A stretch of 64,000 nt of DNA. Source: Amycolatopsis nigrescens CSC17Ta-90 (lineage in GTDB: Bacteria; Actinomycetota; Actinomycetes; Mycobacteriales; Pseudonocardiaceae). Location of the stretch: NCBI RefSeq assembly GCF_000384315.1, contig NZ_ARVW01000001.1, positions 7,919,001 through 7,983,000 on the forward strand. Reading direction: 5' to 3'. Below are positions 1-64,000 of this stretch, piece by piece (position 1 is the first letter of the stretch; each line of letters begins with the position of its first letter). A program made the position numbers and the translations under genes. The notes beneath the pieces were generated by a model that saw nothing but the letters and a program-made list of their open reading frames with translations, made no database searches and had not been told where the DNA came from.

Positions 1-222
1 GGAAACAGCGATCCCGCGCAGTATTCGCAGGGAGCCTTCGGGGTTCGCGGCGGGGCGGGAACCGACAACCTCACCGGCGGCACCGGGAACGACGTGCTGA
101 CCGGTGACGAGGGCAACGACACCCTGGTGGGCGGGCCGGGCCGGGACACCGTCAACGGCGGACCGGGCATCGACCGCTGCGACGGTGAGGTCAAGATCGA
201 CTGCGAGCTGCCGTTCGGCTGA
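1..222 (+). CDS. RTX-like calcium-binding secreted protein, C-terminal fragment (cut by window edge)
   Basis: An open frame runs from base 1 to the TGA at 220-222; the start lies outside the window. The 73 visible residues contain glycine/aspartate-rich nonapeptide-like repeats ([27 protein letters not shown]). They end in a motif GPGIDRCD..(V/I)KIDCEL. Such GGxGxDxxx repeats bind calcium in RTX/haemolysin-type proteins, usually outside the cell. The end is nearly identical in layout to that of the next gene, so the two are tandem paralogues. The final Cys pair probably forms a disulfide (inference). The N-terminal domain cannot be described. Confidence 0.75.
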
Positions 223-239
223 GCGGACGCGAGCGGACC

Positions 240-273
240 AAAAAGACGACCCATTCTTCCGGGTCGTCTTTTT
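240..273 (+). terminator. Strong intrinsic terminator
   Basis: A perfect 13-bp inverted repeat (AAAAAGACGACCC at 240-252, GGGTCGTCTTTTT at 261-273) surrounds an 8-base loop. It lies 18 bases after the stop of the first RTX-like gene and has a natural T-tract in its descending arm. Confidence 0.93.
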
Positions 274-384
274 GCCGTCCGCGGCAATCGCGGCGCGCTC
301 CCATTCAGTTGTCGTCCAATTTATTTTCAGGCGACCGCGTCATTCTCTGGCGGTAAGGTATTTCGGCTCATCGCAAGGGAGTGC

Positions 385-942
385 ATGATGACCCGTTTCT
401 CCGCCAACCGTTCGATCGCCGCGCTGGCCGGTGCGCTGGCGCTGGCCGGCGCCGTGGCCGCCGCACCCGCCGTCGCGGCTGAGTCGCCCGCCGCCGATGC
501 CCAGTCCACGACCTGCGTCGACCCGCGCAACGGCGTGCCCTTCCTCGCGTCCTGGCTGGGGACCCAGGGGGGCGACATCCTGTGGCTGCAGCCGGGCGCC
601 GCCGTGGCCGCGCTGGGCGGCGCCGACCTGGTGCTCACCAACCTGGCCGACCCCAGCGCCGTCGCCTGCCTCGGCAACGGGGGAGACACCTTCGGCAACA
701 GCGACCTGCAGCAGGTGTCCCGCGGTTCGTTCGGGGTGAACGGCGGCAACGGCAACGACACGATCATGGGCGGGGACGGCAACGACTACCTCGCCGGTGA
801 CCGCGGCCAGTTCGGGGAGCCGGACGTGCCGGGCGTCGGTGGGAACGACACCCTGGTCGGCGGCCCCGGTATGGACACCGCCGACGGCGGCCCCGGGATC
901 GACCGGTGCGACGCCGAGATCGAGATCAACTGCGAGCTTTGA
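385..942 (+). CDS. Secreted RTX-repeat calcium-binding protein
   Basis: The 185-residue protein starts with two Met codons at 385, downstream of a purine-rich AAGGGAG. It has a typical signal peptide: basic MMTRFSANR, a hydrophobic Ala/Leu stretch to about residue 30, and an AxA-type cleavage site near PAVAA. Residues 33-115 form a domain I do not recognise. Residues 115-175 hold calcium-binding nonapeptide-like repeats ([36 protein letters not shown]). The end, [17 protein letters not shown], matches the paralogue that ends at 222. It is likely exported and stabilised by calcium outside the cell. The function is unknown. Confidence 0.8.
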   Translation: MMTRFSANRSIAALAGALALAGAVAAAPAVAAESPAADAQSTTCVDPRNGVPFLASWLGTQGGDILWLQPGAAVAALGGADLVLTNLADPSAVACLGNGGDTFGNSDLQQVSRGSFGVNGGNGNDTIMGGDGNDYLAGDRGQFGEPDVPGVGGNDTLVGGPGMDTADGGPGIDRCDAEIEINCEL

Positions 943-961
943 CCCTGGGGGTTTCCACGGG

Positions 962-981
962 CCGGGTGTTTCGGCACCCGG
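962..981. terminator. Bidirectional hairpin terminator between convergent genes
   Basis: A 7-bp stem (CCGGGTG at 962-968, CACCCGG at 975-981) has a TTTCGG loop. It sits in the 49-bp space between the RTX gene ending at 942 and the convergent SDR gene ending at 992. There is no U-tract, as is common in high-GC actinomycetes. Confidence 0.5.
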
Positions 982-991
982 TCCGCGGAAC

Positions 992-1792
992 TCACGCGTG
1001 GGTACCGCCGTCGATGCGGATTTCGGTGCCCGTGATGAACTTGCCGTCCTCCGATGCGAGCATGGCCACCACCCCGGCCACGGTCTCCGGTTCGGCGAAG
1101 CCCTCACCGATGGCGGGCAGCAGCTTCGTGAACAGCGACCAGTCGACGTCCTGCGGCACGAACTCGGTGAAGTGGTTGGTGATGCCGCTGGAGACGCTGC
1201 CCGGCTTGACCGACACCGCGCGCAGGCCCTGGCGCGAGTACTCCAGCGCGATGGCGTGGGTGAACGCTTCGACCGCGCCCTTGCTGGCCGAGTAGGCCGC
1301 CAGGAACGGGTGCGCGAAGCTGGCCGAAGTGGAGCTGAAGTTCACGATCACGCCGTGGCCGCTGTCGAGCAGCGCGGGCAGGGCGGCCCGGGTGACCAGG
1401 AAGGTGCCGGTCGCGTTGACCGCGAGGATGCGGTTCCACAGTTCCAGCGAGAACTCGTGCGTGTGCCCGCCGCGGAGCATGCCGGCCGCGTTGACCAGCA
1501 CGTCCAGGCCGCCCAGCCGGTCGATGGCGTCGCCGACGACCGCACCGACCGCCTGCTCGTCGGCGATGTCGAGTTCACCGGTCGTCAGCCGTTCGCCGGT
1601 GCCGGCCCGGCCGGCGAGTTCGGCGGTCTCTTCGAGGCCATCGGCGGCCACGTCGGCGGTGACCACGGTGGCGCCCTCGGCGAGCAGGCGCAGGACGGTG
1701 GCCCTGCCGATGCCCGAAGCCCCGCCGGTGACCAGCACCCGGCGGCCGGTGAATCGGTCCATCTGCGCTCCTTGGTTCGTCCGGTCCGTCAT
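992..1792 (-). CDS. SDR-family NAD(P)-dependent oxidoreductase
   Basis: This is a 266-residue classical short-chain dehydrogenase. The cofactor-binding TGGASGIG is at about residues 22-29, NAAG at 101-104, catalytic Ser near 153, and the YSASK pair Tyr167/Lys171. An internal Met at residue 11 (MDRFTGRR) is an alternative start. The start codon overlaps the stop of the GH3 beta-glucosidase gene in an ATGA, so the two are translationally coupled. It may act on a sugar or aglycone released by the glucosidase (inference); the substrate is not readable from the sequence. Confidence 0.88.
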   Translation of the reverse strand: MTDRTNQGAQMDRFTGRRVLVTGGASGIGRATVLRLLAEGATVVTADVAADGLEETAELAGRAGTGERLTTGELDIADEQAVGAVVGDAIDRLGGLDVLVNAAGMLRGGHTHEFSLELWNRILAVNATGTFLVTRAALPALLDSGHGVIVNFSSTSASFAHPFLAAYSASKGAVEAFTHAIALEYSRQGLRAVSVKPGSVSSGITNHFTEFVPQDVDWSLFTKLLPAIGEGFAEPETVAGVVAMLASEDGKFITGTEIRIDGGTHA

Positions 1793-3996
1793 ACCGCAGT
1801 CCTGCCGAGCTCGATCAGCCGGGCCAGTGTTCCGGGTGGGATGGCGAGGCCGCCGAAGTTCAGGAACTGCCGCAGGGGCATCGAGCCTGCCATCCGCAGC
1901 AGGTCTTCGCCTGCAGTGCCATCAGTGCCGTCGGCGAGGTGCTGGGTGATGGCGGGCCCGGCGACGGGGTGGGTGAACCACTCTTCGACCGTGGAGTCGA
2001 GGGAAAGGACCCAGGTGATGGTGTCCCCGGTCAGTGTCACGGTCCGTTCGGCGGCGATCTCCGCCGCGCTGTGTCCTATTTGGACTGTGTAGTCGCCAGG
2101 AGCAACCACCCAGCGGGAGAGCTCGACGTCGTAGTAGCCGAAAGCGCGGCGGCCGAGTGCCAGCTCGACCTCGCGCGACTCTCCTGGTTGGACGGTGACC
2201 TTGGTGAACGCCCGAAGCTCACGGGCCGGACGCCGGACCGGCCCCGCGGTGGTGGCGACGTAGACCTGCACCACGTGCTTACCGGCTCGTTGCCCGGTGT
2301 TGGTCACGGTCAGCGAGACGGTGGCGGTGTCGTCGCCGGTGGGCGCGACGGACAGGTCGTCGGTGCGGAAGCCGGTATAGCTCAGCCCGTGGCCGAACGG
2401 GTAGCGGACGGGCACCTCGCAGGTTTCGTAGTAGCGGTAACCCACCATGACGCCCTCGCCGTAGCGGACGTGTCCCTGCTCACCGGGGAAGTTGAGGTAG
2501 CTGGGATTGTCCTGCAGGCGCAGCGGGATGCTTTCGGCCAGCCGGCCCGACGGGCAGGTCACGCCGAAGAGCAGATCCGCGAGCGCGCCACCGCCGGCCT
2601 GGCCGAGCAGCCAGCCGTCGAGGATCGCGTCCACCTCGTCGTGCCAGCCTTCCAGGGAGAGCACGCCGCCGTGGGAGAGCACGACGACCGTGCGCTCGCT
2701 GGCGGCCGCGACCGCGCGGATGGCCCGCACCTGATCCGCGGGCAGCGCGATGGCCGTCCGGTCGAAGCCTTCGGACTCGTCCTTTTCGCTCAGTCCGGCG
2801 AATACGACGGCGATATCGGCCTTCGTGGCGACAGCGGCCGCGTCCTCCGCGAGTCGCCGCTCATGGCCGGATCCGTCCAGGGTGAACCCGGGCGCGTAGG
2901 TCACGGATGTGCCGATGGCCCGGATCGCGTCCAGCGCGGTGTCCACTTTGGTCGGATTGATGTGTGAGCTGCCGCCGCCCTGATACCGAGGACTCGCGGC
3001 GAACTCGCCGATCACGGCGATCCGCGCGTCCGTCCGCAGCGGCAGGGTGGCGTGTTCGTTGCGCAGCAGTACCGCGCAGTCCGCGGCGAGTTCCCTGGCC
3101 AGCGAGTGGTGCGCGGCCGCCTGGATCTCCCCGGCCGGTGCCGCGGCCAGTCCGGTGAGTGCGAGCACGCGGCGGACCGACCGGTCCACCACCGCTTCGT
3201 CCAGTTCGCCCCGGCGGACGGCGTGCACGATCTCTTCGTCGGTGCGCCCGCCGCTGCCGGGCATCTCGAGGTCGAGCCCGGCGACCAGCGCGGCCACCCG
3301 GTCACCGACCGCGCCCCAGTCCGACACCACCGCACCACGGAAGCCCCATTCGTCGCGCAGGACTTCGGTGAGCAGCCGGTGGTGCTGCGCGGCCTTCACC
3401 CCGTTCACGCGGTTGTAGGAGCACATGACCGTCGCCGGGTCCGCCTCCGTGACCACTCGTTCGAAGGCCGGCAGGTAGATCTCCCGCAGCGTGCGCTCGT
3501 CCACGTCGGCGCTGACCCGCATCCGGTCGGTCTCCTGGTTGTTCGCGGCGAAGTGCTTCACCGACGCGCCAACGCCTTCAGCCTGCATGGCCCGCACGTG
3601 CGCGGCGCCGAGCACCCCGGACAGCAGCGGGTCTTCCGAGTAGTACTCGAAGTTGCGCCCGCACAACGGCGACCGCTTGATGTTCACGCCGGGCCCGAGC
3701 ACCACGTCGACCCCGAGGGCACGTGCTTCGCGGCCGATCGCGGCGCCGGCACTGGCCGCGACCTCGGCGTCCCAGCTCGAACCGACGGCCGCCGCGGGCG
3801 GGAAGCAGGTGGCGGGCAGGCTGTCGTGGATGCCGAGGTGGTCGTCCGCGCCGGCTTGGCGGCGCAGGCCGTGCGGGCCGTCGGTGAGCACGATCGAGGG
3901 GACGCCGGCCGTCTCCAGCGGCTTGGTGCTCCAGAAGTCCCGCCCGGACAGCAGCGACGCCTTCTGCTCGAGGGTGAGGTCGGCAAGGTCCGGCAT
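1789..3996 (-). CDS. Glycoside hydrolase family 3 beta-glucosidase
   Basis: The 735-residue protein has the GH3 order: an N-terminal TIM-barrel-like domain with the substrate-binding KHFAANNQE motif near 148-156 and the nucleophile Asp226 in VVSDWGAV. Next comes an alpha/beta sandwich domain (about 290-520) with GGSSHINPTK, then a fibronectin-III-like domain near 560-640 (TVSLTVTNTGQRAGKHVVQVY). No signal peptide is present, so it is cytoplasmic and probably works on imported oligosaccharides or glycosides. It is the first gene of a two-gene minus-strand operon with the SDR. The ATG at 3996 is preceded by GGAAGGAACAG, a good ribosome-binding site. Confidence 0.93.
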   Translation of the reverse strand: MPDLADLTLEQKASLLSGRDFWSTKPLETAGVPSIVLTDGPHGLRRQAGADDHLGIHDSLPATCFPPAAAVGSSWDAEVAASAGAAIGREARALGVDVVLGPGVNIKRSPLCGRNFEYYSEDPLLSGVLGAAHVRAMQAEGVGASVKHFAANNQETDRMRVSADVDERTLREIYLPAFERVVTEADPATVMCSYNRVNGVKAAQHHRLLTEVLRDEWGFRGAVVSDWGAVGDRVAALVAGLDLEMPGSGGRTDEEIVHAVRRGELDEAVVDRSVRRVLALTGLAAAPAGEIQAAAHHSLARELAADCAVLLRNEHATLPLRTDARIAVIGEFAASPRYQGGGSSHINPTKVDTALDAIRAIGTSVTYAPGFTLDGSGHERRLAEDAAAVATKADIAVVFAGLSEKDESEGFDRTAIALPADQVRAIRAVAAASERTVVVLSHGGVLSLEGWHDEVDAILDGWLLGQAGGGALADLLFGVTCPSGRLAESIPLRLQDNPSYLNFPGEQGHVRYGEGVMVGYRYYETCEVPVRYPFGHGLSYTGFRTDDLSVAPTGDDTATVSLTVTNTGQRAGKHVVQVYVATTAGPVRRPARELRAFTKVTVQPGESREVELALGRRAFGYYDVELSRWVVAPGDYTVQIGHSAAEIAAERTVTLTGDTITWVLSLDSTVEEWFTHPVAGPAITQHLADGTDGTAGEDLLRMAGSMPLRQFLNFGGLAIPPGTLARLIELGRTAV

Positions 3997-4225
3997 GTGG
4001 CTGTTCCTTCCTGGATGGAGATCGCCTCAGGATTCTCACCCGCCGGAGAGCGTGTCGCCGGTTGAAGACGAGCCCGGTCCGGCCGGTACCGGAGGCAGTT
4101 CGAAGGCAGCCGGCCCGAGCGGCGTTGCCCCGAGTGGGTGCCGCCGGGTGATCCTTAACCGTGAGGCTTGCGCCGGTGCGGAGGACAGGCCCGTTCGGAA
4201 TGCTGATCCGAGAAGGAGAGCACGA

Positions 4226-4663
4226 ATGACCGTCCCCGCACCTCGCTCCGCCCCAGGCTGCCAGCCGGCACCATCGGCGCCGGTCGGCAACTACCTCACC
4301 AGCCAATTCCGGCCGGGGATCAGCCCGGACGGCCAGTACGTGGTGCTGCCGAGGGCGGTCCTCGAGCGGCTCCCGCGGCGGTTGCAGCACCTGGTCGTCG
4401 ACGTGCTGAACGCGGTGCACGCCCAGATGCCGGTCGAAACCACGCCGGTGTACCGGGTAGGGCCGTCCGCGTGGTTCGAGATCGACGGCCTCGACGAGGA
4501 ACGGCTGCAGGAAGCCGGCATCATCGTCGAGTTCGAGGCCGATGGCGAACTGGTCTACCGCGACCTCCGCACCGGGCACTGCCTGACCGAGGACGAACGG
4601 CACCTCTGCGTGCTGCTCGACACGCCCGATCCGTTGTCGCAGGGCGTCCCGGAACGCTGCTGA
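4226..4663 (+). CDS. Conserved hypothetical actinobacterial protein
   Basis: This is a 145-residue protein. The ATG at 4226 is chosen because GAAGGAG lies 8 bases upstream; the frame is open further 5' but that part is non-coding in composition. The protein has a Pro/Ala-rich first 25 residues and then a soluble mixed domain (FRPGISPDGQYVVLPR, later WFEIDGLDEERLQEAGI). It has no signal peptide, membrane segment or catalytic motif I recognise. It stands alone and converges on the SRPBCC gene 7 bp away. Confidence 0.7.
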   Translation: MTVPAPRSAPGCQPAPSAPVGNYLTSQFRPGISPDGQYVVLPRAVLERLPRRLQHLVVDVLNAVHAQMPVETTPVYRVGPSAWFEIDGLDEERLQEAGIIVEFEADGELVYRDLRTGHCLTEDERHLCVLLDTPDPLSQGVPERC

Positions 4664-4670
4664 CGCGGCG

Positions 4671-5075
4671 TTAGGCCGGTTCGCAGAGCGTGCGCACGGT
4701 GCGCAGCTCGTCCTGGACGATCGCCATCTGCCGGGCGACCGCGTCTTCGGGCACGTCGCCGGGGAAGAAGAGCGTGAACTGGTACTCGCTGCCGTCGCCG
4801 TTGGGCAGCACCCGGGTGAACGCGCCGAGGCGCGGGTCCGCGGCGGCGAGCAGGTCGACCGTGCCGTGCTCGCGGGAGACGCGCACGGTGATGCGCGTTT
4901 CCCCTTCGCCGTTGTCGACGAGCCAGTCGTCACCGTCGGGACGGACGGCACGGGCTACCCCGGGAGCCCAGCGGGGCAGGTTGTGCGGGTCGGCCACGAG
5001 GTCGAGGACGGCCTCCGGCGGGGCGTCGATCGAGGTCGTCCGCGTTTCGGCGCGTGAGCTTGATTTAGTAGGCAT
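4671..5075 (-). CDS. SRPBCC-family (START-like) protein
   Basis: The protein has 134 residues from the ATG at 5075. The fold signature is an N-terminal strand RTTSIDAPPEAVLDLVADPHNLPRW followed by alternating strands (DGDDWLVDNGEGETRITVRV) and a long C-terminal helix. SRPBCC proteins bind hydrophobic ligands in a helix-grip pocket. A longer start at 5111 exists, but it would place the start codon upstream of the promoter -10. The gene is divergent from the MarR regulator at 5126 and shares its operator, so it is probably the regulated target. Confidence 0.82.
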   Translation of the reverse strand: MPTKSSSRAETRTTSIDAPPEAVLDLVADPHNLPRWAPGVARAVRPDGDDWLVDNGEGETRITVRVSREHGTVDLLAAADPRLGAFTRVLPNGDGSEYQFTLFFPGDVPEDAVARQMAIVQDELRTVRTLCEPA

Positions 5076-5080
5076 ATGTA

Positions 5081-5125
5081 GATCGTACGCTGATGCGTAC
5101 GAGTTTGTCACTCTACGATCCGGGC
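5081..5125. promoter_or_regulatory. Divergent promoters with MarR-type palindromic operator
   Basis: A perfect 8-4-8 inverted repeat TCGTACGC-TGAT-GCGTACGA occupies 5083-5102. For the minus-strand SRPBCC gene there is -35 GTGACA (5106-5111, read in reverse) and -10 TACGAT (5082-5087) with an 18-bp spacer, 6 nt before its ATG. The operator lies between these boxes. On the plus strand TACGAT (5114-5119) lies 6 nt before the marR ATG. Both transcripts would be leaderless or nearly so. The arrangement predicts autorepression by the MarR protein. Confidence 0.8.
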
Positions 5126-5536
5126 ATGGAACGTGAGGATCTCGGCGCGCTGCTCGCGCGCATCACGCGCCGGCTGATCGACGCGGAGCGACCGCTGCTG
5201 AGCAGGCACGGGCTCTCGATGTGGGCCTACAGCGCGCTTTCCCGGCTCGCTCAGCAGCCGGCGGCCACGCAGCAGGCCCTCGCCGGCGCGATCGGCTACG
5301 ACAAGACGCGGCTGATCGCGCTGCTCGACGGGCTGGAGGAGGACGGGCTGATCGTCCGCGAGCCGGACCCCGCCGACCGACGGGCGCACACCGTCCGCCT
5401 GACCGAGGCCGGCGAGGCCCGCCACGCCGCTGTCCAGGCCGACATCCGCGCGATGGAAGACCAGCTGCTGGGCGAGCTGACCGCGGCCGAGAAGCGTGCC
5501 CTGCTCGGCACGCTGTCCCGGCTCGCCAGGGAGTAA
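5126..5536 (+). CDS. MarR-family transcriptional regulator
   Basis: This 136-residue winged-helix regulator has the MarR layout: a dimer helix, then the recognition region LAQQPAATQQALAGAIGYDKTRLIALLDGLEEDGLI. The wing is REPDPADRRAHTVRLTEAG (the DxRxH signature), followed by a C-terminal dimer helix. The ATG at 5126 is preferred over the one at 5093 because 5093 falls inside the palindromic operator and upstream of the -10 box at 5114-5119. It probably represses itself and the divergent SRPBCC gene and is released by a small aromatic ligand (family knowledge). Confidence 0.9.
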   Translation: MEREDLGALLARITRRLIDAERPLLSRHGLSMWAYSALSRLAQQPAATQQALAGAIGYDKTRLIALLDGLEEDGLIVREPDPADRRAHTVRLTEAGEARHAAVQADIRAMEDQLLGELTAAEKRALLGTLSRLARE

Positions 5537-5541
5537 GGCGT

Positions 5542-5916
5542 CTACGGCTGCGCCGGGCCGAACGGCGCTTCCGGGGTGTCGAGGACGCGCAGCCAGGAGC
5601 CGTCCGGCTGACGTCGTACCACCTGAACCCAGCCGGCGGTGTTGTCCGGCGGGCGGGTCGAGGTGATGGCGAGGTCGCCGTTGCGCACGGTCGGCAGCAG
5701 GGGCTGCGGTTCGATCCGGCCGGGGCGGGCGACCAGCTGGGTGAACACCTCGCGCATCGCGTCGTGGCCGATCGTGCGCGCCCCGGGCGGGAAGGCGATC
5801 ATCGCGTCCGGCTCGTACAGCGCCACCATTCCTTCGACGTCACCTGCGTTGACTCGCTCGACGAACAGCCGGGTCAGATCCTCCGGTTCGGCTGCCTGCT
5901 CGCGGGTGGTGGTCAT
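5542..5916 (-). CDS. NTF2-like / SnoaL-fold YybH-type protein
   Basis: The protein has 124 residues from the ATG at 5916, which follows a GAGAGGAGC ribosome-binding site; a start at 5991 is possible but lacks one. It has the cone-shaped NTF2 fold signature: an N-terminal helix (DLTRLFVERVNAGDVEGMVALYEPDAMIAFPPG), then G.E.F-type helix and strands ending in WLRVLDTPEAP. Members bind or isomerise small molecules, and many are steroid-isomerase-like. It converges on marR 5 bp away. The substrate is unknown. Confidence 0.78.
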   Translation of the reverse strand: MTTTREQAAEPEDLTRLFVERVNAGDVEGMVALYEPDAMIAFPPGARTIGHDAMREVFTQLVARPGRIEPQPLLPTVRNGDLAITSTRPPDNTAGWVQVVRRQPDGSWLRVLDTPEAPFGPAQP

Positions 5917-6052
5917 CAAAGCTCCTCTCGTAGGATTCCAGTCTGCACCGAAAAGCCGGGCCCGTGCCGGGGCGCCGAGCTTTGAGTCCACTGTGGATAG
6001 TCAGGGGGAGGTGGCGCTGGGTGTCGAACCTGTCCAACGTGAACCCACATTA

Positions 6053-6088
6053 GCACGCACAAAACAACACCGAATCATTGTGAAGTGC
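6053..6088. promoter_or_regulatory. Imperfect palindrome upstream of the deoR gene (candidate operator)
   Basis: GCAC-g-CACAA (6053-6062) and TTGTG-aa-GTGC (6078-6088) form an imperfect inverted repeat around an AT-rich 15-bp core, in the 221-bp gap before the DeoR start. DeoR-family proteins bind such AT-rich repeats. The rest of the gap holds no gene that I can support. Confidence 0.4.
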
Positions 6089-6137
6089 AGATCCGACCGG
6101 TAACGTTCGCCGAGGGACCCACCGTCGGGAGGTGTTC

Positions 6138-6899
6138 GTGTACGCCGAGGAACGGCATTGGACGATCCTGGAGCAGGCACGGAAGAACGGCCGAGTCGAC
6201 GTCGCGGTGCTCGCCTCCCAGTTCGAGATCACCACCGAAACGGTGCGCCGCGACCTGACCGCGCTGGAGCGGCGCGGTGAGCTGCGCCGGGTGCACGGCG
6301 GTGCGATTCCGATGGAGCGCATGGGTTTCGAACCCGGTGTGTCGGCGCGCGAGTCGGTGATGATCGCGGAGAAGACCCGGATCGCCAAGGCCGCGCTGGA
6401 ACTGGTGCCGGAGGAGGGCGCGATCCTGCTCGACGCCGGCACCACGGTGGCCAGGCTGGCGCAGATCCTGCCGGTGGACCGCGAGCTGACCGTGGTCACC
6501 CACTCGCTGACCACCGCCTTTGCGCTGGGCGGCCGCGGCAACATCACGCTGATGCTGGTCGGCGGCAGGCTGCGCGGGCGCACCCTGGCCGCGGTGGACA
6601 GCTGGGCGCTGCACGCGCTCAACGACATCTACGTGGACGTCGCCTTCATGGCGACCAACGGGCTTTCCCTGGAACGCGGCCTCACCACGCCGGACACCGC
6701 GGAGGCGATGGTGAAGCGGGCGGCGATCGCGGCGGCCCGGCGCACCATCGTGCTCGCCGACCACACCAAGGTCGGCAACGACCACTTCGCCAGGTTCGGC
6801 GAGCTCGCCGAGGTGGACACGTTGATCACCGACGAGGGCGTGGACAGCCAGGTGGCGGAGGAGATCCGCCGCGCCGGCACGCAGGTGGTCACCGCCTGA
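6138..6899 (+). CDS. DeoR/GlpR-family sugar-metabolism repressor
   Basis: The protein has 253 residues from the GTG at 6138, placed 5 nt after GGGAGG; a GTG at 6132 overlaps that site. The N-terminal HTH reads YAEERHWTILEQARKNGRVDVAVLASQFEITTETVRRDLTALE, with the classic DeoR pattern ending in RRVHGGAI. The C-terminal DeoR sensor domain has the sugar-phosphate-binding signatures ILLDAGTT and FMATNGLS. DeoR proteins usually repress a neighbouring sugar operon. Here the neighbouring gene is a LAL regulator, and the matching PTS operon lies about 10 kb downstream. A small ACCGCT-TG-AGCGGT hairpin follows the stop (6900-6913). Confidence 0.92.
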   Translation: MYAEERHWTILEQARKNGRVDVAVLASQFEITTETVRRDLTALERRGELRRVHGGAIPMERMGFEPGVSARESVMIAEKTRIAKAALELVPEEGAILLDAGTTVARLAQILPVDRELTVVTHSLTTAFALGGRGNITLMLVGGRLRGRTLAAVDSWALHALNDIYVDVAFMATNGLSLERGLTTPDTAEAMVKRAAIAAARRTIVLADHTKVGNDHFARFGELAEVDTLITDEGVDSQVAEEIRRAGTQVVTA

Positions 6900-7006
6900 A
6901 CCGCTTGAGCGGTCCCGAACAGCTCGCGGCGGCGGGCGGGCCGGAGCCCGTACGATCGCGTCACCGGACCCGTGGCCAGGGGTGCGTGAGCTGAGAGGAG
7001 CCGGGA

Positions 7007-9847
7007 ATGAACCTTCGCCGCGATTTGGCGGCCGGAGCTTCCGCTGACCTGGCCGGACGGGATCCGGAACTGTCCACAGTGGTCGATTTCGCGCGTGCCG
7101 CGGCGGCGGGCGCCGGACAGGCGGTGCTGCTCCGCGGCCCGGCCGGGATCGGCAAGACCAAGCTGGTCGCCACCGCACTGGACGAGCTGGACGCCGTCGC
7201 GGCCGTCACGCTTTCGGCGCGCTGCCCGGAAGACGGCGCCACCGCCTACGGTGCGGTGCGTTCGCTGTTCGACCCGCTGCACCTCACCGAGAACGGCGAA
7301 TCCGCCGCCGGACTGCTCAGCGGCAGCGCCCGGCTCGCCCTGCCCGCGCTGGTGCCCGGCCGGCTCGCCGAGCCCGCCACCGCCAGCACCTACTCGGTGA
7401 TGCACGGCCTGCACTGGCTGACCGCCGGCCTTACCGCCGAAGGGCTGGTCGTGCTGGCCGTTGACGACGTCCAGTGGTGCGACGAGGCCTCCCTGCGCTG
7501 GCTGGGATTCCTGTTGCGGCGCGCGGAGAACCTGCCGCTGCTGATCCTGCTGACCCAGCGCACCGGAAGCGAACTGCCCGCTGCCGCGGCGCTGGAGGAG
7601 ATCGCCGGCCTGCCCAACTGCCGCACCATCGACCTGCCGCCGCTCACCGTGGACGCGGTCGGCGAGCTGCTCGGCTTGGCGCTGGCCGCGGTGCCGGACC
7701 GGCTGTTCGCCGAGAAATGCGGCGAGGTGACCGGCGGGAACCCGTTCCTGCTGGAGCAGGTGGTGGGCACGCTGCGCCGGACCGGGACCGCGCCGGAGCG
7801 GCGGAACCTGGAGGTGCTGGACGAACTCGGCCGCACCACGGTGGCGAAGTCCGTGCTGGGCAGGCTGCCGGGGGAGGCGCACGCGGTGGCGCGCGCGATC
7901 GCGGTGCTCGGCGGCGAGCAGATCGACACGGTGGCGGCGCTGGCCCGCACCCATCTGTGGGCGACCGAGTCCGCGGTGCGTGCCCTGCGCACCAACGACC
8001 TGCTCGCCGGGAACGGGCTCGGCTTCGGGCACGACCTGATCCGCCAGGCGGTGCTGGACGAGATCCCGCCCGCCGAGCTGGCCGCGTTGCGGGAACGGGC
8101 CGCCACCCTGCTCAACGACGCGGGCCGGACGGCCGAGGAGGTGTCCGTGCAGCTGCTCCTGCTGCCCGGCCCGCCGCAGCCGTGGATGACCGATGTACTG
8201 CGCGACGCGGCGGTGAGCGCGGAAAGCCGGGGCGCGCCCGCGGTGGCCGCCAGATATCTGGCGAAGGTGCTCGAAGTCGACCGGGACGATCCGAAGGTGC
8301 TGGTGCGGGTCGCTCGCGTGCTGGCCCAGGTCGACCCCGGGGCGGCGCTGCGCCATCTGGAACGGGCGCTCGACGTCGTGCGCGATCCCCGCACCAGGGT
8401 GGAGATCGCTGTGCAGTACGGGCTCACCTCGCTCACCGCGCAGAACTGCCTGCGTGCCTACGAACTCCTCGGCACCACCATCGACGAGCTGAACGAGGAG
8501 CTCGGCGACCGGCCGAGCGAGGTCGACCGGGCGCTGCGCATGCTGGCCGAGGCCACCCTGGTGACGGTCGGCATGGACGAGAAGTCCACCGTCGGCAAGG
8601 TGGGCGCGCGCTTCCGCGACCGGACCCCGCCGCCAGGGGATACCGCGGAGGAGCGCCAGATGCTGGCCATGCTGGCCGCACTCGGCGCGCTGGAGGCAAA
8701 GCCGGCCGCGTTGGTCGCCGAACAGGCCCTGCACGTGCTGCGCATCGGGGACGTCTCGGTCGGCGGCTGGGCGCTGCTCGGCGCGACCCTTCCGCTCTAC
8801 CTCGCGGACCAGAACGAGCCGGCGCTGACCGCGCTGAACCAGCTGATCGCGCACGCGCAGGAACGAGGGGAGGCGTGGACGTACTGGCTGACCGCGAGCA
8901 CGCGGTCGATGGCCTGGCTGTGGACCGGCAACCTCGGCGAGGCGCTGTCGGACGCGCAGTCCTCCTACGACGTGGTCACCCAGGAGCGGTGGGCCGGCCA
9001 TGCCACCATGCCGCAGACCGCGCTGGCCACCGTGCTGGTGCACCAGGGCGAGGCCGTCCGCGCCGAGGAGATCTTGGACGGCATCGTCCGCCCCCGCTTC
9101 GACCAGTTCAGCCTGGAGTACCACTGGTTCCTGATGGCACGAGCCAAGGCGAGGCTGGCGCTGGGCGACCCCGAAGGCGCGCTGCGGCAGTTCCGGCGGT
9201 GTGGCGAGAGCCTGCGGGAAGGCGGGATCGCCTGCCCGGTGCTGGCCCCGTGGTGGTTCGACGCGGCCTGCCTGCTGGCCGAGCTGGGCAGGTTCGAAGA
9301 GGGCTGGGAGATCGCCGATGCCAATACGGAACCGGCCGAGCGGTGGGGCACGGCCAGGGCGGTCGGCATGGCGCGGACCGCGCGCGGGATGCTCACCGGC
9401 GGCAAGGCGGGGGTGGCGCTGCTGACCGAGGGGGCCGAGACGCTGGCCGCGTCCCCGGCCAAACTGGAACAGGCGAGGGTGGAGTACTACCTCGGCTGTG
9501 CCTTGCTGCGGGCCGGCGACGCGGAGGCCGCGCGGGACCGGTTGCGCCGGTCGATCGATCTCGCCGTGCTCAGCCGGGACCGCCGGCAGGTCGATCTTTC
9601 CCTTGCCGCCCTTGGTGCGGCGGGCGGCCGGATGCGCAGGGGCACCAGTTCGCCGTCGGACGCGCTGACCGGCAGCGAGCGGCGCGTGGCGGCCAGGGCG
9701 GCGGCGGGCGCGACCAACCGGGAGATCGCCGAGTCGCTCTTCCTCACCGTGCGCACCGTGGAACTGCACCTGACCAGCGCCTACCGCAAGCTCGGCGTGA
9801 AGGGCCGGGCGGAGTTGGCCGGCTCGTTGGGCGAGAACGCCTCCTGA
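7007..9847 (+). CDS. LAL-type LuxR-family regulator 1 (canonical Walker A)
   Basis: This 946-residue LAL (large ATP-binding LuxR) protein has an N-terminal AAA/STAND ATPase with Walker A GPAGIGKT at 44-51 and Walker B LVVLAVDDVQWCD near 153. A long TPR-like helical region fills the middle. A C-terminal LuxR HTH follows (LTGSERRVAARAAAGATNREIAESL...TVRTVELHLTSAYRKLGV, about 885-935). LAL proteins sense ligands through the TPR region and activate transcription. It is the only one of the four LAL paralogues here that keeps the Walker A lysine. AGAGGAGCCGGGA precedes the ATG. It follows deoR by 107 bp. Confidence 0.92.
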   Translation: MNLRRDLAAGASADLAGRDPELSTVVDFARAAAAGAGQAVLLRGPAGIGKTKLVATALDELDAVAAVTLSARCPEDGATAYGAVRSLFDPLHLTENGESAAGLLSGSARLALPALVPGRLAEPATASTYSVMHGLHWLTAGLTAEGLVVLAVDDVQWCDEASLRWLGFLLRRAENLPLLILLTQRTGSELPAAAALEEIAGLPNCRTIDLPPLTVDAVGELLGLALAAVPDRLFAEKCGEVTGGNPFLLEQVVGTLRRTGTAPERRNLEVLDELGRTTVAKSVLGRLPGEAHAVARAIAVLGGEQIDTVAALARTHLWATESAVRALRTNDLLAGNGLGFGHDLIRQAVLDEIPPAELAALRERAATLLNDAGRTAEEVSVQLLLLPGPPQPWMTDVLRDAAVSAESRGAPAVAARYLAKVLEVDRDDPKVLVRVARVLAQVDPGAALRHLERALDVVRDPRTRVEIAVQYGLTSLTAQNCLRAYELLGTTIDELNEELGDRPSEVDRALRMLAEATLVTVGMDEKSTVGKVGARFRDRTPPPGDTAEERQMLAMLAALGALEAKPAALVAEQALHVLRIGDVSVGGWALLGATLPLYLADQNEPALTALNQLIAHAQERGEAWTYWLTASTRSMAWLWTGNLGEALSDAQSSYDVVTQERWAGHATMPQTALATVLVHQGEAVRAEEILDGIVRPRFDQFSLEYHWFLMARAKARLALGDPEGALRQFRRCGESLREGGIACPVLAPWWFDAACLLAELGRFEEGWEIADANTEPAERWGTARAVGMARTARGMLTGGKAGVALLTEGAETLAASPAKLEQARVEYYLGCALLRAGDAEAARDRLRRSIDLAVLSRDRRQVDLSLAALGAAGGRMRRGTSSPSDALTGSERRVAARAAAGATNREIAESLFLTVRTVELHLTSAYRKLGVKGRAELAGSLGENAS

Positions 9848-10219
9848 CCGGCGACGGGTCTGTGAATTGTTGGTTACCGGTGGGCTTCTTGTTGGCTTCC
9901 GGCCAGGTACCGGGTTGTCAATCTTTCACCTGAACGCTCGGTCGAATGCGCCCGAGCGGCGTCATTGATACGCTCGGTGCCGACATCGTTCCTGTGCTTC
10001 ACCATTTCGTGCGACGGGAGGTTTGGTGCCTCATCAGCCTCCTGTGCTGCGAAAACCCTTGTCAGGCAAGAGTTTCATGGCACGTTCGACGCTCGGTCTG
10101 CCAGTATGCGCGGCGGATGGAGTAACGGAGAGCGAAATATTGCCGGCGATCTTGCGGGGTGGATCAGGTCTGAATTTCGTTCATCTTTGTTTCGGGTATC
10201 CGGGTTAGCGGCGGGCACC
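9848..10219. other. Gene-free region upstream of LAL regulator 2
   Basis: This 372-bp stretch is visibly lower in GC than its neighbours. It carries no ribosome-binding site plus start that gives a recognisable protein. The LAL2 frame is open through much of it (from 9965), but that part is Ser/Cys/Arg-rich without family similarity, so I treat it as promoter DNA. No clear palindrome was seen. Confidence 0.5.
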
Positions 10220-12847
10220 GTGGATGTCTCCGATAGAACGCGTCCGGGCGGCCCGGTGCAGGCCAGACCGTTCGAAGGTGATGGCCCCGGCTCATTCCTG
10301 GTCGGCCGGGACGCGGAGCTGTGCCTGCTTGGTTTCATGGTGGAGGAGCTGAAGAAGGGCCGTTCCGGCTTGCTGACCGTGACCGGCGCTGCCGGCGCCG
10401 GCCGCAGCACGCTGCTGCGGGCGGCCGTCGCGCTGGCCCGGCGAGCCGGGGTGGCCACCGGGCTGGTCCGCTGTTCGCCGCTCGAAACGGAGATCCCGTT
10501 CAGCACGGTCTCCCAGCTGGTGGCCGTGCTGGGCCCGCCGGAGCAGCTGCCCGTGCTCAGCCTGGCGATGTGCGAGCAGCCCGGCGAGGATTGCGCCGAC
10601 CCGGAGTCCTCGATTTCGTTGCCGTACGAGGCATTCTCCGCGATCGTGCGGGACGCCCCGCTGCTGCTGGCGGTGGACGACGGCCAGTGGGCGGATCCCT
10701 GGTCGCACCGTTGGCTGCAGGCCATGGCGCGGCGCGCGGACCATCTGCCCGTGCTGCTGATCCGCGCGGTCCGCGACGGCGCGCTGCCCGGCCCGATGCG
10801 CGAGGCGCCCGGCTGGGGCCTGCTGGACGAGGCCTACCCGGTGGCGCCCCGCGAGCTGCGCCTCGGCCCGCTCGGTGCCGAGGAGGTTTCGGCGCTGCTC
10901 GACGCGGAAGGGCCGGGCGCGGTCGCCCCCGAGTTCGCCGCCGCCGCGGTACGGGCCACCGGCGGCAACCCGGCCGTGCTGCGTGCGGCGCTCGGCCGGT
11001 TCGCCGCCGCCGGGCTGCCGTTCGGCGCCGACGAGGTGCCCGAGTTGTTGCGCCGCGCGGAACAGGCGGTGGTGGCCAGGACCGGCCGGATCCTGCGCGG
11101 GCTGCCACCGGAGGCGGTCGAGCTGTTGCGGGTGCTCACCTTGTGCGGCCCCGAGTTCGACTTCGACCTGGTTCGGGCGGTGGCCGGGCTGCCGCGTCCG
11201 GCCGCGGACGCCGCGATGGATCTGCTGGTGCGGCTCGACCTCGCCGAGGGCGGCGAGTCGCCCCGGTGCGCCGGCGCCGCGGTGGCCGCCGGGGTGCGGG
11301 CCGAGCTGGACGCCGCCGAACGCGAACGGCTGTGCACGCGGGCGGCGGAACTGGGCCATCTTGGCGGAGTCGGCTCCAGCGCGCTGGCCGAACTGCTGCT
11401 GGAAACGCCGCCGGTGGGCGAGGACTGGGCGGTGCGCGTGCTCACCGAAGCGGCCGGGCGGCATGCCGATGCGCAGCGGTATGAGCGGGCCGCCGCACTG
11501 GTCCGCCGCGCGCTGGCGGAACCGGTGACCTCCACCGAACAGCAACGGCTGCGCGTCGACCTGGCGGCGGTCGAGGTCGGGCACGCCCCGGCGGCCAGCG
11601 ACAGCCGGTTGCGCCAGGTGCTGGCCGAACCAGGTGCCGGTACGCCGCGGCTGCTGGTCCGTGCCGCGGACCTGCTGGTGTGCCGCGGTGACACCGACGC
11701 CGCGCGGCTGGCCATCGCCGAAGTCTGTGCCAACGAGGACGCAAGCGAGGAAACCGCCACGCTGAGCGCGCTCGGCTGGCTGGCCGATGAGGAATGCGCG
11801 ACCGAGCCGGACATCCCGCTGTCGCCGTTGCCACCGCTGCCCGCCGAGCCCGCCGGTCCCGCGCAGGCGGGAGCGCTGGCCTGGTCACTGGTGCTCGAGG
11901 GCACGCGGCCGGACCGGGCCCGCCGGTTCGCGCGGGTCGCGCTCGCCGTCCGCGACGACGACGCGCCGTTGGGGCCGCGGATCGCGGCCAGCGGCGCGCT
12001 GATCTTCACCGGCGACGTGGCCGAGGGCATCGCCGGGCGGGACGCGGTCATCTTCGACGCGAGGCGCCGCGGTGCGCGGGCCGCCGCGGCGCAGACCCTG
12101 GTGCACCGGGCCGCGGTGATCATGCGCGCCGGTCGCTGGGACGAGGCCGCGGCCGATCTGGCCGCGGCCGCCGCGGAACTGCCGCTGTCCAGCTGGCATC
12201 CCGCGATGCTGCCCCGCTACCTGATGATCGAGATCTTGCTGAACCTGCACCGGGGCCGGATCGAGCTGGCGGAGGAGGTCGCCGACGCCGAACTGCCGCT
12301 CGGGGCCGAGCGCGGCATCGCGTGGGGATTTCTGCTCTACGCCAAGGGAGAGCTGCGGCTGGCCACCGGCGATGCCGCCGCCGCGCTGCGGTTGTTCCAG
12401 GAGTGCGGGCGGATCCTGCGGGCCAAGCGGTGGCTCAACCCGGCGGTGCAGCCGTGGCGGATCAAGGCCGCGGTGGCGCACGCACGGCTCGGCGACCTGG
12501 CCGCGGCCCGCCGGATGGCCGGTGCCGAGCTGGAGCTGGCGCGGCGGTGGGATGTGCCCGGGGTTTTCGCCGGCCTGCACCAGCCGGTGCTGGCCGCGCT
12601 CGCCGAAGCCGGGGTGGAGCTCGATCCGGACGACGTGCTGCCCGAGCGCTCGGGCACGCTGTCCGAGCCGGAGCAGCAGGTCGCCGCGCTCGCCGTCCGG
12701 GGACTGTCCAATCGCGACATCGCCGACCGGCTGTCGGTGGCAGTGCGGACCGTGGAACTGCGGCTGACCAAGGTCTACCGGAAGCTCGGTGTCGAAGGAC
12801 GCGCGGAACTGCCTGCCGGTCTGGCTTCGCAGGGCTGGCAGGGATGA
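10220..12847 (+). CDS. LAL-type LuxR-family regulator 2 (Walker A Lys to Arg)
   Basis: The protein has about 875 residues from the GTG at 10220. The frame stays open to 9965, but the extension lacks family character, so the start is uncertain. The ATPase P-loop reads GAAGAGRST (56-64), with Arg in place of the catalytic Lys. Walker B is LLLAVDDGQWAD. A helical middle is followed by a LuxR HTH near the end (LSEPEQQVAALAVRGLSNRDIADRL...VRTVELRLTKVYRKLGV). The stop is 1 nt upstream of the start of LAL3, so the two are cotranscribed and probably translationally coupled. Confidence 0.88.
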   Translation: MDVSDRTRPGGPVQARPFEGDGPGSFLVGRDAELCLLGFMVEELKKGRSGLLTVTGAAGAGRSTLLRAAVALARRAGVATGLVRCSPLETEIPFSTVSQLVAVLGPPEQLPVLSLAMCEQPGEDCADPESSISLPYEAFSAIVRDAPLLLAVDDGQWADPWSHRWLQAMARRADHLPVLLIRAVRDGALPGPMREAPGWGLLDEAYPVAPRELRLGPLGAEEVSALLDAEGPGAVAPEFAAAAVRATGGNPAVLRAALGRFAAAGLPFGADEVPELLRRAEQAVVARTGRILRGLPPEAVELLRVLTLCGPEFDFDLVRAVAGLPRPAADAAMDLLVRLDLAEGGESPRCAGAAVAAGVRAELDAAERERLCTRAAELGHLGGVGSSALAELLLETPPVGEDWAVRVLTEAAGRHADAQRYERAAALVRRALAEPVTSTEQQRLRVDLAAVEVGHAPAASDSRLRQVLAEPGAGTPRLLVRAADLLVCRGDTDAARLAIAEVCANEDASEETATLSALGWLADEECATEPDIPLSPLPPLPAEPAGPAQAGALAWSLVLEGTRPDRARRFARVALAVRDDDAPLGPRIAASGALIFTGDVAEGIAGRDAVIFDARRRGARAAAAQTLVHRAAVIMRAGRWDEAAADLAAAAAELPLSSWHPAMLPRYLMIEILLNLHRGRIELAEEVADAELPLGAERGIAWGFLLYAKGELRLATGDAAAALRLFQECGRILRAKRWLNPAVQPWRIKAAVAHARLGDLAAARRMAGAELELARRWDVPGVFAGLHQPVLAALAEAGVELDPDDVLPERSGTLSEPEQQVAALAVRGLSNRDIADRLSVAVRTVELRLTKVYRKLGVEGRAELPAGLASQGWQG

Positions 12848-12848
12848 G

Positions 12849-15641
12849 ATGGTACTGCTGGAGCGGGAGTTCGAACTGGCGCAACTGGACGGAGTGGTCC
12901 GCGACGTCGAGGCGGGCGCCGGCGCGCTGGTGCTGATCAGCGGGCCGCGGGGGACCGGCCGGTCGGTGCTGTTACGTGAGCTGGGCGAGGTGGCCAGGAC
13001 CGGTGGTGCGGAGGTGCTGCTGGCGAGCGGGGCGTTGAGCGAGCGCGGGTTCCGCTTCGGCGTGCTGAGCCGGTTGCTGGAGCCCCTGCTGTTCGGGCCG
13101 TGGGCGCCGGGGGAGCAGGGGGTACAGCCGGACCTGTTGGCGCCCTTGCTCTCGGATGCCGGCGGCACCGGCAGCGCGGTGCCGAGAGAGCTGTTGCACG
13201 GGCTGCACGCCCTGCTGGCCGGACGCAGTGCGGCCAGGATGGTGGCGCTACTGGTGGACGACCTGCAATGGGCCGACGACGCGTCCTTGCGCTGCCTCGC
13301 GTACCTGGTCACCCGGCTGAACGGGATGCGGGTGCTGATCGGTGCCGTGTTCACCGATGGCGCGGTGCGCAGCCGCACCCAGCTCGCCCGTGAGTTCACC
13401 GGCGGTGCCGCGCACGAGCTGCGCAGCAGACGGCTTTCCCTCGCGGCGAGCAGGACGCTGGTGCACGAACGGTTCGGCGAAGGGGTCGAAGACGAGTTCG
13501 CGCTGGCCTGCCACGAGGTGACCGCGGGCAACCCGCGCGACCTGACCTCCTTGCTTCGGCGGGCGGAATCGACCCGGCTGGCGCCGGTCGCCGCCTCGGT
13601 GCCGGAGATCCGCTCGCTGGGTGAGGCCGACCGCCGGGAAAGGCTGGCTTCGGTGCTGGGCGGCAACCCGGCGGCGGCGGACCTGGCCAAGGCCGTGGTG
13701 GTGCTCGGCGAGCGGGCGCACCCACGGGTGGCGGAACGGCTGTCCGGGCTCGATCCGGCCGGCCACGGCCAGGCACGGCAGGTGCTCGAAGACGGCTGGC
13801 TCTCCGTCGAGCCGCAACGGATCGGCCTGACCGACCAGGATCTGGTGTCGGTGGTCGAGGACTCGATGAGCGCCGCGGAGAGCGAGTCGCTGCATCAGCG
13901 CGCGGCGACCCTGCTGCACGGGTACGGGTACGAGCCCGAAGACGTTGCCGCGCAACTGCTTCTGGTCAACTCGCGGCTCGAGCGGTGGGCGATCGACCAG
14001 CTGCGGGTTGCCGCGGACGCGGCCAGGCTGCGCGCTGCCCCGGAGACCGCGGCCCGGTATCTCCGTCGCGCGTTGATGGACACCGATCCCGCTGGCGCGC
14101 CGAGGGCGAAGCTGCTCACCGAGCTCGCCGCGGTCGAGCTCGGCTTCGACCAGCGCTCGGCGATCCGGCACATCACCCAGGCCGTCCCGTTGCTGCCCAC
14201 GGTGCTGGCGCGGGCGGCGGTGCTGGCCAGGCTGCCGCTGGCCGTGGCCTCCTCCGCGCCCGCGATCGTGGACCTGGTCCGCGCGGTCGCCGGGGAACTG
14301 GGCGACCCGTACGAGCGGCCGGCCGGTCCGGAACGGGAGTTCATCCTGAGCCTGGAGGCGCGGCTGCGCTATGCCGGGATCGAGGACCCGGTCAGGCAGG
14401 CCGCGGCGGTCGCCCGGTTGGCCGCGCTGGCGGAGGGCTGGCCGTCCGCGGCCAGCGCGGCCGAACGCGAGTTGGCGGTGGTGCTGCTGCAGGCCGCGAC
14501 GGTCACCGGCCGGATGTCCGCGGACCGGGTCGCCGCGCTGGGCGGGGCGATCCTCGAACAGGAGCCCGCCAGCTCGCTCCGGGTCCGCTCGGTGCTGCAG
14601 TTCCTGCCGTTCACCCTGGTCGCCGCGGATTCGCTGGACGGACTGGGGTCCTGGCTGGAAATCGCATGGGAGCACGCGCGCCGCCGTCGCGATCCGGACA
14701 CCGAGGCGTTGATCGAGGCCGGGCGCGCGGTGCTGCTGCTGGGCCTCGGCAGACCGGCGGAGGCGCGGAACAGCGCGGTGCGCGCGTTCGATCTCGCCGG
14801 TGCGACACCGGACTCGCAGGTGCTGCCCACGATCGTGGTCGGTGTGGTGGCGGGGCAGCTCGGGGACGCCGAGCTGGCCGACCGCGTGCTCGCCCTGCGT
14901 CCCGGGACGGGCGGCCTCGGCCTGTTCGCGGTGCAGCGGCTGCTGCGCGGCTCGCTGGCTGCCCGGCGCGGTGAACTCGACCTGGCACTCGCGCAGTTCC
15001 TGGACTGCGGACGCCGGATGGAGCAGGCCGGCTGGTCGAACTCCGGGGTCTACTCGTGGCGCACGTCCGCGGCGATGGTGCAGCACCAGCTCGGCAATAC
15101 CGGTGAAGCGAGAAGGCTGGCCGAGGAGGAGTACGAGGTGGCGAAGGCGTGGGGCGCGCCGACCGCACTCGGCCGCTCGCTGCGGGTGCGCGGAACGGTC
15201 ACCGGCGGGGAGCAGTCCACCGAACTGTTTCGGGAGTCGGTACGGGTGCTGCGGCGCTCGCCGAACCAGTTGGAGCTCGGCCAGTCGCTGATCGGCCTCG
15301 GCGCCAGGGTGGAGGGCACCGACCGGCGGGAGGCGGCCAGGTTGCGGCGGGAGGGGCAGCGGCTGGTCGGCCATGGCGCCGCGGCCTGGCCTGCCGAGGA
15401 GGCCACCGATTCGGCCGGTGCGGTGGGCTCGTCCGGCCAGTCGTCCGAGCAGCCGGCGCTGACCAGGACCGAGGCGCAGGTGGCCAGGCTTGCCGCGGAC
15501 GGGCGTACCAACCAGGAGATCGCCGACGAGCTCGGGGTGAGCAGGCGCGCGGCCGAGAAGCACCTCACGAGCTCCTACCGGAAGCTGAACATCGACGGCA
15601 GGGCGGATCTGGAGAATGCACTGCGCGCCTACACCGGCTGA
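12849..15641 (+). CDS. LAL-type LuxR-family regulator 3 (Walker A Lys to Arg)
   Basis: The protein has 930 residues from the ATG at 12849, one base after the LAL2 stop; a longer start at 12789 would overlap the LAL2 coding end in another frame. The P-loop is GPRGTGRS (32-39) with Arg for Lys. Walker B is MVALLVDDLQWADD. The C-terminal HTH is LTRTEAQVARLAADGRTNQEIADELGVSRRAAEKHLTSSYRKLNI. Its HTH recognition helix (SRRAAEKHL) differs from those of LAL1 and LAL2 (VRTVELxL), so it should read a different site. It is cotranscribed with LAL2. Confidence 0.9.
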   Translation: MVLLEREFELAQLDGVVRDVEAGAGALVLISGPRGTGRSVLLRELGEVARTGGAEVLLASGALSERGFRFGVLSRLLEPLLFGPWAPGEQGVQPDLLAPLLSDAGGTGSAVPRELLHGLHALLAGRSAARMVALLVDDLQWADDASLRCLAYLVTRLNGMRVLIGAVFTDGAVRSRTQLAREFTGGAAHELRSRRLSLAASRTLVHERFGEGVEDEFALACHEVTAGNPRDLTSLLRRAESTRLAPVAASVPEIRSLGEADRRERLASVLGGNPAAADLAKAVVVLGERAHPRVAERLSGLDPAGHGQARQVLEDGWLSVEPQRIGLTDQDLVSVVEDSMSAAESESLHQRAATLLHGYGYEPEDVAAQLLLVNSRLERWAIDQLRVAADAARLRAAPETAARYLRRALMDTDPAGAPRAKLLTELAAVELGFDQRSAIRHITQAVPLLPTVLARAAVLARLPLAVASSAPAIVDLVRAVAGELGDPYERPAGPEREFILSLEARLRYAGIEDPVRQAAAVARLAALAEGWPSAASAAERELAVVLLQAATVTGRMSADRVAALGGAILEQEPASSLRVRSVLQFLPFTLVAADSLDGLGSWLEIAWEHARRRRDPDTEALIEAGRAVLLLGLGRPAEARNSAVRAFDLAGATPDSQVLPTIVVGVVAGQLGDAELADRVLALRPGTGGLGLFAVQRLLRGSLAARRGELDLALAQFLDCGRRMEQAGWSNSGVYSWRTSAAMVQHQLGNTGEARRLAEEEYEVAKAWGAPTALGRSLRVRGTVTGGEQSTELFRESVRVLRRSPNQLELGQSLIGLGARVEGTDRREAARLRREGQRLVGHGAAAWPAEEATDSAGAVGSSGQSSEQPALTRTEAQVARLAADGRTNQEIADELGVSRRAAEKHLTSSYRKLNIDGRADLENALRAYTG

Positions 15642-15752
15642 GCTGTGCGCGTTTCGCCGCTTCCTGGTTCATCTCGTCCTCGCCTGCCGGACAGCTGATG
15701 TTGGATCGTGTCTGCCTTTGTGGCATGCGGGCGGGACTCGGACGGGCCGGCC

Positions 15753-15830
15753 GGTACGGTCCCCGCAACCGGAAGTCTCGGTGAAATGCCTGGTCAGCCG
15801 GCACCGTACCGGGATGCTGCGGACCGTACC
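15753..15830. repeat. ACCGTACC box array (one inverted, two direct copies)
   Basis: GGTACGGT at 15753-15760 is the inverse of ACCGTACC at 15803-15810 and 15823-15830. The two direct copies are exactly 20 bp apart, two helical turns, so a regulator could bind both on one DNA face. They lie about 50-130 bp upstream of the -35 at 15881, a typical activator position. Confidence 0.55.
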
Positions 15831-15880
15831 GAACCAACTCGGTTGGGTACCACAGGGTTAAGGGCGAAACCGGTGAGCTG

Positions 15881-15910
15881 TTGACTTGCTTGGTTTTGGC
15901 TCCATAGTCT
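15881..15910 (+). promoter_or_regulatory. Sigma-70-type promoter of the PAS-LuxR gene
   Basis: TTGACT at 15881-15886 and TAGTCT at 15905-15910 are separated by 18 bp. The expected transcript starts near 15917, leaving a leader of about 70 nt before the ATG at 15988. Confidence 0.7.
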
Positions 15911-15987
15911 GGATCGCGTTGGATCAGTTGGTGATTTCCAGCCACCAGGACAGATCTTCGTCTCGCGCAGCCTGAGAGGAACGATCG

Positions 15988-16698
15988 ATGACTACAACCC
16001 AGACGTGCGCGACACCGGTCCCTTTGCAAGACATCCCAACCCGGCAAGGTGTCTCGCCAGACGGCAGGCCCGCCGAATACCGCGACATTTTCCGGTCGCT
16101 CTTCGAGCAATCCGGCCTTTGCATGGCGAACCTCGATCTCCGGCTTCGGGTGCTCGACGCGAACAGGTACTTCATCGACCAGTTCGGCCGCAGTGCGGCG
16201 GACGTGCGTGGTCACGGCTTCTTCGAGTTCCTGCACCCGAGCGTGCGGGCGAAACTGAAAACCCAGTTCTCCCGGCTGACCGAAGGCCGGAATCCCCGCT
16301 TCACCGAAAAGATGGTGGCGATAGGACCGGAGGATTCCCTTTTCGCCGGTGAGCTGACCGGCATAGCGGTCCGCGACGACCTGGAGCGGGTGGACACCTT
16401 CATGGTGCTCATGCGCCCGGACGGTGCGGCACGGGAAAGCCGCATGGTGACGAACAAGGACAAGCTGCTAAGCCAGGTGGACGCGCGCATTCTGGAGGGT
16501 GTCGCGGCCGGTGAGTCGACGGTGCAGCTGGCCGCGAAACTGTATTTGAGCCGGGGCGGTGTCGAATACCACGTGACCAACCTGTTGCGGAAACTCAAGG
16601 TGACCAACCGGCCCGCCCTCGTCTCCAAGGGCTATTCGATGGGCCTGCTCGGCGTGGGCCTCTGGCCACCGCGGGTACTGCCCGAATACATCAAGTGA
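15988..16698 (+). CDS. PAS domain LuxR-family transcriptional regulator
   Basis: The 236-residue protein has a PAS-like sensor at about 30-150 (IFRSLFEQSGLCMANLDLRLRVLDANRYF... then FFEFLHPSVRAKLKTQF). A C-terminal LuxR HTH spans about 160-220 (ARILEGVAAGESTVQLAAKLYLSRGGVEYHVTNLLRKLKV). This architecture resembles the PAS-LuxR pathway regulators of polyene clusters (PimM, NysRIV, AmphRIV), although those are shorter. The ATG follows GAGAGGAACG. It is a plausible pathway-specific activator for the nearby biosynthetic cluster (inference). Its upstream region carries repeated boxes. Confidence 0.85.
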   Translation: MTTTQTCATPVPLQDIPTRQGVSPDGRPAEYRDIFRSLFEQSGLCMANLDLRLRVLDANRYFIDQFGRSAADVRGHGFFEFLHPSVRAKLKTQFSRLTEGRNPRFTEKMVAIGPEDSLFAGELTGIAVRDDLERVDTFMVLMRPDGAARESRMVTNKDKLLSQVDARILEGVAAGESTVQLAAKLYLSRGGVEYHVTNLLRKLKVTNRPALVSKGYSMGLLGVGLWPPRVLPEYIK

Positions 16699-16765
16699 AA
16701 CGGTCAGGCCGCCGGCGAAGCGCGGGACGGCACGGCGCACTACAGCACAACAGGATGGAGTCGGC

Positions 16766-17707
16766 GTGATCGTGACCATCACCGCGAACCCCAGCCTCGA
16801 CCGCACCATTCAGGTCCGCAAGCTCGTCCGCGGCGGACTGCACCGGGCGTCTTCGATCCATGTGGATCCCGGTGGCAAGGGCATCAACGTGGCCCGCGCA
16901 CTGGTGCTGAACGGGCTGCCGGTGCGGGCCGTGGTCGCCGCCGGCGGCGTGGAGGGCGAACAGCTCATCTCGCTGCTGGAGCTCTCCGAGCTCGATGTGG
17001 TGCCGGTACCCGCGGTGGGCCCGGTGCGGATCAACGTGAGCGTGGTGGAACCCGACGCGACCGTGACCAAGTTCAACGAACCCGGCGCGCTGCTCGGCTC
17101 GGCGGAGGCGAAGGCGCTGTCGGAAACAGTGCTCCGGCACTCCGCGGACGCGCGGTGGGTGGTGATCGCCGGTAGCCTGCCGCCGGGCGCGGCGATCGAC
17201 TTCTACGGCGAACTGGTCCGTGCCATCGGCGACTCGGCGGCATCGGTCGTGGTGGACACCAGCGGCCCCGCCCTGCGGCCCGCGGTGGCCGCCGGGCCGG
17301 CACTGGTCAAACCGAACCTGAGCGAACTGGAAGAGGCCGTCGGACGGCGGTTGGACACGCTCGGGGACGTGGTCGCGGCCGGTCGTGAGCTGGTCGACCT
17401 CGGCGCCGGTGCGGTGCTGGCCAGTCTCGGCAGGGACGGCGCCGTGCTGCTCTCCGGGCAGAACTGCTGGCACGCGGAGGCTCCCGCGGTCGTCGGCAAC
17501 TCGGTCGGGGCTGGTGACGCGCTGCTCGCCGGCTTCCTCGCCGCCGGCGGTGCCGGGCTGCGCGCGCTGGTCACCGCGGTGGCCTGGGGCTCGGCCGCCG
17601 CGTCGCTGCCGGGCAGCACCATGCCCGGCCCGGAGCACCTGCACCCCCGGCTGGTACTGGTCGCCCCGGAACTCGAACAGGACAGGAAACTGCACCGAGA
17701 CTCTTGA
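16766..17707 (+). CDS. PfkB-family 1-phosphofructokinase / hexose-phosphate kinase
   Basis: The 313-residue ribokinase-fold kinase is of the FruK/LacC type. It has the N-terminal MIVTITANPSLDRTI, the substrate loop GGKGINVARAL near 38-48 and the C-terminal ATP/anion-hole signature GNSVGAGDALLAGF with the catalytic Asp. It phosphorylates a sugar monophosphate (fructose-1-P, tagatose-6-P or similar) to the bisphosphate. The GTG at 16766 follows GGAG at 16754. It heads a co-directional operon with PTS IIC, IIB, IIA and a Zn dehydrogenase, so its substrate is probably the oxidised PTS product. Confidence 0.88.
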   Translation: MIVTITANPSLDRTIQVRKLVRGGLHRASSIHVDPGGKGINVARALVLNGLPVRAVVAAGGVEGEQLISLLELSELDVVPVPAVGPVRINVSVVEPDATVTKFNEPGALLGSAEAKALSETVLRHSADARWVVIAGSLPPGAAIDFYGELVRAIGDSAASVVVDTSGPALRPAVAAGPALVKPNLSELEEAVGRRLDTLGDVVAAGRELVDLGAGAVLASLGRDGAVLLSGQNCWHAEAPAVVGNSVGAGDALLAGFLAAGGAGLRALVTAVAWGSAAASLPGSTMPGPEHLHPRLVLVAPELEQDRKLHRDS

Positions 17708-17797
17708 AGAACGACCCCCTGGGGGAACCGGAAAGGAGGCCGGTGTCACCCGGCACCGGGCACGAGAAGCACGAGCTGACGCTGGGAAGTGACGCGG

Positions 17798-18904
17798 ATG
17801 GCGAGCACGGACGTGTCGACGGGCAAGCGCATACGCCTTGTGGTGCAACGGTTCGGTGGTTATCTGTCGGGCATGGTGATGCCCAACATCGGTGCTTTCA
17901 TCGCGTGGGGCCTGATCACCGCGCTGTTCACGCCCGGTGGCTGGCTGCCGAACGCGCGGCTGGCCGAGCTGATCGATCCGATGATCAAACTGCTGCTGCC
18001 GATCCTGATCGGCTACACCGGCGGCAGGCTGGTGCACGGCCAGCGCGGCGCGGTGGTCGGCGCGGTCGCGACGGCCGGGATCGCGGTCGGCGCGGACATC
18101 CCGATGTTCCTCGGCGCGATGGTGGTCGGCCCGCTCACCGCCTGGCTGCTCAAGCTGTTCGACGTGCACCTCGGCAAGCGGGTGCGCGCCGGGTTCAAGA
18201 TGCTGGTGGACAACTTCGCGGCCGGCATCATCGGTGCCGTGATGGCGGCGCTCGGCCTGTTCGCCATCGGCCCCGTACTGGAGGCGGTGACCAAAACGCT
18301 CGGCAACGGGGTCCAGTTGCTGCTGGACCTCCATCTGCTGCCACTGGTGTCGATCATCGTGGAGCCGGCGAAGGTGCTCTTCCTGAACAACGCGATCAAC
18401 CACGGGGTGCTGGGCCCGCTGGGCATCTCCCAGTCGCTGGATGCCGGCAAGGCGATCGCGTTCCTGGTGGAGCCGAACCCGGGACCCGGTTTGGGCGTGC
18501 TGCTCGCGATCACCTTCTTCGGTGCCAAGGCGATGCGGGCCACCGCGCCCGGCGCGATGGTCATCCAGTTCCTCGGCGGGATTCACGAGATCTACTTTCC
18601 CTACGTGCTCGCCGCGCCGAAGCTGCTGCTCGCCGCCATCGCCGGTGGGGTGTCCGGCGTTTTCGTGTTCAGCGTGACCGGTGCCGGCCTGGTGGCCACC
18701 CCCTCGCCCGGCAGCATCGTGGCCATTCTCGCCGTCACCCCCAAGGGCGGGTACTTCGGTGTGCTCGCCGGTGTGCTGGTCTCGGCGGTGGTGTCCTTCG
18801 TAGTGGCTTCGGTCCTGCTGAAGTTCGGCCGCGAACGCGCGGATCGTGGCGCGGAGGTCGCGGCAGGTGGCGTGGTGCGCAAGGAAGACGAAAGGAGTAG
18901 ATGA
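17798..18904 (+). CDS. mtlA: PTS mannitol-type transporter subunit IIC
   Basis: The protein has 368 residues from the ATG at 17798, 8 nt after GGGAAG; a GTG at 17789 is an alternative. It is an integral membrane permease of the mannitol (MtlA) IIC family. It has many hydrophobic helices and the family segments GYLSGMVMPNIGAFIAWG, NNAINHGVLGPLG and GGIHEIYFPYVL. It imports and phosphorylates a polyol together with IIB and IIA. In E. coli these domains are fused; here the IIB and IIA domains are separate genes just downstream. The stop overlaps the IIB start (ATGA). Confidence 0.92.
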   Translation: MASTDVSTGKRIRLVVQRFGGYLSGMVMPNIGAFIAWGLITALFTPGGWLPNARLAELIDPMIKLLLPILIGYTGGRLVHGQRGAVVGAVATAGIAVGADIPMFLGAMVVGPLTAWLLKLFDVHLGKRVRAGFKMLVDNFAAGIIGAVMAALGLFAIGPVLEAVTKTLGNGVQLLLDLHLLPLVSIIVEPAKVLFLNNAINHGVLGPLGISQSLDAGKAIAFLVEPNPGPGLGVLLAITFFGAKAMRATAPGAMVIQFLGGIHEIYFPYVLAAPKLLLAAIAGGVSGVFVFSVTGAGLVATPSPGSIVAILAVTPKGGYFGVLAGVLVSAVVSFVVASVLLKFGRERADRGAEVAAGGVVRKEDERSR

Positions 18905-19212
18905 TGACCAGTATCGAGGGCTCGGACGTGCGCAAGGTCGTGATCGCGTGCGACGCGGGGATGGGCAGCAGCGCGCTCGTGGTGGCGCAGCTGGCGGACC
19001 GGCTGCGGCCGTTCTCCGTCTCGGTGGCGCAGGCGGCCGTCGACGAGATCCCGGCGGACGCGGATCTCGTGCTCTGCCAGGAAAGCCTGCTCGACCGGGC
19101 GCGCCGGAAGGACTCCGGCACGGTCGTGCTGGGTTTTCAGAGCTTCTTCGGCGACCCGGTGTTCGATCGGGTGGAGCAGGCCGTCCGGGACGGCGGCTCC
19201 CTTGACGGCTGA
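18901..19212 (+). CDS. PTS mannitol-type IIB component
   Basis: The 103-residue soluble IIB protein has the phosphocysteine loop VVIACDAGMGSSALVV; Cys17 is the phosphorylation site and the loop matches the mannitol IIB pattern. Two Met codons start the gene (18901 and 18904), overlapping the IIC stop, and AAAGGAG lies just upstream. It passes phosphate from IIA to the polyol at IIC. Its 3' end overlaps the IIA start by 11 bp, so expression is tightly coupled. Confidence 0.9.
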   Translation: MMTSIEGSDVRKVVIACDAGMGSSALVVAQLADRLRPFSVSVAQAAVDEIPADADLVLCQESLLDRARRKDSGTVVLGFQSFFGDPVFDRVEQAVRDGGSLDG

Positions 19213-19666
19213 GCCGGAGCCGCTCGCCCCCGCCGCGGTCCTTTTCGGACGGTCGGCGCGGGATCGTGCGGACGCGATCGAGCAATGCGGCCGACTGCTG
19301 GTCGAAGCCGGGGTGGTGGACGAGCCCTACATCGCCGCCATGCACGAGCGTGAGGCGTCCGTCTCGACCTTCGTCGGGGAGGAGGTGGCGATCCCGCACG
19401 GGACCGCCGACTCCCGCCGGCACGTGCGGCGGGCCGCGGTGGTGCTGATCCAGTTCCCGGCCGGGGTGGACTGGGGCGGACAGCGGGTACGGCTGTGCGT
19501 GGCGCTCGCGGCCGCCGGGCCGGACCAACTCGGGCTGCTGGCCGCGCTGGCCAAGGTGCTGCTAGATCCCGGCCGCGCGGCCGCGCTCCGCGAGGCCACC
19601 GATGAGGAAACGGTCACCCGGTTGCTTCGTTCGGCGCAACCGGCTCGGGAGGGACAGAACCAGTGA
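19202..19666 (+). CDS. PTS mannitol/fructose-type IIA component
   Basis: The 154-residue IIA protein has the active-site His66 in EEVAIPHGTADSR, typical of the fructose/mannitol IIA (PTS_EIIA_2) family. It accepts phosphate from HPr, whose gene is not in this window. The only start fitting the frame is a TTG at 19202 inside the end of the IIB gene. The stop overlaps the start of the dehydrogenase gene in GTGA. Confidence 0.9.
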   Translation: MTAEPEPLAPAAVLFGRSARDRADAIEQCGRLLVEAGVVDEPYIAAMHEREASVSTFVGEEVAIPHGTADSRRHVRRAAVVLIQFPAGVDWGGQRVRLCVALAAAGPDQLGLLAALAKVLLDPGRAAALREATDEETVTRLLRSAQPAREGQNQ

Positions 19667-20703
19667 AGGTCGCACGTTTCTACGCCCCAGGTGATCTGCG
19701 GATCGAGCAGGCACCGGAGCCGGTGGCCGGCCCGCGCGAGCTGAAGCTGCGCGTCCGCAACTGCTCCACCTGCGGCACGGACCTGAAGATCCTCCGGCAC
19801 GGGCACCACCATCTCGACCCGCCGCGGGTGATCGGGCACGAGATCGCCGGTGAGGTGGTCGAAGCCGGTGCCGAAACCGACGGATTCGCGCCGGGCGACC
19901 GGGTGCAGATCATCGCCGCGATCCCGTGCGGAGACTGCGCCTACTGCGGGCGCGGCTGGCAGACGGTCTGCCCGAACCAGCGCTCGATGGGCTACCACTT
20001 CGACGGTGGTTTCGCCGAGTTCCTCACCGTGCCCGAGCAGGTGCTCCGGGTGGACGGCGTCACGCACATTCCGGCCGGGCTCGGTTACGACGAGGCGTCC
20101 GTGGCCGAACCGCTGGCCTGCGTGCTCAACGGCCAGGAGCTGGCCGGGGTCGGCCCCGGCGACGTGGTGGTGGTCTTCGGCGCCGGCCCGATCGGCTGCC
20201 TGCACACCAGGCTGGCGATGGCCCGAGACGCGGAGGCGGTGTACCTGGTTGAGCTGAACCGGAGCCGGCTCGAGCTGGCGGCCGCGGTGGTCAAGCCGGA
20301 CGTGGCACTGTGCCCATCGGACGTGGATGTGGTGGCTGCCGTGCTCGAGCTGACCGGCGGCCGCGGCGCGGACGTGGTGATCACCGCGGCCGCGTCCCGT
20401 ACCGCGCAGGAGGACGCGCTGCGCCTGGTGGCGCGCCGGGGCAGGGTGAGCTTCTTCGGCGGTCTGCCCAAGGACGATCCGGTGATCGGCTGCGACTCCA
20501 ATCTGGTGCACTACCGCGAGCTCACCATCGTGGGGGCCAACGGTTCCACCCCGGCGCACAACAAGCAGGCGCTGGAGCTGATCGCGTCCGGCGCGGTCGG
20601 GGTGCACGACCTGATCACCCACCGGGTACCGCTGGACGGGGTGCTGGAAGCGATCCACACGGTAAGCACCGGTGAAGCGATCAAGGTGACCGTCGAGCCA
20701 TGA
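19663..20703 (+). CDS. Zinc-dependent polyol (sorbitol/galactitol-type) dehydrogenase
   Basis: The 346-residue MDR-family alcohol dehydrogenase has catalytic zinc ligands in NCSTCGTD and GHEIAGEVVEAG. Four structural-zinc cysteines lie in PCGDCAYCGRGWQTVC, and the Rossmann GAGPIGC is near 175. It most resembles sugar-alcohol or sugar-alcohol-phosphate dehydrogenases. As the last gene of the PTS operon it should oxidise the imported polyol phosphate to a ketose phosphate, which the PfkB kinase then phosphorylates (inference from context). The GTG start overlaps the IIA stop by 4 bp. Confidence 0.9.
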   Translation: MKVARFYAPGDLRIEQAPEPVAGPRELKLRVRNCSTCGTDLKILRHGHHHLDPPRVIGHEIAGEVVEAGAETDGFAPGDRVQIIAAIPCGDCAYCGRGWQTVCPNQRSMGYHFDGGFAEFLTVPEQVLRVDGVTHIPAGLGYDEASVAEPLACVLNGQELAGVGPGDVVVVFGAGPIGCLHTRLAMARDAEAVYLVELNRSRLELAAAVVKPDVALCPSDVDVVAAVLELTGGRGADVVITAAASRTAQEDALRLVARRGRVSFFGGLPKDDPVIGCDSNLVHYRELTIVGANGSTPAHNKQALELIASGAVGVHDLITHRVPLDGVLEAIHTVSTGEAIKVTVEP

Positions 20704-20766
20704 GGGTGACGCACGGACGGCGGACGCAGCGGCGAGTGTGCATAACGCTCATTTGGATGTGACACA

Positions 20767-23469
20767 GTGACCGTGGAGGGTTTGCTGATCGAGCGGGAGG
20801 ACGAGATCGGGCTGATCTCGTCGGCATTGGACGGCGAAGGCCGGCTGGTGCTGTTCGATGGTCCGCTCGGCATCGGGCGGTCCGCCTTGCTGGCCGCGGC
20901 GGCCGAGTCGGCGCGGGTGCGCGGCGTGCCCGCGTTGCGTGCCATGGGCGCGCCCGCCGAACGGCACATCCCGTTCGGTGTGCTGTGGCAGCTGCTCGAC
21001 CGCGCCGCGGTGACCCGGAACGCCGCGGTCCGCGAAGATCTCCCGCATGACCTGGACGACGCGGCGCTGGTCCGGGTCGCCGCACCCTTGCTGGCTTTCG
21101 CCGGTGACGGCCCGCTGCTGCTGCTCGTGGACGACCTGCACTGGGCCGACACGCCGTCGCTGCGCTGGCTCACCGCGCTGACCGCCGCACCGGTTCCGGT
21201 GGTGGTGGCGGCCACCTGCCGGGAGACCGAGCCGGAGGTTCCGGAGCTGGCACCGCTGCTGGCGCGTTCCGCGCGCCGGCGCACGCTGGCGCCGCTCAGC
21301 GTGGACGGGGTTCGGCGCGCGATCGTCGGCCGCTTCGGCGCGGCCGACGACGGTTTCGTCCGGGCCTGCCATCAGGCTTCGCGCGGGCGGCCGCTGTTCC
21401 TCACCGCGATGCTGCGGGAGCACGGTCAGGAGCGGGACGCACTGGAGTCCCGTCCCGCGGTGATCGGCGAGCGCGCCCTGTTCGCCTTGGGCGGGCAGCC
21501 GTCGCCGGTGTGGCGGGCCGCGATGGCGGCGGCGCTGTTCGATGATCCGCCGGGCGGCCGGTTCCTCGCCGAGCTGGCCGGCCTGGAGCAGGCCGAGGGC
21601 GAGGCGGCCCTCGGCACGTTGGTCGCGCTCGGCGTGCTGACCGGGACGGCCGAGCCGGAGTTCGCGCATCCGTCGATCGGTGTCGCGGTGCGGAGCGTGC
21701 TGACCGCGGACGAGCTGACCGCCGGCCACCTGCGGGCCGCGCGGCTGCTGGCAGCGGAAGGCAGCTCACCGGGGGCGATCGCGCGGCACCTGCTGGCCGC
21801 GGACGTCGCGCCGGATGAGTGGGTGGCCGGGGTGCTGCACGCGGCCGGGTTGGAGGCCTTCGAGCGCGGCGAGTCGGAGCGGGCGATCCGCTGCCTGCGC
21901 CGGGCGCTGCTGGGCGCCGGTGCCGACCGCGCGGTGGTGCTGGCCGACTTGGCCGCGGCGGAGCGCTCGTCGGCGCCGGTGGCCGCCATCCGGCACCTTT
22001 CCCAGGCGCTGCCGGGGTTCGGCTCGTCTCGCCGCCGGGCGGAGGTACTGGCCACTGCCCCGCCGATGCTGCTGGGCGTCGCGCCGAGGTCGCTGACCGG
22101 TGCGCTGACCGAGCTCGCCGCGGAGCTGGGTGACCCGGCCGCGGTCGGTATCGCGGAAGGCGAGCCGGCGCTGGCCGTGCAGACCAGGTCGCGCTGTGCC
22201 GGGCTGACCGACCCAGTGTGCCTCGCCGACTCCGCGGACCGCTTGCGCGTGCTCGGCGCGGAAACCCCATTGGACACCCCGGCGCGGCGTGACCAGGCCG
22301 CGGTGCTGCTCTACGCGGCCACCTTGCGCGGGACCACTGGCGCCCGTCTCTCCACAATGGACACAGTAGACACTGTGCTGCCGCTGGCGGCGCGGGTGTT
22401 GCACGCCGGTCCCGCGGACCTGCTGTCCGCCGTCCCGCTCGCCGCGCGGTCGCTGGTCGCGGCGGACAGCGCGGCCGAGGCCGTGGACTGGCTCGCCCCG
22501 CTGGCCGCGCGAGCTCGTGCCCGCAGTGGGCCTGGCGCGGCCGAGACGTTGGTCGCGGAAGCCGAGTTGTCCTTCGCGCTGGCCAAGGCGTGCCGGTACG
22601 GCGAGGCGGCGAAACTCGCCGAAGGGGCCCTGACGCGTTGTGACCCGGAGCTGACGCCGGTGGTGTCGCGGTGTTTCGAAACGCTGGTGGTGGTCGCGAT
22701 GGACACCCAGAAAGCGTTCAGCGAAGGCTACCCGGCCGGTGAGCACCTGCCGGTGTGGACCAGGGAGCTGGTTCGCGGCGTGTCGGCGATCGGCTCGGCG
22801 GAGGCCGTAACGGCGCTGGAGCACCTGCTCGAATGCGGGCGCGAGCTGGACCGGATGGGCTGGGCGAATCCCGCCGTGCTGCCGTGGCGAAGCTGGGTTT
22901 CGGTGCTGTACCACCAACTCGGCCGGGTGGACCCGTCCCACGAGCTGATCGCCGAGGAGCACACCCGTGCCCTCGAATGGGGGGCGCCGTCCGCGGTCGG
23001 CCGGGCGCTGCGGGTGTGGGGCAGTGTGACCGAAGGGGCCGCCGGCCTGGACCTGTTCCGCCGCGCGGTGGACGTGCTGGAAGGATCGGCGGCCACTGTG
23101 GAGCTGGCCAAGGCGCAGCTGGCCCTCGGTGCGCGGTTGCGCGGCACCGACCCGGCCGAGGCGGCCATGCGGTTGCGGCGCGGTGCGATGCTGGCGGAGT
23201 CCTGTGGGGTGGCGGGACTGGCGCCGCAGGACGGGCACGCCGAGCCGGCCAGGACGGTCCGGGCGGAGCTGACCAGGGCCGAGCTCAGGATCGCGCGGCT
23301 GGTCGTGGCCGGACTGGCCAACCAGCGGATCGCCGACGATCTCGGGGTCAGCCTGCGCGCGGTGGAAAAGCATCTGACCAAGGTTTATCGCAAGCTCGGC
23401 GTGCCGGGTCGGGCCGGGCTCGTCGAGGCGGCGGAACGGTTGGAACGACTGGAACGGTTGGAACACTGA
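20767..23469 (+). CDS. LAL-type LuxR-family regulator 4 (Walker A Lys to Arg)
   Basis: The protein has 900 residues from the GTG at 20767. The P-loop is GPLGIGRS (32-39), with Arg for the Walker A Lys. Walker B is LLLLVDDLHWADTPSLRWL. The C-terminal HTH reads LTRAELRIARLVVAGLANQRIADDLGVSLRAVEKHLTKVYRKLGV. The gene ends in three 9-bp repeats giving LERLERLE. It lies 63 bp after the polyol operon on the same strand and could be read through from it, so it may sense or control that pathway or the downstream cluster. Confidence 0.9.
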   Translation: MTVEGLLIEREDEIGLISSALDGEGRLVLFDGPLGIGRSALLAAAAESARVRGVPALRAMGAPAERHIPFGVLWQLLDRAAVTRNAAVREDLPHDLDDAALVRVAAPLLAFAGDGPLLLLVDDLHWADTPSLRWLTALTAAPVPVVVAATCRETEPEVPELAPLLARSARRRTLAPLSVDGVRRAIVGRFGAADDGFVRACHQASRGRPLFLTAMLREHGQERDALESRPAVIGERALFALGGQPSPVWRAAMAAALFDDPPGGRFLAELAGLEQAEGEAALGTLVALGVLTGTAEPEFAHPSIGVAVRSVLTADELTAGHLRAARLLAAEGSSPGAIARHLLAADVAPDEWVAGVLHAAGLEAFERGESERAIRCLRRALLGAGADRAVVLADLAAAERSSAPVAAIRHLSQALPGFGSSRRRAEVLATAPPMLLGVAPRSLTGALTELAAELGDPAAVGIAEGEPALAVQTRSRCAGLTDPVCLADSADRLRVLGAETPLDTPARRDQAAVLLYAATLRGTTGARLSTMDTVDTVLPLAARVLHAGPADLLSAVPLAARSLVAADSAAEAVDWLAPLAARARARSGPGAAETLVAEAELSFALAKACRYGEAAKLAEGALTRCDPELTPVVSRCFETLVVVAMDTQKAFSEGYPAGEHLPVWTRELVRGVSAIGSAEAVTALEHLLECGRELDRMGWANPAVLPWRSWVSVLYHQLGRVDPSHELIAEEHTRALEWGAPSAVGRALRVWGSVTEGAAGLDLFRRAVDVLEGSAATVELAKAQLALGARLRGTDPAEAAMRLRRGAMLAESCGVAGLAPQDGHAEPARTVRAELTRAELRIARLVVAGLANQRIADDLGVSLRAVEKHLTKVYRKLGVPGRAGLVEAAERLERLERLEH
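23433..23466 (+). repeat. 9-bp tandem repeat in the 3' end of LAL4
   Basis: GGAACGGTT, GGAACGACT, GGAACGGTT and a partial GGAACAC follow one another in frame. They encode RLERLERLEH at the C-terminus after the HTH. This may be replication-slippage material; the number of repeats could vary between strains. Confidence 0.7.
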
Positions 23470-23556
23470 CGGACCGCGGCGAATGTTAACCCATTGTTTA
23501 TCCCGGAATTCTGTCCGTCGCGGAAAAGGAAAAGTCTCGTCGATTCACTAGCTCAC

Positions 23557-23583
23557 CCGGTGTTTTGTTGGCAGTGACACCGG
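23557..23583. promoter_or_regulatory. Inverted repeat upstream of the iclR gene
   Basis: CCGGTGT (23557-23563) and ACACCGG (23577-23583) are perfect 7-bp arms around a 13-bp spacer. They end 40 bp before the IclR start at 23624. This is a candidate autoregulatory operator or a weak hairpin. Confidence 0.4.
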
Positions 23584-23623
23584 TACTTCAAGAGTCGGGG
23601 CCATGGTTTCGAAAGGGGAACAG

Positions 23624-24421
23624 ATGTCCAGGGACATCGGAGCGGTGGTCGACTCCGTGGTCGACACGGGCACGACCGGATCGCTGGGCGGCCCGCTCCG
23701 GAAAGCGCTCGCGGTGCTGGAGGTGCTGTCGGAGGCGTCCGGGCCGTTGACGCTGTCCGAGCTGTCGCAGCAGGTGAGCCTGCCGAAATCGAGCCTGCAC
23801 CGGATGATGCGGGTGCTGACGGATCTCCGGCTCGCCGTCCGGACCGAGTCGAAGTCCTACGAACTCGGGGACTACCTGTTCCAGCTGGCCTCCAGCCGCG
23901 GACTGGCCAGGGTGCAGAGCGTCAGCTACGCGATCATGCCGTTCCTGCTCGACCTGTTCCGACTCACCCGCAGGGTGGTCAGCGTGGGGGTGCTTTCCGG
24001 GATGGAGGTCCAGCACGCCGGAACCCTCTACGGCCAGGAGCACAGCAGGTTCGCGATGGCACTGACCCAGCCCGTCCCGGCGCAGACTTCGGCGGCTGGC
24101 AAGGTCTTGCTCGCGAAGAGCGCGCGGCACGCGATGGACCTCTGCGGCACCGTGCCGGTCGAGTCGCAGCTGACCATCGCCAGGGCGGACCGGATGAAGC
24201 GCGAGTTCGACCTGATCCAGCGGACCGGGCTGTCCTATGCGAAAAGTACCCATATTCCCGGCTTCGTCGAGGTCGCGGCTCCGGTCTACTTCGGAAACGT
24301 GCACCCGGTGGCCGCGGTCGTGGTGGGTGGCACGGTGAACCAGCTGGACTTCCGCAGCGTTGGGCGGGTCCTGCTGGAGACGGTCGGCTGCATCGAGGTG
24401 AAACTGGCCGGTGCCTGCTGA
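23624..24421 (+). CDS. IclR-family transcriptional regulator
   Basis: The protein has 265 residues from the ATG at 23624, which follows GAAAGGGG; an upstream ATG at 23603 has no such site. The N-terminal winged HTH is LRKALAVLEVLSEASGPLTLSELSQQVSLPKSSLHRMMRVLTDL. The C-terminal IclR effector domain is about 95-255 and includes PVPAQTSAAGKVLLA. It converges on the first gene of the biosynthetic cluster 13 bp away and is a candidate regulator of it or of the polyol operon (inference). Confidence 0.9.
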   Translation: MSRDIGAVVDSVVDTGTTGSLGGPLRKALAVLEVLSEASGPLTLSELSQQVSLPKSSLHRMMRVLTDLRLAVRTESKSYELGDYLFQLASSRGLARVQSVSYAIMPFLLDLFRLTRRVVSVGVLSGMEVQHAGTLYGQEHSRFAMALTQPVPAQTSAAGKVLLAKSARHAMDLCGTVPVESQLTIARADRMKREFDLIQRTGLSYAKSTHIPGFVEVAAPVYFGNVHPVAAVVVGGTVNQLDFRSVGRVLLETVGCIEVKLAGAC

Positions 24422-24434
24422 CGACCGGGCGTGC

Positions 24435-25460
24435 TCAGAACCGCCTGCCGGTGATGAACGCGGCGACCTCCAGGAACTCGTTTCGCGTGTCCTCCTCGAT
24501 TTCCGCGGTGGCAAGGCATTCTTCCGCGGCGGCGATCTGGCGGGCGGCCTCGTCGTGCGCCCAGTCCCGTCCGCCCGCGTGTTCCACCAGGTCCGCGACC
24601 CGCTGCACCTCCGGCTCGCTCAGCGGCTGAGACCGCAGGTAGAGCGCGGAAAGTTCGTCGGCGTGCCGGGTGTTCAGCGCTGCCACCACGGGCAGCGACT
24701 TCTTGCCGACCCGCAGGTCAGCGCCGGCCTGCTTCCCGGTGCGTTCCGGGTCGCCCCAGATGCCCAGCAGGTCGTCCACCAGTTGGAAGGCGAGCCCGAC
24801 GTGCTCACCGAAGTCGTGCAGCCGGCCGACCAGAGCAGGATCCGCCCCGACCAGCTCGGCGCCGAGCGAACAGGCGCACGCGAGCAGGGCGCCGGTCTTG
24901 TTGCCCGCCATCTCCAGGCACTCGGCGAGGGTGACGTCGTGGCGCCGTTCGAAGCTGACATCGGCGGCCTGGCCGCTGATCATCCGCTGGGTGGCCGACA
25001 TCAGCGACGCGGCGGCCGGGCGGGCGCCAGTGCCGTTCGCGTTGAGCAGCAGCGCCGCCGCGGCGGTCAGCAGCGCGTCACCGCCGAGGATCGCGTTGGG
25101 CACCCCGAACAGCGTCCACGCGGTGGGACGGCTCCGGCGTGCCGTGTCACCGTCCATGATGTCGTCGTGCAGCAGCGAGAAGTTGTGCACGAGTTCGATC
25201 GCCACCGCGGCCGGCACGCAATCGGCGGGCGGGCTGCCCGCGGCCTGCGCGGAGAGCAGGACCAGCGCGGGCCGGAGGAGCTTGCCGCCCCAGGCGTCGG
25301 TCGGCCTGCCATCGGCGTCCGCCCACCCGTGGTGGTACTGGGCGACCCGCCCCATTTCCGGGCACAGGTAGTGCTGCACGGCCTCGCGCAGGGCGGGCCC
25401 GACCATCGTCATCCCGGTGTCGAGGGCGACCGGCACCCTCCTGGTCGATGCGGTGGTCAT
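24435..25460 (-). CDS. Polyprenyl diphosphate synthase (canonical; GGPP/FPP synthase type)
   Basis: The protein has 341 residues from the ATG at 25460. All elements of an isoprenyl chain-elongating enzyme are present: the IPP-binding GGKLLRP (58-64), the first Asp-rich motif DDIMD (99-103) followed by RR, GKKSLPVV, and the second motif VDDLLGIWGD. In that motif the fifth position is Gly with an Asp four residues on, as in several actinobacterial members. Phe at position -5 from the first motif is compatible with a C15-C20 product. It is the last gene of the four-gene minus-strand arm of the cluster and should provide the allylic diphosphate. Confidence 0.9.
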   Translation of the reverse strand: MTTASTRRVPVALDTGMTMVGPALREAVQHYLCPEMGRVAQYHHGWADADGRPTDAWGGKLLRPALVLLSAQAAGSPPADCVPAAVAIELVHNFSLLHDDIMDGDTARRSRPTAWTLFGVPNAILGGDALLTAAAALLLNANGTGARPAAASLMSATQRMISGQAADVSFERRHDVTLAECLEMAGNKTGALLACACSLGAELVGADPALVGRLHDFGEHVGLAFQLVDDLLGIWGDPERTGKQAGADLRVGKKSLPVVAALNTRHADELSALYLRSQPLSEPEVQRVADLVEHAGGRDWAHDEAARQIAAAEECLATAEIEEDTRNEFLEVAAFITGRRF

Positions 25461-25542
25461 CACGCCACCGCCGCGTCGGTGGTGCGGAGAACTGCTGCTG
25501 TGCGTCGCATGGTGTCGAACCCTTCGCTGTCTGGTGAGCGGG

Positions 25543-26931
25543 TCATGGGGTGGGCAGGTCGGCCGGCGTCGGAACCGGCGAACGCAGCAGCGATCGCCGG
25601 AGAACCTGAGGGGAGGTGAGCAGACTGTGCGGCGGGGCAAGGAGGAAGAGGACGTCCCGGAAGGCGCGGCACACCACCGGATCACCCGGTACCCGTTCGC
25701 GTACGCGCTCGAGGTACCAGTTGAGGAACTCGTTGACGGGGCCGGTGCGGACCGCGTTGCCGGCGGCTCCTGGCATCGGGCTGTCCGCTCCGGTGGCGAC
25801 GTCCCAGGCGCCACGGGAGGAGCGCAGGACCGCTCGTTGCAGGCTGTGTGCCGAAGGCGCGTGCCGGGTGCGGGCTAGTGCCCGGCCCAGCGCCACCGCG
25901 TTCAGGGCCGCGACGGACAAGCCCTGTCCGTACACCGGGTTGAGGGCGCACAACGCGTCCCCGACGACGAGGAGCCCGCTGCGGGTGTGCCCGGCGCGGT
26001 CGCGGTCGTAGCGGCGGCGCCGGTTCGAGGTGTGCCGGTACCCGACGGGACGGCCGGCCGGACTCGCTTTGCTGAGCCACTTGTGCGGGGCGTCGTGCGG
26101 AAGTCCGCCGGCGAAGTCGACGAAACCCGCCAGCTCGGTGGGCGGCGCCTGTCCGCGCGGCCCGGACAGGGTGACCATGCAGCGGTCGTTCTCGACCGGC
26201 AGGATGATCGCACCGAAGGGCTGCGCGGCGTCGGGGACGATGTAGAAACCCTTGACCTCATCGGCCGGTCCGGTGTTGTCGGCGTGGAAAACACAGGTGG
26301 CGTAAGCCCGCCCGGTCTCCAGTACCTCCTCGTCGACCGCGGCCGCGCCGAGTTCGGTCAGCCATTCGGGCGTGCGGCTGCTCCGGCCGGTGGCGTCCAC
26401 CACCAGGTCGGCCAGCAGGTTCCGGGGTGCCCGGTCGCCGGCTCCCCGGCCGCGGGTACGCACCCCGATGATGTGCTCGGGCCTGCCGAGCAGAGCCGTC
26501 ACCTCGGTCGAGGTCAGCACCTCGATCCGCGGATCGGCCAGGACGCGCCGGCGAAGGACGTACTCCAGCAGCGGCCGCGACGCGGTCATCACCGGAGCGG
26601 ACGGATTGTCGCGTGAGACCCACTGCGCCGCCTGCCACACACCGAGATCCGCCGGGACGGAAAGGCAGGGCCCACCCGCCTCCCGCAGTTCGCCTGGCAG
26701 TCCGGGCAGGAGTTCGCTCAACGCGTCCAGACCACTGGTCAGCAGCACGTGGGTGTGCCGGGATTGGGGAACGCCCATCCGGGGCTCGGGGCCGCCTTCG
26801 TAGTGGTCGCGTTCCAATACCGTCACCCGCTCGGCATGGCGGGAAAGCACGTGAGCCGCAAGCAGTCCCGCCACACTGCCGCCCAGCACGACTACTTGCC
26901 CTAACGATGGATCGGGGGACAGTGCGCGCAT
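25543..26931 (-). CDS. FAD-dependent monooxygenase/epoxidase (PaxM/XiaO-like)
   Basis: The protein has 462 residues from the ATG at 26931, preceded by GAGAGGGCGAG. The N-terminal dinucleotide-binding motif is VVVLGGSVAGLLAAHVL (13-29). The FAD-binding GD motif VVGDALCALNPVYGQGLSVAALNA is of the para-hydroxybenzoate hydroxylase fold, and DATGRSS is also seen. Within an indole-terpenoid context this family epoxidises the terminal double bond of the prenyl chain to trigger cyclisation, as PaxM and XiaO do. The assignment rests on fold plus neighbours (two polyprenyl-synthase-like genes and a Pyr4-type cyclase). Confidence 0.82.
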   Translation of the reverse strand: MRALSPDPSLGQVVVLGGSVAGLLAAHVLSRHAERVTVLERDHYEGGPEPRMGVPQSRHTHVLLTSGLDALSELLPGLPGELREAGGPCLSVPADLGVWQAAQWVSRDNPSAPVMTASRPLLEYVLRRRVLADPRIEVLTSTEVTALLGRPEHIIGVRTRGRGAGDRAPRNLLADLVVDATGRSSRTPEWLTELGAAAVDEEVLETGRAYATCVFHADNTGPADEVKGFYIVPDAAQPFGAIILPVENDRCMVTLSGPRGQAPPTELAGFVDFAGGLPHDAPHKWLSKASPAGRPVGYRHTSNRRRRYDRDRAGHTRSGLLVVGDALCALNPVYGQGLSVAALNAVALGRALARTRHAPSAHSLQRAVLRSSRGAWDVATGADSPMPGAAGNAVRTGPVNEFLNWYLERVRERVPGDPVVCRAFRDVLFLLAPPHSLLTSPQVLRRSLLRSPVPTPADLPTP

Positions 26932-27011
26932 TTCTCGCCCTCTCAGAATCTTTGCGGGACACCCGCACCCGATCGATGGGGGCATGCGCAAAAAGCCTCG
27001 CATGCCCCATC

Positions 27012-27608
27012 TCAGGAACGCGTCCGCGGCAGTGCGCCGACCGGGCAACCGGCGATTTCACCGGACGCCTTGCCGTTCAGCCGCCGTGCCAGATAGCGAA
27101 GACCGGAAGTCTCACCCGAGCCGGGCTGGTTGCCGATCATGTACTGGACCAGTTGCAGGTGCGTGCGCCGCCACCGTCGGACGGCATCGCGGAGCTCCGT
27201 CGCGGCGCTGTGCCCGATGTCCATCGCGGGGAGGCGCTCGGTCAGTTCGAACAACTCGTGGAACTGCGCGGACTGCATACCGCTCGCCGTGCCGAACAGA
27301 TCCCGGAAACGCAGGAAGTCCGCCGGGTCCAGGGTTTGCCGCAGCAGCGTCAGATGTCCTTCCAGCGCGTCGATCAGCCGGGTCGCCCGCTCGGCCCGGT
27401 ACCGGAAGCAGCGTGCACCGCACTGGTTCGCTTCGAGGTGACGGAGGTCGGTGAGGGCCTGCCCGAGCAGGATCTCGGAAGCCTGGTGCACCACGATGAA
27501 CAGCCGCTCGCTGTCGCACAGGTCCTCCTGCTCCGGCGGCGTGAGCGGATGTTGCAGCGCCAGCAGTTCCTTCAGGTGCAGGTATCTCGAATAGGTCATG
27601 GCGGTCAC
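27012..27608 (-). CDS. Short tryptophan-2,3-dioxygenase homologue with altered substrate site
   Basis: The protein has about 198 residues; the GTG at 27608 lies 8 nt after GAGGAGG, and an ATG at 27599 is also possible. TDO-family landmarks are present: N-terminal YSRYLHLKELLALQ, the catalytic-His motif VVHQASE (His41), FGTASGMQSAQF, and the probable haem-ligand His in WRRTHLQLVQYMIG followed by GSGETSGLRYL. It is much shorter than usual TDOs (about 280 or more residues). The Arg that binds the Trp carboxylate (QYR/QFR) is His here (QFH). It may cleave or oxidise an indole lacking an amino-acid carboxylate, such as a prenylindole (inference). Confidence 0.82.
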   Translation of the reverse strand: MTAMTYSRYLHLKELLALQHPLTPPEQEDLCDSERLFIVVHQASEILLGQALTDLRHLEANQCGARCFRYRAERATRLIDALEGHLTLLRQTLDPADFLRFRDLFGTASGMQSAQFHELFELTERLPAMDIGHSAATELRDAVRRWRRTHLQLVQYMIGNQPGSGETSGLRYLARRLNGKASGEIAGCPVGALPRTRS

Positions 27609-27638
27609 AAGAGCCACCTCCTCGGGTGCGTCTTCCCG

Positions 27639-28628
27639 CTACACCAGGCGGCCCGGCACGGTGAGTTCGCTGAGCGCGTTCCGGTGCTCGGTGGGCGGGA
27701 GCGCTTCCAGGGCCCGCCCTGCCAATCGCGCGTAGAGATGCGACATTTCCCGAGCGGACTGAACCGCTCCGAAAGCGTGCACGAGTTCGGCCATGGACTC
27801 GTGCCGTTCTTCGGCCGGCAGATCGAGGTCGGCCAGCAGGCGTTCGATCAGCCTTTGCTGATCGCGGGGTGCGCGGCGATGCGCGAGCAGCACGGGCAGT
27901 GTCGGCCGGCCGTTGCGAATGTCGGAAATGTTCGGCTTACCGGCCTGGGTGCCGTCATAGGCCATCAGATCGTCGCGAATCTGATAGCCGATGCCCAGCA
28001 GATTGCTGTAATGTTCGAGCGCTTCGATCGAACCGTCGTCGGCCCCGCTGAGGGTGGCACCCAGACCGCAGGCCATCCAGAGCAGTGCGCCGCTCTTGTC
28101 CCTGATCATGTCCAGATAGGTCTCGGTGGAGCAGATGCTGCGGCCCATCCGGATCTCCTGGACGGCCGCATTGCCGATGCGTAAACCGGTCTGCGACAAC
28201 ACGGTCAGCCCCCTGGCGACCCGCGCGGCTGGCACACCCGCGTCCTGGCATTCGGCCAGTGCGGCGAAACCGTGGAAGAACAGCCCGTCGCCGCCGACGA
28301 TCGCCGTCGGCGCCCCGAAAGTCGTCTGCGCGGCCGGTTTGGCCCGCCGCTGCGGGTCGCTGTCGATGATGTCGTCGTGCATCATCGCGCCCACCTGAAT
28401 GCATTCCACCGCCAGTGCGGCCGGCAGCACTGGCGCTATTTCACCGCCCACCGCCAAACTGGACCGGATAAGCAGCCAGGGGCCCATCATCTTGCCGAAA
28501 GGTACCAATCCGTAACGCACTATCTCGTCGAGTCCGGAGACATCGTTCGGCCAGCGGCATTCAACCTCGGCGCGGACGAGAGCGGCTATCTCGGGATCGG
28601 CAACCTGCGGCACATCGATCTCCGTCAT
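27639..28628 (-). CDS. Polyprenyl-synthase-fold prenyltransferase, probably for an aromatic acceptor (PaxC/XiaM-like role)
   Basis: The protein has 329 residues from the leaderless ATG at 28628. The allylic site is intact (DDIID at 85-89, RR after it, second motif RDDLMAYD). The IPP-binding GGKxxRP is degraded to FGKMMGPW, losing the Arg. Gly80 and Ala81 at positions -5 and -4 of the first motif make a roomy chain pocket. This suggests it does not condense IPP but moves a prenyl group onto another acceptor, as fungal PaxC-type enzymes do with indole-3-glycerol phosphate. It heads the minus-strand operon with the TDO homologue, epoxidase and polyprenyl synthase. Confidence 0.82.
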   Translation of the reverse strand: MTEIDVPQVADPEIAALVRAEVECRWPNDVSGLDEIVRYGLVPFGKMMGPWLLIRSSLAVGGEIAPVLPAALAVECIQVGAMMHDDIIDSDPQRRAKPAAQTTFGAPTAIVGGDGLFFHGFAALAECQDAGVPAARVARGLTVLSQTGLRIGNAAVQEIRMGRSICSTETYLDMIRDKSGALLWMACGLGATLSGADDGSIEALEHYSNLLGIGYQIRDDLMAYDGTQAGKPNISDIRNGRPTLPVLLAHRRAPRDQQRLIERLLADLDLPAEERHESMAELVHAFGAVQSAREMSHLYARLAGRALEALPPTEHRNALSELTVPGRLV

Positions 28629-28635
28629 ACGGTCG

Positions 28636-28664
28636 ACTTTAGGTCCGCGGAACCGCGTTGTCGG
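28636..28664 (-). promoter_or_regulatory. Leaderless promoter of the cluster's minus-strand arm
   Basis: Read on the minus strand, CCGACA (28664-28659), a 17-bp spacer and TAAAGT (28641-28636) are followed by 7 nt and the ATG at 28628. Transcription should begin at or next to the start codon. The 176-bp intergenic region also serves the divergent MFS gene. Confidence 0.65.
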
Positions 28665-28804
28665 CAGAGAAGGAGCACACCGGCCCAAAGGGGAACACCG
28701 GGCGGACCGTTCGGCCCGTGCGGACATTTTCGCGCTATCCGGCGTTCTTCGCCGAATGTTAGCTTCCTTTCGCGGATGAGCCATCGGTCGGACCCGAGGT
28801 CCCG

Positions 28805-30367
28805 ATGGCCACTCAGCTCGAACCTGATGGCCCTGAGGTGAGCGATTATGTACGGAGAGCCGAATCGTCGGCGCGGAGCCTGCGGATGACCGAAACGCGG
28901 CCGGCGCGTTCCGAACGGGCCATCGTCGTCGTGGTGGCCGTCGCGGCCGGAGTGGCCGCGATGACCCAGACCCTGGTCGTGCCCCTGCTGGGGGAGCTGC
29001 CGAGACTGCTCGGCGCGGACACGGCCGACACTTCGTGGGCGGTGACCGCGGCGCTGCTGGGCGGCGCGGTCACCAGCCCTGTCATCGGCAGGCTGGGGGA
29101 CCTCTACGGCAAGCGGCGGCTGCTGCTGATCGTGCTCGGGTTGCTGAGCGCGGGTTCGGTGCTCTGCGCGGTTGCCGATTCGCTGCTCCCGATGATCGTC
29201 GGGCGCGCGTTGCAGGGCGTTGGCATGGGAATCGTCCCGCTCGGCATCAGCTTGCTGCGGGATGTTCTTTCCCCGCAACGGGTCGGCGCGTCGATCGCGC
29301 TGACGTCCTCGGTACTGGGGGTGGGCGCGGCACTGGGTCTGCCGTTCGCCGCGATGAGCGCCCAGTTCGGCGACTGGCACCTGCTGTTCTGGGAGATCGC
29401 TGCGGTGACCGTGCTGATCGGCGGGCTGGCGGCCTGGCTGGTGCCCAAGGCGCCGGGGCTGGCTCGTGGCCGCTTCGACCTGATCGGTGCGCTCGGCCTG
29501 ACCAGTGGCCTGACCGCGTTGCTGCTGGCCATCTCCCACGGCGGTGAATGGGGCTGGTCCAGCGTGACCACCTTGGCGCTCTTCGCCGGCTCGGCGGCGT
29601 TGCTCGCGGGCTGGGGCGCATGGGAGCTGCGCGTGACCGATCCGCTGATCGATCTCAGCACGGCCGCGCGGCGCCCGGTGCTGCTCGCGAACATCGCCTC
29701 GGTCGTGGTCGGCTTCGCGATGTACGCGCAGACGTTGATGGTGCCGCAGCTGCTTCAGCTTCCGGTCGCGACCGGGCACGGCCTCGGCCAAACGATGTTG
29801 CAGGCGGGGTTGTGGATGGTGCCCGCCGGGGTGGCGATGATGAGCGCGTCACCGGTGGGTGCCCGGCTTTCGGCGGCCCGTGGCCCCAAGGTGTCGCTGA
29901 TGCTGGGCACGGTGTTGATCGGGCTCGGCTATGTGGCCTGCCTGGTCTGGATGGATTCCACCGGGGGACTCGTCTTCGGCACGGTGGTGACCAACGCGGG
30001 TGTCGGCTTCGCCTACGGCGCGCTGCCGGCGCTGATCATGGGTGCCGTGGCGCCATCGGAAACCGGGGCCGCCAACGGGTTCAACACCCTGATGAGGTCC
30101 ATCGGGTCCTCGATGGCCGGCGCGGTGATCGGTGTCATCTTCGCCGAACTGAGCGCGCCGATGGGCGTGACGACCGTTCCGCTGCGGGGTGCTTTCGTGC
30201 TCGCAGCGGTGGCCGGCATGGTCAGCTCGCTCGTCGCGCTGGTGGTGAGCGGCCTGATCCCGGTCCGCAAACGATCCACTGTGGACGATTTTCCGGTGAA
30301 ACGCGTGTTGCGCGCACCCGTCGTCGAGGCGCAGGACAGTCCCGTTGCTCCCAGGACAGAAAGGTAG
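28805..30367 (+). CDS. MFS drug/metabolite exporter (DHA2/EmrB-like)
   Basis: The 520-residue membrane protein has about 14 predicted helices. The MFS motif A is GRLGDLYGKRRLLL after helix 2, and motif-C-like glycines (SVLGVGAALGLPFAAM) are present. The ATG at 28805 follows CCGAGG; a later ATG at 28886 would remove only a charged tail. It opens the plus-strand arm of the cluster, divergent from the prenyltransferase gene, and its stop is 4 nt before the P450 start. It likely exports the cluster product and gives self-protection (inference). Confidence 0.88.
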   Translation: MATQLEPDGPEVSDYVRRAESSARSLRMTETRPARSERAIVVVVAVAAGVAAMTQTLVVPLLGELPRLLGADTADTSWAVTAALLGGAVTSPVIGRLGDLYGKRRLLLIVLGLLSAGSVLCAVADSLLPMIVGRALQGVGMGIVPLGISLLRDVLSPQRVGASIALTSSVLGVGAALGLPFAAMSAQFGDWHLLFWEIAAVTVLIGGLAAWLVPKAPGLARGRFDLIGALGLTSGLTALLLAISHGGEWGWSSVTTLALFAGSAALLAGWGAWELRVTDPLIDLSTAARRPVLLANIASVVVGFAMYAQTLMVPQLLQLPVATGHGLGQTMLQAGLWMVPAGVAMMSASPVGARLSAARGPKVSLMLGTVLIGLGYVACLVWMDSTGGLVFGTVVTNAGVGFAYGALPALIMGAVAPSETGAANGFNTLMRSIGSSMAGAVIGVIFAELSAPMGVTTVPLRGAFVLAAVAGMVSSLVALVVSGLIPVRKRSTVDDFPVKRVLRAPVVEAQDSPVAPRTER

Positions 30368-30371
30368 TTCG

Positions 30372-31565
30372 ATGCCCGAACCCAAGGCACTTCCCATCGC
30401 CGCGCGGTCCGTGGGGTGTCCCTTCACCCCCGCCACCGAGCTCTACGACATGCAGAAGCAGGAGGAGCTGCCCCGGGTCAAGATCCCCAGCCCGCTGCTC
30501 GGCGAGTTCGACGCGGTGACCGTCACGCGCTACGAGGACGCCAAGAACGTGCTGGGCGACCCCCGGCTGCAGATGGGCTTCGTCTTCGATCCCGACGCGC
30601 CGCGGACCATGCTGAACCAGCCGGGCAACCTGCTGAACTACAACGGCGCCGACCATTCCCGGCTGCGGCGGATGCTCACCGCGTCCTTCACGGTCAAGCG
30701 GGTCCGTTCGTTGCGGCCGATGATCGAGGGCATCGTGGCGGCCCAGCTGGACGCGTTGGAGGAGGAGGGTCCCGGTGCGGACCTGGTGCAGGTGTTCAGC
30801 ACCCCGATCCCGACCCACGTGATCTGCGAGCTGCTGGGCGTGCCCTATGCCGACCGGGCGGACTTCCAGCGCCGCGCCAAGGTCGGGCTGGACGTCAACA
30901 CGACCCGTGAGGTGCAGATCCAGAACCTGGCCGATATGGACGCCTACATGTCCAAGCTGGTGGCGGCCCACCGGCAGAGCCCCGGCGACAATCTGCTGGG
31001 TGGCGTGGTGCGCGACTTCGGCGCCGAGCTGACCGACGACGAGCTGGTGGGCATCGGCAACATGCTGCTGATCGCCGGGCACGAGACGACCGCCAGCATG
31101 CTGTCGGTCGGTACCGCGCTGCTGCTCCAGCATCCGGACCAGCTCGCGCTGGTGCGCGACGATCCCTCGGCGACCGACGGCGCGATCGAGGAGCTGCTGC
31201 GCTACTGCGCCCCGGCCACCATCATGCCGCGACAGGCGGCCACCGATCTGTGCGTGCGGGACCAGGAGATCAAGGAGGGCGAGCGGGTGGTGGTGTCCAT
31301 CCTGGCCGCCAACCGCGATCTCGGGGCGACCGACCAGGACCTGGACACGCTGGACGTGCGACGGCCGCCGCAGGCGCATGTGACCTTCGGCTTCGGTGCC
31401 CACCAGTGTCTCGGCCAGCAGCTGGCGCGGATGGAGTTGCGCGTCGCGCTGCCGGCGCTGTTCAACAGGTTCCCCACGCTGAAGCTGGGCGTCCCGCAGG
31501 AAGAAGTCGACTACCGGACCACCGCGCTCGTCTTCGGCGTGCACCGGTTGCCGGTCACCTGGTGA
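30372..31565 (+). CDS. Cytochrome P450
   Basis: This is a 397-residue bacterial class I P450. The I-helix oxygen motif AGHETTA is at 235-241, the K-helix ExxR is E274-R277 (EELLR), and the haem loop FGFGAHQCLG has the axial Cys346. It is CYP105/107-like in length and motifs. It is followed 20 bp later by its own ferredoxin gene, a common P450-Fd pair. It probably oxidises the cyclised terpenoid scaffold. The frame is open upstream, but the ATG at 30372 has AAGGTAG and fits family N-termini. Confidence 0.95.
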   Translation: MPEPKALPIAARSVGCPFTPATELYDMQKQEELPRVKIPSPLLGEFDAVTVTRYEDAKNVLGDPRLQMGFVFDPDAPRTMLNQPGNLLNYNGADHSRLRRMLTASFTVKRVRSLRPMIEGIVAAQLDALEEEGPGADLVQVFSTPIPTHVICELLGVPYADRADFQRRAKVGLDVNTTREVQIQNLADMDAYMSKLVAAHRQSPGDNLLGGVVRDFGAELTDDELVGIGNMLLIAGHETTASMLSVGTALLLQHPDQLALVRDDPSATDGAIEELLRYCAPATIMPRQAATDLCVRDQEIKEGERVVVSILAANRDLGATDQDLDTLDVRRPPQAHVTFGFGAHQCLGQQLARMELRVALPALFNRFPTLKLGVPQEEVDYRTTALVFGVHRLPVTW

Positions 31566-31585
31566 CTCTGGAGGAGGAAGCGACG

Positions 31586-31804
31586 ATGAGTTTGAACATC
31601 GAAATCGAGGAACCCAAGTGCATCGCCGCGGGGCACTGCGTCGCTGCCGCGCCGGAGGTCTTCGACCAGCGCGACGACGACGGAGTGGTGATCCTGCTCG
31701 ACGGGACTCCGCCGGAGCACGAGCACGAGCGCGTCCGTGAGGCCGCCCTGCTCTGCCCGGCCGCCGCGATCATCCTCCGGGAAGGCGACCGGACCCATGC
31801 CTGA
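31586..31804 (+). CDS. [3Fe-4S]-type ferredoxin
   Basis: This is a 72-residue acidic ferredoxin of the P450-partner kind. It has the ligand pattern CIAAGHC near residues 11-17 and a third Cys in LLCPAAAI. The ATG at 31586 has GGAGGAAG upstream. It passes electrons to the P450 just upstream; the ferredoxin reductase is not in the window. Its 3' end overlaps the next gene by 8 bp. Confidence 0.92.
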   Translation: MSLNIEIEEPKCIAAGHCVAAAPEVFDQRDDDGVVILLDGTPPEHEHERVREAALLCPAAAIILREGDRTHA

Positions 31805-33581
31805 CCTGGACGTGCCGGTGCTGGTCGTCGGCGGTGGTGGCTGCGGGCTCGCCACCTCGGTCTTCCTGTCCGATCTGGGGGTGGACCACCTGCTCGTCGA
31901 GCGGCGCGAATCGACCTCCGTGCTGCCGAGGGCGCACTACCTGAACCAGCGCACCATGGAGATCTTCCGGCAGCACGGGATCGCCGACGAGGTGTACCGG
32001 GGCAGCGCTCCGCTGGCGAACATGGGGGAGGTGGTCTGGCGTACTTCGCTGGCCGGCGACGGTTTCCTGGACGGGCGGGACCTGCACCGGATGGACGCGT
32101 TCGGTGGCGGCGGCACGGCCGCGCCCTACGCGGCCGACAGCCCGTGCCCGTCGACGAACTTCCCGCAGCACCGGCTCGAACCGCTGCTGCGCCGGCACGC
32201 GGAGGAACGGGCGCCCGGTCGCGTGCTGTTCCACCACGTGCTCGAGGAGTTCACCCAGGACGAGACCGGGGTGACCGCGCTGGTGACCAACCGGTCGACC
32301 GGAGAGACCAGCACCGTGCGCGCCCGGTACCTCGTCGGCGCCGACGGGGGACGGAGCATCGGGAAGGCGCTCGGCGTGACGATGGCGGGGGAAGAGGGTG
32401 GCGCCTTCCACGTGATCTCCGTGCACTTCAGCGCGGACCTGTCCCGGTGGTGGCCCGGCGATTCGGTGCTGATCACGAACTTCGTCAGCCCGGACGGCGG
32501 CCTGATCTCCCGGTACGGGATGGTCGCGCTGGGGCCGACCTGGGGGCTGTCCTGCACCGAATGGGCACTGCACTTCCATCTGCCGCCGGGAACCGAGCTG
32601 GACCTCGGCGACGACGCGATGATGGCCAGGGTCCGGGAACTGCTGAAGCTGCCGAACCTGGAGCTCGAACTGCACCAGGTGAGTCACTACTGGCCGGAGG
32701 CCGTCATCGCGGACACCTTCCGGGACGGCCGGGTCTTCCTCGCCGGGGACGCCGCGCACCGCCAGCCACCCGCCACCGGCCTCGGTCTGAACTCGGCGAT
32801 CCAGGACGCGCACAACCTGGCGTGGAAGCTCGCGGCCGTGCTCGGCGGGCAGGCCGGCGATCCGCTGCTGGAGTCCTACCAGGCCGAACGGCTGCCGATC
32901 GCGCACCGGAACGTCAGCTGGTCGATGTACACCTTCCGCAACCACGCGGTGGCGCACGCCGGCCTCGGGCTCTTTCCGGGCCAGCCGCCGGAGGCCACCC
33001 GGGCCAACTTCCGCGCCCTGTTCTCCGACACGCCGATGGGGGAGACCCGTCGGGTCAGGGCGAAGGAGGTGTTCGCGACCCAGCGGGTTGAATACCAGGC
33101 GCACGACATCGAGATCGGCTTCTCCTACCAGGACGGTGCCGTGCTGCCGGACGGATCGGAACCGCCGCCGCGGGACCCGATGGGCTACCTGTACCACCCG
33201 GTGACCAGGCCGGGACACCGGCTGCCGCACGTATGGCTGACGCGGGACGGAGAACGCCTTTCCTCCCACGACCTCGTCGGCAGGCACGGCGGTTTCGTGC
33301 TGATCACCGGGGCGGTGGAGGACAGCTGGGCGGTCGCGGCGAAGCAGGTCGTGGACACCTTCGGCGTGGCGCTGACCGTCGTGCCCATCGGCACGGATCC
33401 CGCCGGATACCAGGACGCCGAGGGCGGCTGGTCGGCGGTGAAGGAGGTCGGCGACGGCGGCGCGGTCCTGGTGCGCCCGGACAACCACGTCGCCTGGCGC
33501 AGCTTCACCGGCGGCGCACAGGCCGGCGAGCTTAACGCGGCCTTTCAGCACATCCTCGGCGTCAAGACAACTGGGAGCTGA
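31797..33581 (+). CDS. FAD-dependent aromatic hydroxylase (PheA/TfdB/PgaE-type)
   Basis: The 594-residue class A flavoprotein monooxygenase has GGGGCGLATS at 12-21 for the FAD ADP part and the DG motif VGADGGRSIGKALG. The GD motif is VFLAGDAAHRQPPATGLGLNSAIQDAHNLAWKL. A C-terminal thioredoxin-like domain (about 450-594) is typical of phenol and polyketide aromatic hydroxylases. It uses NAD(P)H and oxygen to hydroxylate an electron-rich ring, here plausibly the indole or a cleavage product. The start lies inside the ferredoxin gene, an 8-bp overlap. Confidence 0.9.
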   Translation: MPDLDVPVLVVGGGGCGLATSVFLSDLGVDHLLVERRESTSVLPRAHYLNQRTMEIFRQHGIADEVYRGSAPLANMGEVVWRTSLAGDGFLDGRDLHRMDAFGGGGTAAPYAADSPCPSTNFPQHRLEPLLRRHAEERAPGRVLFHHVLEEFTQDETGVTALVTNRSTGETSTVRARYLVGADGGRSIGKALGVTMAGEEGGAFHVISVHFSADLSRWWPGDSVLITNFVSPDGGLISRYGMVALGPTWGLSCTEWALHFHLPPGTELDLGDDAMMARVRELLKLPNLELELHQVSHYWPEAVIADTFRDGRVFLAGDAAHRQPPATGLGLNSAIQDAHNLAWKLAAVLGGQAGDPLLESYQAERLPIAHRNVSWSMYTFRNHAVAHAGLGLFPGQPPEATRANFRALFSDTPMGETRRVRAKEVFATQRVEYQAHDIEIGFSYQDGAVLPDGSEPPPRDPMGYLYHPVTRPGHRLPHVWLTRDGERLSSHDLVGRHGGFVLITGAVEDSWAVAAKQVVDTFGVALTVVPIGTDPAGYQDAEGGWSAVKEVGDGGAVLVRPDNHVAWRSFTGGAQAGELNAAFQHILGVKTTGS

Positions 33582-33584
33582 CCC

Positions 33585-33974
33585 ATGTCCGCTGTCGAAC
33601 ACGAGCAGGTCGTGCGCGAGTTCCTCGCCGCGATGGGGCCGACGCCCGTCGACATCAGGTCCGCTGTGGACCGCTACCTGACCGACGACTGCGTGTGGGA
33701 GAACCCCGGTTCGCCGGTGTGCCGGGGCAAGCCGGAGATCTTCAAGCTGATGCCGGCCGACTTCGCGCGACTGGAGGTCCGATTCCGCCACCTCGCGACC
33801 GTGGGCGACACCGTACTGGCCGAGCGGGTGGAGAGCATGCTCCGCACGGACGGAACCCCGATCGCGCTGAACCTGAAGGTGATGGCCGCCTTCGAACTGC
33901 GTGGCGGCCGGATCTGCGCCTGGCGGGACTACTTCGACATCACGAAGCTCATCTCCGATCCCGGGGAATGGTGA
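33585..33974 (+). CDS. SnoaL/limonene-epoxide-hydrolase-like protein
   Basis: The 129-residue NTF2-fold protein has an N-terminal helix (EHEQVVREFLAAMG), a DDCVWENPG segment and the end motif RGGRICAWRDYFD. That motif is shared by limonene-1,2-epoxide hydrolases and SnoaL cyclases. It starts 4 nt after the FAD hydroxylase stop. In a pathway that makes epoxides it could open an epoxide or guide a cyclisation (inference). Confidence 0.82.
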   Translation: MSAVEHEQVVREFLAAMGPTPVDIRSAVDRYLTDDCVWENPGSPVCRGKPEIFKLMPADFARLEVRFRHLATVGDTVLAERVESMLRTDGTPIALNLKVMAAFELRGGRICAWRDYFDITKLISDPGEW

Positions 33975-33979
33975 GCGCG

Positions 33980-34498
33980 ATGAGCCGACCCCGGCAGCTG
34001 ACGGAGTTCCCCGAGCCCACTGAGTCCACGGAGGAGCACGTGCTACGGCACGCCTTCGGGCAGTTCCCGTCCGGGGTGACCGCGGTCGCCGCGCTGGTGG
34101 ACGGTGCCGCACTCGGTATCGCGGTTAGTTCCTTCGCCCCCGTTTCGCTGGAGCCGCCGCTCGTCTCGATCTGCGTGATGGAGCACTCCAGGACCTGGCG
34201 GCGGCTGCGCACCGCACACCGGATCGGGGTGAGCGTGCTCGGCTCCGGCCACGCCGAACTGGCGAGGCGTCTCGCGGCGGCCACCGAGGACCGGTTCACC
34301 ACGGTGGAATGGCGCATCGGGCGGCACGGGGCGATCCGGGTCGTCGGCGCGCCGGCGTGGCTGGAGTGCTCGATCGAACAGGAGATCCCGGCCGGCGACC
34401 ACATTCTGGCCCTGCTGCGGATCCGGCACGCCGAGACCTACGCCGGGATCGGCCCGCTGGTGTTCCACGCGAGCGGTTTCCACCGCCTCGCCTCTTGA
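33980..34498 (+). CDS. Flavin reductase (FMN/FAD:NAD(P)H) component
   Basis: The protein has 172 residues from the ATG at 33980; in-frame ATG 33968 and GTG 33971 overlap the previous stop and are alternatives. It is a flavin-reductase-like split-barrel with FGQFPSGVTAVAALVDG, SSFAPVSLEPPLVSICV and FHRL at the end. It supplies reduced flavin to two-component monooxygenases. The next gene is exactly such an acyl-CoA-dehydrogenase-fold oxygenase, parallel to the XiaF/flavin-reductase arrangement of the xiamycin pathway. Confidence 0.88.
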   Translation: MSRPRQLTEFPEPTESTEEHVLRHAFGQFPSGVTAVAALVDGAALGIAVSSFAPVSLEPPLVSICVMEHSRTWRRLRTAHRIGVSVLGSGHAELARRLAAATEDRFTTVEWRIGRHGAIRVVGAPAWLECSIEQEIPAGDHILALLRIRHAETYAGIGPLVFHASGFHRLAS

Positions 34499-34514
34499 GC
34501 AGGAAGGCAGTCAG

Positions 34515-35699
34515 ATGACGAACGTGCGCACGGACCTGCGGGTCGAGCTGGTGGAGCGGGTCCATTCGATCGGCCCGATCCTGGCGGACGGGGTCGCGCA
34601 GGGCGACCGCGAACGCCGGTTGCCGGACAAGACGGTGCGGGCCATCGACGAGTCGCAGGTGAGCCGGCTCTGGACGGCGCGCGAGTACGGCGGGTTCGAG
34701 ACCGGTGTGCGGACCTTGAGCGAGGTCACCAAGACCCTTTCCCACTACTGCCCGTCCACCTCCTGGGTGGTGAACAACATCAACGGGTCGAACCTGCTCG
34801 CCGCGCGGTTCCCGCAGGCCGCGCGGGACGAGGTGTTCGGGGAGAACCCCGGCGCCAAGCTCGCCTCGATCTTCGTGGCGGCCGGTAAGGCGGTCCGCAC
34901 CGGCGGCGGTTACCTGCTGACCGGGAAATGGCCGTACGCCTCGGGAATCCTGCACGACGATTGGGCGATCCTGAGCGCGAAAGAGGTCGATGCCGACGGT
35001 GAGGCCGTTCGCGCGATCTCGGTGCTGGTGCCCGTCGCCGAGCTGACGGTGGAGGACACCTGGTTCACCGTGGGCATGCGCGCCACCGGAAGCCGCACCG
35101 CGGTAGCCGAGGGGGTGTTCGTGCCCGAGCACCGCGTGCTGCCGGTCGAGCTGCAACTGGGGCGGCAGAACGCCACCGATGTCACGCTGGCGCCGTTGTT
35201 CCGGTCGCCCGCGGTGGCGGCGATGGCGGTGATCTGCGCCTCCGTGGTGATCGGCATCGGCCAGGCCGCACGCGCCTTCGTCGTGGACCGGGCGCCGGGG
35301 CGGGGGATCGCGCCGACGGTCTACACCAGCCAGCCGAACTCGCAGACCTTCGTGTCCGCACTGGGCAAGACCGCGCTGTCCATCGACGCCGCCGAGATGC
35401 ACGCGAGCCGGTCCGCGGACGTGATCGACGCGGCTGCCGAGGACGCCGTCGCGCTCCCGGACGCCGAGCTCCGCCGGATCCGCGGGGACGTCGGGCAGGC
35501 GGTGAACCTGGTGACCATCGCGCTCGACGAGTTGATGTGGGCGCACGGGGCGGCCGCCTTCGCCGAGTCGAACCCGCTGCAGCAGTTCTGGCGGGACGCC
35601 AACACCGCCGCCCGGCACGCGATGCTCAACGTGCATGTCGGCCGCGAGCTCTACGGCGGGGCGTTCTTCGGCCTCGACCAGATCGTGCCCAGCCTCTGA
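34515..35699 (+). CDS. Acyl-CoA-dehydrogenase-fold flavin-dependent monooxygenase (XiaF/HsaA-like)
   Basis: The 394-residue group D flavin monooxygenase has an N-terminal helical domain, a central strand domain (GGGYLLTGKWPYASGILHDDWAILS; TGSRTAVAEGVFVPEHRVLPV) and a C-terminal four-helix domain ending WRDANTAARHAMLNVHVGRELYGG. The W(R)D..TA..H pattern is that of HsaA and XiaF oxygenases, and the catalytic Glu of true acyl-CoA dehydrogenases is absent. With reduced flavin from the upstream reductase it would hydroxylate the indole or aromatic ring. XiaF does this in indolosesquiterpene formation. Confidence 0.87.
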   Translation: MTNVRTDLRVELVERVHSIGPILADGVAQGDRERRLPDKTVRAIDESQVSRLWTAREYGGFETGVRTLSEVTKTLSHYCPSTSWVVNNINGSNLLAARFPQAARDEVFGENPGAKLASIFVAAGKAVRTGGGYLLTGKWPYASGILHDDWAILSAKEVDADGEAVRAISVLVPVAELTVEDTWFTVGMRATGSRTAVAEGVFVPEHRVLPVELQLGRQNATDVTLAPLFRSPAVAAMAVICASVVIGIGQAARAFVVDRAPGRGIAPTVYTSQPNSQTFVSALGKTALSIDAAEMHASRSADVIDAAAEDAVALPDAELRRIRGDVGQAVNLVTIALDELMWAHGAAAFAESNPLQQFWRDANTAARHAMLNVHVGRELYGGAFFGLDQIVPSL

Positions 35700-35728
35700 C
35701 CTCCACCCCAGCACGGTAAGGACTTCCC

Positions 35729-36472
35729 ATGGATTGGCTGCCACCGTTCCTCATCCCGATGTCCGAGGTCGCACCGGTGACGGTGGGGCCGGCTGACGTG
35801 CCGCGCGTGCTGTTCTGGATGGTTGCCGGGCCGACCGTCCTCGGCTGGATGGTGACCTACCTGCTGGCCATCCGGCAGGCCATCGTGGACGGACGCGTGG
35901 GCGTGCCCGCCTACATGGTGGCGGTGAACTTCGCCTGGGAGTTCAGCCTCACCTTCGTCCTGGAGCAGACGCCGACCCAACGGGGGATCAACTTCGTCTG
36001 GGTGATCATCAACGTCTTCCTGCTGTACCAGGTGTTCCGGTACGGGCGGAACGACTATCCCGCGCTGTCGCCGCGGACCTTCAGGTGGTCCATCGTCGGG
36101 GTGCTGGTGTGGGCCTCGCTGATCGTGATGGCGGGCGCCAACGAGTTCCACGACCGCGACGGGATGTACATCGGCATGATCATCAACCTGCCGCTCAGCG
36201 CGGCGTTCATCCTGATGCTCAAGCGGCGCGGATCCTCGGTGGGGCAGTCCATGTACATCGCCACCGCGAAGTTCGTCGGATCCTTCTTCGCCGGGCTCAC
36301 CGGGTTCCTGGTGTACCCGGCCAGGGTGCTCTTCCTGGTGCTGGTGCCCACCATGGTCGTGCTGGACCTGGTCTACCTGGTGCTGCTGCACCGGAAGATG
36401 CGTGCCGAGGGGCGCTCGCCGTGGGCGTTCCGGGCGCCCGCGACGTTCGCGATGGCCGCGGACAAGTCCTGA
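35729..36472 (+). CDS. Pyr4/PaxB/XiaH-family integral-membrane terpene cyclase
   Basis: The 247-residue protein has about seven hydrophobic helices. The family signature NFAWEF places Glu71 in the helix position of the catalytic Glu63 of Pyr4. Asp213 in the last helix (VVLDLVYLVLL) matches Pyr4 Asp218. These non-canonical cyclases protonate or open a terminal epoxide of a prenylated aromatic substrate. It ends the plus-strand arm of the cluster. GGTAAGGA precedes the ATG. The Glu/Asp pair, size and context together make the call; a generic membrane protein is the alternative. Confidence 0.85.
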   Translation: MDWLPPFLIPMSEVAPVTVGPADVPRVLFWMVAGPTVLGWMVTYLLAIRQAIVDGRVGVPAYMVAVNFAWEFSLTFVLEQTPTQRGINFVWVIINVFLLYQVFRYGRNDYPALSPRTFRWSIVGVLVWASLIVMAGANEFHDRDGMYIGMIINLPLSAAFILMLKRRGSSVGQSMYIATAKFVGSFFAGLTGFLVYPARVLFLVLVPTMVVLDLVYLVLLHRKMRAEGRSPWAFRAPATFAMAADKS

Positions 36473-36497
36473 AAGGGCGCGTTATGAAAGGGCACAG

Positions 36498-37121
36498 TCA
36501 GATGACGCCGGTGCGCAACGCGTACGCCACCGCGTGCGGCCGGTTGCGGAGCTTGAAGCGGCTGGTGACCCCGAAAATGGTCCGCTTCACGACCCGCTCC
36601 GAGAAGCCGAGTTTGACCGCGATCTCGGCGGTGTCCAGGCCGTCCGACATCAGCCGCAGGATGTCGATCTCCCGCGCGGTCATGCCGGAGGTGTGCAGGC
36701 CGTTCGGTGACAGTATTTCGCGCTGGATCCGTTCGACCTGCTTGAGCAGTTCGCCGAGCATCTTCGATGGCAACACGGCGCCGCCGCCGGCGGCGGTCCG
36801 CACCGCGCTCTCGATCCGGTCGCCGGTGACCCCGGCCCGCGGCAGTACCGCGACCACGTTGCACTCGACGGCGGTGAGCAGCTCGGTGCGGCTGACCTCG
36901 CAGGCGATCAGCACCACCGGCGCGCCCAGGGTCGCCTTCACCTTCCGCAGCGCGGACGCCACCTCCACGGTGATCCGCTCGGCGACGAGCACCACCACGT
37001 CCACCGGCGGGTGATGCTCGTCCGGCAGGACCTCGATGTCCGGCAGGGCGTCGAGGCGGCTGCTGATCGCCTCGCGGGTCAACGGATCCACCGCACGGAT
37101 GAGCACTCTTAGCACGTCCAC
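36498..37121 (-). CDS. LuxR-family regulator with a degenerate receiver-like domain
   Basis: The protein has 207 residues from the GTG at 37121 with GGAG upstream. The N-terminal 120 residues resemble a response-regulator receiver (VLIRAVDPLTREAISSRL; DVVVLVAER). The phospho-acceptor Asp position is Val/Ala, so phosphorylation is unlikely. The C-terminal LuxR HTH is MTAREIDILRLMSDGLDTAEIAVKLGFSERVVKRTIFGV. It converges on the terpene cyclase gene 25 bp away and may be the pathway regulator of the cluster (inference). Confidence 0.85.
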   Translation of the reverse strand: MDVLRVLIRAVDPLTREAISSRLDALPDIEVLPDEHHPPVDVVVLVAERITVEVASALRKVKATLGAPVVLIACEVSRTELLTAVECNVVAVLPRAGVTGDRIESAVRTAAGGGAVLPSKMLGELLKQVERIQREILSPNGLHTSGMTAREIDILRLMSDGLDTAEIAVKLGFSERVVKRTIFGVTSRFKLRNRPHAVAYALRTGVI

Positions 37122-37130
37122 CGCAGTCTC

Positions 37131-38309
37131 CTAGCCCTGGTAGCTTTCCCCGAAACCGTGCACGCTTACTTCGGCGCTGCCGACGAGCGCGGTGTCGCCT
37201 GCTTCTTCGGCGATGCGCATGGCTTCTTCGATGAGGGTTTCCACGATCTGGTGTTCGGGGACGGTTTTGATGACCTCGCCCTTGACGAAGATCTGGCCTT
37301 TGCCGTTGCCGGAGGCCACACCCAGGTCGGCTTCGCGGGCTTCACCGGGCCCGTTGACCACGCAGCCCATCACCGCGACCCGCAGCGGCACTTCCATGCC
37401 CTGCAAACCGGCGGTGACCTCATCAGCCAGCTTGTACACATCCACCTGCGCCCGCCCACACGAGGGGCAGGACACGATCTCCAGCTTGCGCTGCTTGAGG
37501 TTGAGCGACTGCAGGATCTGGATCCCGACCTTGACCTCTTCCACCGGCGGCGCGGACAACGACACCCGAATGGTGTCCCCGATCCCCTGCCGCAACAACG
37601 CACCGAACGCCACCGCCGACTTGATCGTGCCCTGAAACGCCGGACCCGCCTCGGTCACCCCCAGATGCAGCGGATAGTCACACTGCTCAGCCAACAACTC
37701 ATACGCCCGCACCATCACCACCGGGTCGTTGTGCTTCACCGAAATCTTCAAATCATGAAAATCGTGCTCGGCGAACAGCGACGCCTCCCACAACGCCGAC
37801 TCCGCCAACGCCTCCGGGGTCGCCTTACCGTGCTTGGCCAGCAACCGCTTGTCCAGCGACCCCGCGTTCACCCCGATCCGGATCGGCGTCCCATGATCCT
37901 TCGCCGCCTGCGCGATCTCCTTGACCTGGTCATCGAACTTACGGATGTTGCCCGGGTTCACCCGCACCGCCGCACACCCCGCCTCGATCGCGGCGAACAC
38001 GTACTTCGGCTGAAAATGAATATCCGCGATCACCGGGATCTGCGACTTCCGCGCGATCGCCGGCAACGCCTCCGCATCATCCGCACTCGGACACGCCACC
38101 CGCACGATGTCACAACCCGACGCCGTCAACTCCGCAATCTGCTGCAACGTCGCATTCACATCCGACGTCAACGTCGTCGTCATCGACTGCACCGACACCG
38201 GACTCTCACTACCCACCCCCACCGCACCAACCTGCAGCTGACGGGTCTTACGCCGCTCCGCAAGCACGGGCGGGGGCATGGTGGGGAGGCCGAGAGCGAC
38301 CTGGGTCAT
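37131..38309 (-). CDS. ispG: 4-hydroxy-3-methylbut-2-enyl-diphosphate synthase (GcpE)
   Basis: The 392-residue enzyme of the MEP pathway converts 2-C-methylerythritol 2,4-cyclodiphosphate to HMBPP with a [4Fe-4S] cluster. It shows [19 protein letters not shown] at the N-terminus, VRVNPGNI, and the cluster cysteines in SCPSCGR and [10 protein letters not shown]. The start overlaps the dxs stop (ATGA), so the two are coupled. The gene strongly prefers G-ending codons (GCG, GTG, TTG, CGG, GGG), unlike the nearby gene at 41216. A second, housekeeping copy is likely elsewhere in the genome (inference). Confidence 0.95.
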
Positions 38310-40114
38310 CGTGTGATCCCTTCCGGGGTGACTGGGCTCGGTGCCGTGGAGCTGTCGTGGAGCGCCAGCGCGGTTTCGGCGATGGACTCCGCGGTGAGGC
38401 CGTGCTCGGCGAGGATCGCCGATCGGCTGCCGTGGTCGAGGAAGCCACCGGGCAGCCCGAGGTTGTGCACCGGCGCCGGAACGCGGGCATCCGTGCAGGC
38501 CTGTGCCAGCGCCGCGCCCACGCCGCCGGTGCGCACCCCGTCCTCGACGGTGAGCACCAGGCGATGCCGGGAGGCGAGATGGACCAGGGTCGGGTTGACG
38601 GGCAGCAGCCAGCGCGGATCGACCACCGTCACTCCCACACCTTCATCGGAAAGCAGTTCGGCGGCCCGGATCGCGGTGCCGGCGAGCACGCCGGTGCTGA
38701 CGATCAGCACGTCGAGCGGAAGGGACCGGCTGCGGTAGAGGATGTCCAGCCCGTCCATGCGGCTGAGTGCGGTGATCTCCGGACCGGCGCCGGCCTTCGG
38801 GAACCGCAGCGCGGTGGGACCGTCCGTTGTGCACACCGCCTCGCCGAGCAGGGCGGCCAGCTGCTTGGTGTCGCGTGGGGACGCGACGCGCATGCCCGGC
38901 ACCGTGCCGAGCAGGGCGAGGTCCCACATGCCGTGGTGGCTTGGCCCGTCGGGACCGGTGATTCCCGCCCGGTCCAGCACGAAGGTGACCGGCAGGTGGT
39001 GCAGCGCCACGTCCATCATGACCTGGTCCACGGCGCGGTTGAGGAAGGTGGCGTACAGGCAGACCACCGGGTGCAGGCCGCCCATGGCCAGCCCGGCCGC
39101 GCTGGTGACCGCGTGCTGCTCGGCGATGCCAACGTCGAAAACGCGGTCCGGATATCGCTTGGCGAACGGGTGCAGACCGACCGGGCGCAACATCGCGGCG
39201 GTCAGCGCGACCACCTCCGGGTTGCTGGCGCCGATCTTCGTCAGCTCGTCGCCGAACGAGCTGGTCCAGCTGGGGGAGCCGGCGGTGCCCGGCTTGCCGG
39301 TGTCGGGATCGATGACCCCGATGCCGTGCATGCGGTCGGCTTCGTCGGTCTCGGCGTGGGGGTAGCCGCGCCCCTTCTCGGTGACGCAGTGCACGACCAC
39401 CGGCCGGTTCAGCCCGGCCGCCCGGCGGCACGCCTGCTCGACGGCGGCGACGTCATGCCCGTCCACCGGGCCGATATAGCCGAAACCCAGGTCCTCGAAC
39501 AGGTTCGAGCCGGGGTGGCGACCGTCTCGCAGCGCCGAAAGATGCGCGGCCACACCGCCGATGGTGGGGGCATACGAGCGGCCGTTGTCGTTGAGAGCGA
39601 TCACTACCTTGCCGTCACCGCGGCCGAGGTTGTTCATCGCCTCCCAGGCCATGCCGCCGGTCAGCGCGCCGTCGCCGATCACCGCGACCACCCGGCGGTG
39701 CTCCTGTCCGAGCAGCCGCTGTGCCTTCGCCAGACCGTCCGCATAGGACAGTGCGGTGGAAGCGTGCGAGTTCTCCACGTGGTCGTGCGGGGACTCCCGC
39801 CGCTGCGGATAGCCGGCCAGCCCGCCCGCCGCGCGCAACGTGTCGAAGGCGGCCTGCCTGCCGGTGAGGATCTTGTGCACATAGGACTGATGGCCGGTGT
39901 CGAACACGATCCGGTCGGCCGGCGAGTCGAACACCCGGTGCAGTGCGATGGTCAGCTCGACCACACCGAGGTTCGGGCCGAGGTGCCCGCCGGCGCGGCA
40001 GACCGTGTCGACCAGGAACTCCCTGATCTCGGCCGCGAGTGCGGGCAGCTGGTCCTGGTGCAACTCCTTGAGCCGCTGCGGGCTGGTGGTGCGACTGAGC
40101 AAAGTGGAGGTCAT
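38306..40114 (-). CDS. dxs: 1-deoxy-D-xylulose-5-phosphate synthase
   Basis: The 602-residue thiamine-diphosphate enzyme catalyses the first and flux-controlling MEP step. The start ATG at 40114 is supported by alignment of [26 protein letters not shown]. Signatures are [27 protein letters not shown], the ThDP motif [16 protein letters not shown] and the transketolase-like [15 protein letters not shown]. It lies 13 nt after the ispH stop and overlaps ispG. Next to the terpenoid cluster it probably boosts precursor supply. Confidence 0.96.
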
Positions 40115-40127
40115 ATCCTCATCCCGT

Positions 40128-41126
40128 TCAGGCCGGAGGGTCGCTCGGTGGTGCCGCGGCACCGCGGACGGCCGGGGGAAGCTCGAAGTGGGTGGTCTCG
40201 CGGGTGACCTCGCGCTCCTCGACGGACACCGGCCCCAGTTCACCCAGGGCGGCCACCACCTCGTTGACCAGTGCGGGCGGGGCCGAAGCGCCGGCGGTCA
40301 GGCCGATCGTGCGCACTCCGTCGAGCCAGCTCGGCCGGATGTCGCTCGCGCGGTCGATGAGCTCGGCCGGCGTGCCCTGCCGGCGGGAGAGTTCGACCAG
40401 GCGGACCGAGTTCGAGGAGTTCGTGGAGCCGACCACCAGTACGAGATCGGACTCTTCGATGATCGCGTTGAGCGCGTGCTGCCGGTTGGTGGTGGCGTAG
40501 CAGATGTCGTCGGACGGTGATTCGTGCAGCATCGGGAACTGCACCCGCAGCGCGTCGACGAACTCGGCGGTCTCGTCGACCGCGAGGGTGGTCTGGGTGA
40601 GGTAGGAGACCCGCCGCGGGTCGGGCAGGGACAGCTCTTGGACATCTTTGGGCGTTTCGACCAGGACGATGGAATCCGGCGCCTCGCCGAGGGTGCCTTC
40701 GACCTCCTCGTGCCCGGCGTGGCCGATCAGCACGACCGTGTCGCCACGGGCGGCGAAGCGACGGGCTTTGGCATGGACCTTGGTGACCAGCGGGCAGGTT
40801 CCGTCGATGACGTCGAGGCCGCGGCGGGTCGCCTCCGCGCGTACGGCAGGGGAGACCCCGTGCGCGGAGAACACCACCGTCGCGCCGTCGGGTACCTCGT
40901 CCAGCTCTTCGACGAAGATCGCGCCCCGGCGCGAGAGGTCGTCGACCACATAGGCGTTGTGCACGATCTGCTTGCGGACGTAGACCGGTGTGCTGCGGGC
41001 TCGCAGGGCTCGTTCGACGATCTCGATGGCTCGCTCGACTCCCGCGCAGAAGGACCGCGGACCGGCCAGCAGGATGCGACGTGCGGCGTCATCCTCCGGG
41101 TGTGCGTCCGAACTCGTAGTTGCCAT
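40128..41126 (-). CDS. ispH: 4-hydroxy-3-methylbut-2-enyl diphosphate reductase
   Basis: The 332-residue final enzyme of the MEP pathway gives IPP and DMAPP. The three iron-sulfur cysteines are in [19 protein letters not shown] and [11 protein letters not shown]. The substrate residues [18 protein letters not shown] and GSTNSSNS are present. It is the first gene of the ispH-dxs-ispG operon, and its ATG is directly behind a leaderless promoter. Confidence 0.96.
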
Positions 41127-41132
41127 GCCGAC

Positions 41133-41162
41133 ACGGTAAGGAGGGAAAGCTCATCGGCTCAA
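41133..41162 (-). promoter_or_regulatory. Leaderless promoter of the ispH-dxs-ispG operon
   Basis: On the minus strand TTGAGC (41162-41157), an 18-bp spacer and TACCGT (41138-41133) lie 6 nt before the ispH ATG at 41126. The MEP operon therefore has its own promoter, besides possible read-through from metG. Confidence 0.6.
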
Positions 41163-41215
41163 TGACCGGTTCCGCTTTCCAGAACCGCTGTCGCGTCCGC
41201 CGACCCGGCACGGTG

Positions 41216-42349
41216 CTAACCGCCCTTGGCGAGTACTTCCCGGCCGATGTGGCTCTTGCAGACTTCGACGGAGTAGGCCATCAGGCCGGGGGCTTGTGCG
41301 TCGCGGAAGATGCGTTGGATGGGTGAGGTGCGGAGGTAGCCGCTGCCGCCGCCGATCCGGACGCCGAGCTGGGCGATGTCGCGGGCGGCTTCGTTGGCCA
41401 GTGGTTTGGCGCGCATGCTGGCGGGCAGGAATTCGGGGGAGTTCTGGTCGGCGAGCCAGGCCATCTGGCCGGTGTATGCCGCGGCGGCTTCGAGTTGGAG
41501 GTGGGCTTCGGCGGCGCCGAACTGGACCCATTGCAGGTCGGTGAGGGTTTGCCCGGTGGTGGGGATGGTCCTGGTCTGGGCGTGGGTGGTGAGTGCGGCG
41601 AGTGCGGCGTCGGCGATGCCGAGGGAGAGGTAGGGCAGACCGGCGGCGATGTGGTTGGGGCGGGGTTCGGTGGCTGGGATGCCTTGGCGGTCGGCGCGCA
41701 GGAGGGTGCCGGTGAATTCGATGAGCTGGCTGCGGCTGGCGCGCAGTCCCATGGTGTCCCAGATCGGGACGTAGGTGACGGTGTGGTCGGGTTCGACCCC
41801 GAAGAAGGCGGGTTTGCCGTCGACGAGGGCGTTGACGAGGAAGTGGTCGGCGATTTCGCAGCCTGAGCAGAAGCGTTTGGCGCCGGTGAGCCGGTAGCCG
41901 CCGTCGGCGGGTTCGGCGGTTTGTTGCGGCATCAGGAACAGGTTTCCGGAGCCTGGTTCGGACAGTGCGTTGGCGAACCGCTTCCCGGCGGTGAGTTCGT
42001 CGGCGTAGTAGCGGGCGGTGTCCGGTGTGGACATTTGGGCGAGTCCGACCGCGGCGCCGATGTGCATGAGCCAGATGCAGGCGGTCGAGGGGCAGGCGGC
42101 GCTGAGCAGCCGGACGATGGTGCCGAAGGCGCGGTAGCTCAGCGAGGAGCCGCCGAGTTCGGTGGGCAGGGTGGCGGTGTCCAGTCCGGCCGCGTGCAGT
42201 CGTCGCAGGTTCGTCAAGGGCAGTTCGGCGGTGTCGTCGAATTCGGCGGCGGTACGGGCGAACTGGGCTGCGAGTTCGGTGGCGGTGTGGATCCAGCCCA
42301 GCTCGTGCGGTTCGGGGCCGAAGGGGTGGTCACTGGACACAAAGGACAT
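41216..42349 (-). CDS. Acyl-CoA-dehydrogenase-fold flavoprotein, probable oxygenase or dehydratase-like
   Basis: The 377-residue three-domain ACAD-fold protein has helical LPLTNLRRLHAAGLDTATLPTELGG, a middle domain FANALSEPGSGNL ... GYRLTGAKRFCSGC, and a C-terminal helix bundle with RIGGGSGYLRTSPIQRIFRDAQAPGLMAYS. The usual EGTxEI catalytic Glu region reads APGLMAYSVEV, so it is probably not a beta-oxidation enzyme. It begins 29 bp after the metG stop and ends 89 bp before ispH. It strongly prefers C- or A-ending codons (ACC, CAA, CTC), unlike its neighbours, suggesting separate origin. A second tailoring role for the cluster is possible. Confidence 0.78.
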   Translation of the reverse strand: MSFVSSDHPFGPEPHELGWIHTATELAAQFARTAAEFDDTAELPLTNLRRLHAAGLDTATLPTELGGSSLSYRAFGTIVRLLSAACPSTACIWLMHIGAAVGLAQMSTPDTARYYADELTAGKRFANALSEPGSGNLFLMPQQTAEPADGGYRLTGAKRFCSGCEIADHFLVNALVDGKPAFFGVEPDHTVTYVPIWDTMGLRASRSQLIEFTGTLLRADRQGIPATEPRPNHIAAGLPYLSLGIADAALAALTTHAQTRTIPTTGQTLTDLQWVQFGAAEAHLQLEAAAAYTGQMAWLADQNSPEFLPASMRAKPLANEAARDIAQLGVRIGGGSGYLRTSPIQRIFRDAQAPGLMAYSVEVCKSHIGREVLAKGG

Positions 42350-42378
42350 CAGCTCAACTCACTTCCACGGAAAGGCGT

Positions 42379-43854
42379 TCAGAGTCGGGAGAAAAGTGGT
42401 CGCGGTGGCGGCAGGGCGCCGGTTGGACAGGCGCATTGGCCGGCTATTCGGGCGGCCGTGTCCGGAAGGAACGGGGTGAGTTCTCCGGCGAGGACGCGGC
42501 AGGCCCGGAGAAGGACGCCGAGAACGGCGTCGAGTTCGGCACCAGCGAGCTGCCAGGGACGGGCTTGCTCGATGTAGCGGTTGGCCTCTTCGACGATGCG
42601 CCAGACCGCGGCGGTGGCGCGGCGGAAGTCGAAGCCGGCCAGCGCGTCGTGCACGAGTTCGGGCGCGTTCCGGCATGCCGCGATGAGCCGATCGGCGCCG
42701 ACAGGAGGTGCACCGGTGGCGGGCGGGCGGCCGTCGCGGTAGCGGTGGATCATGCTGACGATCCGGTGGACCAGGTTGCCGAGACCGTTGGCGAGGTCTT
42801 CGTTGGCGCGCGCGGTGAGCCGGTCGAAGGTGAAATCGGCGTCACCGGTGCGGGGAACCTCGCGCAGCAGCCACCATCGCACCGCGTCGGTGCCGTACTG
42901 GCGGACGACCGATGCCGGGTCGATGACGTTGCCGGTGGATTTGCTGATCTTGCGGCCGCCGATGGTGAGGTAGTCGTGCACGAGGATGTCGGTGGGCAGT
43001 GGCGCACCGGCGGACAGCAGCATCGCCGGCCAGTAGACGGCGTGGAAACGCAGCACTCCTTTGCCCGCCAGGTGGACGCGGCGCTCGTTGTGCACCCACC
43101 AGTACCGGTAGTTCTGGCCACCGGTACCGTAGTCGAGGCTGGTGAGGTAGTTGCCCAGCGCGTCCCACCACACGTAGATGACCTGGTCGGCGTCGCCAGG
43201 CACCGGGATGCCCCAGCCGCGGGCGCGGGTGCGGGAGCGCGAGATGCTGAAGTCCTGCAACCCACCGGCGATGAAGCCGAGTACTTCGTTGCGGCGTGCG
43301 GCGGGTTCGATCCGGAGCCGGCCACTGGTGATCAGGTCGTGAAGTCGCCCGGTGTAGCGGGACAACCGGAAGAACCAGTTCTCCTCGGCCACGAGCTGTG
43401 GCGGCAGGCGGTGTTCGGCGCAGTAGCCGTCGGTGAGTTCCGCGGGTGCGTAGAACTGCTCGCACTCCACGCAGTACAGCCCCTCGTAGTGTTTTCGGTA
43501 GAGGTCCCCGGCCGCCGCGCACGCCCGCCAGAAACGTTCCACCCCTGGCCGGTGCCTTGGGTCGCGGCTGGTGCGGATGAAGTCGTCGAAGGAGAGGCCG
43601 AGCGGCTCGCGCAAGGCCGCGAACGCGGCGGCGTTGCGGTCCACCAGCTGCTGGGTCGGCAGCCCTTCGGCTTCGGCGGCAAGTACATTCTTCAGCGAAT
43701 TGTCATCGGTGCCGGTCAGGAACCGCACCTGGTCACCACGCCGGCGGTGGTGGCGCGCGAGCACGTCGGCCTGCACCAGCTCCAGCGCGAATCCCAGATG
43801 AGGGCGCGCGTTGACGTAGGGAATCGTGGTCGTCACGTAGAACCGTGCTGGCAT
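42379..43854 (-). CDS. metG: Methionyl-tRNA synthetase (leader-attenuated, possibly second copy)
   Basis: The protein has 491 residues from the ATG at 43854, with GAGGAGG 6 nt upstream. The class I signature HIGH is HLGF in ARPHLGFALELVQADV, and KISKSTGN is the KMSKS loop. Zinc-knuckle cysteines are CVECEQF...YCAEH. The anticodon-binding helix domain follows (ANEDLANGLGNLVHR). It charges tRNA-Met. Transcription is predicted to be attenuated through a Met-codon leader peptide. Its place beside a biosynthetic cluster suggests an accessory, possibly resistant, copy (inference). Confidence 0.93.
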   Translation of the reverse strand: MPARFYVTTTIPYVNARPHLGFALELVQADVLARHHRRRGDQVRFLTGTDDNSLKNVLAAEAEGLPTQQLVDRNAAAFAALREPLGLSFDDFIRTSRDPRHRPGVERFWRACAAAGDLYRKHYEGLYCVECEQFYAPAELTDGYCAEHRLPPQLVAEENWFFRLSRYTGRLHDLITSGRLRIEPAARRNEVLGFIAGGLQDFSISRSRTRARGWGIPVPGDADQVIYVWWDALGNYLTSLDYGTGGQNYRYWWVHNERRVHLAGKGVLRFHAVYWPAMLLSAGAPLPTDILVHDYLTIGGRKISKSTGNVIDPASVVRQYGTDAVRWWLLREVPRTGDADFTFDRLTARANEDLANGLGNLVHRIVSMIHRYRDGRPPATGAPPVGADRLIAACRNAPELVHDALAGFDFRRATAAVWRIVEEANRYIEQARPWQLAGAELDAVLGVLLRACRVLAGELTPFLPDTAARIAGQCACPTGALPPPRPLFSRL

Positions 43855-43898
43855 CGGAACCTCCTCGGAGAAACCGGGGCTCCGCGCCACGTACGCAC

Positions 43899-43923
43899 CG
43901 AGGCCCCGAATCAGGGCCTCGGA
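43899..43923 (-). terminator. Attenuator terminator of metG
   Basis: CCGAGGCCC and GGGCCTCGG (43899-43907 and 43915-43923) form a 9-bp stem with a 7-base loop, between the leader peptide stop (43930) and the metG ribosome-binding site. It lacks a U-tract, as usual for actinomycete attenuators. It would stop transcription when charged tRNA-Met is plentiful. Confidence 0.75.
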
Positions 43924-43929
43924 ATCTGT

Positions 43930-43983
43930 TCAGCGTTGGCGGCCCCGCGTGCGGGGCATCATCACCAGAGCTGACGAACACAT
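43930..43983 (-). CDS. metG leader peptide with consecutive Met codons
   Basis: The 17-residue peptide MCSSALVMMPRTRGRQR has an ATG at 43983 and a TGA at 43930-43932. The two adjacent ATG codons (43962-43957) are followed at once by a pause hairpin, GCCCCGC/GCGGGGC (43957-43951 and 43948-43942). A ribosome stalled on the Met codons for lack of Met-tRNA would cover this hairpin and favour antitermination. The start is leaderless: TAATGT (43996-43991) lies 7 nt upstream. Confidence 0.82.
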   Translation of the reverse strand: MCSSALVMMPRTRGRQR

Positions 43984-43990
43984 GCCCACG

Positions 43991-43996
43991 ACATTA
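43991..43996 (-). promoter_or_regulatory. -10 box of the metG leader transcript
   Basis: TAATGT on the minus strand is followed by 7 nt and the leader-peptide ATG at 43983. No convincing -35 was found. The same spacing occurs at the thrS leader. Confidence 0.6.
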
Positions 43997-44093
43997 GCAG
44001 CGACGTCCCGACACCTCACCGGATTTTCCGGTCGCGCCGTGGCTTCTGCGCGTAACGAAAGCCGGGCGGGGCTGATACTCCTCGGTGGCGGGC

Positions 44094-44870
44094 ATGCGGG
44101 GTTCTCGGCTGGCGGTGCTTCTGCTGCTGGCCGCCGTCTTGGCGGGGTGCGCGGCGGAGTCGCGGGAGTCCGCGCGGCGCCCTCGTGATGTGCCGTTGCT
44201 CCGGGCGCTGGTCAGCGCGGACGGGTTGCAGGTGACCGTGGAGTTCGACCGGTCCGGGTGCGGGGAGTTCCGGCTGACCGCGGACGAGGGCGAGCGTGCG
44301 GTGTCCGTGCACCTGGTGGCAGCGCCCTCGGCCACCCGTGGCGCCGGTGCGGAGACGCCGCGGCTGGTGCCCTGCACCCAGCTGGCGGCGATGGGCACGG
44401 CGACGGTGCGGGTCGGGACACCGGTGGCGGGCCGAGCCTTGGTGGATACCGCGACCGGTCGTGAGCTGCCGAGCATCGACGGCCGCACGTTGGCCGCGGT
44501 GGGGTATCTGCCGGCCGGTTATGTCTTCGCCCGGGACAGTTTCGAAACCGAGTCCGATGTCCCGCCGCGGAGCCCGCAGGCGCCGCTGGTGTGGACGCGG
44601 GTGTTCACCGGCCCGCCGGACCGGCCGGAGCTGCGGATCACCCAGGCGGCACCGGGCGGGCCGGAGCTACTCGGGTGGCCGGTGACGGCGACGGTGCGGG
44701 TCGGCGGTGCGGACGGGCAGCTGCACCTGACCGAGGGCGGCGCGCAGGCGCTGACCTGGGTGCTGGGCGGCCTGCGGATCGCGGTCTACACGGTGCAGGG
44801 CAACATCCACGAGACACCGCTCCCGGTGGCGGAACTCGAAGCCGTCGCCGCCGCCTTGCGCCCCGCCTAG
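44094..44870 (+). CDS. Putative secreted lipoprotein
   Basis: The protein has 258 residues from the ATG at 44094; a GTG at 44085 is also in frame. It has a lipoprotein signal MRGSRLAVLLLLAAVLAGC with lipobox LAGC, so the mature protein is anchored by a lipidated Cys outside the membrane. The rest (VTVEFDRSGCGEFRLTADEGERAVSVHLVA; LLGWPVTATVRVGGADGQLHL) is beta-rich with no catalytic motif I recognise. It is divergent from the metG leader and convergent with the HNH-like gene. Confidence 0.78.
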   Translation: MRGSRLAVLLLLAAVLAGCAAESRESARRPRDVPLLRALVSADGLQVTVEFDRSGCGEFRLTADEGERAVSVHLVAAPSATRGAGAETPRLVPCTQLAAMGTATVRVGTPVAGRALVDTATGRELPSIDGRTLAAVGYLPAGYVFARDSFETESDVPPRSPQAPLVWTRVFTGPPDRPELRITQAAPGGPELLGWPVTATVRVGGADGQLHLTEGGAQALTWVLGGLRIAVYTVQGNIHETPLPVAELEAVAAALRPA

Positions 44871-44882
44871 ACCACCGCGACG

Positions 44883-45356
44883 TCAGGTTGTCGATCGCCC
44901 TTGAAACATGGTCGTTCGGTGCCAGGCGAAATAGGGCTCGGAGGCAGCGCTGTGCGCAGTGCAGCCGCGGCCTCGCAGGTGCGACAGCCGATCTCGCAGG
45001 TTGCCTTCCGGGAGGCTGTCCCTGGCCGGCACCTGTAAGTTGCCGTGCTGGTCAACCGTGATCCAGCCCGACTCGTACAGCGCGTCGCAGCCGAAGCTGC
45101 ACGCGAGCATGGCGATGTGATGCAGCTGCCGTCGTTCCTCGTCCGTGCAAACCGCACGTTTCTTGATATGCGCGGCGACCAGGAACCTCAACGGGTACCG
45201 GTCGCCGCAGAGCGCGCACTCGGCGACTTCCGCGCCGCCGGCCAGCAGCTTCCGCAATTTCGCCTGCTCGGTACGGACCTTGACCTTGGCGATGGTGTCC
45301 AGCTCACCGAAGTGACGATTCTCCGCCACCTGATCGCCAGTCGACTCGTGCAGCAC
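44883..45356 (-). CDS. HNH-nuclease-like protein, probably 5'-truncated
   Basis: The protein has 157 residues from the GTG at 45356. A treble-clef HNH-like core is visible: CALCGDRYPLRFLVAAHIKKR, then a zinc-ligand Cys pair and ACSFGCDALYESGWITVD. Before it, the frame remains open and protein-like (DLLRALIGVEITGRPAEVV) up to and into the DUF5997 gene, without any ATG, GTG or TTG there. This suggests the original gene lost its 5' part. No ribosome-binding site precedes the GTG. It is either a remnant or translated from a non-standard start. Confidence 0.55.
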   Translation of the reverse strand: MLHESTGDQVAENRHFGELDTIAKVKVRTEQAKLRKLLAGGAEVAECALCGDRYPLRFLVAAHIKKRAVCTDEERRQLHHIAMLACSFGCDALYESGWITVDQHGNLQVPARDSLPEGNLRDRLSHLRGRGCTAHSAASEPYFAWHRTTMFQGRSTT

Positions 45357-45408
45357 GACTTCGGCCGGCCTGCCGGTGATCTCGACTCCGATGAGGGCGC
45401 GAAGCAGG

Positions 45409-45801
45409 TCAGGAACGCGGGCGGTGGGGCTCCGTGCTCTTCTCCTTGAGGCGCGCTGCTTCCTTGCGGACTTCGGCTTGGGTGGCGCGTTCCCGCTGCA
45501 GCCAGTCGGGGCCCTCGGCTTTCAAGGTGTCGATCTGTTCGGTGGTGAGCGGGTCGGTGATGCCACCCCGCGCGAGGCCGCCCATGGAGACGCCCAGTTT
45601 CGCCGCGACGACCGGTCGAGGATGCGGGCCGTCGCGGCGCAGCTCCCGCAGCCACTCGGGCGGGTCGGCCTGCAGGGCGTTCAGCTCGTCGCGCGAGACG
45701 ACACCCTCTTGGAACTCCGCGGGGGTGGCTTCGAGGTACACACCCAGCTTCTTGGCCGCCGTCGCGGGCTTCATCGTCTGGGTGGTCTTGTGCGACGTCA
45801 T
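45409..45801 (-). CDS. DUF5997 family protein
   Basis: The 130-residue conserved actinobacterial protein has the typical N-terminus MTSHKTTQTMKPATAAKKLGVYLEATPAEFQ. Two related half-motifs follow: ELNALQADPPEWLRELRRDG and IDTLKAEGPDWLQRERA, hinting at an internal duplication. The function is unknown. The start is leaderless behind TACCCT (45814-45809). It is divergent from the LysR-like protein at 45860, a pairing I recall as common in actinobacteria. Confidence 0.85.
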   Translation of the reverse strand: MTSHKTTQTMKPATAAKKLGVYLEATPAEFQEGVVSRDELNALQADPPEWLRELRRDGPHPRPVVAAKLGVSMGGLARGGITDPLTTEQIDTLKAEGPDWLQRERATQAEVRKEAARLKEKSTEPHRPRS

Positions 45802-45808
45802 GCGGTCA

Positions 45809-45853
45809 AGGGTATCGGGCGTGTGCGCTACCGCCGATCACACCCGGTAATCT
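45809..45853. promoter_or_regulatory. Divergent leaderless promoters of the DUF5997 and LysR-like genes
   Basis: On the minus strand TACCCT (45814-45809) is 7 nt before the DUF5997 ATG. On the plus strand TAATCT (45848-45853) is 6 nt before the GTG at 45860. The 58-bp gap leaves no room for long leaders. Confidence 0.6.
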
Positions 45854-45859
45854 GGCCTC

Positions 45860-46630
45860 GTGACAGGCTCGGACGTACCTCCTTCGTTCAGGCTCGCGTA
45901 CGTCCCGGGGGTGACGCCCGCGAAGTGGGTGCGGATCTGGCACGAGCGGATGCCTGAAGTTCCGCTGACCCTGCACCAGGTGCCCGCCGCCGAAGCGGCC
46001 GGCCTGGTACGGGACGGAGGCGCCGACGCGGTCTTCCTGCGGTTGCCGACCGACCGGACGGGCCTGCACGCGATACCCCTGTACACCGAGACGACCGTGG
46101 TCGTGGTGCCGAAGGACCACCTCGTGGCTGTGTCCAAGGAGATGTCCAAAGAGATGTCCGAAGAGGTGTCCGCCGAGGACCTTGCCGACGACGTGGTGCT
46201 GCATCCCCTGGACGACACCCTTGGCTGGGACCGACTGCCGGGACGCCCGGCGATCGAGCGCCCGGCCACCACGGCCGACGCCATCGAACTGGTCGCGGCG
46301 GGCGTCGGTCTGCTCGTCGTGCCGCAGTCGCTCGCGCGGTTGCACCACCGCAAGGACCTCACCTACCGGCCGCTCTCGGGCGGCCCGGAGTCGCGGGTGG
46401 CGTTGTCGTGGCCGGAGGACGAGACCACCGACCTGATGGAGCAGTTCATCGGGATCGTTCGCGGGCGGACCGTCAACAGCACGCGCGGGCGTCAGGCACC
46501 AGCACCGGCCCCGGCGAAGCGCAAACGTCCCGAGGCCGAGGGACGGAAACCCGCGGCCGGCCGGGGCAGGCAGCGGGGTTCCGGCGCCCCTAGAGGTGGC
46601 AAACGGGGGAAACCTCGCCGCCGGTCCTAG
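45860..46630 (+). CDS. LysR substrate-binding-domain protein without HTH
   Basis: The 256-residue protein is made of a LysR-type effector domain (FRLAYVPGVTPAKWVRIWHERMP; AIPLYTETTVVVVPKDHLVA; AIELVAAGVGLLVVPQSLARL) with no N-terminal HTH. The last 60 residues are a basic, disordered Pro/Ala/Arg/Lys tail that could bind nucleic acid. A 4 x 12-bp repeat encodes SKEMSKEMSEEV. It starts at a leaderless GTG and its 3' end overlaps the convergent MFS gene by 41 bp. It probably acts with the DUF5997 protein (inference). Confidence 0.85.
   Translation: MTGSDVPPSFRLAYVPGVTPAKWVRIWHERMPEVPLTLHQVPAAEAAGLVRDGGADAVFLRLPTDRTGLHAIPLYTETTVVVVPKDHLVAVSKEMSKEMSEEVSAEDLADDVVLHPLDDTLGWDRLPGRPAIERPATTADAIELVAAGVGLLVVPQSLARLHHRKDLTYRPLSGGPESRVALSWPEDETTDLMEQFIGIVRGRTVNSTRGRQAPAPAPAKRKRPEAEGRKPAAGRGRQRGSGAPRGGKRGKPRRRS
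46131..46178 (+). repeat. Four tandem 12-bp repeats inside the LysR-like gene
   Basis: Units TGTCCAAGGAGA, TGTCCAAAGAGA, TGTCCGAAGAGG and TGTCCGCCGAGG follow without gaps and in frame. They lengthen a charged loop of the effector domain by Ser-Lys/Glu-Glu-Met/Val units. Slippage could change the loop length between strains. Confidence 0.85.
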
Positions 46631-47885
46631 CGCGCCGGGGGAGCAGCAGCGGGGTTGCCAGGCTGAGCAGCCCGGCGATCGCGATCGCGGTGCGGGTGCT
46701 GGTGAGTGCGGCCAACGGTCCCCACAAGGCGGTCATCGCGGCCACGGTGAGCTTGCTGGTGATCGACCAGGCGGACAGGGTGCGCACCACGCGGTCCGGC
46801 GGGAGCTGCTCGAGCCGATAGCTGGCGAACACCGGGTTGAACACGCCCATGCAGGTGATCAGTCCCAGCTCGACGACCATGACGAGGATCAGCCCGCTGG
46901 TGCCGGGGTGGACGAAGGCCAGCCCGAGCAGCCAGCACGCGCGCAGCGCCCCGGCGGTGAGCATGACCTGATGCCGTCCGAACCGCGTGACCAGCCGGCG
47001 GGACAGTCGTGCGCCGATGAGGCCGCCGACGCAGGGCGCGGCGAACGCGAGGCCGTACTGCCACGGCGCGAAACCGAGGGGGCCGAGCATGAGCACGGCG
47101 AGCACCGGCGAGGTCGCCATGATCAGGCTGCTGACCAGGATCGTGTTGAGGAACAGCGGGCGCAGCGTGGCGTGGGTCAGGATGTACCGCCAGCCTTCGA
47201 GCAGGTCGCGTGCCCGCAGCCGCGGTGCGCCGGTCCGCGCGGGGCGTGGCTCCTTCTTGCCGATCGCGCGGATGCCCACTGCCGAGAGCAGATAGCTGAT
47301 CGCGTCGGCTACCACGGTCGCCGCCGGGCCGAACAGGCCGATCGCGGCCCCGCCGAGCGGCGGGCCGAGTGCGGTGGCGGTCCACGCCGTCGACTCGAAC
47401 CGTCCGTTCGCGATGAGCAGGTCTTCCGGTCGCACCAGCGCTTTCAGGCAGGCGCCGCTGGCCGCCTGGAAGGTGATGTCGGCCGCCGCCACGAGCACCG
47501 ACACGATCAGGAGCTGCCCGAAGCCGAGCAGGCCGAGTGCGAACGCGGCGGGGACGGTCAGCAGCGCAGCGAACCGGATCAGGTCCATCGTGATCATCAC
47601 CGGTCGTTTCCGGCGGAACTCCAGCCACGGACCGAGCGGCACCGCGACCACGGCCCCGACGGCAAGGCCGGTGGCCGCCAGTGCCGACACCTCGGTCGGC
47701 CCGGCGTGCAGCACGAGGATCGCGACCAGCGGGAACGCGTCGAACGCGAGCCGGGTGCCGAACGTGCTGACCGCATACCCCGCCCACAACCAGCCGAACT
47801 GCCGCCCGAGCGACCGCCTGCCCGCCACGCCCAGCCCCCTCACGCCGACCAGCGAGATCAAAGCGGGCAGCGGACGGCCGGTCAA
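46590..47885 (-). CDS. MFS transporter (DHA3-like efflux)
   Basis: The 431-residue, 12-helix MFS protein has its first helix at FGWLWAGYAVSTFGTRLAFDAFPLVA. The motif-A-like loop is LGPWLEFRRKRPVMITMDLIRF. The annotated start at 47885 is TTG; a GTG about 20 codons downstream (VAGRRSLGRQ) fits the family better, so the start is uncertain. It probably exports a drug or metabolite. It is divergent from the GH20 gene. Confidence 0.85.
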   Translation of the reverse strand: MTGRPLPALISLVGVRGLGVAGRRSLGRQFGWLWAGYAVSTFGTRLAFDAFPLVAILVLHAGPTEVSALAATGLAVGAVVAVPLGPWLEFRRKRPVMITMDLIRFAALLTVPAAFALGLLGFGQLLIVSVLVAAADITFQAASGACLKALVRPEDLLIANGRFESTAWTATALGPPLGGAAIGLFGPAATVVADAISYLLSAVGIRAIGKKEPRPARTGAPRLRARDLLEGWRYILTHATLRPLFLNTILVSSLIMATSPVLAVLMLGPLGFAPWQYGLAFAAPCVGGLIGARLSRRLVTRFGRHQVMLTAGALRACWLLGLAFVHPGTSGLILVMVVELGLITCMGVFNPVFASYRLEQLPPDRVVRTLSAWSITSKLTVAAMTALWGPLAALTSTRTAIAIAGLLSLATPLLLPRRARTGGEVSPVCHL

Positions 47886-47936
47886 ACAACCGACTCGCGG
47901 CGAGCCACAACGACGGGTTGTGGAACGGGAGATACT

Positions 47937-47952
47937 GCAAGAGGACTCTTGC
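47937..47952. promoter_or_regulatory. GCAAGAG-GA-CTCTTGC palindrome between MFS and GH20 genes
   Basis: Perfect 7-bp arms flank a 2-bp centre. A related half-site CTTCTTGC occurs about 20 bp further (47964-47971), followed by TGCAC-ACTGA-GTGCA. This is a candidate operator in the 143-bp divergent region. No regulator gene adjoins. Confidence 0.5.
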
Positions 47953-48029
47953 GTCGCAGTGAATCTTCTTGCACACTGAGTGCACCGATTGAGCAGGAAA
48001 ACGCATCGCTACACAGGCGGGAGCGCGGC

Positions 48030-49541
48030 ATGCGAAGGCTCATCACCACACTGGCCACGGTCGGTCTTTCGATCGCCGCCGGACTCGCCGCCGTTCCGGG
48101 ATATGCGTCGTCGTCCACTCCGCAGACCATCCCCGCGCTGCGCGAGTGGACCGCGGGCGGCGACGGGTACCTGTTCGGCTCCGGCTCCCGGGTGGTGGCC
48201 AGTACCGAACTGGCGGGCACGGCGCGCACCTTCGCCGAGGACCTCCGCTCGCTGACCGGCGTTCCGGTGGACGTCGTGTTCGGGGCCAAGGCGGAACCCG
48301 GCGACATCGAGCTGCGGCTCGGCACCGCCGACGGCGGCCCCGAGGGCTACCTGCTGACCGTCGCACCGGCGATTTCGGTGCTGGGCAACACGAACAGCGG
48401 CGTGTTCCTCGGTACCAGGTCGGTGCTGCAACTGCTCCGGCAGAACCTCGCCGTGCCCGGCGGTATCGCGCGCGACTGGCCGCGCTATCCCGAACGCGGG
48501 CTGATGGTGGACGCAGGTCGGCAGTACTTCTCGCTCGACTGGCTGCGGCAGCGCGTCCGCGAGCTGTCCTACCTGAAGATGAACCAGCTGTACCTGCATC
48601 TGAACGACGTCAACGGGTTCCGGTTGCGCAGCGACACCCATCCCGAGGTCACCTCGGCGCAGCACTACACCAAGCAGGAGATCCGCGACCTGATCGACTA
48701 CGCGGCCGCATACCAGGTGGACGTGATTCCGGAACTGGACTTTCCCGGGCACCTGGACCCGATTCTCGCCGCGCACCCGGACCTGAAGCTGGTCAGCCGG
48801 ACCGGGGCGGTCAGCGACAGCAACATCGACCTGTCCCAACCCGGCGCATGGCGGTTGATGGAAGACCTGATCACCGAGTTCCTGCCGCTGTTCCCCAGCC
48901 GGTTCTGGCACATCGGCGCCGACGAGTACGTCACCGACTACGCCGACTATCCGCAACTGGAGACCTACGCGAAGCAGCGGTTCGGAGCGACGGCCACCGG
49001 CAAGGACGCCTACCACGGGTATTTCAACTGGGCCAACGAACTGGTCAAGGCTTCTGGCAAGACGGCCCGCGCGCACAACGACGGGCTCAAGCCGGGTGGG
49101 GCAACCGTGCCGGTGGCCACCGACATCATCATCGAACACTGGTCGATGAGCGGGCCGCCGCCGTGGTTCGGCCCGGCGTACAGCGGAAAGCAGCTGATCG
49201 CCATGGGCTACCGGGTGCAGAACGGTTCCTTCACGCCGACGCACCACACGGCGGGCGGCTGGGCGTCGCCGTTCAACGTGCCCGCGCCGATCATGTACGA
49301 CACCTGGGATCCCACCATTTTCGTGGACGGCTCCCGGCTGTCCGAGATGGAGGACCGGTCCAACCTGGGCTCGAAACTGAAGCTCTGGTGCGACGAGAGC
49401 ACCAAGACCGAGCGGCAGCTCGCCGACGCGATCCACGACAAGCTGCGGGTGATGGCGCAGCACACCTGGCGTTCATCGGGCCCGCCGCTGTACCTGCTGT
49501 TCGCGCCGGTGATCAAGGCGGTCGGCGAAGCTCCGGCATAA
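48030..49541 (+). CDS. Secreted GH20 beta-N-acetylhexosaminidase
   Basis: The protein has 503 residues from the ATG at 48030, behind GGCGGGAG. A signal peptide (MRRLITTLATVGLSIAAGLAAVPGYAS) is followed by the GH20b domain (about 60-150) and the GH20 TIM barrel. The catalytic Asp-Glu pair is in WHIGADEYV. HLNDVNGFRL and DFPGHLDPIL are further family motifs. It releases GlcNAc from chitin or glycan ends outside the cell. It stands next to a secreted lipase, so this is an exoenzyme pair. Confidence 0.92.
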   Translation: MRRLITTLATVGLSIAAGLAAVPGYASSSTPQTIPALREWTAGGDGYLFGSGSRVVASTELAGTARTFAEDLRSLTGVPVDVVFGAKAEPGDIELRLGTADGGPEGYLLTVAPAISVLGNTNSGVFLGTRSVLQLLRQNLAVPGGIARDWPRYPERGLMVDAGRQYFSLDWLRQRVRELSYLKMNQLYLHLNDVNGFRLRSDTHPEVTSAQHYTKQEIRDLIDYAAAYQVDVIPELDFPGHLDPILAAHPDLKLVSRTGAVSDSNIDLSQPGAWRLMEDLITEFLPLFPSRFWHIGADEYVTDYADYPQLETYAKQRFGATATGKDAYHGYFNWANELVKASGKTARAHNDGLKPGGATVPVATDIIIEHWSMSGPPPWFGPAYSGKQLIAMGYRVQNGSFTPTHHTAGGWASPFNVPAPIMYDTWDPTIFVDGSRLSEMEDRSNLGSKLKLWCDESTKTERQLADAIHDKLRVMAQHTWRSSGPPLYLLFAPVIKAVGEAPA

Positions 49542-49580
49542 CCGGACATCCCTTGCCCTGCAAAGGAAATCGAGGTCCAA

Positions 49581-50459
49581 ATGCGACGTAAGACGATCGT
49601 CTCCGCCCTCGCGCTGTGCTCGGCCGTCGGCTGCTTGCCCGCTGTGGCCGGCTCGGCGTCGGCGGCGCCCCGCTATCGCGACTACGTGGCACTGGGTGAC
49701 TCCTACGCCTCGATCGCCTCCCTGCTGACCGTGGAGGACAAGGTCGGCTGCTTCCGCTCCGCCGACAACTACCCGCACGTACTCGCCGCGAAGCTCGGGG
49801 TGGAGCGGCTTACCGACGTCAGCTGCGGCAGCGCCACCACGGCGCATATGACCGAGCCGCAGCGGACTCCCACCCTGGGCACCAATCCGGCCCAGTTCGA
49901 CGCCCTGCGACCGGAAACCGACCTGGTCACGCTCACCATCGGGGGCAACGACCTCGGTTTCGAGAGCGTTATCGGCCAGTGCGGGCTGCTCAGCGTCACC
50001 GACCCGCTCGGCAACCCGTGCGAACGGGCCAACCGCAATCCCGATGGCAGTGACAAGGTCCGCCGGAAGATCGAACAAGAGGTCGCGCCCCGGGTGGCCG
50101 CCGTGGTGCGGGGTATCAAGGAGCGCTCGCCGGACGCGCGGGTCCTGCTGGTCGGTTACCTGCGCTGGCTGCCGGAGGCGACGGGCTGCTGGCCGGCCGT
50201 CCCGCTCGCGCAGGGGGACGTGCCGTACGCGACCAGCCTGCAGCAGGCGCTGGTCGACGTGCTGGCCGGCAACGCGGGCGGCAACGTGAGCGCGTTCGAT
50301 CCGATGCCGATCACCGGCCACGACATGTGCCAGGCGCCCGGCACCCGCTGGGTGGAGCCGGTTGTACCAGCCGCGCCGACCACGCCCTTCCATCCGAACG
50401 CACTCGGCCAGCGCAACCTCGGGGAACGGCTCGCCGAGCGGCTGGGCGGCACGCGCTAG
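49581..50459 (+). CDS. Secreted SGNH/GDSL-type lipase
   Basis: The 292-residue protein has a signal peptide ending near ASAAP. Block I is VALGDSYAS with the nucleophile Ser, block III is LTIGGNDLGF, and the catalytic His is in TTPFHPNALGQ. Six cysteines in the mature part fit three disulfides, as in Streptomyces extracellular lipases of this family. It starts 39 bp after the GH20 stop with GGAAATCGAGG upstream. It hydrolyses esters outside the cell. Confidence 0.92.
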   Translation: MRRKTIVSALALCSAVGCLPAVAGSASAAPRYRDYVALGDSYASIASLLTVEDKVGCFRSADNYPHVLAAKLGVERLTDVSCGSATTAHMTEPQRTPTLGTNPAQFDALRPETDLVTLTIGGNDLGFESVIGQCGLLSVTDPLGNPCERANRNPDGSDKVRRKIEQEVAPRVAAVVRGIKERSPDARVLLVGYLRWLPEATGCWPAVPLAQGDVPYATSLQQALVDVLAGNAGGNVSAFDPMPITGHDMCQAPGTRWVEPVVPAAPTTPFHPNALGQRNLGERLAERLGGTR

Positions 50460-51244
50460 CCAAGTCGGCGCCGGAACCACGTGGTCAGCCCGGCGTCCAC
50501 CTCGCGTGCCAGTGGCAGTTGCGGCGCCGGTTCGATGCCAGGCTCGTCGGCGAGCGGGTGCGCCAGTCCGGGGATCGACAGCAGTTCGGCCCGTTCCCCC
50601 AACGCGTCGACGAGGTCGAACGCGTCGGTGCGCAGGGCAGGGTGATCCAGCTCGCCGCTGACGACCAGCAGTGGCGCGCGGCCGGCGATGGCGTCCGCCT
50701 TGGCGACGAAGTCCAGGCTGTCGACGGCTTTTTCGGACTCGGCGTCATACGGGTAGTCGCCAGGGAACAGGTCGACGACGGACCGCAGCCGGATGGCGCC
50801 GTTCACGATGGCGCCGGCGAAGACCGGGATGTCGGTGTCGGCGAGGACCCGCAACGCGACCGCCCCGCCCAGCGAGCCGCCCAGCACGCCGATCGGACCG
50901 TCATCGACCGGCAGTTGCGCGCGGATCGACGCCAGCGCGGCCGGGAACTCCTCGGTCGCCTGTCGGACGAACGGATACAGCACCGACATCAGGGGGTCCT
51001 GCTGGAGCAGGGCCAAGCCGGCGTCCATGCTGCCGTCGACCATCCGCGCCCCGCACATCGGCATGCCGAGGTGCACCCGCCACGCGGGCAGCTCGTTCAG
51101 CGGCAACGCGGCGGCGAACGCGGCGTCCGACCTCGGCGCGTCCAGCATGTGCCAGGTGACGATCAGTGGCGCGGGGCCGTCGCCGGACGGCGGCAGTGCG
51201 GTGAACGGCACGCCGGCCGCCGTGCCCGCAATCGGTGAGTGCAT
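50456..51244 (-). CDS. Alpha/beta-hydrolase (dienelactone-hydrolase-like)
   Basis: The 262-residue serine hydrolase has its nucleophile elbow in GVLGGSLGGAVALRVLA. The acid Asp is in LVVSGELDHPALRTDAFDL and the probable His in IPGLAHPLADEPG. It has no signal peptide. The substrate is unknown. It converges on the GDSL lipase with a 4-bp overlap and is divergent from the GntR gene. Confidence 0.82.
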   Translation of the reverse strand: MHSPIAGTAAGVPFTALPPSGDGPAPLIVTWHMLDAPRSDAAFAAALPLNELPAWRVHLGMPMCGARMVDGSMDAGLALLQQDPLMSVLYPFVRQATEEFPAALASIRAQLPVDDGPIGVLGGSLGGAVALRVLADTDIPVFAGAIVNGAIRLRSVVDLFPGDYPYDAESEKAVDSLDFVAKADAIAGRAPLLVVSGELDHPALRTDAFDLVDALGERAELLSIPGLAHPLADEPGIEPAPQLPLAREVDAGLTTWFRRRLG

Positions 51245-51403
51245 GCGGCGATAGTAGGTCCGCGGCCACGTGCCGGGAGCTGGTTACGCCACCGGCGAAA
51301 GCGCGAGGGGTGGCGGAGCGTCGCGAAGTGGCGACAACTCGGCTGGTCAGGAGTTTGTGCAGGTCAGCTTTGGTGGCGTAACTCCGGCGTAACAGTTGGC
51401 GGA

Positions 51404-51409
51404 TAGCGT
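51404..51409 (+). promoter_or_regulatory. -10 box deciding the gntR start
   Basis: TAGCGT lies exactly 7 nt before the GTG at 51417, as at several other leaderless genes in the window. This favours 51417 over TTG 51396 and GTG 51408, which would be upstream of or inside the box. Confidence 0.5.
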
Positions 51410-51416
51410 GGCCGTC

Positions 51417-52202
51417 GTGGACGACCCCGTTGACGCCTCCAGTAGCAGGAAGATCCCCGCCGGCTGGGTCTCGTCGCGACCGCGGGCGGAGCGGGCGCGG
51501 CAACTGGCCGATGCGCTGCGGCACCAGATCATCACCGGCCGGTTCGCCGACGGCGTGCTGCCCGACGAGCGCGGTCTTGGCAGCCGGTTCGGCGCCTCTC
51601 GCAACGCGGTCCGCGAGGCGCTGGCCCTGCTGCGGCAGGAAGGACTGATCACCCGGCGACGCGGGGTGGGCACCACGGTCGTGCTGCCGAAGTACGGGCA
51701 CGGCCTGGACCGGCTGGCCGGACTCGCCGAGACGCTGACCGGGTACGGCACCGTGACCAACGAGGTGCGGCTGGCCGAGACCGTGGCCGAGCTGCCGGCC
51801 GCGATCGCCGAGCGACTGGCGGTGCCCGCCGGCTCCGGCGGCGTGCATCTGGAACGGCTGCGCTGGCTGGACGGCCTGCCGTTGTCGCTGGATTCCAGCT
51901 ATCTCACCGCGGACGCCGGCCGCGGTGTGCTGGCCGGCGACCTGGCGGGCCGGGATGTCTTCACCCTGATCGAGGAGACCACCGGTTGCCTGCTCGGGCG
52001 CGCCGAGGTGGCGATCCACGCGGTCACCGCCGATCCGGACACCGCCGAGCTGTTGCGGATTCCGGCCGGTGCGGCGGTTTTCGCCCTGGAGCGGCTTACC
52101 CGGCTGTCCGACGGGCGCCCGGTGGACGTGGAGTCGATCCGCATCCGCGCGGACCGGATGGCCCTGCACGCCGTCCTGCATCGCGGCGGGCAGCCGTGGT
52201 GA
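51417..52202 (+). CDS. GntR/HutC-family transcriptional regulator
   Basis: The protein has 261 residues from the leaderless GTG at 51417. The N-terminal GntR winged helix is LADALRHQIITGRFADGVLPDERGLGSRFGASRNAVREALALLRQEGLITRR. The C-terminal UTRA ligand domain is about 90-255 (AIAERLAVPAGSGGVHLERLRWLDGLPL; RPVDVESIRIRADRM). Its stop overlaps the start of the TSUP permease gene (GTGA), so the two form an operon. It probably controls uptake or export of the permease substrate. Confidence 0.9.
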   Translation: MDDPVDASSSRKIPAGWVSSRPRAERARQLADALRHQIITGRFADGVLPDERGLGSRFGASRNAVREALALLRQEGLITRRRGVGTTVVLPKYGHGLDRLAGLAETLTGYGTVTNEVRLAETVAELPAAIAERLAVPAGSGGVHLERLRWLDGLPLSLDSSYLTADAGRGVLAGDLAGRDVFTLIEETTGCLLGRAEVAIHAVTADPDTAELLRIPAGAAVFALERLTRLSDGRPVDVESIRIRADRMALHAVLHRGGQPW

Positions 52203-52969
52203 CGGCCGCCGGGCTGACCGTGCCGGTAGTGGTCATGCTGGCGCTGTTCGGGCTCGTCGGCGGGATCGGCATCACTGCACTGGGGCCTGGCGGGATACTG
52301 CCCACGATCGGGCTGTTCACGCTGACCGGCCTTTCGCCCGCCGAGATAGCCGGCACCGCCATCGTCACCCACGTCGCCACCGGCGTGCTGGCCACCGCCG
52401 CCTACACCCGCTCCGGCCAGTTGCGCGAGCCCGAGACCCGGCGCACGGCGCTGATCCTTGCCGGCACCGCGGTGCTCGGCACACCGGCCGGAGTGCTGGT
52501 CAACACCGTGGTTTCCGGCCGGGTTTTCGGGCTGGTGCTGGGGATTTTCGTGGCCGTGGCGGGGGCGCTGGTGCTGTACCGCGAGCGTCGTCACGCCGCG
52601 GCGACACGAGCGCACCCGTCCGCACCACTGGTGGCCGGGCTTGGTTTCGCGGTCGCGATGGCGGCGGGCATCGTGGGCATCGGCGGACCGATGCTCACGG
52701 TGCCGCTGCTGGTCGCCCTCGGCGTCCCGGTGCTGGAGTCGCTCGCCTCGGCACAGGCCCAGTCCATCGTGATCGCCACCGTGGGGACGCTGGGCTACCT
52801 CGCCAACGGCGCGATCGACTGGCCGCTGGCCGCGCTGGTCGGTATCCCCGAACTGGCCGGCGTGCTGCTGGGCTGGAAGATCGCGCACGCCCTGCCCACC
52901 CGTAGCCTGAAGTACGCGCTGATCTTCACCCTGTTCGCACTGGCCCCCTACCTCGCCCTGCACGGCTGA
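52199..52969 (+). CDS. TSUP-family (TauE/SafE) anion permease
   Basis: The 256-residue membrane protein has about eight helices in two repeated halves. Each begins with a glycine-rich segment (GLVGGIGITALGPGGILPTIGLF and AMAAGIVGIGGPMLTVPLLVALG), the TSUP hallmark. It exports or imports sulfite, sulfonates or other small organic anions. It is translationally coupled to the GntR regulator. Confidence 0.88.
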   Translation: MTAAGLTVPVVVMLALFGLVGGIGITALGPGGILPTIGLFTLTGLSPAEIAGTAIVTHVATGVLATAAYTRSGQLREPETRRTALILAGTAVLGTPAGVLVNTVVSGRVFGLVLGIFVAVAGALVLYRERRHAAATRAHPSAPLVAGLGFAVAMAAGIVGIGGPMLTVPLLVALGVPVLESLASAQAQSIVIATVGTLGYLANGAIDWPLAALVGIPELAGVLLGWKIAHALPTRSLKYALIFTLFALAPYLALHG

Positions 52970-53003
52970 GGCCCGGGTCCTCCTCAGCTGGTGTGCTGCC
53001 TGG

Positions 53004-53522
53004 TCAGCGGTCGCTGCAGAGGTACCGATCGGCGTCTTCCGCGTTTGGCGGGCTTGCGGGGGCGAGGAAGCGATGCAGAGTCGCGGCCAGCCTGCCCAGC
53101 TCCGCTCCGGCTTCGCAGTCGGTGATGGTGGTCGCGGTCCAGTATCCGGCGACGGAATGCCGCCACGGCTCGAGTGTCCACGTCAGCCGCACATGCCCGC
53201 GCGCGTGGTGGATCGCTTGCACGCGCAGGTCTCGGTTGGGGCTGTGCCAGGAACGTGTACCGTCCCAGCCCCTGAAGTCCGAGGCCAGCTCGTCGAGGAA
53301 GAGGGCGACGTGCCAGTCCGGGTATGCCGTGACGTCGTGCAGTTCGGCGCGCATACCTGGCGCGCCGCCTTCGACGCAGTTGCGGATGACGTGGTGGTCC
53401 GGGCGTCGCCGGTTATAGAAACGAAGATAGCCCCCGTCCTGCCCGCGCAGCAGGACGCTCGAATCCGCATCGGCGTCCGGGTCGTACCGGCACAGGCCGC
53501 TCGCACTCCGGTCGTAGGGCAT
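53004..53522 (-). CDS. DUF6228-like hypothetical protein
   Basis: This is a 172-residue soluble protein. The central block VALFLDELASDFRGWDGTRSW followed by RVQAIHHARGHVRLTWTLEP matches what I recall of the DUF6228 family of actinobacterial immunity-like proteins. There is no signal peptide and no catalytic motif. It stands alone between the TSUP permease and the DUF3237 gene. Confidence 0.65.
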   Translation of the reverse strand: MPYDRSASGLCRYDPDADADSSVLLRGQDGGYLRFYNRRRPDHHVIRNCVEGGAPGMRAELHDVTAYPDWHVALFLDELASDFRGWDGTRSWHSPNRDLRVQAIHHARGHVRLTWTLEPWRHSVAGYWTATTITDCEAGAELGRLAATLHRFLAPASPPNAEDADRYLCSDR

Positions 53523-53633
53523 GGTCCTCAGCGATCTCCGTCTGCGTCCGTCGGAGCCGGATCAGGATGGCGTCTCGTCTCCGCGCGCAGCTTATCCTTG
53601 AAGGCGGACCTTTCTGCCTTCAGCGGGCTCGGT

Positions 53634-54128
53634 TCAAACGACCCGGGAAACCTTGTAGGCGATCCCCCCTTCGACCAGGTACCCGGATCCCACGCAGACG
53701 ACGTCGTTCAGCCACGCGTAGCGCTCGGCCCCCGTCTCGAAGAGGGGGTTCGTCCGGAAGTAGTAGCGGCCGGGGTCGATCTGGACTCTCTTGACGGGAT
53801 CGGCCAGATCGGCCCGCAGTTCGGGCGGGGTGGTCCAACGGCCGCCGTAGGCCAGGTGCAGGAGGGCGTTGTCGTGCGTGCGCAGGGTCAACCGTACGTC
53901 CAGCATCATCGTTCCGTCCGGACGGAACAAAGCCCAGTCGCCGCCACCCGGCAGTACTTCGCCGCGTAGTTCCGGGCCTTCGAAGGTTCCGCCGGCGGCA
54001 CCGAACAGCACCCGCCGGCCGAGCGGGCCGCTGCCGATGTCCAGCCGTGGGTTCAGGTCGACGATCAGGTCGAACAGATGCTCGGTGCTGATCTCGCCGA
54101 GGGTCTTCACCCGGGAATCCGTGGTCAT
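53634..54128 (-). CDS. DUF3237 family protein
   Basis: The 164-residue beta-barrel-like protein has the family blocks GPLGRRVLFGAAGGTFEGPELRG, VLPGGGDWALFRPDGTMMLDVRLTLRTHD and YYFRTNPLFETG. The function is unknown; members often sit in aromatic or polyketide catabolic operons. Its start overlaps the stop of the SnoaL-like gene (ATGA), and both are under the palindromic TetR operator. Confidence 0.85.
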   Translation of the reverse strand: MTTDSRVKTLGEISTEHLFDLIVDLNPRLDIGSGPLGRRVLFGAAGGTFEGPELRGEVLPGGGDWALFRPDGTMMLDVRLTLRTHDNALLHLAYGGRWTTPPELRADLADPVKRVQIDPGRYYFRTNPLFETGAERYAWLNDVVCVGSGYLVEGGIAYKVSRVV

Positions 54129-54607
54129 CGATCATCGCCTTCGGTCGGTGAGGAGTGAGGTGGGACGGTCGGGAATACGGTCCGTCGGACCGCGTCCGTC
54201 GAGACGCCCGATTGGGCGCAGAGCGTTGACAGGTCGAAGAAAAACCGCTCGTGGGAGATCAGCTCGTCCCGGAAGGCGAACTGGATGAACACCGGCAGTT
54301 CGGCGCGCCTGCCGTTGGGGATCACGCCGAACCGGTCGCCGGTCATGGTCATCCGCGCGGTACCCCAGCAGACCAGGGTGTCGGTGTTGCCGGCGTGACC
54401 TTGCAGAACGACGTGGTAGTCCGGAAACGACCGGAAGAACCGGGTCAGCGCCCGCTCGTTCTCGGCCGGGCCCCGTGCGCTGGTGCCGAGTGCCGGCGCT
54501 TCGAGCACCATGTCCTGATGGAAGAGCCTCATCGCGGTGGGCACGTCTTGTCGGCTCTTCGCGATGGCCAGCGCCTGCGCCAGCTCGAACATTCGTTGGT
54601 CATGCAC
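54125..54607 (-). CDS. SnoaL-like ester cyclase (NTF2 fold)
   Basis: The 160-residue protein begins with a helix MFELAQALAIAKSRQDVPTAMRLFHQDMVLEAP. It continues with the NTF2-like strands (DYHVVLQGHAGNTDTLVCWGTARMTMTGDRFG; VFIQFAFRDELISHERFFFD). It probably binds or cyclises a small hydrophobic molecule. It is the first gene of a two-gene operon divergent from the TetR regulator. Confidence 0.82.
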   Translation of the reverse strand: MHDQRMFELAQALAIAKSRQDVPTAMRLFHQDMVLEAPALGTSARGPAENERALTRFFRSFPDYHVVLQGHAGNTDTLVCWGTARMTMTGDRFGVIPNGRRAELPVFIQFAFRDELISHERFFFDLSTLCAQSGVSTDAVRRTVFPTVPPHSSPTEGDDR

Positions 54608-54610
54608 AAA

Positions 54611-54638
54611 CTAAACGTACGTACGACCGTACGTTTAG
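54611..54638. promoter_or_regulatory. TetR operator, perfect 11-6-11 inverted repeat
   Basis: CTAAACGTACG (54611-54621), spacer TACGAC, CGTACGTTTAG (54628-54638). It fills much of the 59-bp gap between the divergent SnoaL-like and TetR genes and starts 3 bp from the SnoaL start codon. Repression of both genes by the TetR protein is expected. Confidence 0.85.
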
Positions 54639-54666
54639 GCAAGGGGTTGTGGCAGGATCTCGTCCG

Positions 54667-55308
54667 ATGAGCGAACTCGTGCGAGGGTCAGGCAGTGAAA
54701 CGGACGCGGCGGTCTCGGACGGGCGGCTGCTGCGCGGCGCGCGTTCCAGACGGGCGATCGAGCGCCATGCCGTCGACGTGGCCTCGCTGGAAGGACTCAG
54801 CGGGCTCAGTTTCGGCCGCCTGGCCACCGATCTCGGGCTCAGCAAGAGCGGAGTGCAGACTCTCTTCGGGACCAAGGAGAGCTTGCAGGTCGCCGCGGCC
54901 GGGTCCGCGCGCGACGCGTTCACCGACGCCGTCATCCGCCCCGCGCTGGCCGTGCCTCGCGGTGCGGCGCGGCTGCGTGCGTTGATCGACCAGTGGATCG
55001 GTTATGCGGAGGAGCCGTTGTTCCCGGGCGGTTGCTTCTGGGCGGCGAACCTCGCCGACTTTGACAGCAAACCGGGACCGGTTCGCGACGCGCTCCTTCG
55101 TCAGCAGCGGGACTGGCGCGGCTTCATCGCCACGGAACTCCGCCACGCGGCCGATGCCGGGGAGGTCGCCGACCTGGACACCGAGCTCGCGGCTTTCCAG
55201 CTCGATGCGGTGCTCGTCGCCGCGAACATCGCTTTGCGGTGCGGCGACAGGGAGGCTGGGGACAAGGTCCGCCGGGTGCTCGAAAGCTTCCTGGTACCTC
55301 CACGCTGA
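54667..55308 (+). CDS. TetR-family transcriptional regulator
   Basis: The protein has 213 residues from the ATG at 54667. The N-terminal HTH is AIERHAVDVASLEGLSGLSFGRLATDLGLSKSGVQTLFGTKESLQ. The C-terminal ligand domain has FPGGCFWAANLADFDSKPGPVRDALLR, resembling the TetR_C_6/11-like group. It should bind the palindrome at 54611-54638 and repress the divergent SnoaL/DUF3237 operon and itself. Confidence 0.9.
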   Translation: MSELVRGSGSETDAAVSDGRLLRGARSRRAIERHAVDVASLEGLSGLSFGRLATDLGLSKSGVQTLFGTKESLQVAAAGSARDAFTDAVIRPALAVPRGAARLRALIDQWIGYAEEPLFPGGCFWAANLADFDSKPGPVRDALLRQQRDWRGFIATELRHAADAGEVADLDTELAAFQLDAVLVAANIALRCGDREAGDKVRRVLESFLVPPR

Positions 55309-55321
55309 CCCGGTACCGCCC

Positions 55322-56335
55322 TCATCGGCCGGGGGCACGTGTCGCGGTGGCGAGCTGCTCGGACAGCTCACGGGTGTGGGCGTGGGCGGGATGCTTGTCG
55401 GCTTCGGTTTTCAGCGGGCGCATCCGGTCGCGGGTGCGGGTGGAGGTGAGGGAGCCCACCAGTTCGAGTGCCTGTACCGCAGTGGTGACCCCGGCGTCGT
55501 GGTCGCCGTCGATCAGGTGCGCGGTGGCCAGTGCGGTGAGGGTGAAGGTCCGGCTGCGGGCCATGTCCTGGCCGTAGGCAGCGGTGGCGGTGCTCAGCGG
55601 CCCGATCGCGGTGGTGGCGTAGGCGGGGTCGGCGCTGCGGGCGAGTTCGGCGTGCACGATGCCGGTCATCGCGGCGAAATCCGTTTCGTTGAAGAAACCG
55701 GCCCACGAGGGCGCTTCGGCGCGTTCGGCCAGCGCGAACTGCTCGCCCGCTTTGCCCAGCAGCGTCAGCGCTTGTCCGGCGTCGCCAAGGACGGCGTATG
55801 CCCACGCCTGGTTGGCATACAGGATGCTCATCTCCAGCGCAGAACCGGAAGGGCCGGCCGCGGCCTGCCCGAGCTGGAACTCGGCCAGCGCCTGCTCGGG
55901 GGCGTGGTGGTGCAGATGCACCCGGCCACGGCGGTAGTGGATGTTGGCGACCAGGTCTTGGCGACCGGTGTGGCGCGCCAGCTCCAGTGCCCGGTCGAAA
56001 CAGCGCCAGGCCCGGCCGAGCCTGCCGGTGTCGAACGCGGCCCAGCCGGTCAGGTTGTGCAGGTCGGCCGTCACCACCCGCAGCCGGTCGACCGTGGTAC
56101 CGGAGGAGACGTCGGCGGCGAGCATTCGTTCCGCACCGGCCAGCAATGTGCTTAGGGTGTGCCCGCAGGCTCCGCCGCCGTGCTGGTAGTCCACCGCCCG
56201 CAGTTCCACGATGGCGCCGGCCAGCCGGTGCACATCGGATATCCCGATGCGGCCTGACCCGAAAGGCTCATACGATGCCGCCTTCGGCCCATCATCGGAT
56301 TCGGTATTGTCGCCATGAACAGGATTGTTGTTCAT
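55322..56335 (-). CDS. Tetratricopeptide-repeat protein, lacking a regulator HTH
   Basis: The protein has 337 residues from the ATG at 56335; an ATG at 56431 is possible. It consists of TPR-like helix pairs (TAWRCFDRALELARHTGRQDL-type; ILYANQAWAYAVLGDAGQALTLLGKAGEQFALAE; TALATAHLIDGDHDAGVTTAVQALELV). It resembles the C-terminal half of actinomycete XRE-TPR regulators but has no HTH. It may work as a protein-interaction partner or be a shortened regulator. It converges with the TetR gene 13 bp away. Confidence 0.75.
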   Translation of the reverse strand: MNNNPVHGDNTESDDGPKAASYEPFGSGRIGISDVHRLAGAIVELRAVDYQHGGGACGHTLSTLLAGAERMLAADVSSGTTVDRLRVVTADLHNLTGWAAFDTGRLGRAWRCFDRALELARHTGRQDLVANIHYRRGRVHLHHHAPEQALAEFQLGQAAAGPSGSALEMSILYANQAWAYAVLGDAGQALTLLGKAGEQFALAERAEAPSWAGFFNETDFAAMTGIVHAELARSADPAYATTAIGPLSTATAAYGQDMARSRTFTLTALATAHLIDGDHDAGVTTAVQALELVGSLTSTRTRDRMRPLKTEADKHPAHAHTRELSEQLATATRAPGR

Positions 56336-56618
56336 GATGGCCTCACGGGTGAATTCTGCACGGTTAACGGGACAAGGTGCTCCCTTCGCCATAGCAGGAT
56401 TACCGGGAACCAGCTGCCCCAAACTCCCCAATCCGGTGAACTCGACGGCTTTCCCGGTGCGGAATTGACCATAAAAACTGTCCAGTAGATCCCGGAACCG
56501 CTGGTCGGGTGAACTGTTCGGGGCGCCGATTCAACGGCAGTTCGAATGCCCGTGCCGTTGTACACGGCATCAGCACGTGCGTCCGAAATGTGGGCTGCGT
56601 CCCGCCGCGCGGTCGGGC

Positions 56619-57155
56619 ATGATGACGAGCATGCTGACCGGGGAGCTAGTCCTGTTACGACCGCTGGAGCCCGAGGACGCCGATGCCTTCTGGCGCTGGC
56701 ACAACGATCCGGAAGTGGGCCGCTGGCTGGTCGCCGACTACCACGAGTCGCTCGCGCAGATCCGCAAGCGGTTCGCCGAGCGCGAGCCGAACTCCTACCA
56801 GAAGGTCGAGTTCGGCATCGAGACGCTGGCCGAGGGCAAGCTGATCGGCACCATCGACCTGCGGGACGCGAGTCCCGAGAACGCGCGTGCCGAACTCGAT
56901 ATCTACCTCGGTGAGAAGGACTATTGGGGCGGCGGTTACGGCACTGACGCGATGCGCACGCTGTGCCGGTACGGCTTCGAGGTCATGCGGCTGCACTCGA
57001 TCGCGCTGTGGGTGGTGGCGGAGAACGAGGCGGCAGTGCACGTCTACCAGAAGGTCGGTTTCCGCGAGGACGGCAGGCACCGCGAGTCGTTCCGCGGCGT
57101 TGGCCGGTGGCACGATGAGATCCTGATGAGTCTGCTCGAGGGCGAGCTGACCTGA
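56619..57155 (+). CDS. GNAT-family N-acetyltransferase (RimJ/RimL-like)
   Basis: The protein has 178 residues from the ATG at 56619; ATG 56631 is an alternative. The GNAT fold shows TGELVLLRPLEPEDADAFWRWHNDPEV, then the acetyl-CoA loop EKDYWGGGYGTDAMRTLCRYGFE and the end ALWVVAENEAAVHVYQKVGFREDGRHRE. It transfers acetyl to an amine of a protein N-terminus or small molecule. It lies 25 bp before the AlkZ-like gene on the same strand. Confidence 0.9.
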   Translation: MMTSMLTGELVLLRPLEPEDADAFWRWHNDPEVGRWLVADYHESLAQIRKRFAEREPNSYQKVEFGIETLAEGKLIGTIDLRDASPENARAELDIYLGEKDYWGGGYGTDAMRTLCRYGFEVMRLHSIALWVVAENEAAVHVYQKVGFREDGRHRESFRGVGRWHDEILMSLLEGELT

Positions 57156-57180
57156 ACGTCGAGAGCGAAGGAGCGAACGC

Positions 57181-58401
57181 GTGCCAGGCGGGAAAGGCGG
57201 TACGAAGGACGGTCCGCTCGAGGTCGGGAACGAGAACGTGCTGGCGTTCCGCGTCGCCGCCCAGCACCTGAACGAGCGGCTGGCTGCCGGCTCCACGCTG
57301 GACGCGGCCGGGAACTGCGCGTTGCAGGACAGTCCACCCGGGTCGGCGGCACTGGCCCTGCACGCCAGGGTCGCGGACGTCGGGCCCGACACGATCGCTG
57401 ACGCCGTCGAAGACCGCGGCCTGTTCCACACCTGGAGCATGCGTGGTTCGCCCTTCGTGTTCCCGACCGCCGATTTGGCTGTCTTCACCACCGGTGTGCT
57501 CCCGCCGGGAGAATCCGCGCGACGGCACTTCATCCTGGGTGTCGAGCAGTCACTCGAAAAGCTGGAACTGAGCCTCGCCGAGGTCACCGACCTCACCAAG
57601 TCGAAGATCCGCGACGTGCTCGCCGGCCGGCGGCTGGCCATCAACGAGCTCGGCGCTGAGCTGGCACAGGCGGTCGCCGGTGAGCTGCCGAAGACGGCGC
57701 GCAAGACCTGGGACGAGGAGGGACCGCACGCGAAGGGCCAGCCGCTCGGGGAAGCCGTGGTGCACTTCTGCCTGCGGATCCTCACCCTCGAGCAGATCGT
57801 CTGTTTCGCGCACCGGGACGGGAAGAAGCTGCCTTTCGTACTGGTCGACGAGTGGCTCGACGCCCGGCCGCCCGCGGTCGAGGCCGAGGTGGCCCGTGCT
57901 GAGCTCGTCCGCCGTTATCTGCACTGCTACGGGCCGTCCACCGCCGCGGATTTCGCCGCCTGGCTCGGGGTCGCGGCCAAGGACGCGGCTCCATGGTGGA
58001 AGCTGGTGGAGGACGAGATCAGCGAGGTGCGCGTGCACGGCCGGGTTCGCTCGCTGCTGGCCGAGGACGTTCCCGCGTTGCGCTCGCCGGCCGAGGCGAA
58101 CGGCGTCCGGCTGCTCCCGCCCCGGGACCCGCTCGTGCAACTGCGAGACCGGGAGTCACTGGTGCCGGACAAGCGGTTGCACCGCGAGATCTGGAAAACG
58201 GTGGGCGAGCCGGGCACGGTGCTGTGCGACGGGCATCTGGTGGCGACCTGGCGGCCGCGCAAGAACGGGAAGAAGCTCACGCTCACGGTGACGGCGTTCG
58301 ACTCGCTGACCGCAGCCCAGCGCAAGGCGATCGACACCGAAGCCGAGGGCGTGGCATCGATCCGCGGCTGTTCGTCGGTGGAGGTCGCGTTCGATTCCTA
58401 G
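57181..58401 (+). CDS. Winged-helix DNA-binding (HTH_42/AlkZ-like) protein
   Basis: The 406-residue protein is of the HTH_42 family, which includes the AlkZ/YcaQ interstrand-crosslink DNA glycosylases. Family blocks are VLAFRVAAQHLNERL, CALQDSPPGSAALALHARV (the segment where AlkZ has its QxQ/QxD motif; here QDS), FHTWSMRGSPFVFP, and a late LLPPRDPLVQLRDR. It may repair or protect DNA, but the active-site motif is not clearly that of AlkZ, so a pure DNA-binding role is possible. Its end overlaps the convergent thrS gene by 4 bp. Confidence 0.8.
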   Translation: MPGGKGGTKDGPLEVGNENVLAFRVAAQHLNERLAAGSTLDAAGNCALQDSPPGSAALALHARVADVGPDTIADAVEDRGLFHTWSMRGSPFVFPTADLAVFTTGVLPPGESARRHFILGVEQSLEKLELSLAEVTDLTKSKIRDVLAGRRLAINELGAELAQAVAGELPKTARKTWDEEGPHAKGQPLGEAVVHFCLRILTLEQIVCFAHRDGKKLPFVLVDEWLDARPPAVEAEVARAELVRRYLHCYGPSTAADFAAWLGVAAKDAAPWWKLVEDEISEVRVHGRVRSLLAEDVPALRSPAEANGVRLLPPRDPLVQLRDRESLVPDKRLHREIWKTVGEPGTVLCDGHLVATWRPRKNGKKLTLTVTAFDSLTAAQRKAIDTEAEGVASIRGCSSVEVAFDS

Positions 58402-59612
58402 TCCCAGAGCGCGGTGCTGCGTGCTTTGACGAGTGCGTCGATGCGGGCCAGCACTTCGGTCGCGGGCCGGGCGTCGATCCGGTTCCCGTCGCGCAGTCGC
58501 AGGGCCACCTGGTCGTGCTCGGCCTCCTTGGCGCCGATCACCGCCTGGTAGGGCACCAGCCGGGCGGCTCGGATGCGGGCGCCTAGGCTGCCGTGCTCCG
58601 GCCCGGCGATCTCCGCGCGCAGGCCGAGTTCGGAGCTTTGCCGCACCAGCTGTTCGGCCTGCGGTACCTGGGCCTCCGCGATCGGGAGCAGCACCAGCTG
58701 GGTGGGCGCGAGCCACCCGGGGAAGGCGCCGCCGTGCTGCTCGATCAGGTGGGCGACGGCCCGTTCCACGCTGCCGATGATGCTGCGGTGGACCATCACC
58801 GGCCGGTGCTTCGCGGCGTCCTTGCCGACGTAGTGCAGGTCGAACTGTTCGGGCTGGTGGAAGTCGATCTGGACGGTGGACAGGGTGGTCTCGCGGCCGG
58901 CGCTGTCGGCGACCTGAACGTCGATCTTGGGGCCGTAGAACGCCGCTTCTCCTTCGACGGCCTCGTATTCCTGGCCGGAGCGGTCGAGCACCTCGGCCAG
59001 CAGCGCGGCGGCGCGCTGCCACAGCGACGGGTCGGCGACGTACTTCCCGCCGGCGCCGGGCAGGGAGAGCCGGTAGCGCGCCGGGTGGATACCGAGCGCC
59101 CGATACGCCTCGCGGATCAGCTGCAAGGCCGCCTGCGCCTCGCCGGCGACCTGGTCCGGGGTGCAGAAGATATGCGCGTCGTTCAGCTGGATCGCGCGCA
59201 CCCGGGTGAGTCCGCCGAGCACCCCGGACGGCTCCGCCCGGTACATGCCGCCCAGCTCGGCGATCCGCAGCGGCAGTTCGCGGTAGCTGTGCGCGCGGGA
59301 ACGATAGATCAGCGCGTGGTGCGGGCACAGGCTCGGCCGCAGTACGACCTGTTCGCCCCCGAGGTTCATCGGCGGGAACATATCCTCTTGGTAGTGCGAC
59401 CAATGCCCGGAAATCTCGTACAATTCCCTTTTGCCAAGCACCGGCGAGTAGACGTGCCGGTAGCCCGCGCGCCGTTCGGCGTCGCGGATGTACTCCTCCA
59501 GCGCGTGCCGCACGATCGCGCCGTCGGGCAGCCAGTAGGGCAGTCCAGCGCCGATCAGCGGGTCGGTGTCGAACAGGCCCAGCTCGCGGCCGAGCTTGCG
59601 GTGGTCAGGCAT
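58398..59612 (-). CDS. thrS: Threonyl-tRNA synthetase lacking the editing and TGS domains
   Basis: The 404-residue class II synthetase begins directly with the catalytic-core motif DHRKLGRELGLFDTDPLIGAGLPYW. It misses about 240 N-terminal residues (TGS and editing domains) of standard ThrRS. Zinc ligands are kept: Cys in RPSLCPHHALIY, His in NDAHIFCTP and His in VMVHRSIIGSVER. The C-terminal anticodon domain is present (APTQLVLLPIAEAQ). It charges tRNA-Thr but cannot clear Ser-tRNA. It is preceded by a Thr-codon leader peptide and attenuator. It is probably an accessory copy. Confidence 0.93.
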   Translation of the reverse strand: MPDHRKLGRELGLFDTDPLIGAGLPYWLPDGAIVRHALEEYIRDAERRAGYRHVYSPVLGKRELYEISGHWSHYQEDMFPPMNLGGEQVVLRPSLCPHHALIYRSRAHSYRELPLRIAELGGMYRAEPSGVLGGLTRVRAIQLNDAHIFCTPDQVAGEAQAALQLIREAYRALGIHPARYRLSLPGAGGKYVADPSLWQRAAALLAEVLDRSGQEYEAVEGEAAFYGPKIDVQVADSAGRETTLSTVQIDFHQPEQFDLHYVGKDAAKHRPVMVHRSIIGSVERAVAHLIEQHGGAFPGWLAPTQLVLLPIAEAQVPQAEQLVRQSSELGLRAEIAGPEHGSLGARIRAARLVPYQAVIGAKEAEHDQVALRLRDGNRIDARPATEVLARIDALVKARSTALWD

Positions 59613-59650
59613 GGTGTCTCCTCAGGGACTTGAGGCGAGTGACCACACGA

Positions 59651-59682
59651 CGAAGCCCCGGGGCACTCGCCCCGGGGCTTCG
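59651..59682 (-). terminator. Attenuator terminator of thrS
   Basis: A perfect 14-bp inverted repeat (CGAAGCCCCGGGGC at 59651-59664, GCCCCGGGGCTTCG at 59669-59682) has a 4-base loop. It lies between the leader-peptide stop and the thrS start. There is no U-tract. It is the predicted stop signal when threonyl-tRNA is plentiful. Confidence 0.85.
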
Positions 59683-59696
59683 GACCAAGACAGTTC

Positions 59697-59747
59697 TCAG
59701 CGCGCCGGGACATTCTCCGGCGTCGTAGTGTCAGCAGCGCGCTTCAT
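59697..59747 (-). CDS. thrS leader peptide with three consecutive Thr codons
   Basis: The 16-residue peptide MKRAADTTTPENVPAR has an ATG at 59747. The codons ACT-ACG-ACG at 59729-59721 are followed directly by a CGCCGG/CCGGCG pause hairpin (59722-59717 and 59708-59703). Stalling at the Thr codons would cover that hairpin and let transcription read through the terminator at 59651-59682. The start is leaderless, 7 nt after TAGTGT. Confidence 0.85.
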   Translation of the reverse strand: MKRAADTTTPENVPAR

Positions 59748-59754
59748 GGTGCCG

Positions 59755-59760
59755 ACACTA
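59755..59760 (-). promoter_or_regulatory. -10 box of the thrS leader transcript
   Basis: TAGTGT on the minus strand is 7 nt before the leader-peptide ATG at 59747, the same geometry as at metG (TAATGT, 7 nt). No good -35 was found. Confidence 0.6.
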
Positions 59761-59970
59761 GCAGACGCGGCCCGAACCGCCTTCTCCTTTTTCTTGTGCC
59801 GTGCGGCCGGTCCGGCGCGGTGGTGGCTCGTCCGGCGATGACAAAGAATTGATGATCCGTCATTGTCCGAGAAAAAGGGTAACGGCCTGGTTTGTGGTGG
59901 CGATAAGGCGCGAGAGAAGTCCGGCATCGACTGAAAAGCGATGTCTTCGTCGATGCTTGGGGATACTCGT

Positions 59971-61203
59971 ATGCGCACACGACAGCTGTCTTCCCGGGTC
60001 CGAAGAACCATTCGAGTGGGCATTACCGGAGTGGTGCTGGCTTTGTGCGGTGCCCTGCTCAGCTTCGGATCGGCGAGCGCGGGCACCGGGGCCGGCACGG
60101 TGCCGAACAACTGCCGGTTCCCCGGCGAGGTGACGGCCGTGGTGCCGGTGGAGTTCGTCGCGAACTTCCCCGAGACCGTTTCCCCTGGGATGCCGATCCA
60201 GCCGGCGGGGGCGGTGCTGACGGTGGTACTGGCCGAACCGACCGTCACCGCGCTGCGGGACGCGGGGGTGCAGGAGGTGCGCGGTGCCGTGGAGGCGAGG
60301 CTCGGGGTGCGTCAGGGCGGTGGCGGACAGGACATCCCGATCGGACCGCTGGAGTTGCCGGTGGTCACCCTGCCCGGCTCCGGCGAACTGCGGATCCCGG
60401 TGCGGGCCGAGGTCCCGCCGGTTTCGGTGCCCGTGCCGGGACCGGCCACCTTCGAACTCGTGACGGCCGGCCTGGCCCTCACCGATGTGACCTGCACGCC
60501 GGAGCCTGGGCAGGACAACCAGCTCTTCACCGTCACGGTGACGGGACCCCCGGCCAGGAACACCGGCGAAGTGCCCGGCGGCGTTTCGGTGAATGCCCTG
60601 CCGGATACCGTGCGCGCGGCGGCGACGCCACTGAAATACTCGCCACTACGGGTTTTCGTCGACGCCAAGGCCACGATGCGAAAGCTGAACTCCGACCTGG
60701 CGTTCCCGCAGGGCCGGTTCGAGGGCGGGGTGGTGCTGTCGGTGCCGCCGGGCGGCGACCCGGCCGACCGCGGCAAGCTGAACGGAACCCTCGCACTGCC
60801 GCCGGCGAACGGCCGCTTCATCGCCTTCAGCTTCATGCCGACGACCGCACTGGCTACCCTCGAACAACCCGAGCCTGCCACCGGCATGATGAAGGACAAA
60901 CTGATAGACCTGACCATCAAGCAGGTGATCAGGCTGCGGGACGTGCGGGTCGACGGTGTGCCGCTGGACGTTGGCGCCGACTGCCGGACCGTCGAGCCGA
61001 TGTCCGCCACGCTGCGCGGCAGCCTGCCGCTGAAGGTGGGTGAAAAGGGCGAGTTCGTCTCCACGTTCGACCTCCCGCCGTTCACCGGCTGCGGCGTCAC
61101 CGAAGACCTCGACCCCTTGCTCACCGGGCTGGTCTCCGGACCGGGGAACACCCTGTACACCACGTTGACCATGGAATGCGTCGCCACCTGCAAGCCGAAG
61201 TGA
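59971..61203 (+). CDS. Secreted DUF6801-like protein
   Basis: The protein has 410 residues from the ATG at 59971; an ATG at 59941 is in frame. A long basic signal peptide (MRTRQLSSRVRRTIRVGITGVVLALCGALLSFGSASAG) is followed by a beta-rich extracellular protein of DUF6801 style. It shows CRFPGEVTAVVPVEFVANFPETVSPGMPIQPAG and VTCTPEPGQDNQLF. A second related domain after about residue 230 ends with CGVTEDLDPLLTGLVSGPGNTLYTTLTMEC. Cys pairs suggest disulfides. The function is unknown; it is possibly a surface or spore-coat protein. Confidence 0.75.
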   Translation: MRTRQLSSRVRRTIRVGITGVVLALCGALLSFGSASAGTGAGTVPNNCRFPGEVTAVVPVEFVANFPETVSPGMPIQPAGAVLTVVLAEPTVTALRDAGVQEVRGAVEARLGVRQGGGGQDIPIGPLELPVVTLPGSGELRIPVRAEVPPVSVPVPGPATFELVTAGLALTDVTCTPEPGQDNQLFTVTVTGPPARNTGEVPGGVSVNALPDTVRAAATPLKYSPLRVFVDAKATMRKLNSDLAFPQGRFEGGVVLSVPPGGDPADRGKLNGTLALPPANGRFIAFSFMPTTALATLEQPEPATGMMKDKLIDLTIKQVIRLRDVRVDGVPLDVGADCRTVEPMSATLRGSLPLKVGEKGEFVSTFDLPPFTGCGVTEDLDPLLTGLVSGPGNTLYTTLTMECVATCKPK

Positions 61204-61206
61204 CTT

Positions 61207-61235
61207 GCGCTGGAGCGCGCTCCAGCGCTTAGCGT
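61207..61235 (+). promoter_or_regulatory. 22-bp perfect palindrome over the promoter of the SDR gene
   Basis: GCGCTGGAGCG-CGCTCCAGCGC at 61207-61228 is perfectly symmetrical. It directly precedes the -10 TAGCGT (61230-61235), which is 7 nt before the leaderless ATG at 61243. TGGAGCGCGCTCCA is typical of TetR operators. A repressor bound here would block RNA polymerase. The cognate regulator is not adjacent. Confidence 0.8.
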
Positions 61236-61242
61236 CGGTGCC

Positions 61243-62193
61243 ATGACAACACCTCAGCACAAGATCGGTTCCGGCTTCGGCGCCGCCAGCACCGCGGCCG
61301 AAGTCCTGGATGGCATCGATTTGACCGGGAAACTCGCGATCGTGACCGGTGGCTACTCCGGTATCGGCCTGGAGACGACCAGGGTGCTGACCCTGGCCGG
61401 CGCGCACGTGGTGGTGCCCGCCAGGCGCCGCGGCATCGCTGAGGAGGCGCTCACCGGCATCGACGGAGTGGAGGTCGATGAGCTCGATCTCGGCGACCTC
61501 GACAGCGTCCGCACCTTCGCCGAGCGCTTCCTGGCTTCCGGGCGGGGCATCGACCTGTTCATCGGCAGTGCCGGGGTGATGGCCTGCCCCGAGTCGCGGG
61601 TCGGCCCCGGCTGGGAGGCGCAGTTCGCGACCAACCACCTCGGCCATTTCGCGCTGGTCAACCGGCTCTGGCCGGCGATCGCCCCCGGCGCCAGGGTGGT
61701 TTCGGTGTCCTCCAGGGGCCACCATTTCTCCGATATCCGCTGGGACGACCTGCAGTTCGGCGACGGCTACGACAAATGGCAGGCGTACGGCCAGGCGAAG
61801 ACCGCCAACGTGCTGTTCGCCGTGCACCTCGACGCCCTCGCCAAGGCCAGGGGAGTGCGTGCGTTCGCCCTGCACCCCGGCAGCATCCTGACCAAACTCG
61901 GGCGGCACCTGGACCGGCAGGAGCTGATCGACCTCGGCGCCCTCGACGAGTCCGGTGACCCGATGGGGCACGTGAAGACCCCGGAACAGGGCGCCGCGAC
62001 GCAGGTCTGGGCGGCGACTTCGAGCCGGCTCGACGGAATGGGCGGGGTCTACTGCGAGGACTGCGACGTCGCCGAACTCGCCGTTGCCGACGGCCTTCGC
62101 GCGGGTGTTCGCGACTACGCGATCGACCCGGCGCAGGCCGCTCGCTTGTGGACGCTCTCCGCCGAACTCACCGGCGTCAACGCCTTCGCCTGA
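61243..62193 (+). CDS. SDR-family oxidoreductase (retinol-dehydrogenase-like)
   Basis: The 316-residue extended-type SDR has TGGYSGIG near 35-42, the NHLGHF segment and the catalytic YGQAK (Tyr, Lys near 184-188). A C-terminal lid (KTPEQGAATQVWAATSSRLDGMGGVYCEDC) is typical of the WW-domain-oxidoreductase/retinol-dehydrogenase-like group common in actinomycetes. It is expressed from a leaderless promoter under a 22-bp palindrome. The substrate is unknown. Confidence 0.9.
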   Translation: MTTPQHKIGSGFGAASTAAEVLDGIDLTGKLAIVTGGYSGIGLETTRVLTLAGAHVVVPARRRGIAEEALTGIDGVEVDELDLGDLDSVRTFAERFLASGRGIDLFIGSAGVMACPESRVGPGWEAQFATNHLGHFALVNRLWPAIAPGARVVSVSSRGHHFSDIRWDDLQFGDGYDKWQAYGQAKTANVLFAVHLDALAKARGVRAFALHPGSILTKLGRHLDRQELIDLGALDESGDPMGHVKTPEQGAATQVWAATSSRLDGMGGVYCEDCDVAELAVADGLRAGVRDYAIDPAQAARLWTLSAELTGVNAFA

Positions 62194-62196
62194 TTG

Positions 62197-63144
62197 CTAT
62201 TGCCGGGCGAAACCGTCGAGCGCGTCGCGGATCCGGTGGCGCATGGTGTCGCTGCCGGTGTGGCCGGAGTCGTCGATGATGGCCAGTTCGGCGTCCGGCC
62301 AGGCGCGGTCGAGTTCCCAGGCGGTGTGCGGCGGGCTGCTCAGGTCGAGCCGGCCGTGGATCAGTACGCCGGGAATGCCGGTCAGCCGTCCGGCGTCGCG
62401 CAGCAGTGCGCCGTCTTCCAGCCACGCGCGGTGTGAGAAGTAGTGCGCGCAGATCCGGACGATCGCCAGCCGGTCCGCGTGCGGGCGGCTGCCGAAGGCG
62501 TTCGGGCCGGGGGAGTTGAGCGCGTCTTCCCAGGCGCACCAGGCGTTCGCGGCCCGGGTGCGCACGTCGGGGTCGGGGTCCTCGATGAGCCGTGCGTAGG
62601 CGGTGGGGAGGTCGTCACCGGGGCCGGCACCGGCACCGGCCCGGAACTGCTCCCACTGTTCGGGCCGGAACCTAGCGGCGCCGCGGTAAAGCCAGTCGAT
62701 CTCCGAAGGACGGCTGGTGGTGACTCCGGAGATGACGATCTCCGATACCCGGTGCGGATTCCGCTCGGCGTAGGCGAGCAGCAGGGTGGAACCCCAGGAG
62801 CCGCCGTAAAGCAGCCAGCGCTCGATGCCAAGGTGTTCGCGTAGCCGTTCCAGGTCGGAGAGCAGGTGCTCGGTGGTGTTGTGCTTCATGTCCGTCGTCG
62901 GGTCGCTCGCGTGCGGTGTGCTGCGGCCGCACCCGCGCTGGTCGAACAGGACGATCCGGTAGCGCTCCGGATCGAAGCACCGTCGCCGAACCGGCAGGCT
63001 TCCCCAGCCGGGCCCGCCGTGTACGAACACGGCGGGCTTGCCGTCGGGATTTCCGCAGACCTCCCAGTAGATCCGGTTTCCGGTACCGACGTCGAGCATC
63101 CCGTGCTGGTACGGCTCGATCGGCGGGTACAGCGGCTCGGACAT
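62197..63144 (-). CDS. pip: Proline iminopeptidase
   Basis: The 315-residue S33 alpha/beta-hydrolase has the oxyanion motif FVHGGPGWGS, DQRGCGRS and the nucleophile elbow LYGGSWGSTLLLAYA. The acid/His pair is in IHGRLDLSSPP and DSGHTGSD. It removes N-terminal proline from peptides in the cytoplasm. The ATG at 63144 follows GGGAGAG. It converges with the SDR gene 3 bp away. Confidence 0.93.
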   Translation of the reverse strand: MSEPLYPPIEPYQHGMLDVGTGNRIYWEVCGNPDGKPAVFVHGGPGWGSLPVRRRCFDPERYRIVLFDQRGCGRSTPHASDPTTDMKHNTTEHLLSDLERLREHLGIERWLLYGGSWGSTLLLAYAERNPHRVSEIVISGVTTSRPSEIDWLYRGAARFRPEQWEQFRAGAGAGPGDDLPTAYARLIEDPDPDVRTRAANAWCAWEDALNSPGPNAFGSRPHADRLAIVRICAHYFSHRAWLEDGALLRDAGRLTGIPGVLIHGRLDLSSPPHTAWELDRAWPDAELAIIDDSGHTGSDTMRHRIRDALDGFARQ

Positions 63145-63170
63145 CCCGGCTCTCCCTCGGACACAGGTAC

Positions 63171-63182
63171 AACAGTGCTGTT
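63171..63182. promoter_or_regulatory. AACAG-TG-CTGTT palindrome upstream of pip
   Basis: 5-bp arms around a TG centre are flanked by TA on both sides (TACAACAGTGCTGTTATA). It lies in the AT-rich promoter region of pip and resembles small TetR operators. No regulator adjoins within the window. Confidence 0.4.
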
Positions 63183-63359
63183 ATATTAGCGCTACGACAT
63201 CCATCGTCCGCAAGGGGCTCTGACGAATGGGTGATTCTGCTGTCAAAGGTTCTTCCAGCGGACTGATATCGATGAAGCTGCTCGTGGGAATGGGGTCTTC
63301 CGGCTAAAGTCCTACCCTTCTCGATCCGGGTGGGGCGCAGGCGCCGAGGGAGGACGACG

Positions 63360-64000
63360 GTGTTCGTAGGGCGGTCGAGCCTGCTCGCTCTGATCGATCA
63401 GGTCGTCAAGGTGCCCGCGGAGGACGGCCCCGGCGAAACGCGGCCGGTGCTGGTGCTCGAAGGGTGCGGCGGCTCGGGACGCACGGCGGTGTTGGAGCAG
63501 GCGCTCGAAAGGTGGACGGACCAGACCCCCGCGGTACTGGTGCGCCCGCTGGAACTCGACGGCGACGGCGACAGCGCGGTCCGCCCGGTGCTGGCCGCGG
63601 TCATGCTGGGGCTGAGCCTCGGCGCTCCCGGATACACGGTGGCGTTTCCCCGGGTCGTGCTCGCGCATATCGCCCTCGCCGAGAAGACCACCGGGGTCGA
63701 CCCGGGGAAAGCGTTGGAGGGCCTGCGGAAACGGCTCAACACCTATCAGGACCGGACCGCGCTGATCGGGTTCGTCGCCGACCTCGTCCGGGCGGCGGGC
63801 GCGCTGGCGGAGAACATCAAGGTGCCCGGTGCCGCGGCGATCGCGCCCGCGACGGCGGACCGGATCGCCCAGGGCGTGGTGGCCAGGTTGCAACGCTCGC
63901 GGTGGATGGTGCGGTTCACCTGGAGCGAAGCGGCGCTGTCTTGGTTCGGACATCAGGGCCAGGGCCGCAACTTCGACCCCGAGCGCGCGCTGCTCCGGCT
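63360..64000 (+). CDS. ATP-binding-like protein, N-terminal part (cut by window edge)
   Basis: The GTG at 63360 follows GGGAGGA, and the frame is open to the end of the window (213 codons). The N-terminus FVGRSSLLALIDQVVKV then VLVLEGCGGSGRTAVLEQAL has the layout of a STAND/AAA P-loop but with Arg instead of the Walker A Lys, as in three LAL regulators here. The next part includes PLELDGDGDSAVRPVLAAVM and RTALIGFVADLVRAAG. The rest lies outside the window, so the function is open. Confidence 0.7.
   Translation, partial: MFVGRSSLLALIDQVVKVPAEDGPGETRPVLVLEGCGGSGRTAVLEQALERWTDQTPAVLVRPLELDGDGDSAVRPVLAAVMLGLSLGAPGYTVAFPRVVLAHIALAEKTTGVDPGKALEGLRKRLNTYQDRTALIGFVADLVRAAGALAENIKVPGAAAIAPATADRIAQGVVARLQRSRWMVRFTWSEAALSWFGHQGQGRNFDPERALLR

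Follow-up and report, generated by a model that had tools for sequence, protein, structure and literature searches.

Compounds of the xiamycin family are bioactive and join an indole to a 15-carbon terpene. In fungi, the paxilline-type core PaxG/C/M/B consists of a prenyl synthase, an indole prenyltransferase, an epoxidase and a Pyr4-like cyclase. The bacterial compounds xiamycin A, indosespene and dixiamycins derive from the xia cluster of Streptomyces spp.; xiamycin A is made by S. olivaceus SCSIO T05, and further reports attribute dixiamycins to strain OUCLQ19-3 and xiamycin analogues to S. xinghaiensis. Another report (PMC5481743) describes a xia-like cluster in Amycolatopsis nigrescens CSC17Ta-90 in which a flavin reductase gene adjoins the xiaF orthologue, as in the DNA analyzed here. 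For single enzymes, XiaH belongs to one of the two largest bacterial groups of Pyr4-like cyclases (JACS 2026), and a set of structures titled Prenyltransferase Ord1 (PDB 9v4g–9v4j), probably from the oridamycin pathway if ‘Ord’ is read from the name, includes the farnesyl analogue FSPP and allows a comparison of the prenyltransferase alone.

Content and extent of the Amycolatopsis locus

The window, a 64,000-nucleotide stretch of A. nigrescens DNA, holds two divergent operons (Table 1). Homology, gene order, motifs and conservation indicate, with a probability of about 0.93, a xiamycin/oridamycin-type indolosesquiterpenoid (C15) biosynthetic cluster. It is ordinary in kind, a new copy within the described xiamycin family. 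Family matches placed all of the genes named in an earlier note on this DNA at or near where it had put them, and family and PDB matches uphold its proposal of an indole-terpenoid cluster with a four-activity core, here an FPP-type synthase, an indole prenyltransferase, an epoxidase and a Pyr4-like cyclase, accompanied by a XiaF-type oxygenase. The range given there (24435–36472) was too short: the cluster spans about 23603–41126, and the IclR gene at one end (23603–24421) and the LuxR, IspG, Dxs and IspH genes at the other (36498–41126) recur with it, albeit not in all loci.

Table 1. Predicted genes of the cluster, with supporting matches and remarks on gene starts and conservation.
Feature	Position	Strand	Match or remark
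IclR-family regulator	23603..24421	+	PF09339/PF01614
Farnesyl diphosphate synthase (first polyprenyl synthase)	24435..25460	-	PF00348, 193.9 bits; ORF called from 25814, true start uncertain
FAD-dependent epoxidase (XiaO-type)	25543..26931	-	PDB Lsd18/LasC 224 bits, MonCI 203 bits; ORF called from 27048
Short tryptophan-2,3-dioxygenase (TDO)-like heme protein (predicted)	27012..27599	-	195 aa from this start; ORF called 27012–27617
Indole prenyltransferase, Ord1-type (second synthase)	27639..28628	-	74% identity to PDB 9v4g over 329 aa
MFS exporter	28805..30367	+	PF07690, 148.6 bits
Cytochrome P450 (XiaM position)	30372..31565	+	PF00067, 102.7 bits; ORF called 30345–31565
Ferredoxin	31586..31804	+	PF13370, 49.8 bits; 18/18 close loci where covered
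FAD monooxygenase (XiaK position)	31797..33581	+	PF01494, 325.8 bits; ORF called from 31737
LEH/SnoaL-like protein	33585..33974	+	PF07858, 68.3 bits; 19/19 close loci where covered
Flavin reductase	33968..34498	+	PF01613, 113.8 bits; start 33968 or 33980
XiaF/XiaI-type indole hydroxylase (oxidative cyclization to carbazole)	34515..35699	+	PDB 5lvu XiaF, 650 bits
Pyr4-like transmembrane terpene cyclase (XiaH/XiaE-type)	35729..36472	+	PF25129, 79.6 bits (cut-off 27)
LuxR-type regulator	36498..37121	-	PF00196; 62–74% identity in 19/20 close loci
IspG (MEP pathway)	37131..38309	-	PF04551, 477.8 bits; 13/20 close loci within available DNA
Dxs (MEP pathway)	38306..40114	-	TIGR00204, 567.6 bits; ORF called from 40243
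IspH (MEP pathway)	40128..41126	-	PF02401, 311.4 bits

Most open reading frames passed a filter based on GC content by codon position; the epoxidase, TDO-like, second synthase, flavin reductase and ferredoxin genes failed it and are supported by family matches and conservation. Several mechanically called frames begin too early, among them that of the second synthase (27639–28784), for which the alignment sets residue 1 of PDB 9v4g against residue 53 and so places the real start at 28628.

The XiaF gene of an S. olivaceus locus, L023, is 99% identical to the crystallized XiaF, and this locus served as the stand-in for the XiaH/XiaE, XiaO, XiaM and XiaK sequences in the comparison with the xia cluster. 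It has 15 genes in common with the window at 50–90% identity: prenyltransferase, TDO-like protein, epoxidase, FPP synthase, P450, ferredoxin, FAD monooxygenase, LEH-like protein, XiaF, cyclase, LuxR, IspG, Dxs, IspH and IclR. The tailoring combination, which had been described as unrecognized from any known pathway, is present, TDO included, in L023 and in the other close loci where covered. As far as the available flanks reach, the gene set is repeated in 20 of 25 related loci, so that the grouping of these genes is far beyond chance. (Counts for these 20 close loci refer, where so stated, to those whose available DNA covers the part in question.)

Unlike L023 and xia, the window has its genes split between two divergent operons and additionally encodes, within the cluster, an MFS exporter and a flavin reductase. 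The exporter gene occurs in five of the 20 close loci (L009, L010, L011, L014 and L024), and a full-length flavin reductase homologue is found also in L009, where it adjoins the cyclase gene, and in L010, where it adjoins that of XiaF. Gene order differs from that of the Streptomyces loci, with the IclR gene at the opposite end, and the host, which shares its family with Goodfellowiella, is not a Streptomyces, unlike the hosts of xia.

Within the available DNA of the 20 close loci, the IclR gene (51–67% identity) is present in 11, that of Dxs in 13 and that of IspH in 11; the last two each represent one of three such loci in the A. nigrescens genome. No gene for Dxs, IspG or IspH was found in the available DNA of L010, L014, L015 or L017, and L016 has a partial Dxs only. 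Beyond this range, an acyl-CoA dehydrogenase (41216–42349) and a second MetRS (42379–43890) were rejected as cluster genes, since none of the 25 loci gave a match to either (E up to 1e-8). The second MetRS has a scattered distribution (9 of 30 genomes, its own included), and four other places where it occurs (L038–L041, 3.5–18 kb) gave no match to cluster genes or to the acyl-CoA dehydrogenase.

Chain length and the terpene-forming core

A phenylalanine at position -5 of the first Asp-rich motif marks FPP synthases. The first synthase carries the motif HNFSLLHDDIMD, with F at this position, and the same residue precedes DDIMD in 15 of 15 first-synthase sequences compared, that of the window included; at the motif level, the protein would therefore be classed as an FPP (C15) synthase. 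Its identity to counterparts in the close loci is 56–70% (14/14 where covered). The second synthase (65–78% identity in 15/15 close loci where covered) groups with indole farnesyltransferases of the polyprenyl-synthase fold, by its match to Ord1 and by 72% identity to the L023 gene. The GGKxxRP of the first synthase reads FGKMMGP in the second, where all 14 sequences compared keep the Gly, so that the ‘lost IPP site’ of the earlier note is borne out in part. Given an Ord1-like second synthase and the FPP-type motif of the first, the expected product would be a C15 indolosesquiterpenoid rather than a C20 compound.

The four enzyme classes equal those of the fungal paxilline-type pathway and follow an identical order of activities, an analogy by which this bacterial locus would specify a paxilline-like indole diterpenoid with a C20 terpene part. 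We regard this as highly improbable. The comparison with PaxG fails at the motif level, since the window and its relatives share the C15-type rather than the C20-type signature; judged from sequence evidence, the C20 (GGPP) synthase of the fungal-type pathway is not matched here. The prenyltransferase resembles an enzyme crystallized with a farnesyl analogue, and both the XiaF-type oxygenase, with the carbazole formation predicted to follow, and the whole L023 gene set speak against a C20 product. We rejected the diterpenoid assignment on the strength of the match to Ord1 and of the FPP-type motif. A literature search found no paper on a bacterial indole diterpene biosynthetic gene cluster.

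The remaining core enzymes likewise fit a xiamycin-type cluster. The epoxidase (66–73% identity in 14/14 close loci where covered) matches Lsd18 and MonCI, not the ordinary hydroxylases with which, as the earlier note had cautioned, it might have grouped; the same note had asked whether the protein beginning at 35729 resembles Pyr4, and it matches that family (PF25129). This match, together with 71% identity to the L023 cyclase gene, which adjoins the 99%-identical XiaF gene and stands in for XiaH, places the cyclase in the XiaH/XiaE group. The S. xinghaiensis cyclase (P0028) is also 71% identical. Our search collected 57 such proteins, that of the window included, and E71 and D213 are invariant among the 29 aligned; a PDB profile search (E up to 0.1) matched no solved homologue. 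Cyclase matches occur in 21 of 297 sampled family genomes and are complete and close in 12; among the carriers, only the window genome comes from its genus.

Tailoring genes and predicted route

The XiaF-type oxygenase aligns with PDB 5lvu over residues 6–394 (74.5% identity over 388 aa), is present in 20 of 20 close loci and falls in the XiaF/XiaI group; the flavin reductase is its likely partner. The FAD epoxidase, the P450 with its ferredoxin and the FAD monooxygenase lie together in one cluster. The P450 occurs at 66–80% identity in all 18 close loci that cover its position; the FAD monooxygenase, 65% identical to the gene of the S. olivaceus locus, is found in 19 of 19, one of them partial.

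We infer every catalytic step from published Xia enzymes. Dxs, IspG and IspH would make more C5 units available, and FPP would come from the first synthase; the Ord1-type prenyltransferase would then attach farnesyl to an indole donor at its C3, the donor in the published scheme being indole-3-glycerol phosphate. Oxidation of the farnesyl chain by the FAD epoxidase would follow, and the Pyr4-like cyclase would open the epoxide to a preindosespene-type decalin. The P450 and ferredoxin may convert a methyl group to the carboxylate, and the XiaF-type two-component flavoenzyme may hydroxylate the indole, leading to ring closure to the carbazole. For the FAD monooxygenase, N-hydroxylation or coupling of the product is possible, and the MFS protein may be its exporter. 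This route gives no step to the TDO-like and LEH-like proteins. Most genes are about 50–75% identical to their counterparts, so that the outcome of tailoring could differ.

A short TDO-like protein beside the prenyltransferase

The TDO-like protein has the TDO fold and retains equivalents of the heme-ligand His, the distal His and the carboxylate-binding Arg. In TDO, this Arg binds the carboxylate of tryptophan. The protein is shorter than bacterial TDO chains of about 280–300 residues; alignments with solved TDOs skip 76–89 middle residues of the target between two matched segments, and the position of TDO Tyr113 is an invariant Phe.

The earlier note had treated the TDO homologue as an oddity. 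It is instead common to L023 and to 16 of 16 close loci where covered (this part lies outside the available DNA of L010, L012, L018 and L021), and in all 16 sequences that cover both, the TDO-like match lies 16–60 bp after the prenyltransferase match. A search of the 297 family genomes (at most 10 candidates scored per genome, threshold E 1e-20) found it in 12, exactly those whose cyclase is complete and at least 68% identical; a genome with a cyclase fragment only (G124, residues 102–213) and eight genomes with cyclases of 32–40% identity had no TDO match. These distributions rule out a strain-specific tailoring gene.

The gene adjoins that of the prenyltransferase wherever both are covered and, among the family genomes sampled, occurred only together with this cyclase. 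We tentatively suggest that it encodes a required, unrecognized indolosesquiterpenoid enzyme that acts on the indole donor or helps to provide it. Two roles would fit within a xiamycin-type cluster. One, possible but doubtful, is an oxidation not yet described, with the indole, its donor or an intermediate as substrate. The retained His/Arg/His equivalents, the close spacing behind the prenyltransferase and the restriction to genomes with this cyclase are consistent with this role; the published xiamycin pathway, however, is complete without such a step in the parts available, and since L023 also has the gene, the step would belong to xiamycin clusters already known and would not be new to this strain. 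The other, less likely still, is a supply function in which lowered tryptophan relieves feedback on anthranilate synthase and indole-3-glycerol phosphate accumulates. The tryptophan-carboxylate Arg, the position beside the prenyltransferase gene and the donor in the published scheme agree with it, whereas the missing middle segment and two longer TDO frames elsewhere in the same genome argue against it.

In S. olivaceus, a gene named xmcP was deleted to remove xiamycins, and this could be the TDO-like gene, provided that its letter was given in the same order as in the SCSIO xia cluster. A literature search, which did not extend to the original 2012 xia papers or the XiaK paper, yielded no statement of what the TDO-like gene does.

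The locus is a further xiamycin-type cluster, found in a genus with no other cyclase carrier among the 297 sampled family genomes, and its assignment corrects the idea of an unrecognized pathway. The point of interest that remains is the role of the TDO-like heme protein, which keeps the His, Arg and His but lacks the middle segment and is encoded next to an indole prenyltransferase in these clusters.

The xiamycin-type cluster and its relatives

The cluster adds a new member to the xiamycin-type clusters already known. Every gene named in the earlier note was confirmed by Pfam and NCBIfam scans, and its reading of the core chemistry as that of an indole terpenoid was correct; its claim that the gene combination was an unrecognised one was wrong, as this is a combination of the xiamycin type. 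The genome is a single contig of 9.1 Mb, in which the window occupies positions 7,919,001–7,983,000; the G+C content of the window is 66–74%.

Scanning genome contigs with an alignment of the Pyr4-like cyclase returned 25 loci, and in 20 of these (L009–L028, hereafter the close loci) the cluster genes of the window were recovered by tblastn. The cyclase and XiaF are present in 20/20. Counts with smaller denominators cover the loci whose sequence includes that part, the others being ended by a contig edge or by the extent of flank taken: the LEH-like protein and the FAD monooxygenase each occur in 19/19, the P450 and ferredoxin each in 18/18, the tryptophan-2,3-dioxygenase-like (TDO-like) gene in 16/16, the prenyltransferase in 15/15, and the FPP synthase and epoxidase each in 14/14. 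A LuxR gene accompanies 19 of the 20 close loci and an MFS gene five of the 20. In the remaining five of the 25 loci (L029–L033) the cyclases are distant or broken and the gene set of the window is missing.

The Streptomyces olivaceus locus (L023), our stand-in for the published xia cluster, has 15 genes in common with the window at 50–90% identity. Its gene order is cyclase, XiaF, LEH, FAD monooxygenase, ferredoxin, P450, FPP synthase, epoxidase, TDO and prenyltransferase. The SCSIO naming gives H to the cyclase and I to the indole oxygenase, and paper titles give K to the N-hydroxylase and M to the carboxyl-forming enzyme. XiaM is a P450, and O in this naming is the epoxidase. When the window genes are put in the L023 order and lettered from H to Q, the TDO-like gene would be xiaP; in the naming of another laboratory, a passage of PMC5481743 has XiaP as a flavin reductase. 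Reported producers are S. olivaceus SCSIO T05 for xiamycin A (PMC6835275) and, in a review, S. olivaceus OUCLQ19-3 for dixiamycins and S. xinghaiensis for xiamycin analogues (PMC10301674). The cyclase of S. xinghaiensis (P0028) is 71% identical to that of the window.

Core enzymes and precursor supply

The window cyclase scores 79.6 bits against PF25129, the Pyr4-like transmembrane cyclases (cut-off 27), and both E71, the glutamate of a WEF motif, and D213 are invariant in 29 aligned sequences. Matched by motif rather than through an alignment with DmtA1, these two residues map to the conserved Glu and Asp that a passage of PMC6173783 describes as the acid residues of this cyclase class. Among solved structures, the epoxidase most closely resembles the polyether epoxidases Lsd18/LasC, at 224 bits, and MonCI, at 203 bits; beyond these, the search at E values up to 0.001 gave one halogenase only, at 24 bits.

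The motif of the first synthase is HNFSLLHDDIMD, with F at position -5 in all 15 readable sequences, the window counted, which we take to be the mark of an FPP synthase under the chain-length rule. Together with the match of the second synthase-fold protein to Ord1, a prenyltransferase solved with a farnesyl analogue, this motif points to a C15 terpene unit.

For IspH as for Dxs the genome has three strong loci, of which one lies inside the cluster. Within the sequence examined, IspG and Dxs each occur in 13/20 close loci, and IspH and IclR each in 11/20. Four loci (L010, L014, L015, L017) show no MEP genes, with several kilobases past the cyclase covered, and a partial Dxs is the sole MEP gene in the sequence examined of L016, so the MEP genes are common but inconstant companions of the cluster.

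Features in and around the cluster, and divergent cyclases of other genomes
Feature	Location	Strand	Remarks
Large AAA_16 + LuxR (GerE) regulator, about 900–950 aa	7007-9847	+	domain scan; upstream of cluster
Large AAA_16 + LuxR (GerE) regulator, about 900–950 aa	20767-23469	+	domain scan; upstream of cluster
Ferredoxin	31586-31804		also found in domain scan
Acyl-CoA dehydrogenase-like protein	41216-42349	-	between IspH and MetRS
Second, divergent methionyl-tRNA synthetase (MetRS), 503 aa	42379-43890	-	
Divergent cyclase	L029 3261-3965		38–51% identity (range for all four)
Divergent cyclase	L030 10001-10726		
Divergent cyclase	L031 10001-10741		
Divergent cyclase	L032 10001-10597		

Flanking genes

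Beside the large regulators, 9965-12847 and 12789-15641 are open reading frames of a size like these two. On the other flank, the acyl-CoA dehydrogenase-like protein has a match in none of the 25 related loci. The second MetRS (the other lies at C1:4704580) is sporadic, occurring in 9 of 30 genomes, its own counted, and could be a resistance-type duplicate with no relation to the cluster.

Divergent loci and distribution

The divergent cyclases (L029–L032) belong to Amycolatopsis xylanica and three Streptomyces, and matches to XiaF and TDO are absent from the locus sequence examined. An epoxidase at 40% occurs in L030, and genes for IspH and a polyprenyl synthase in L030–L032; all four loci are probably other Pyr4-like pathways. 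L033, from Actinopolyspora righensis, retains only a cyclase fragment (4799-5137) beside IspG, Dxs, IspH, IclR and LuxR, and looks like a decayed cluster.

Within the family sample, 21 genomes match the cyclase, and none but that of the window belongs to the genus, which makes the cluster a sporadic one there. Its horizontal gain is likely.
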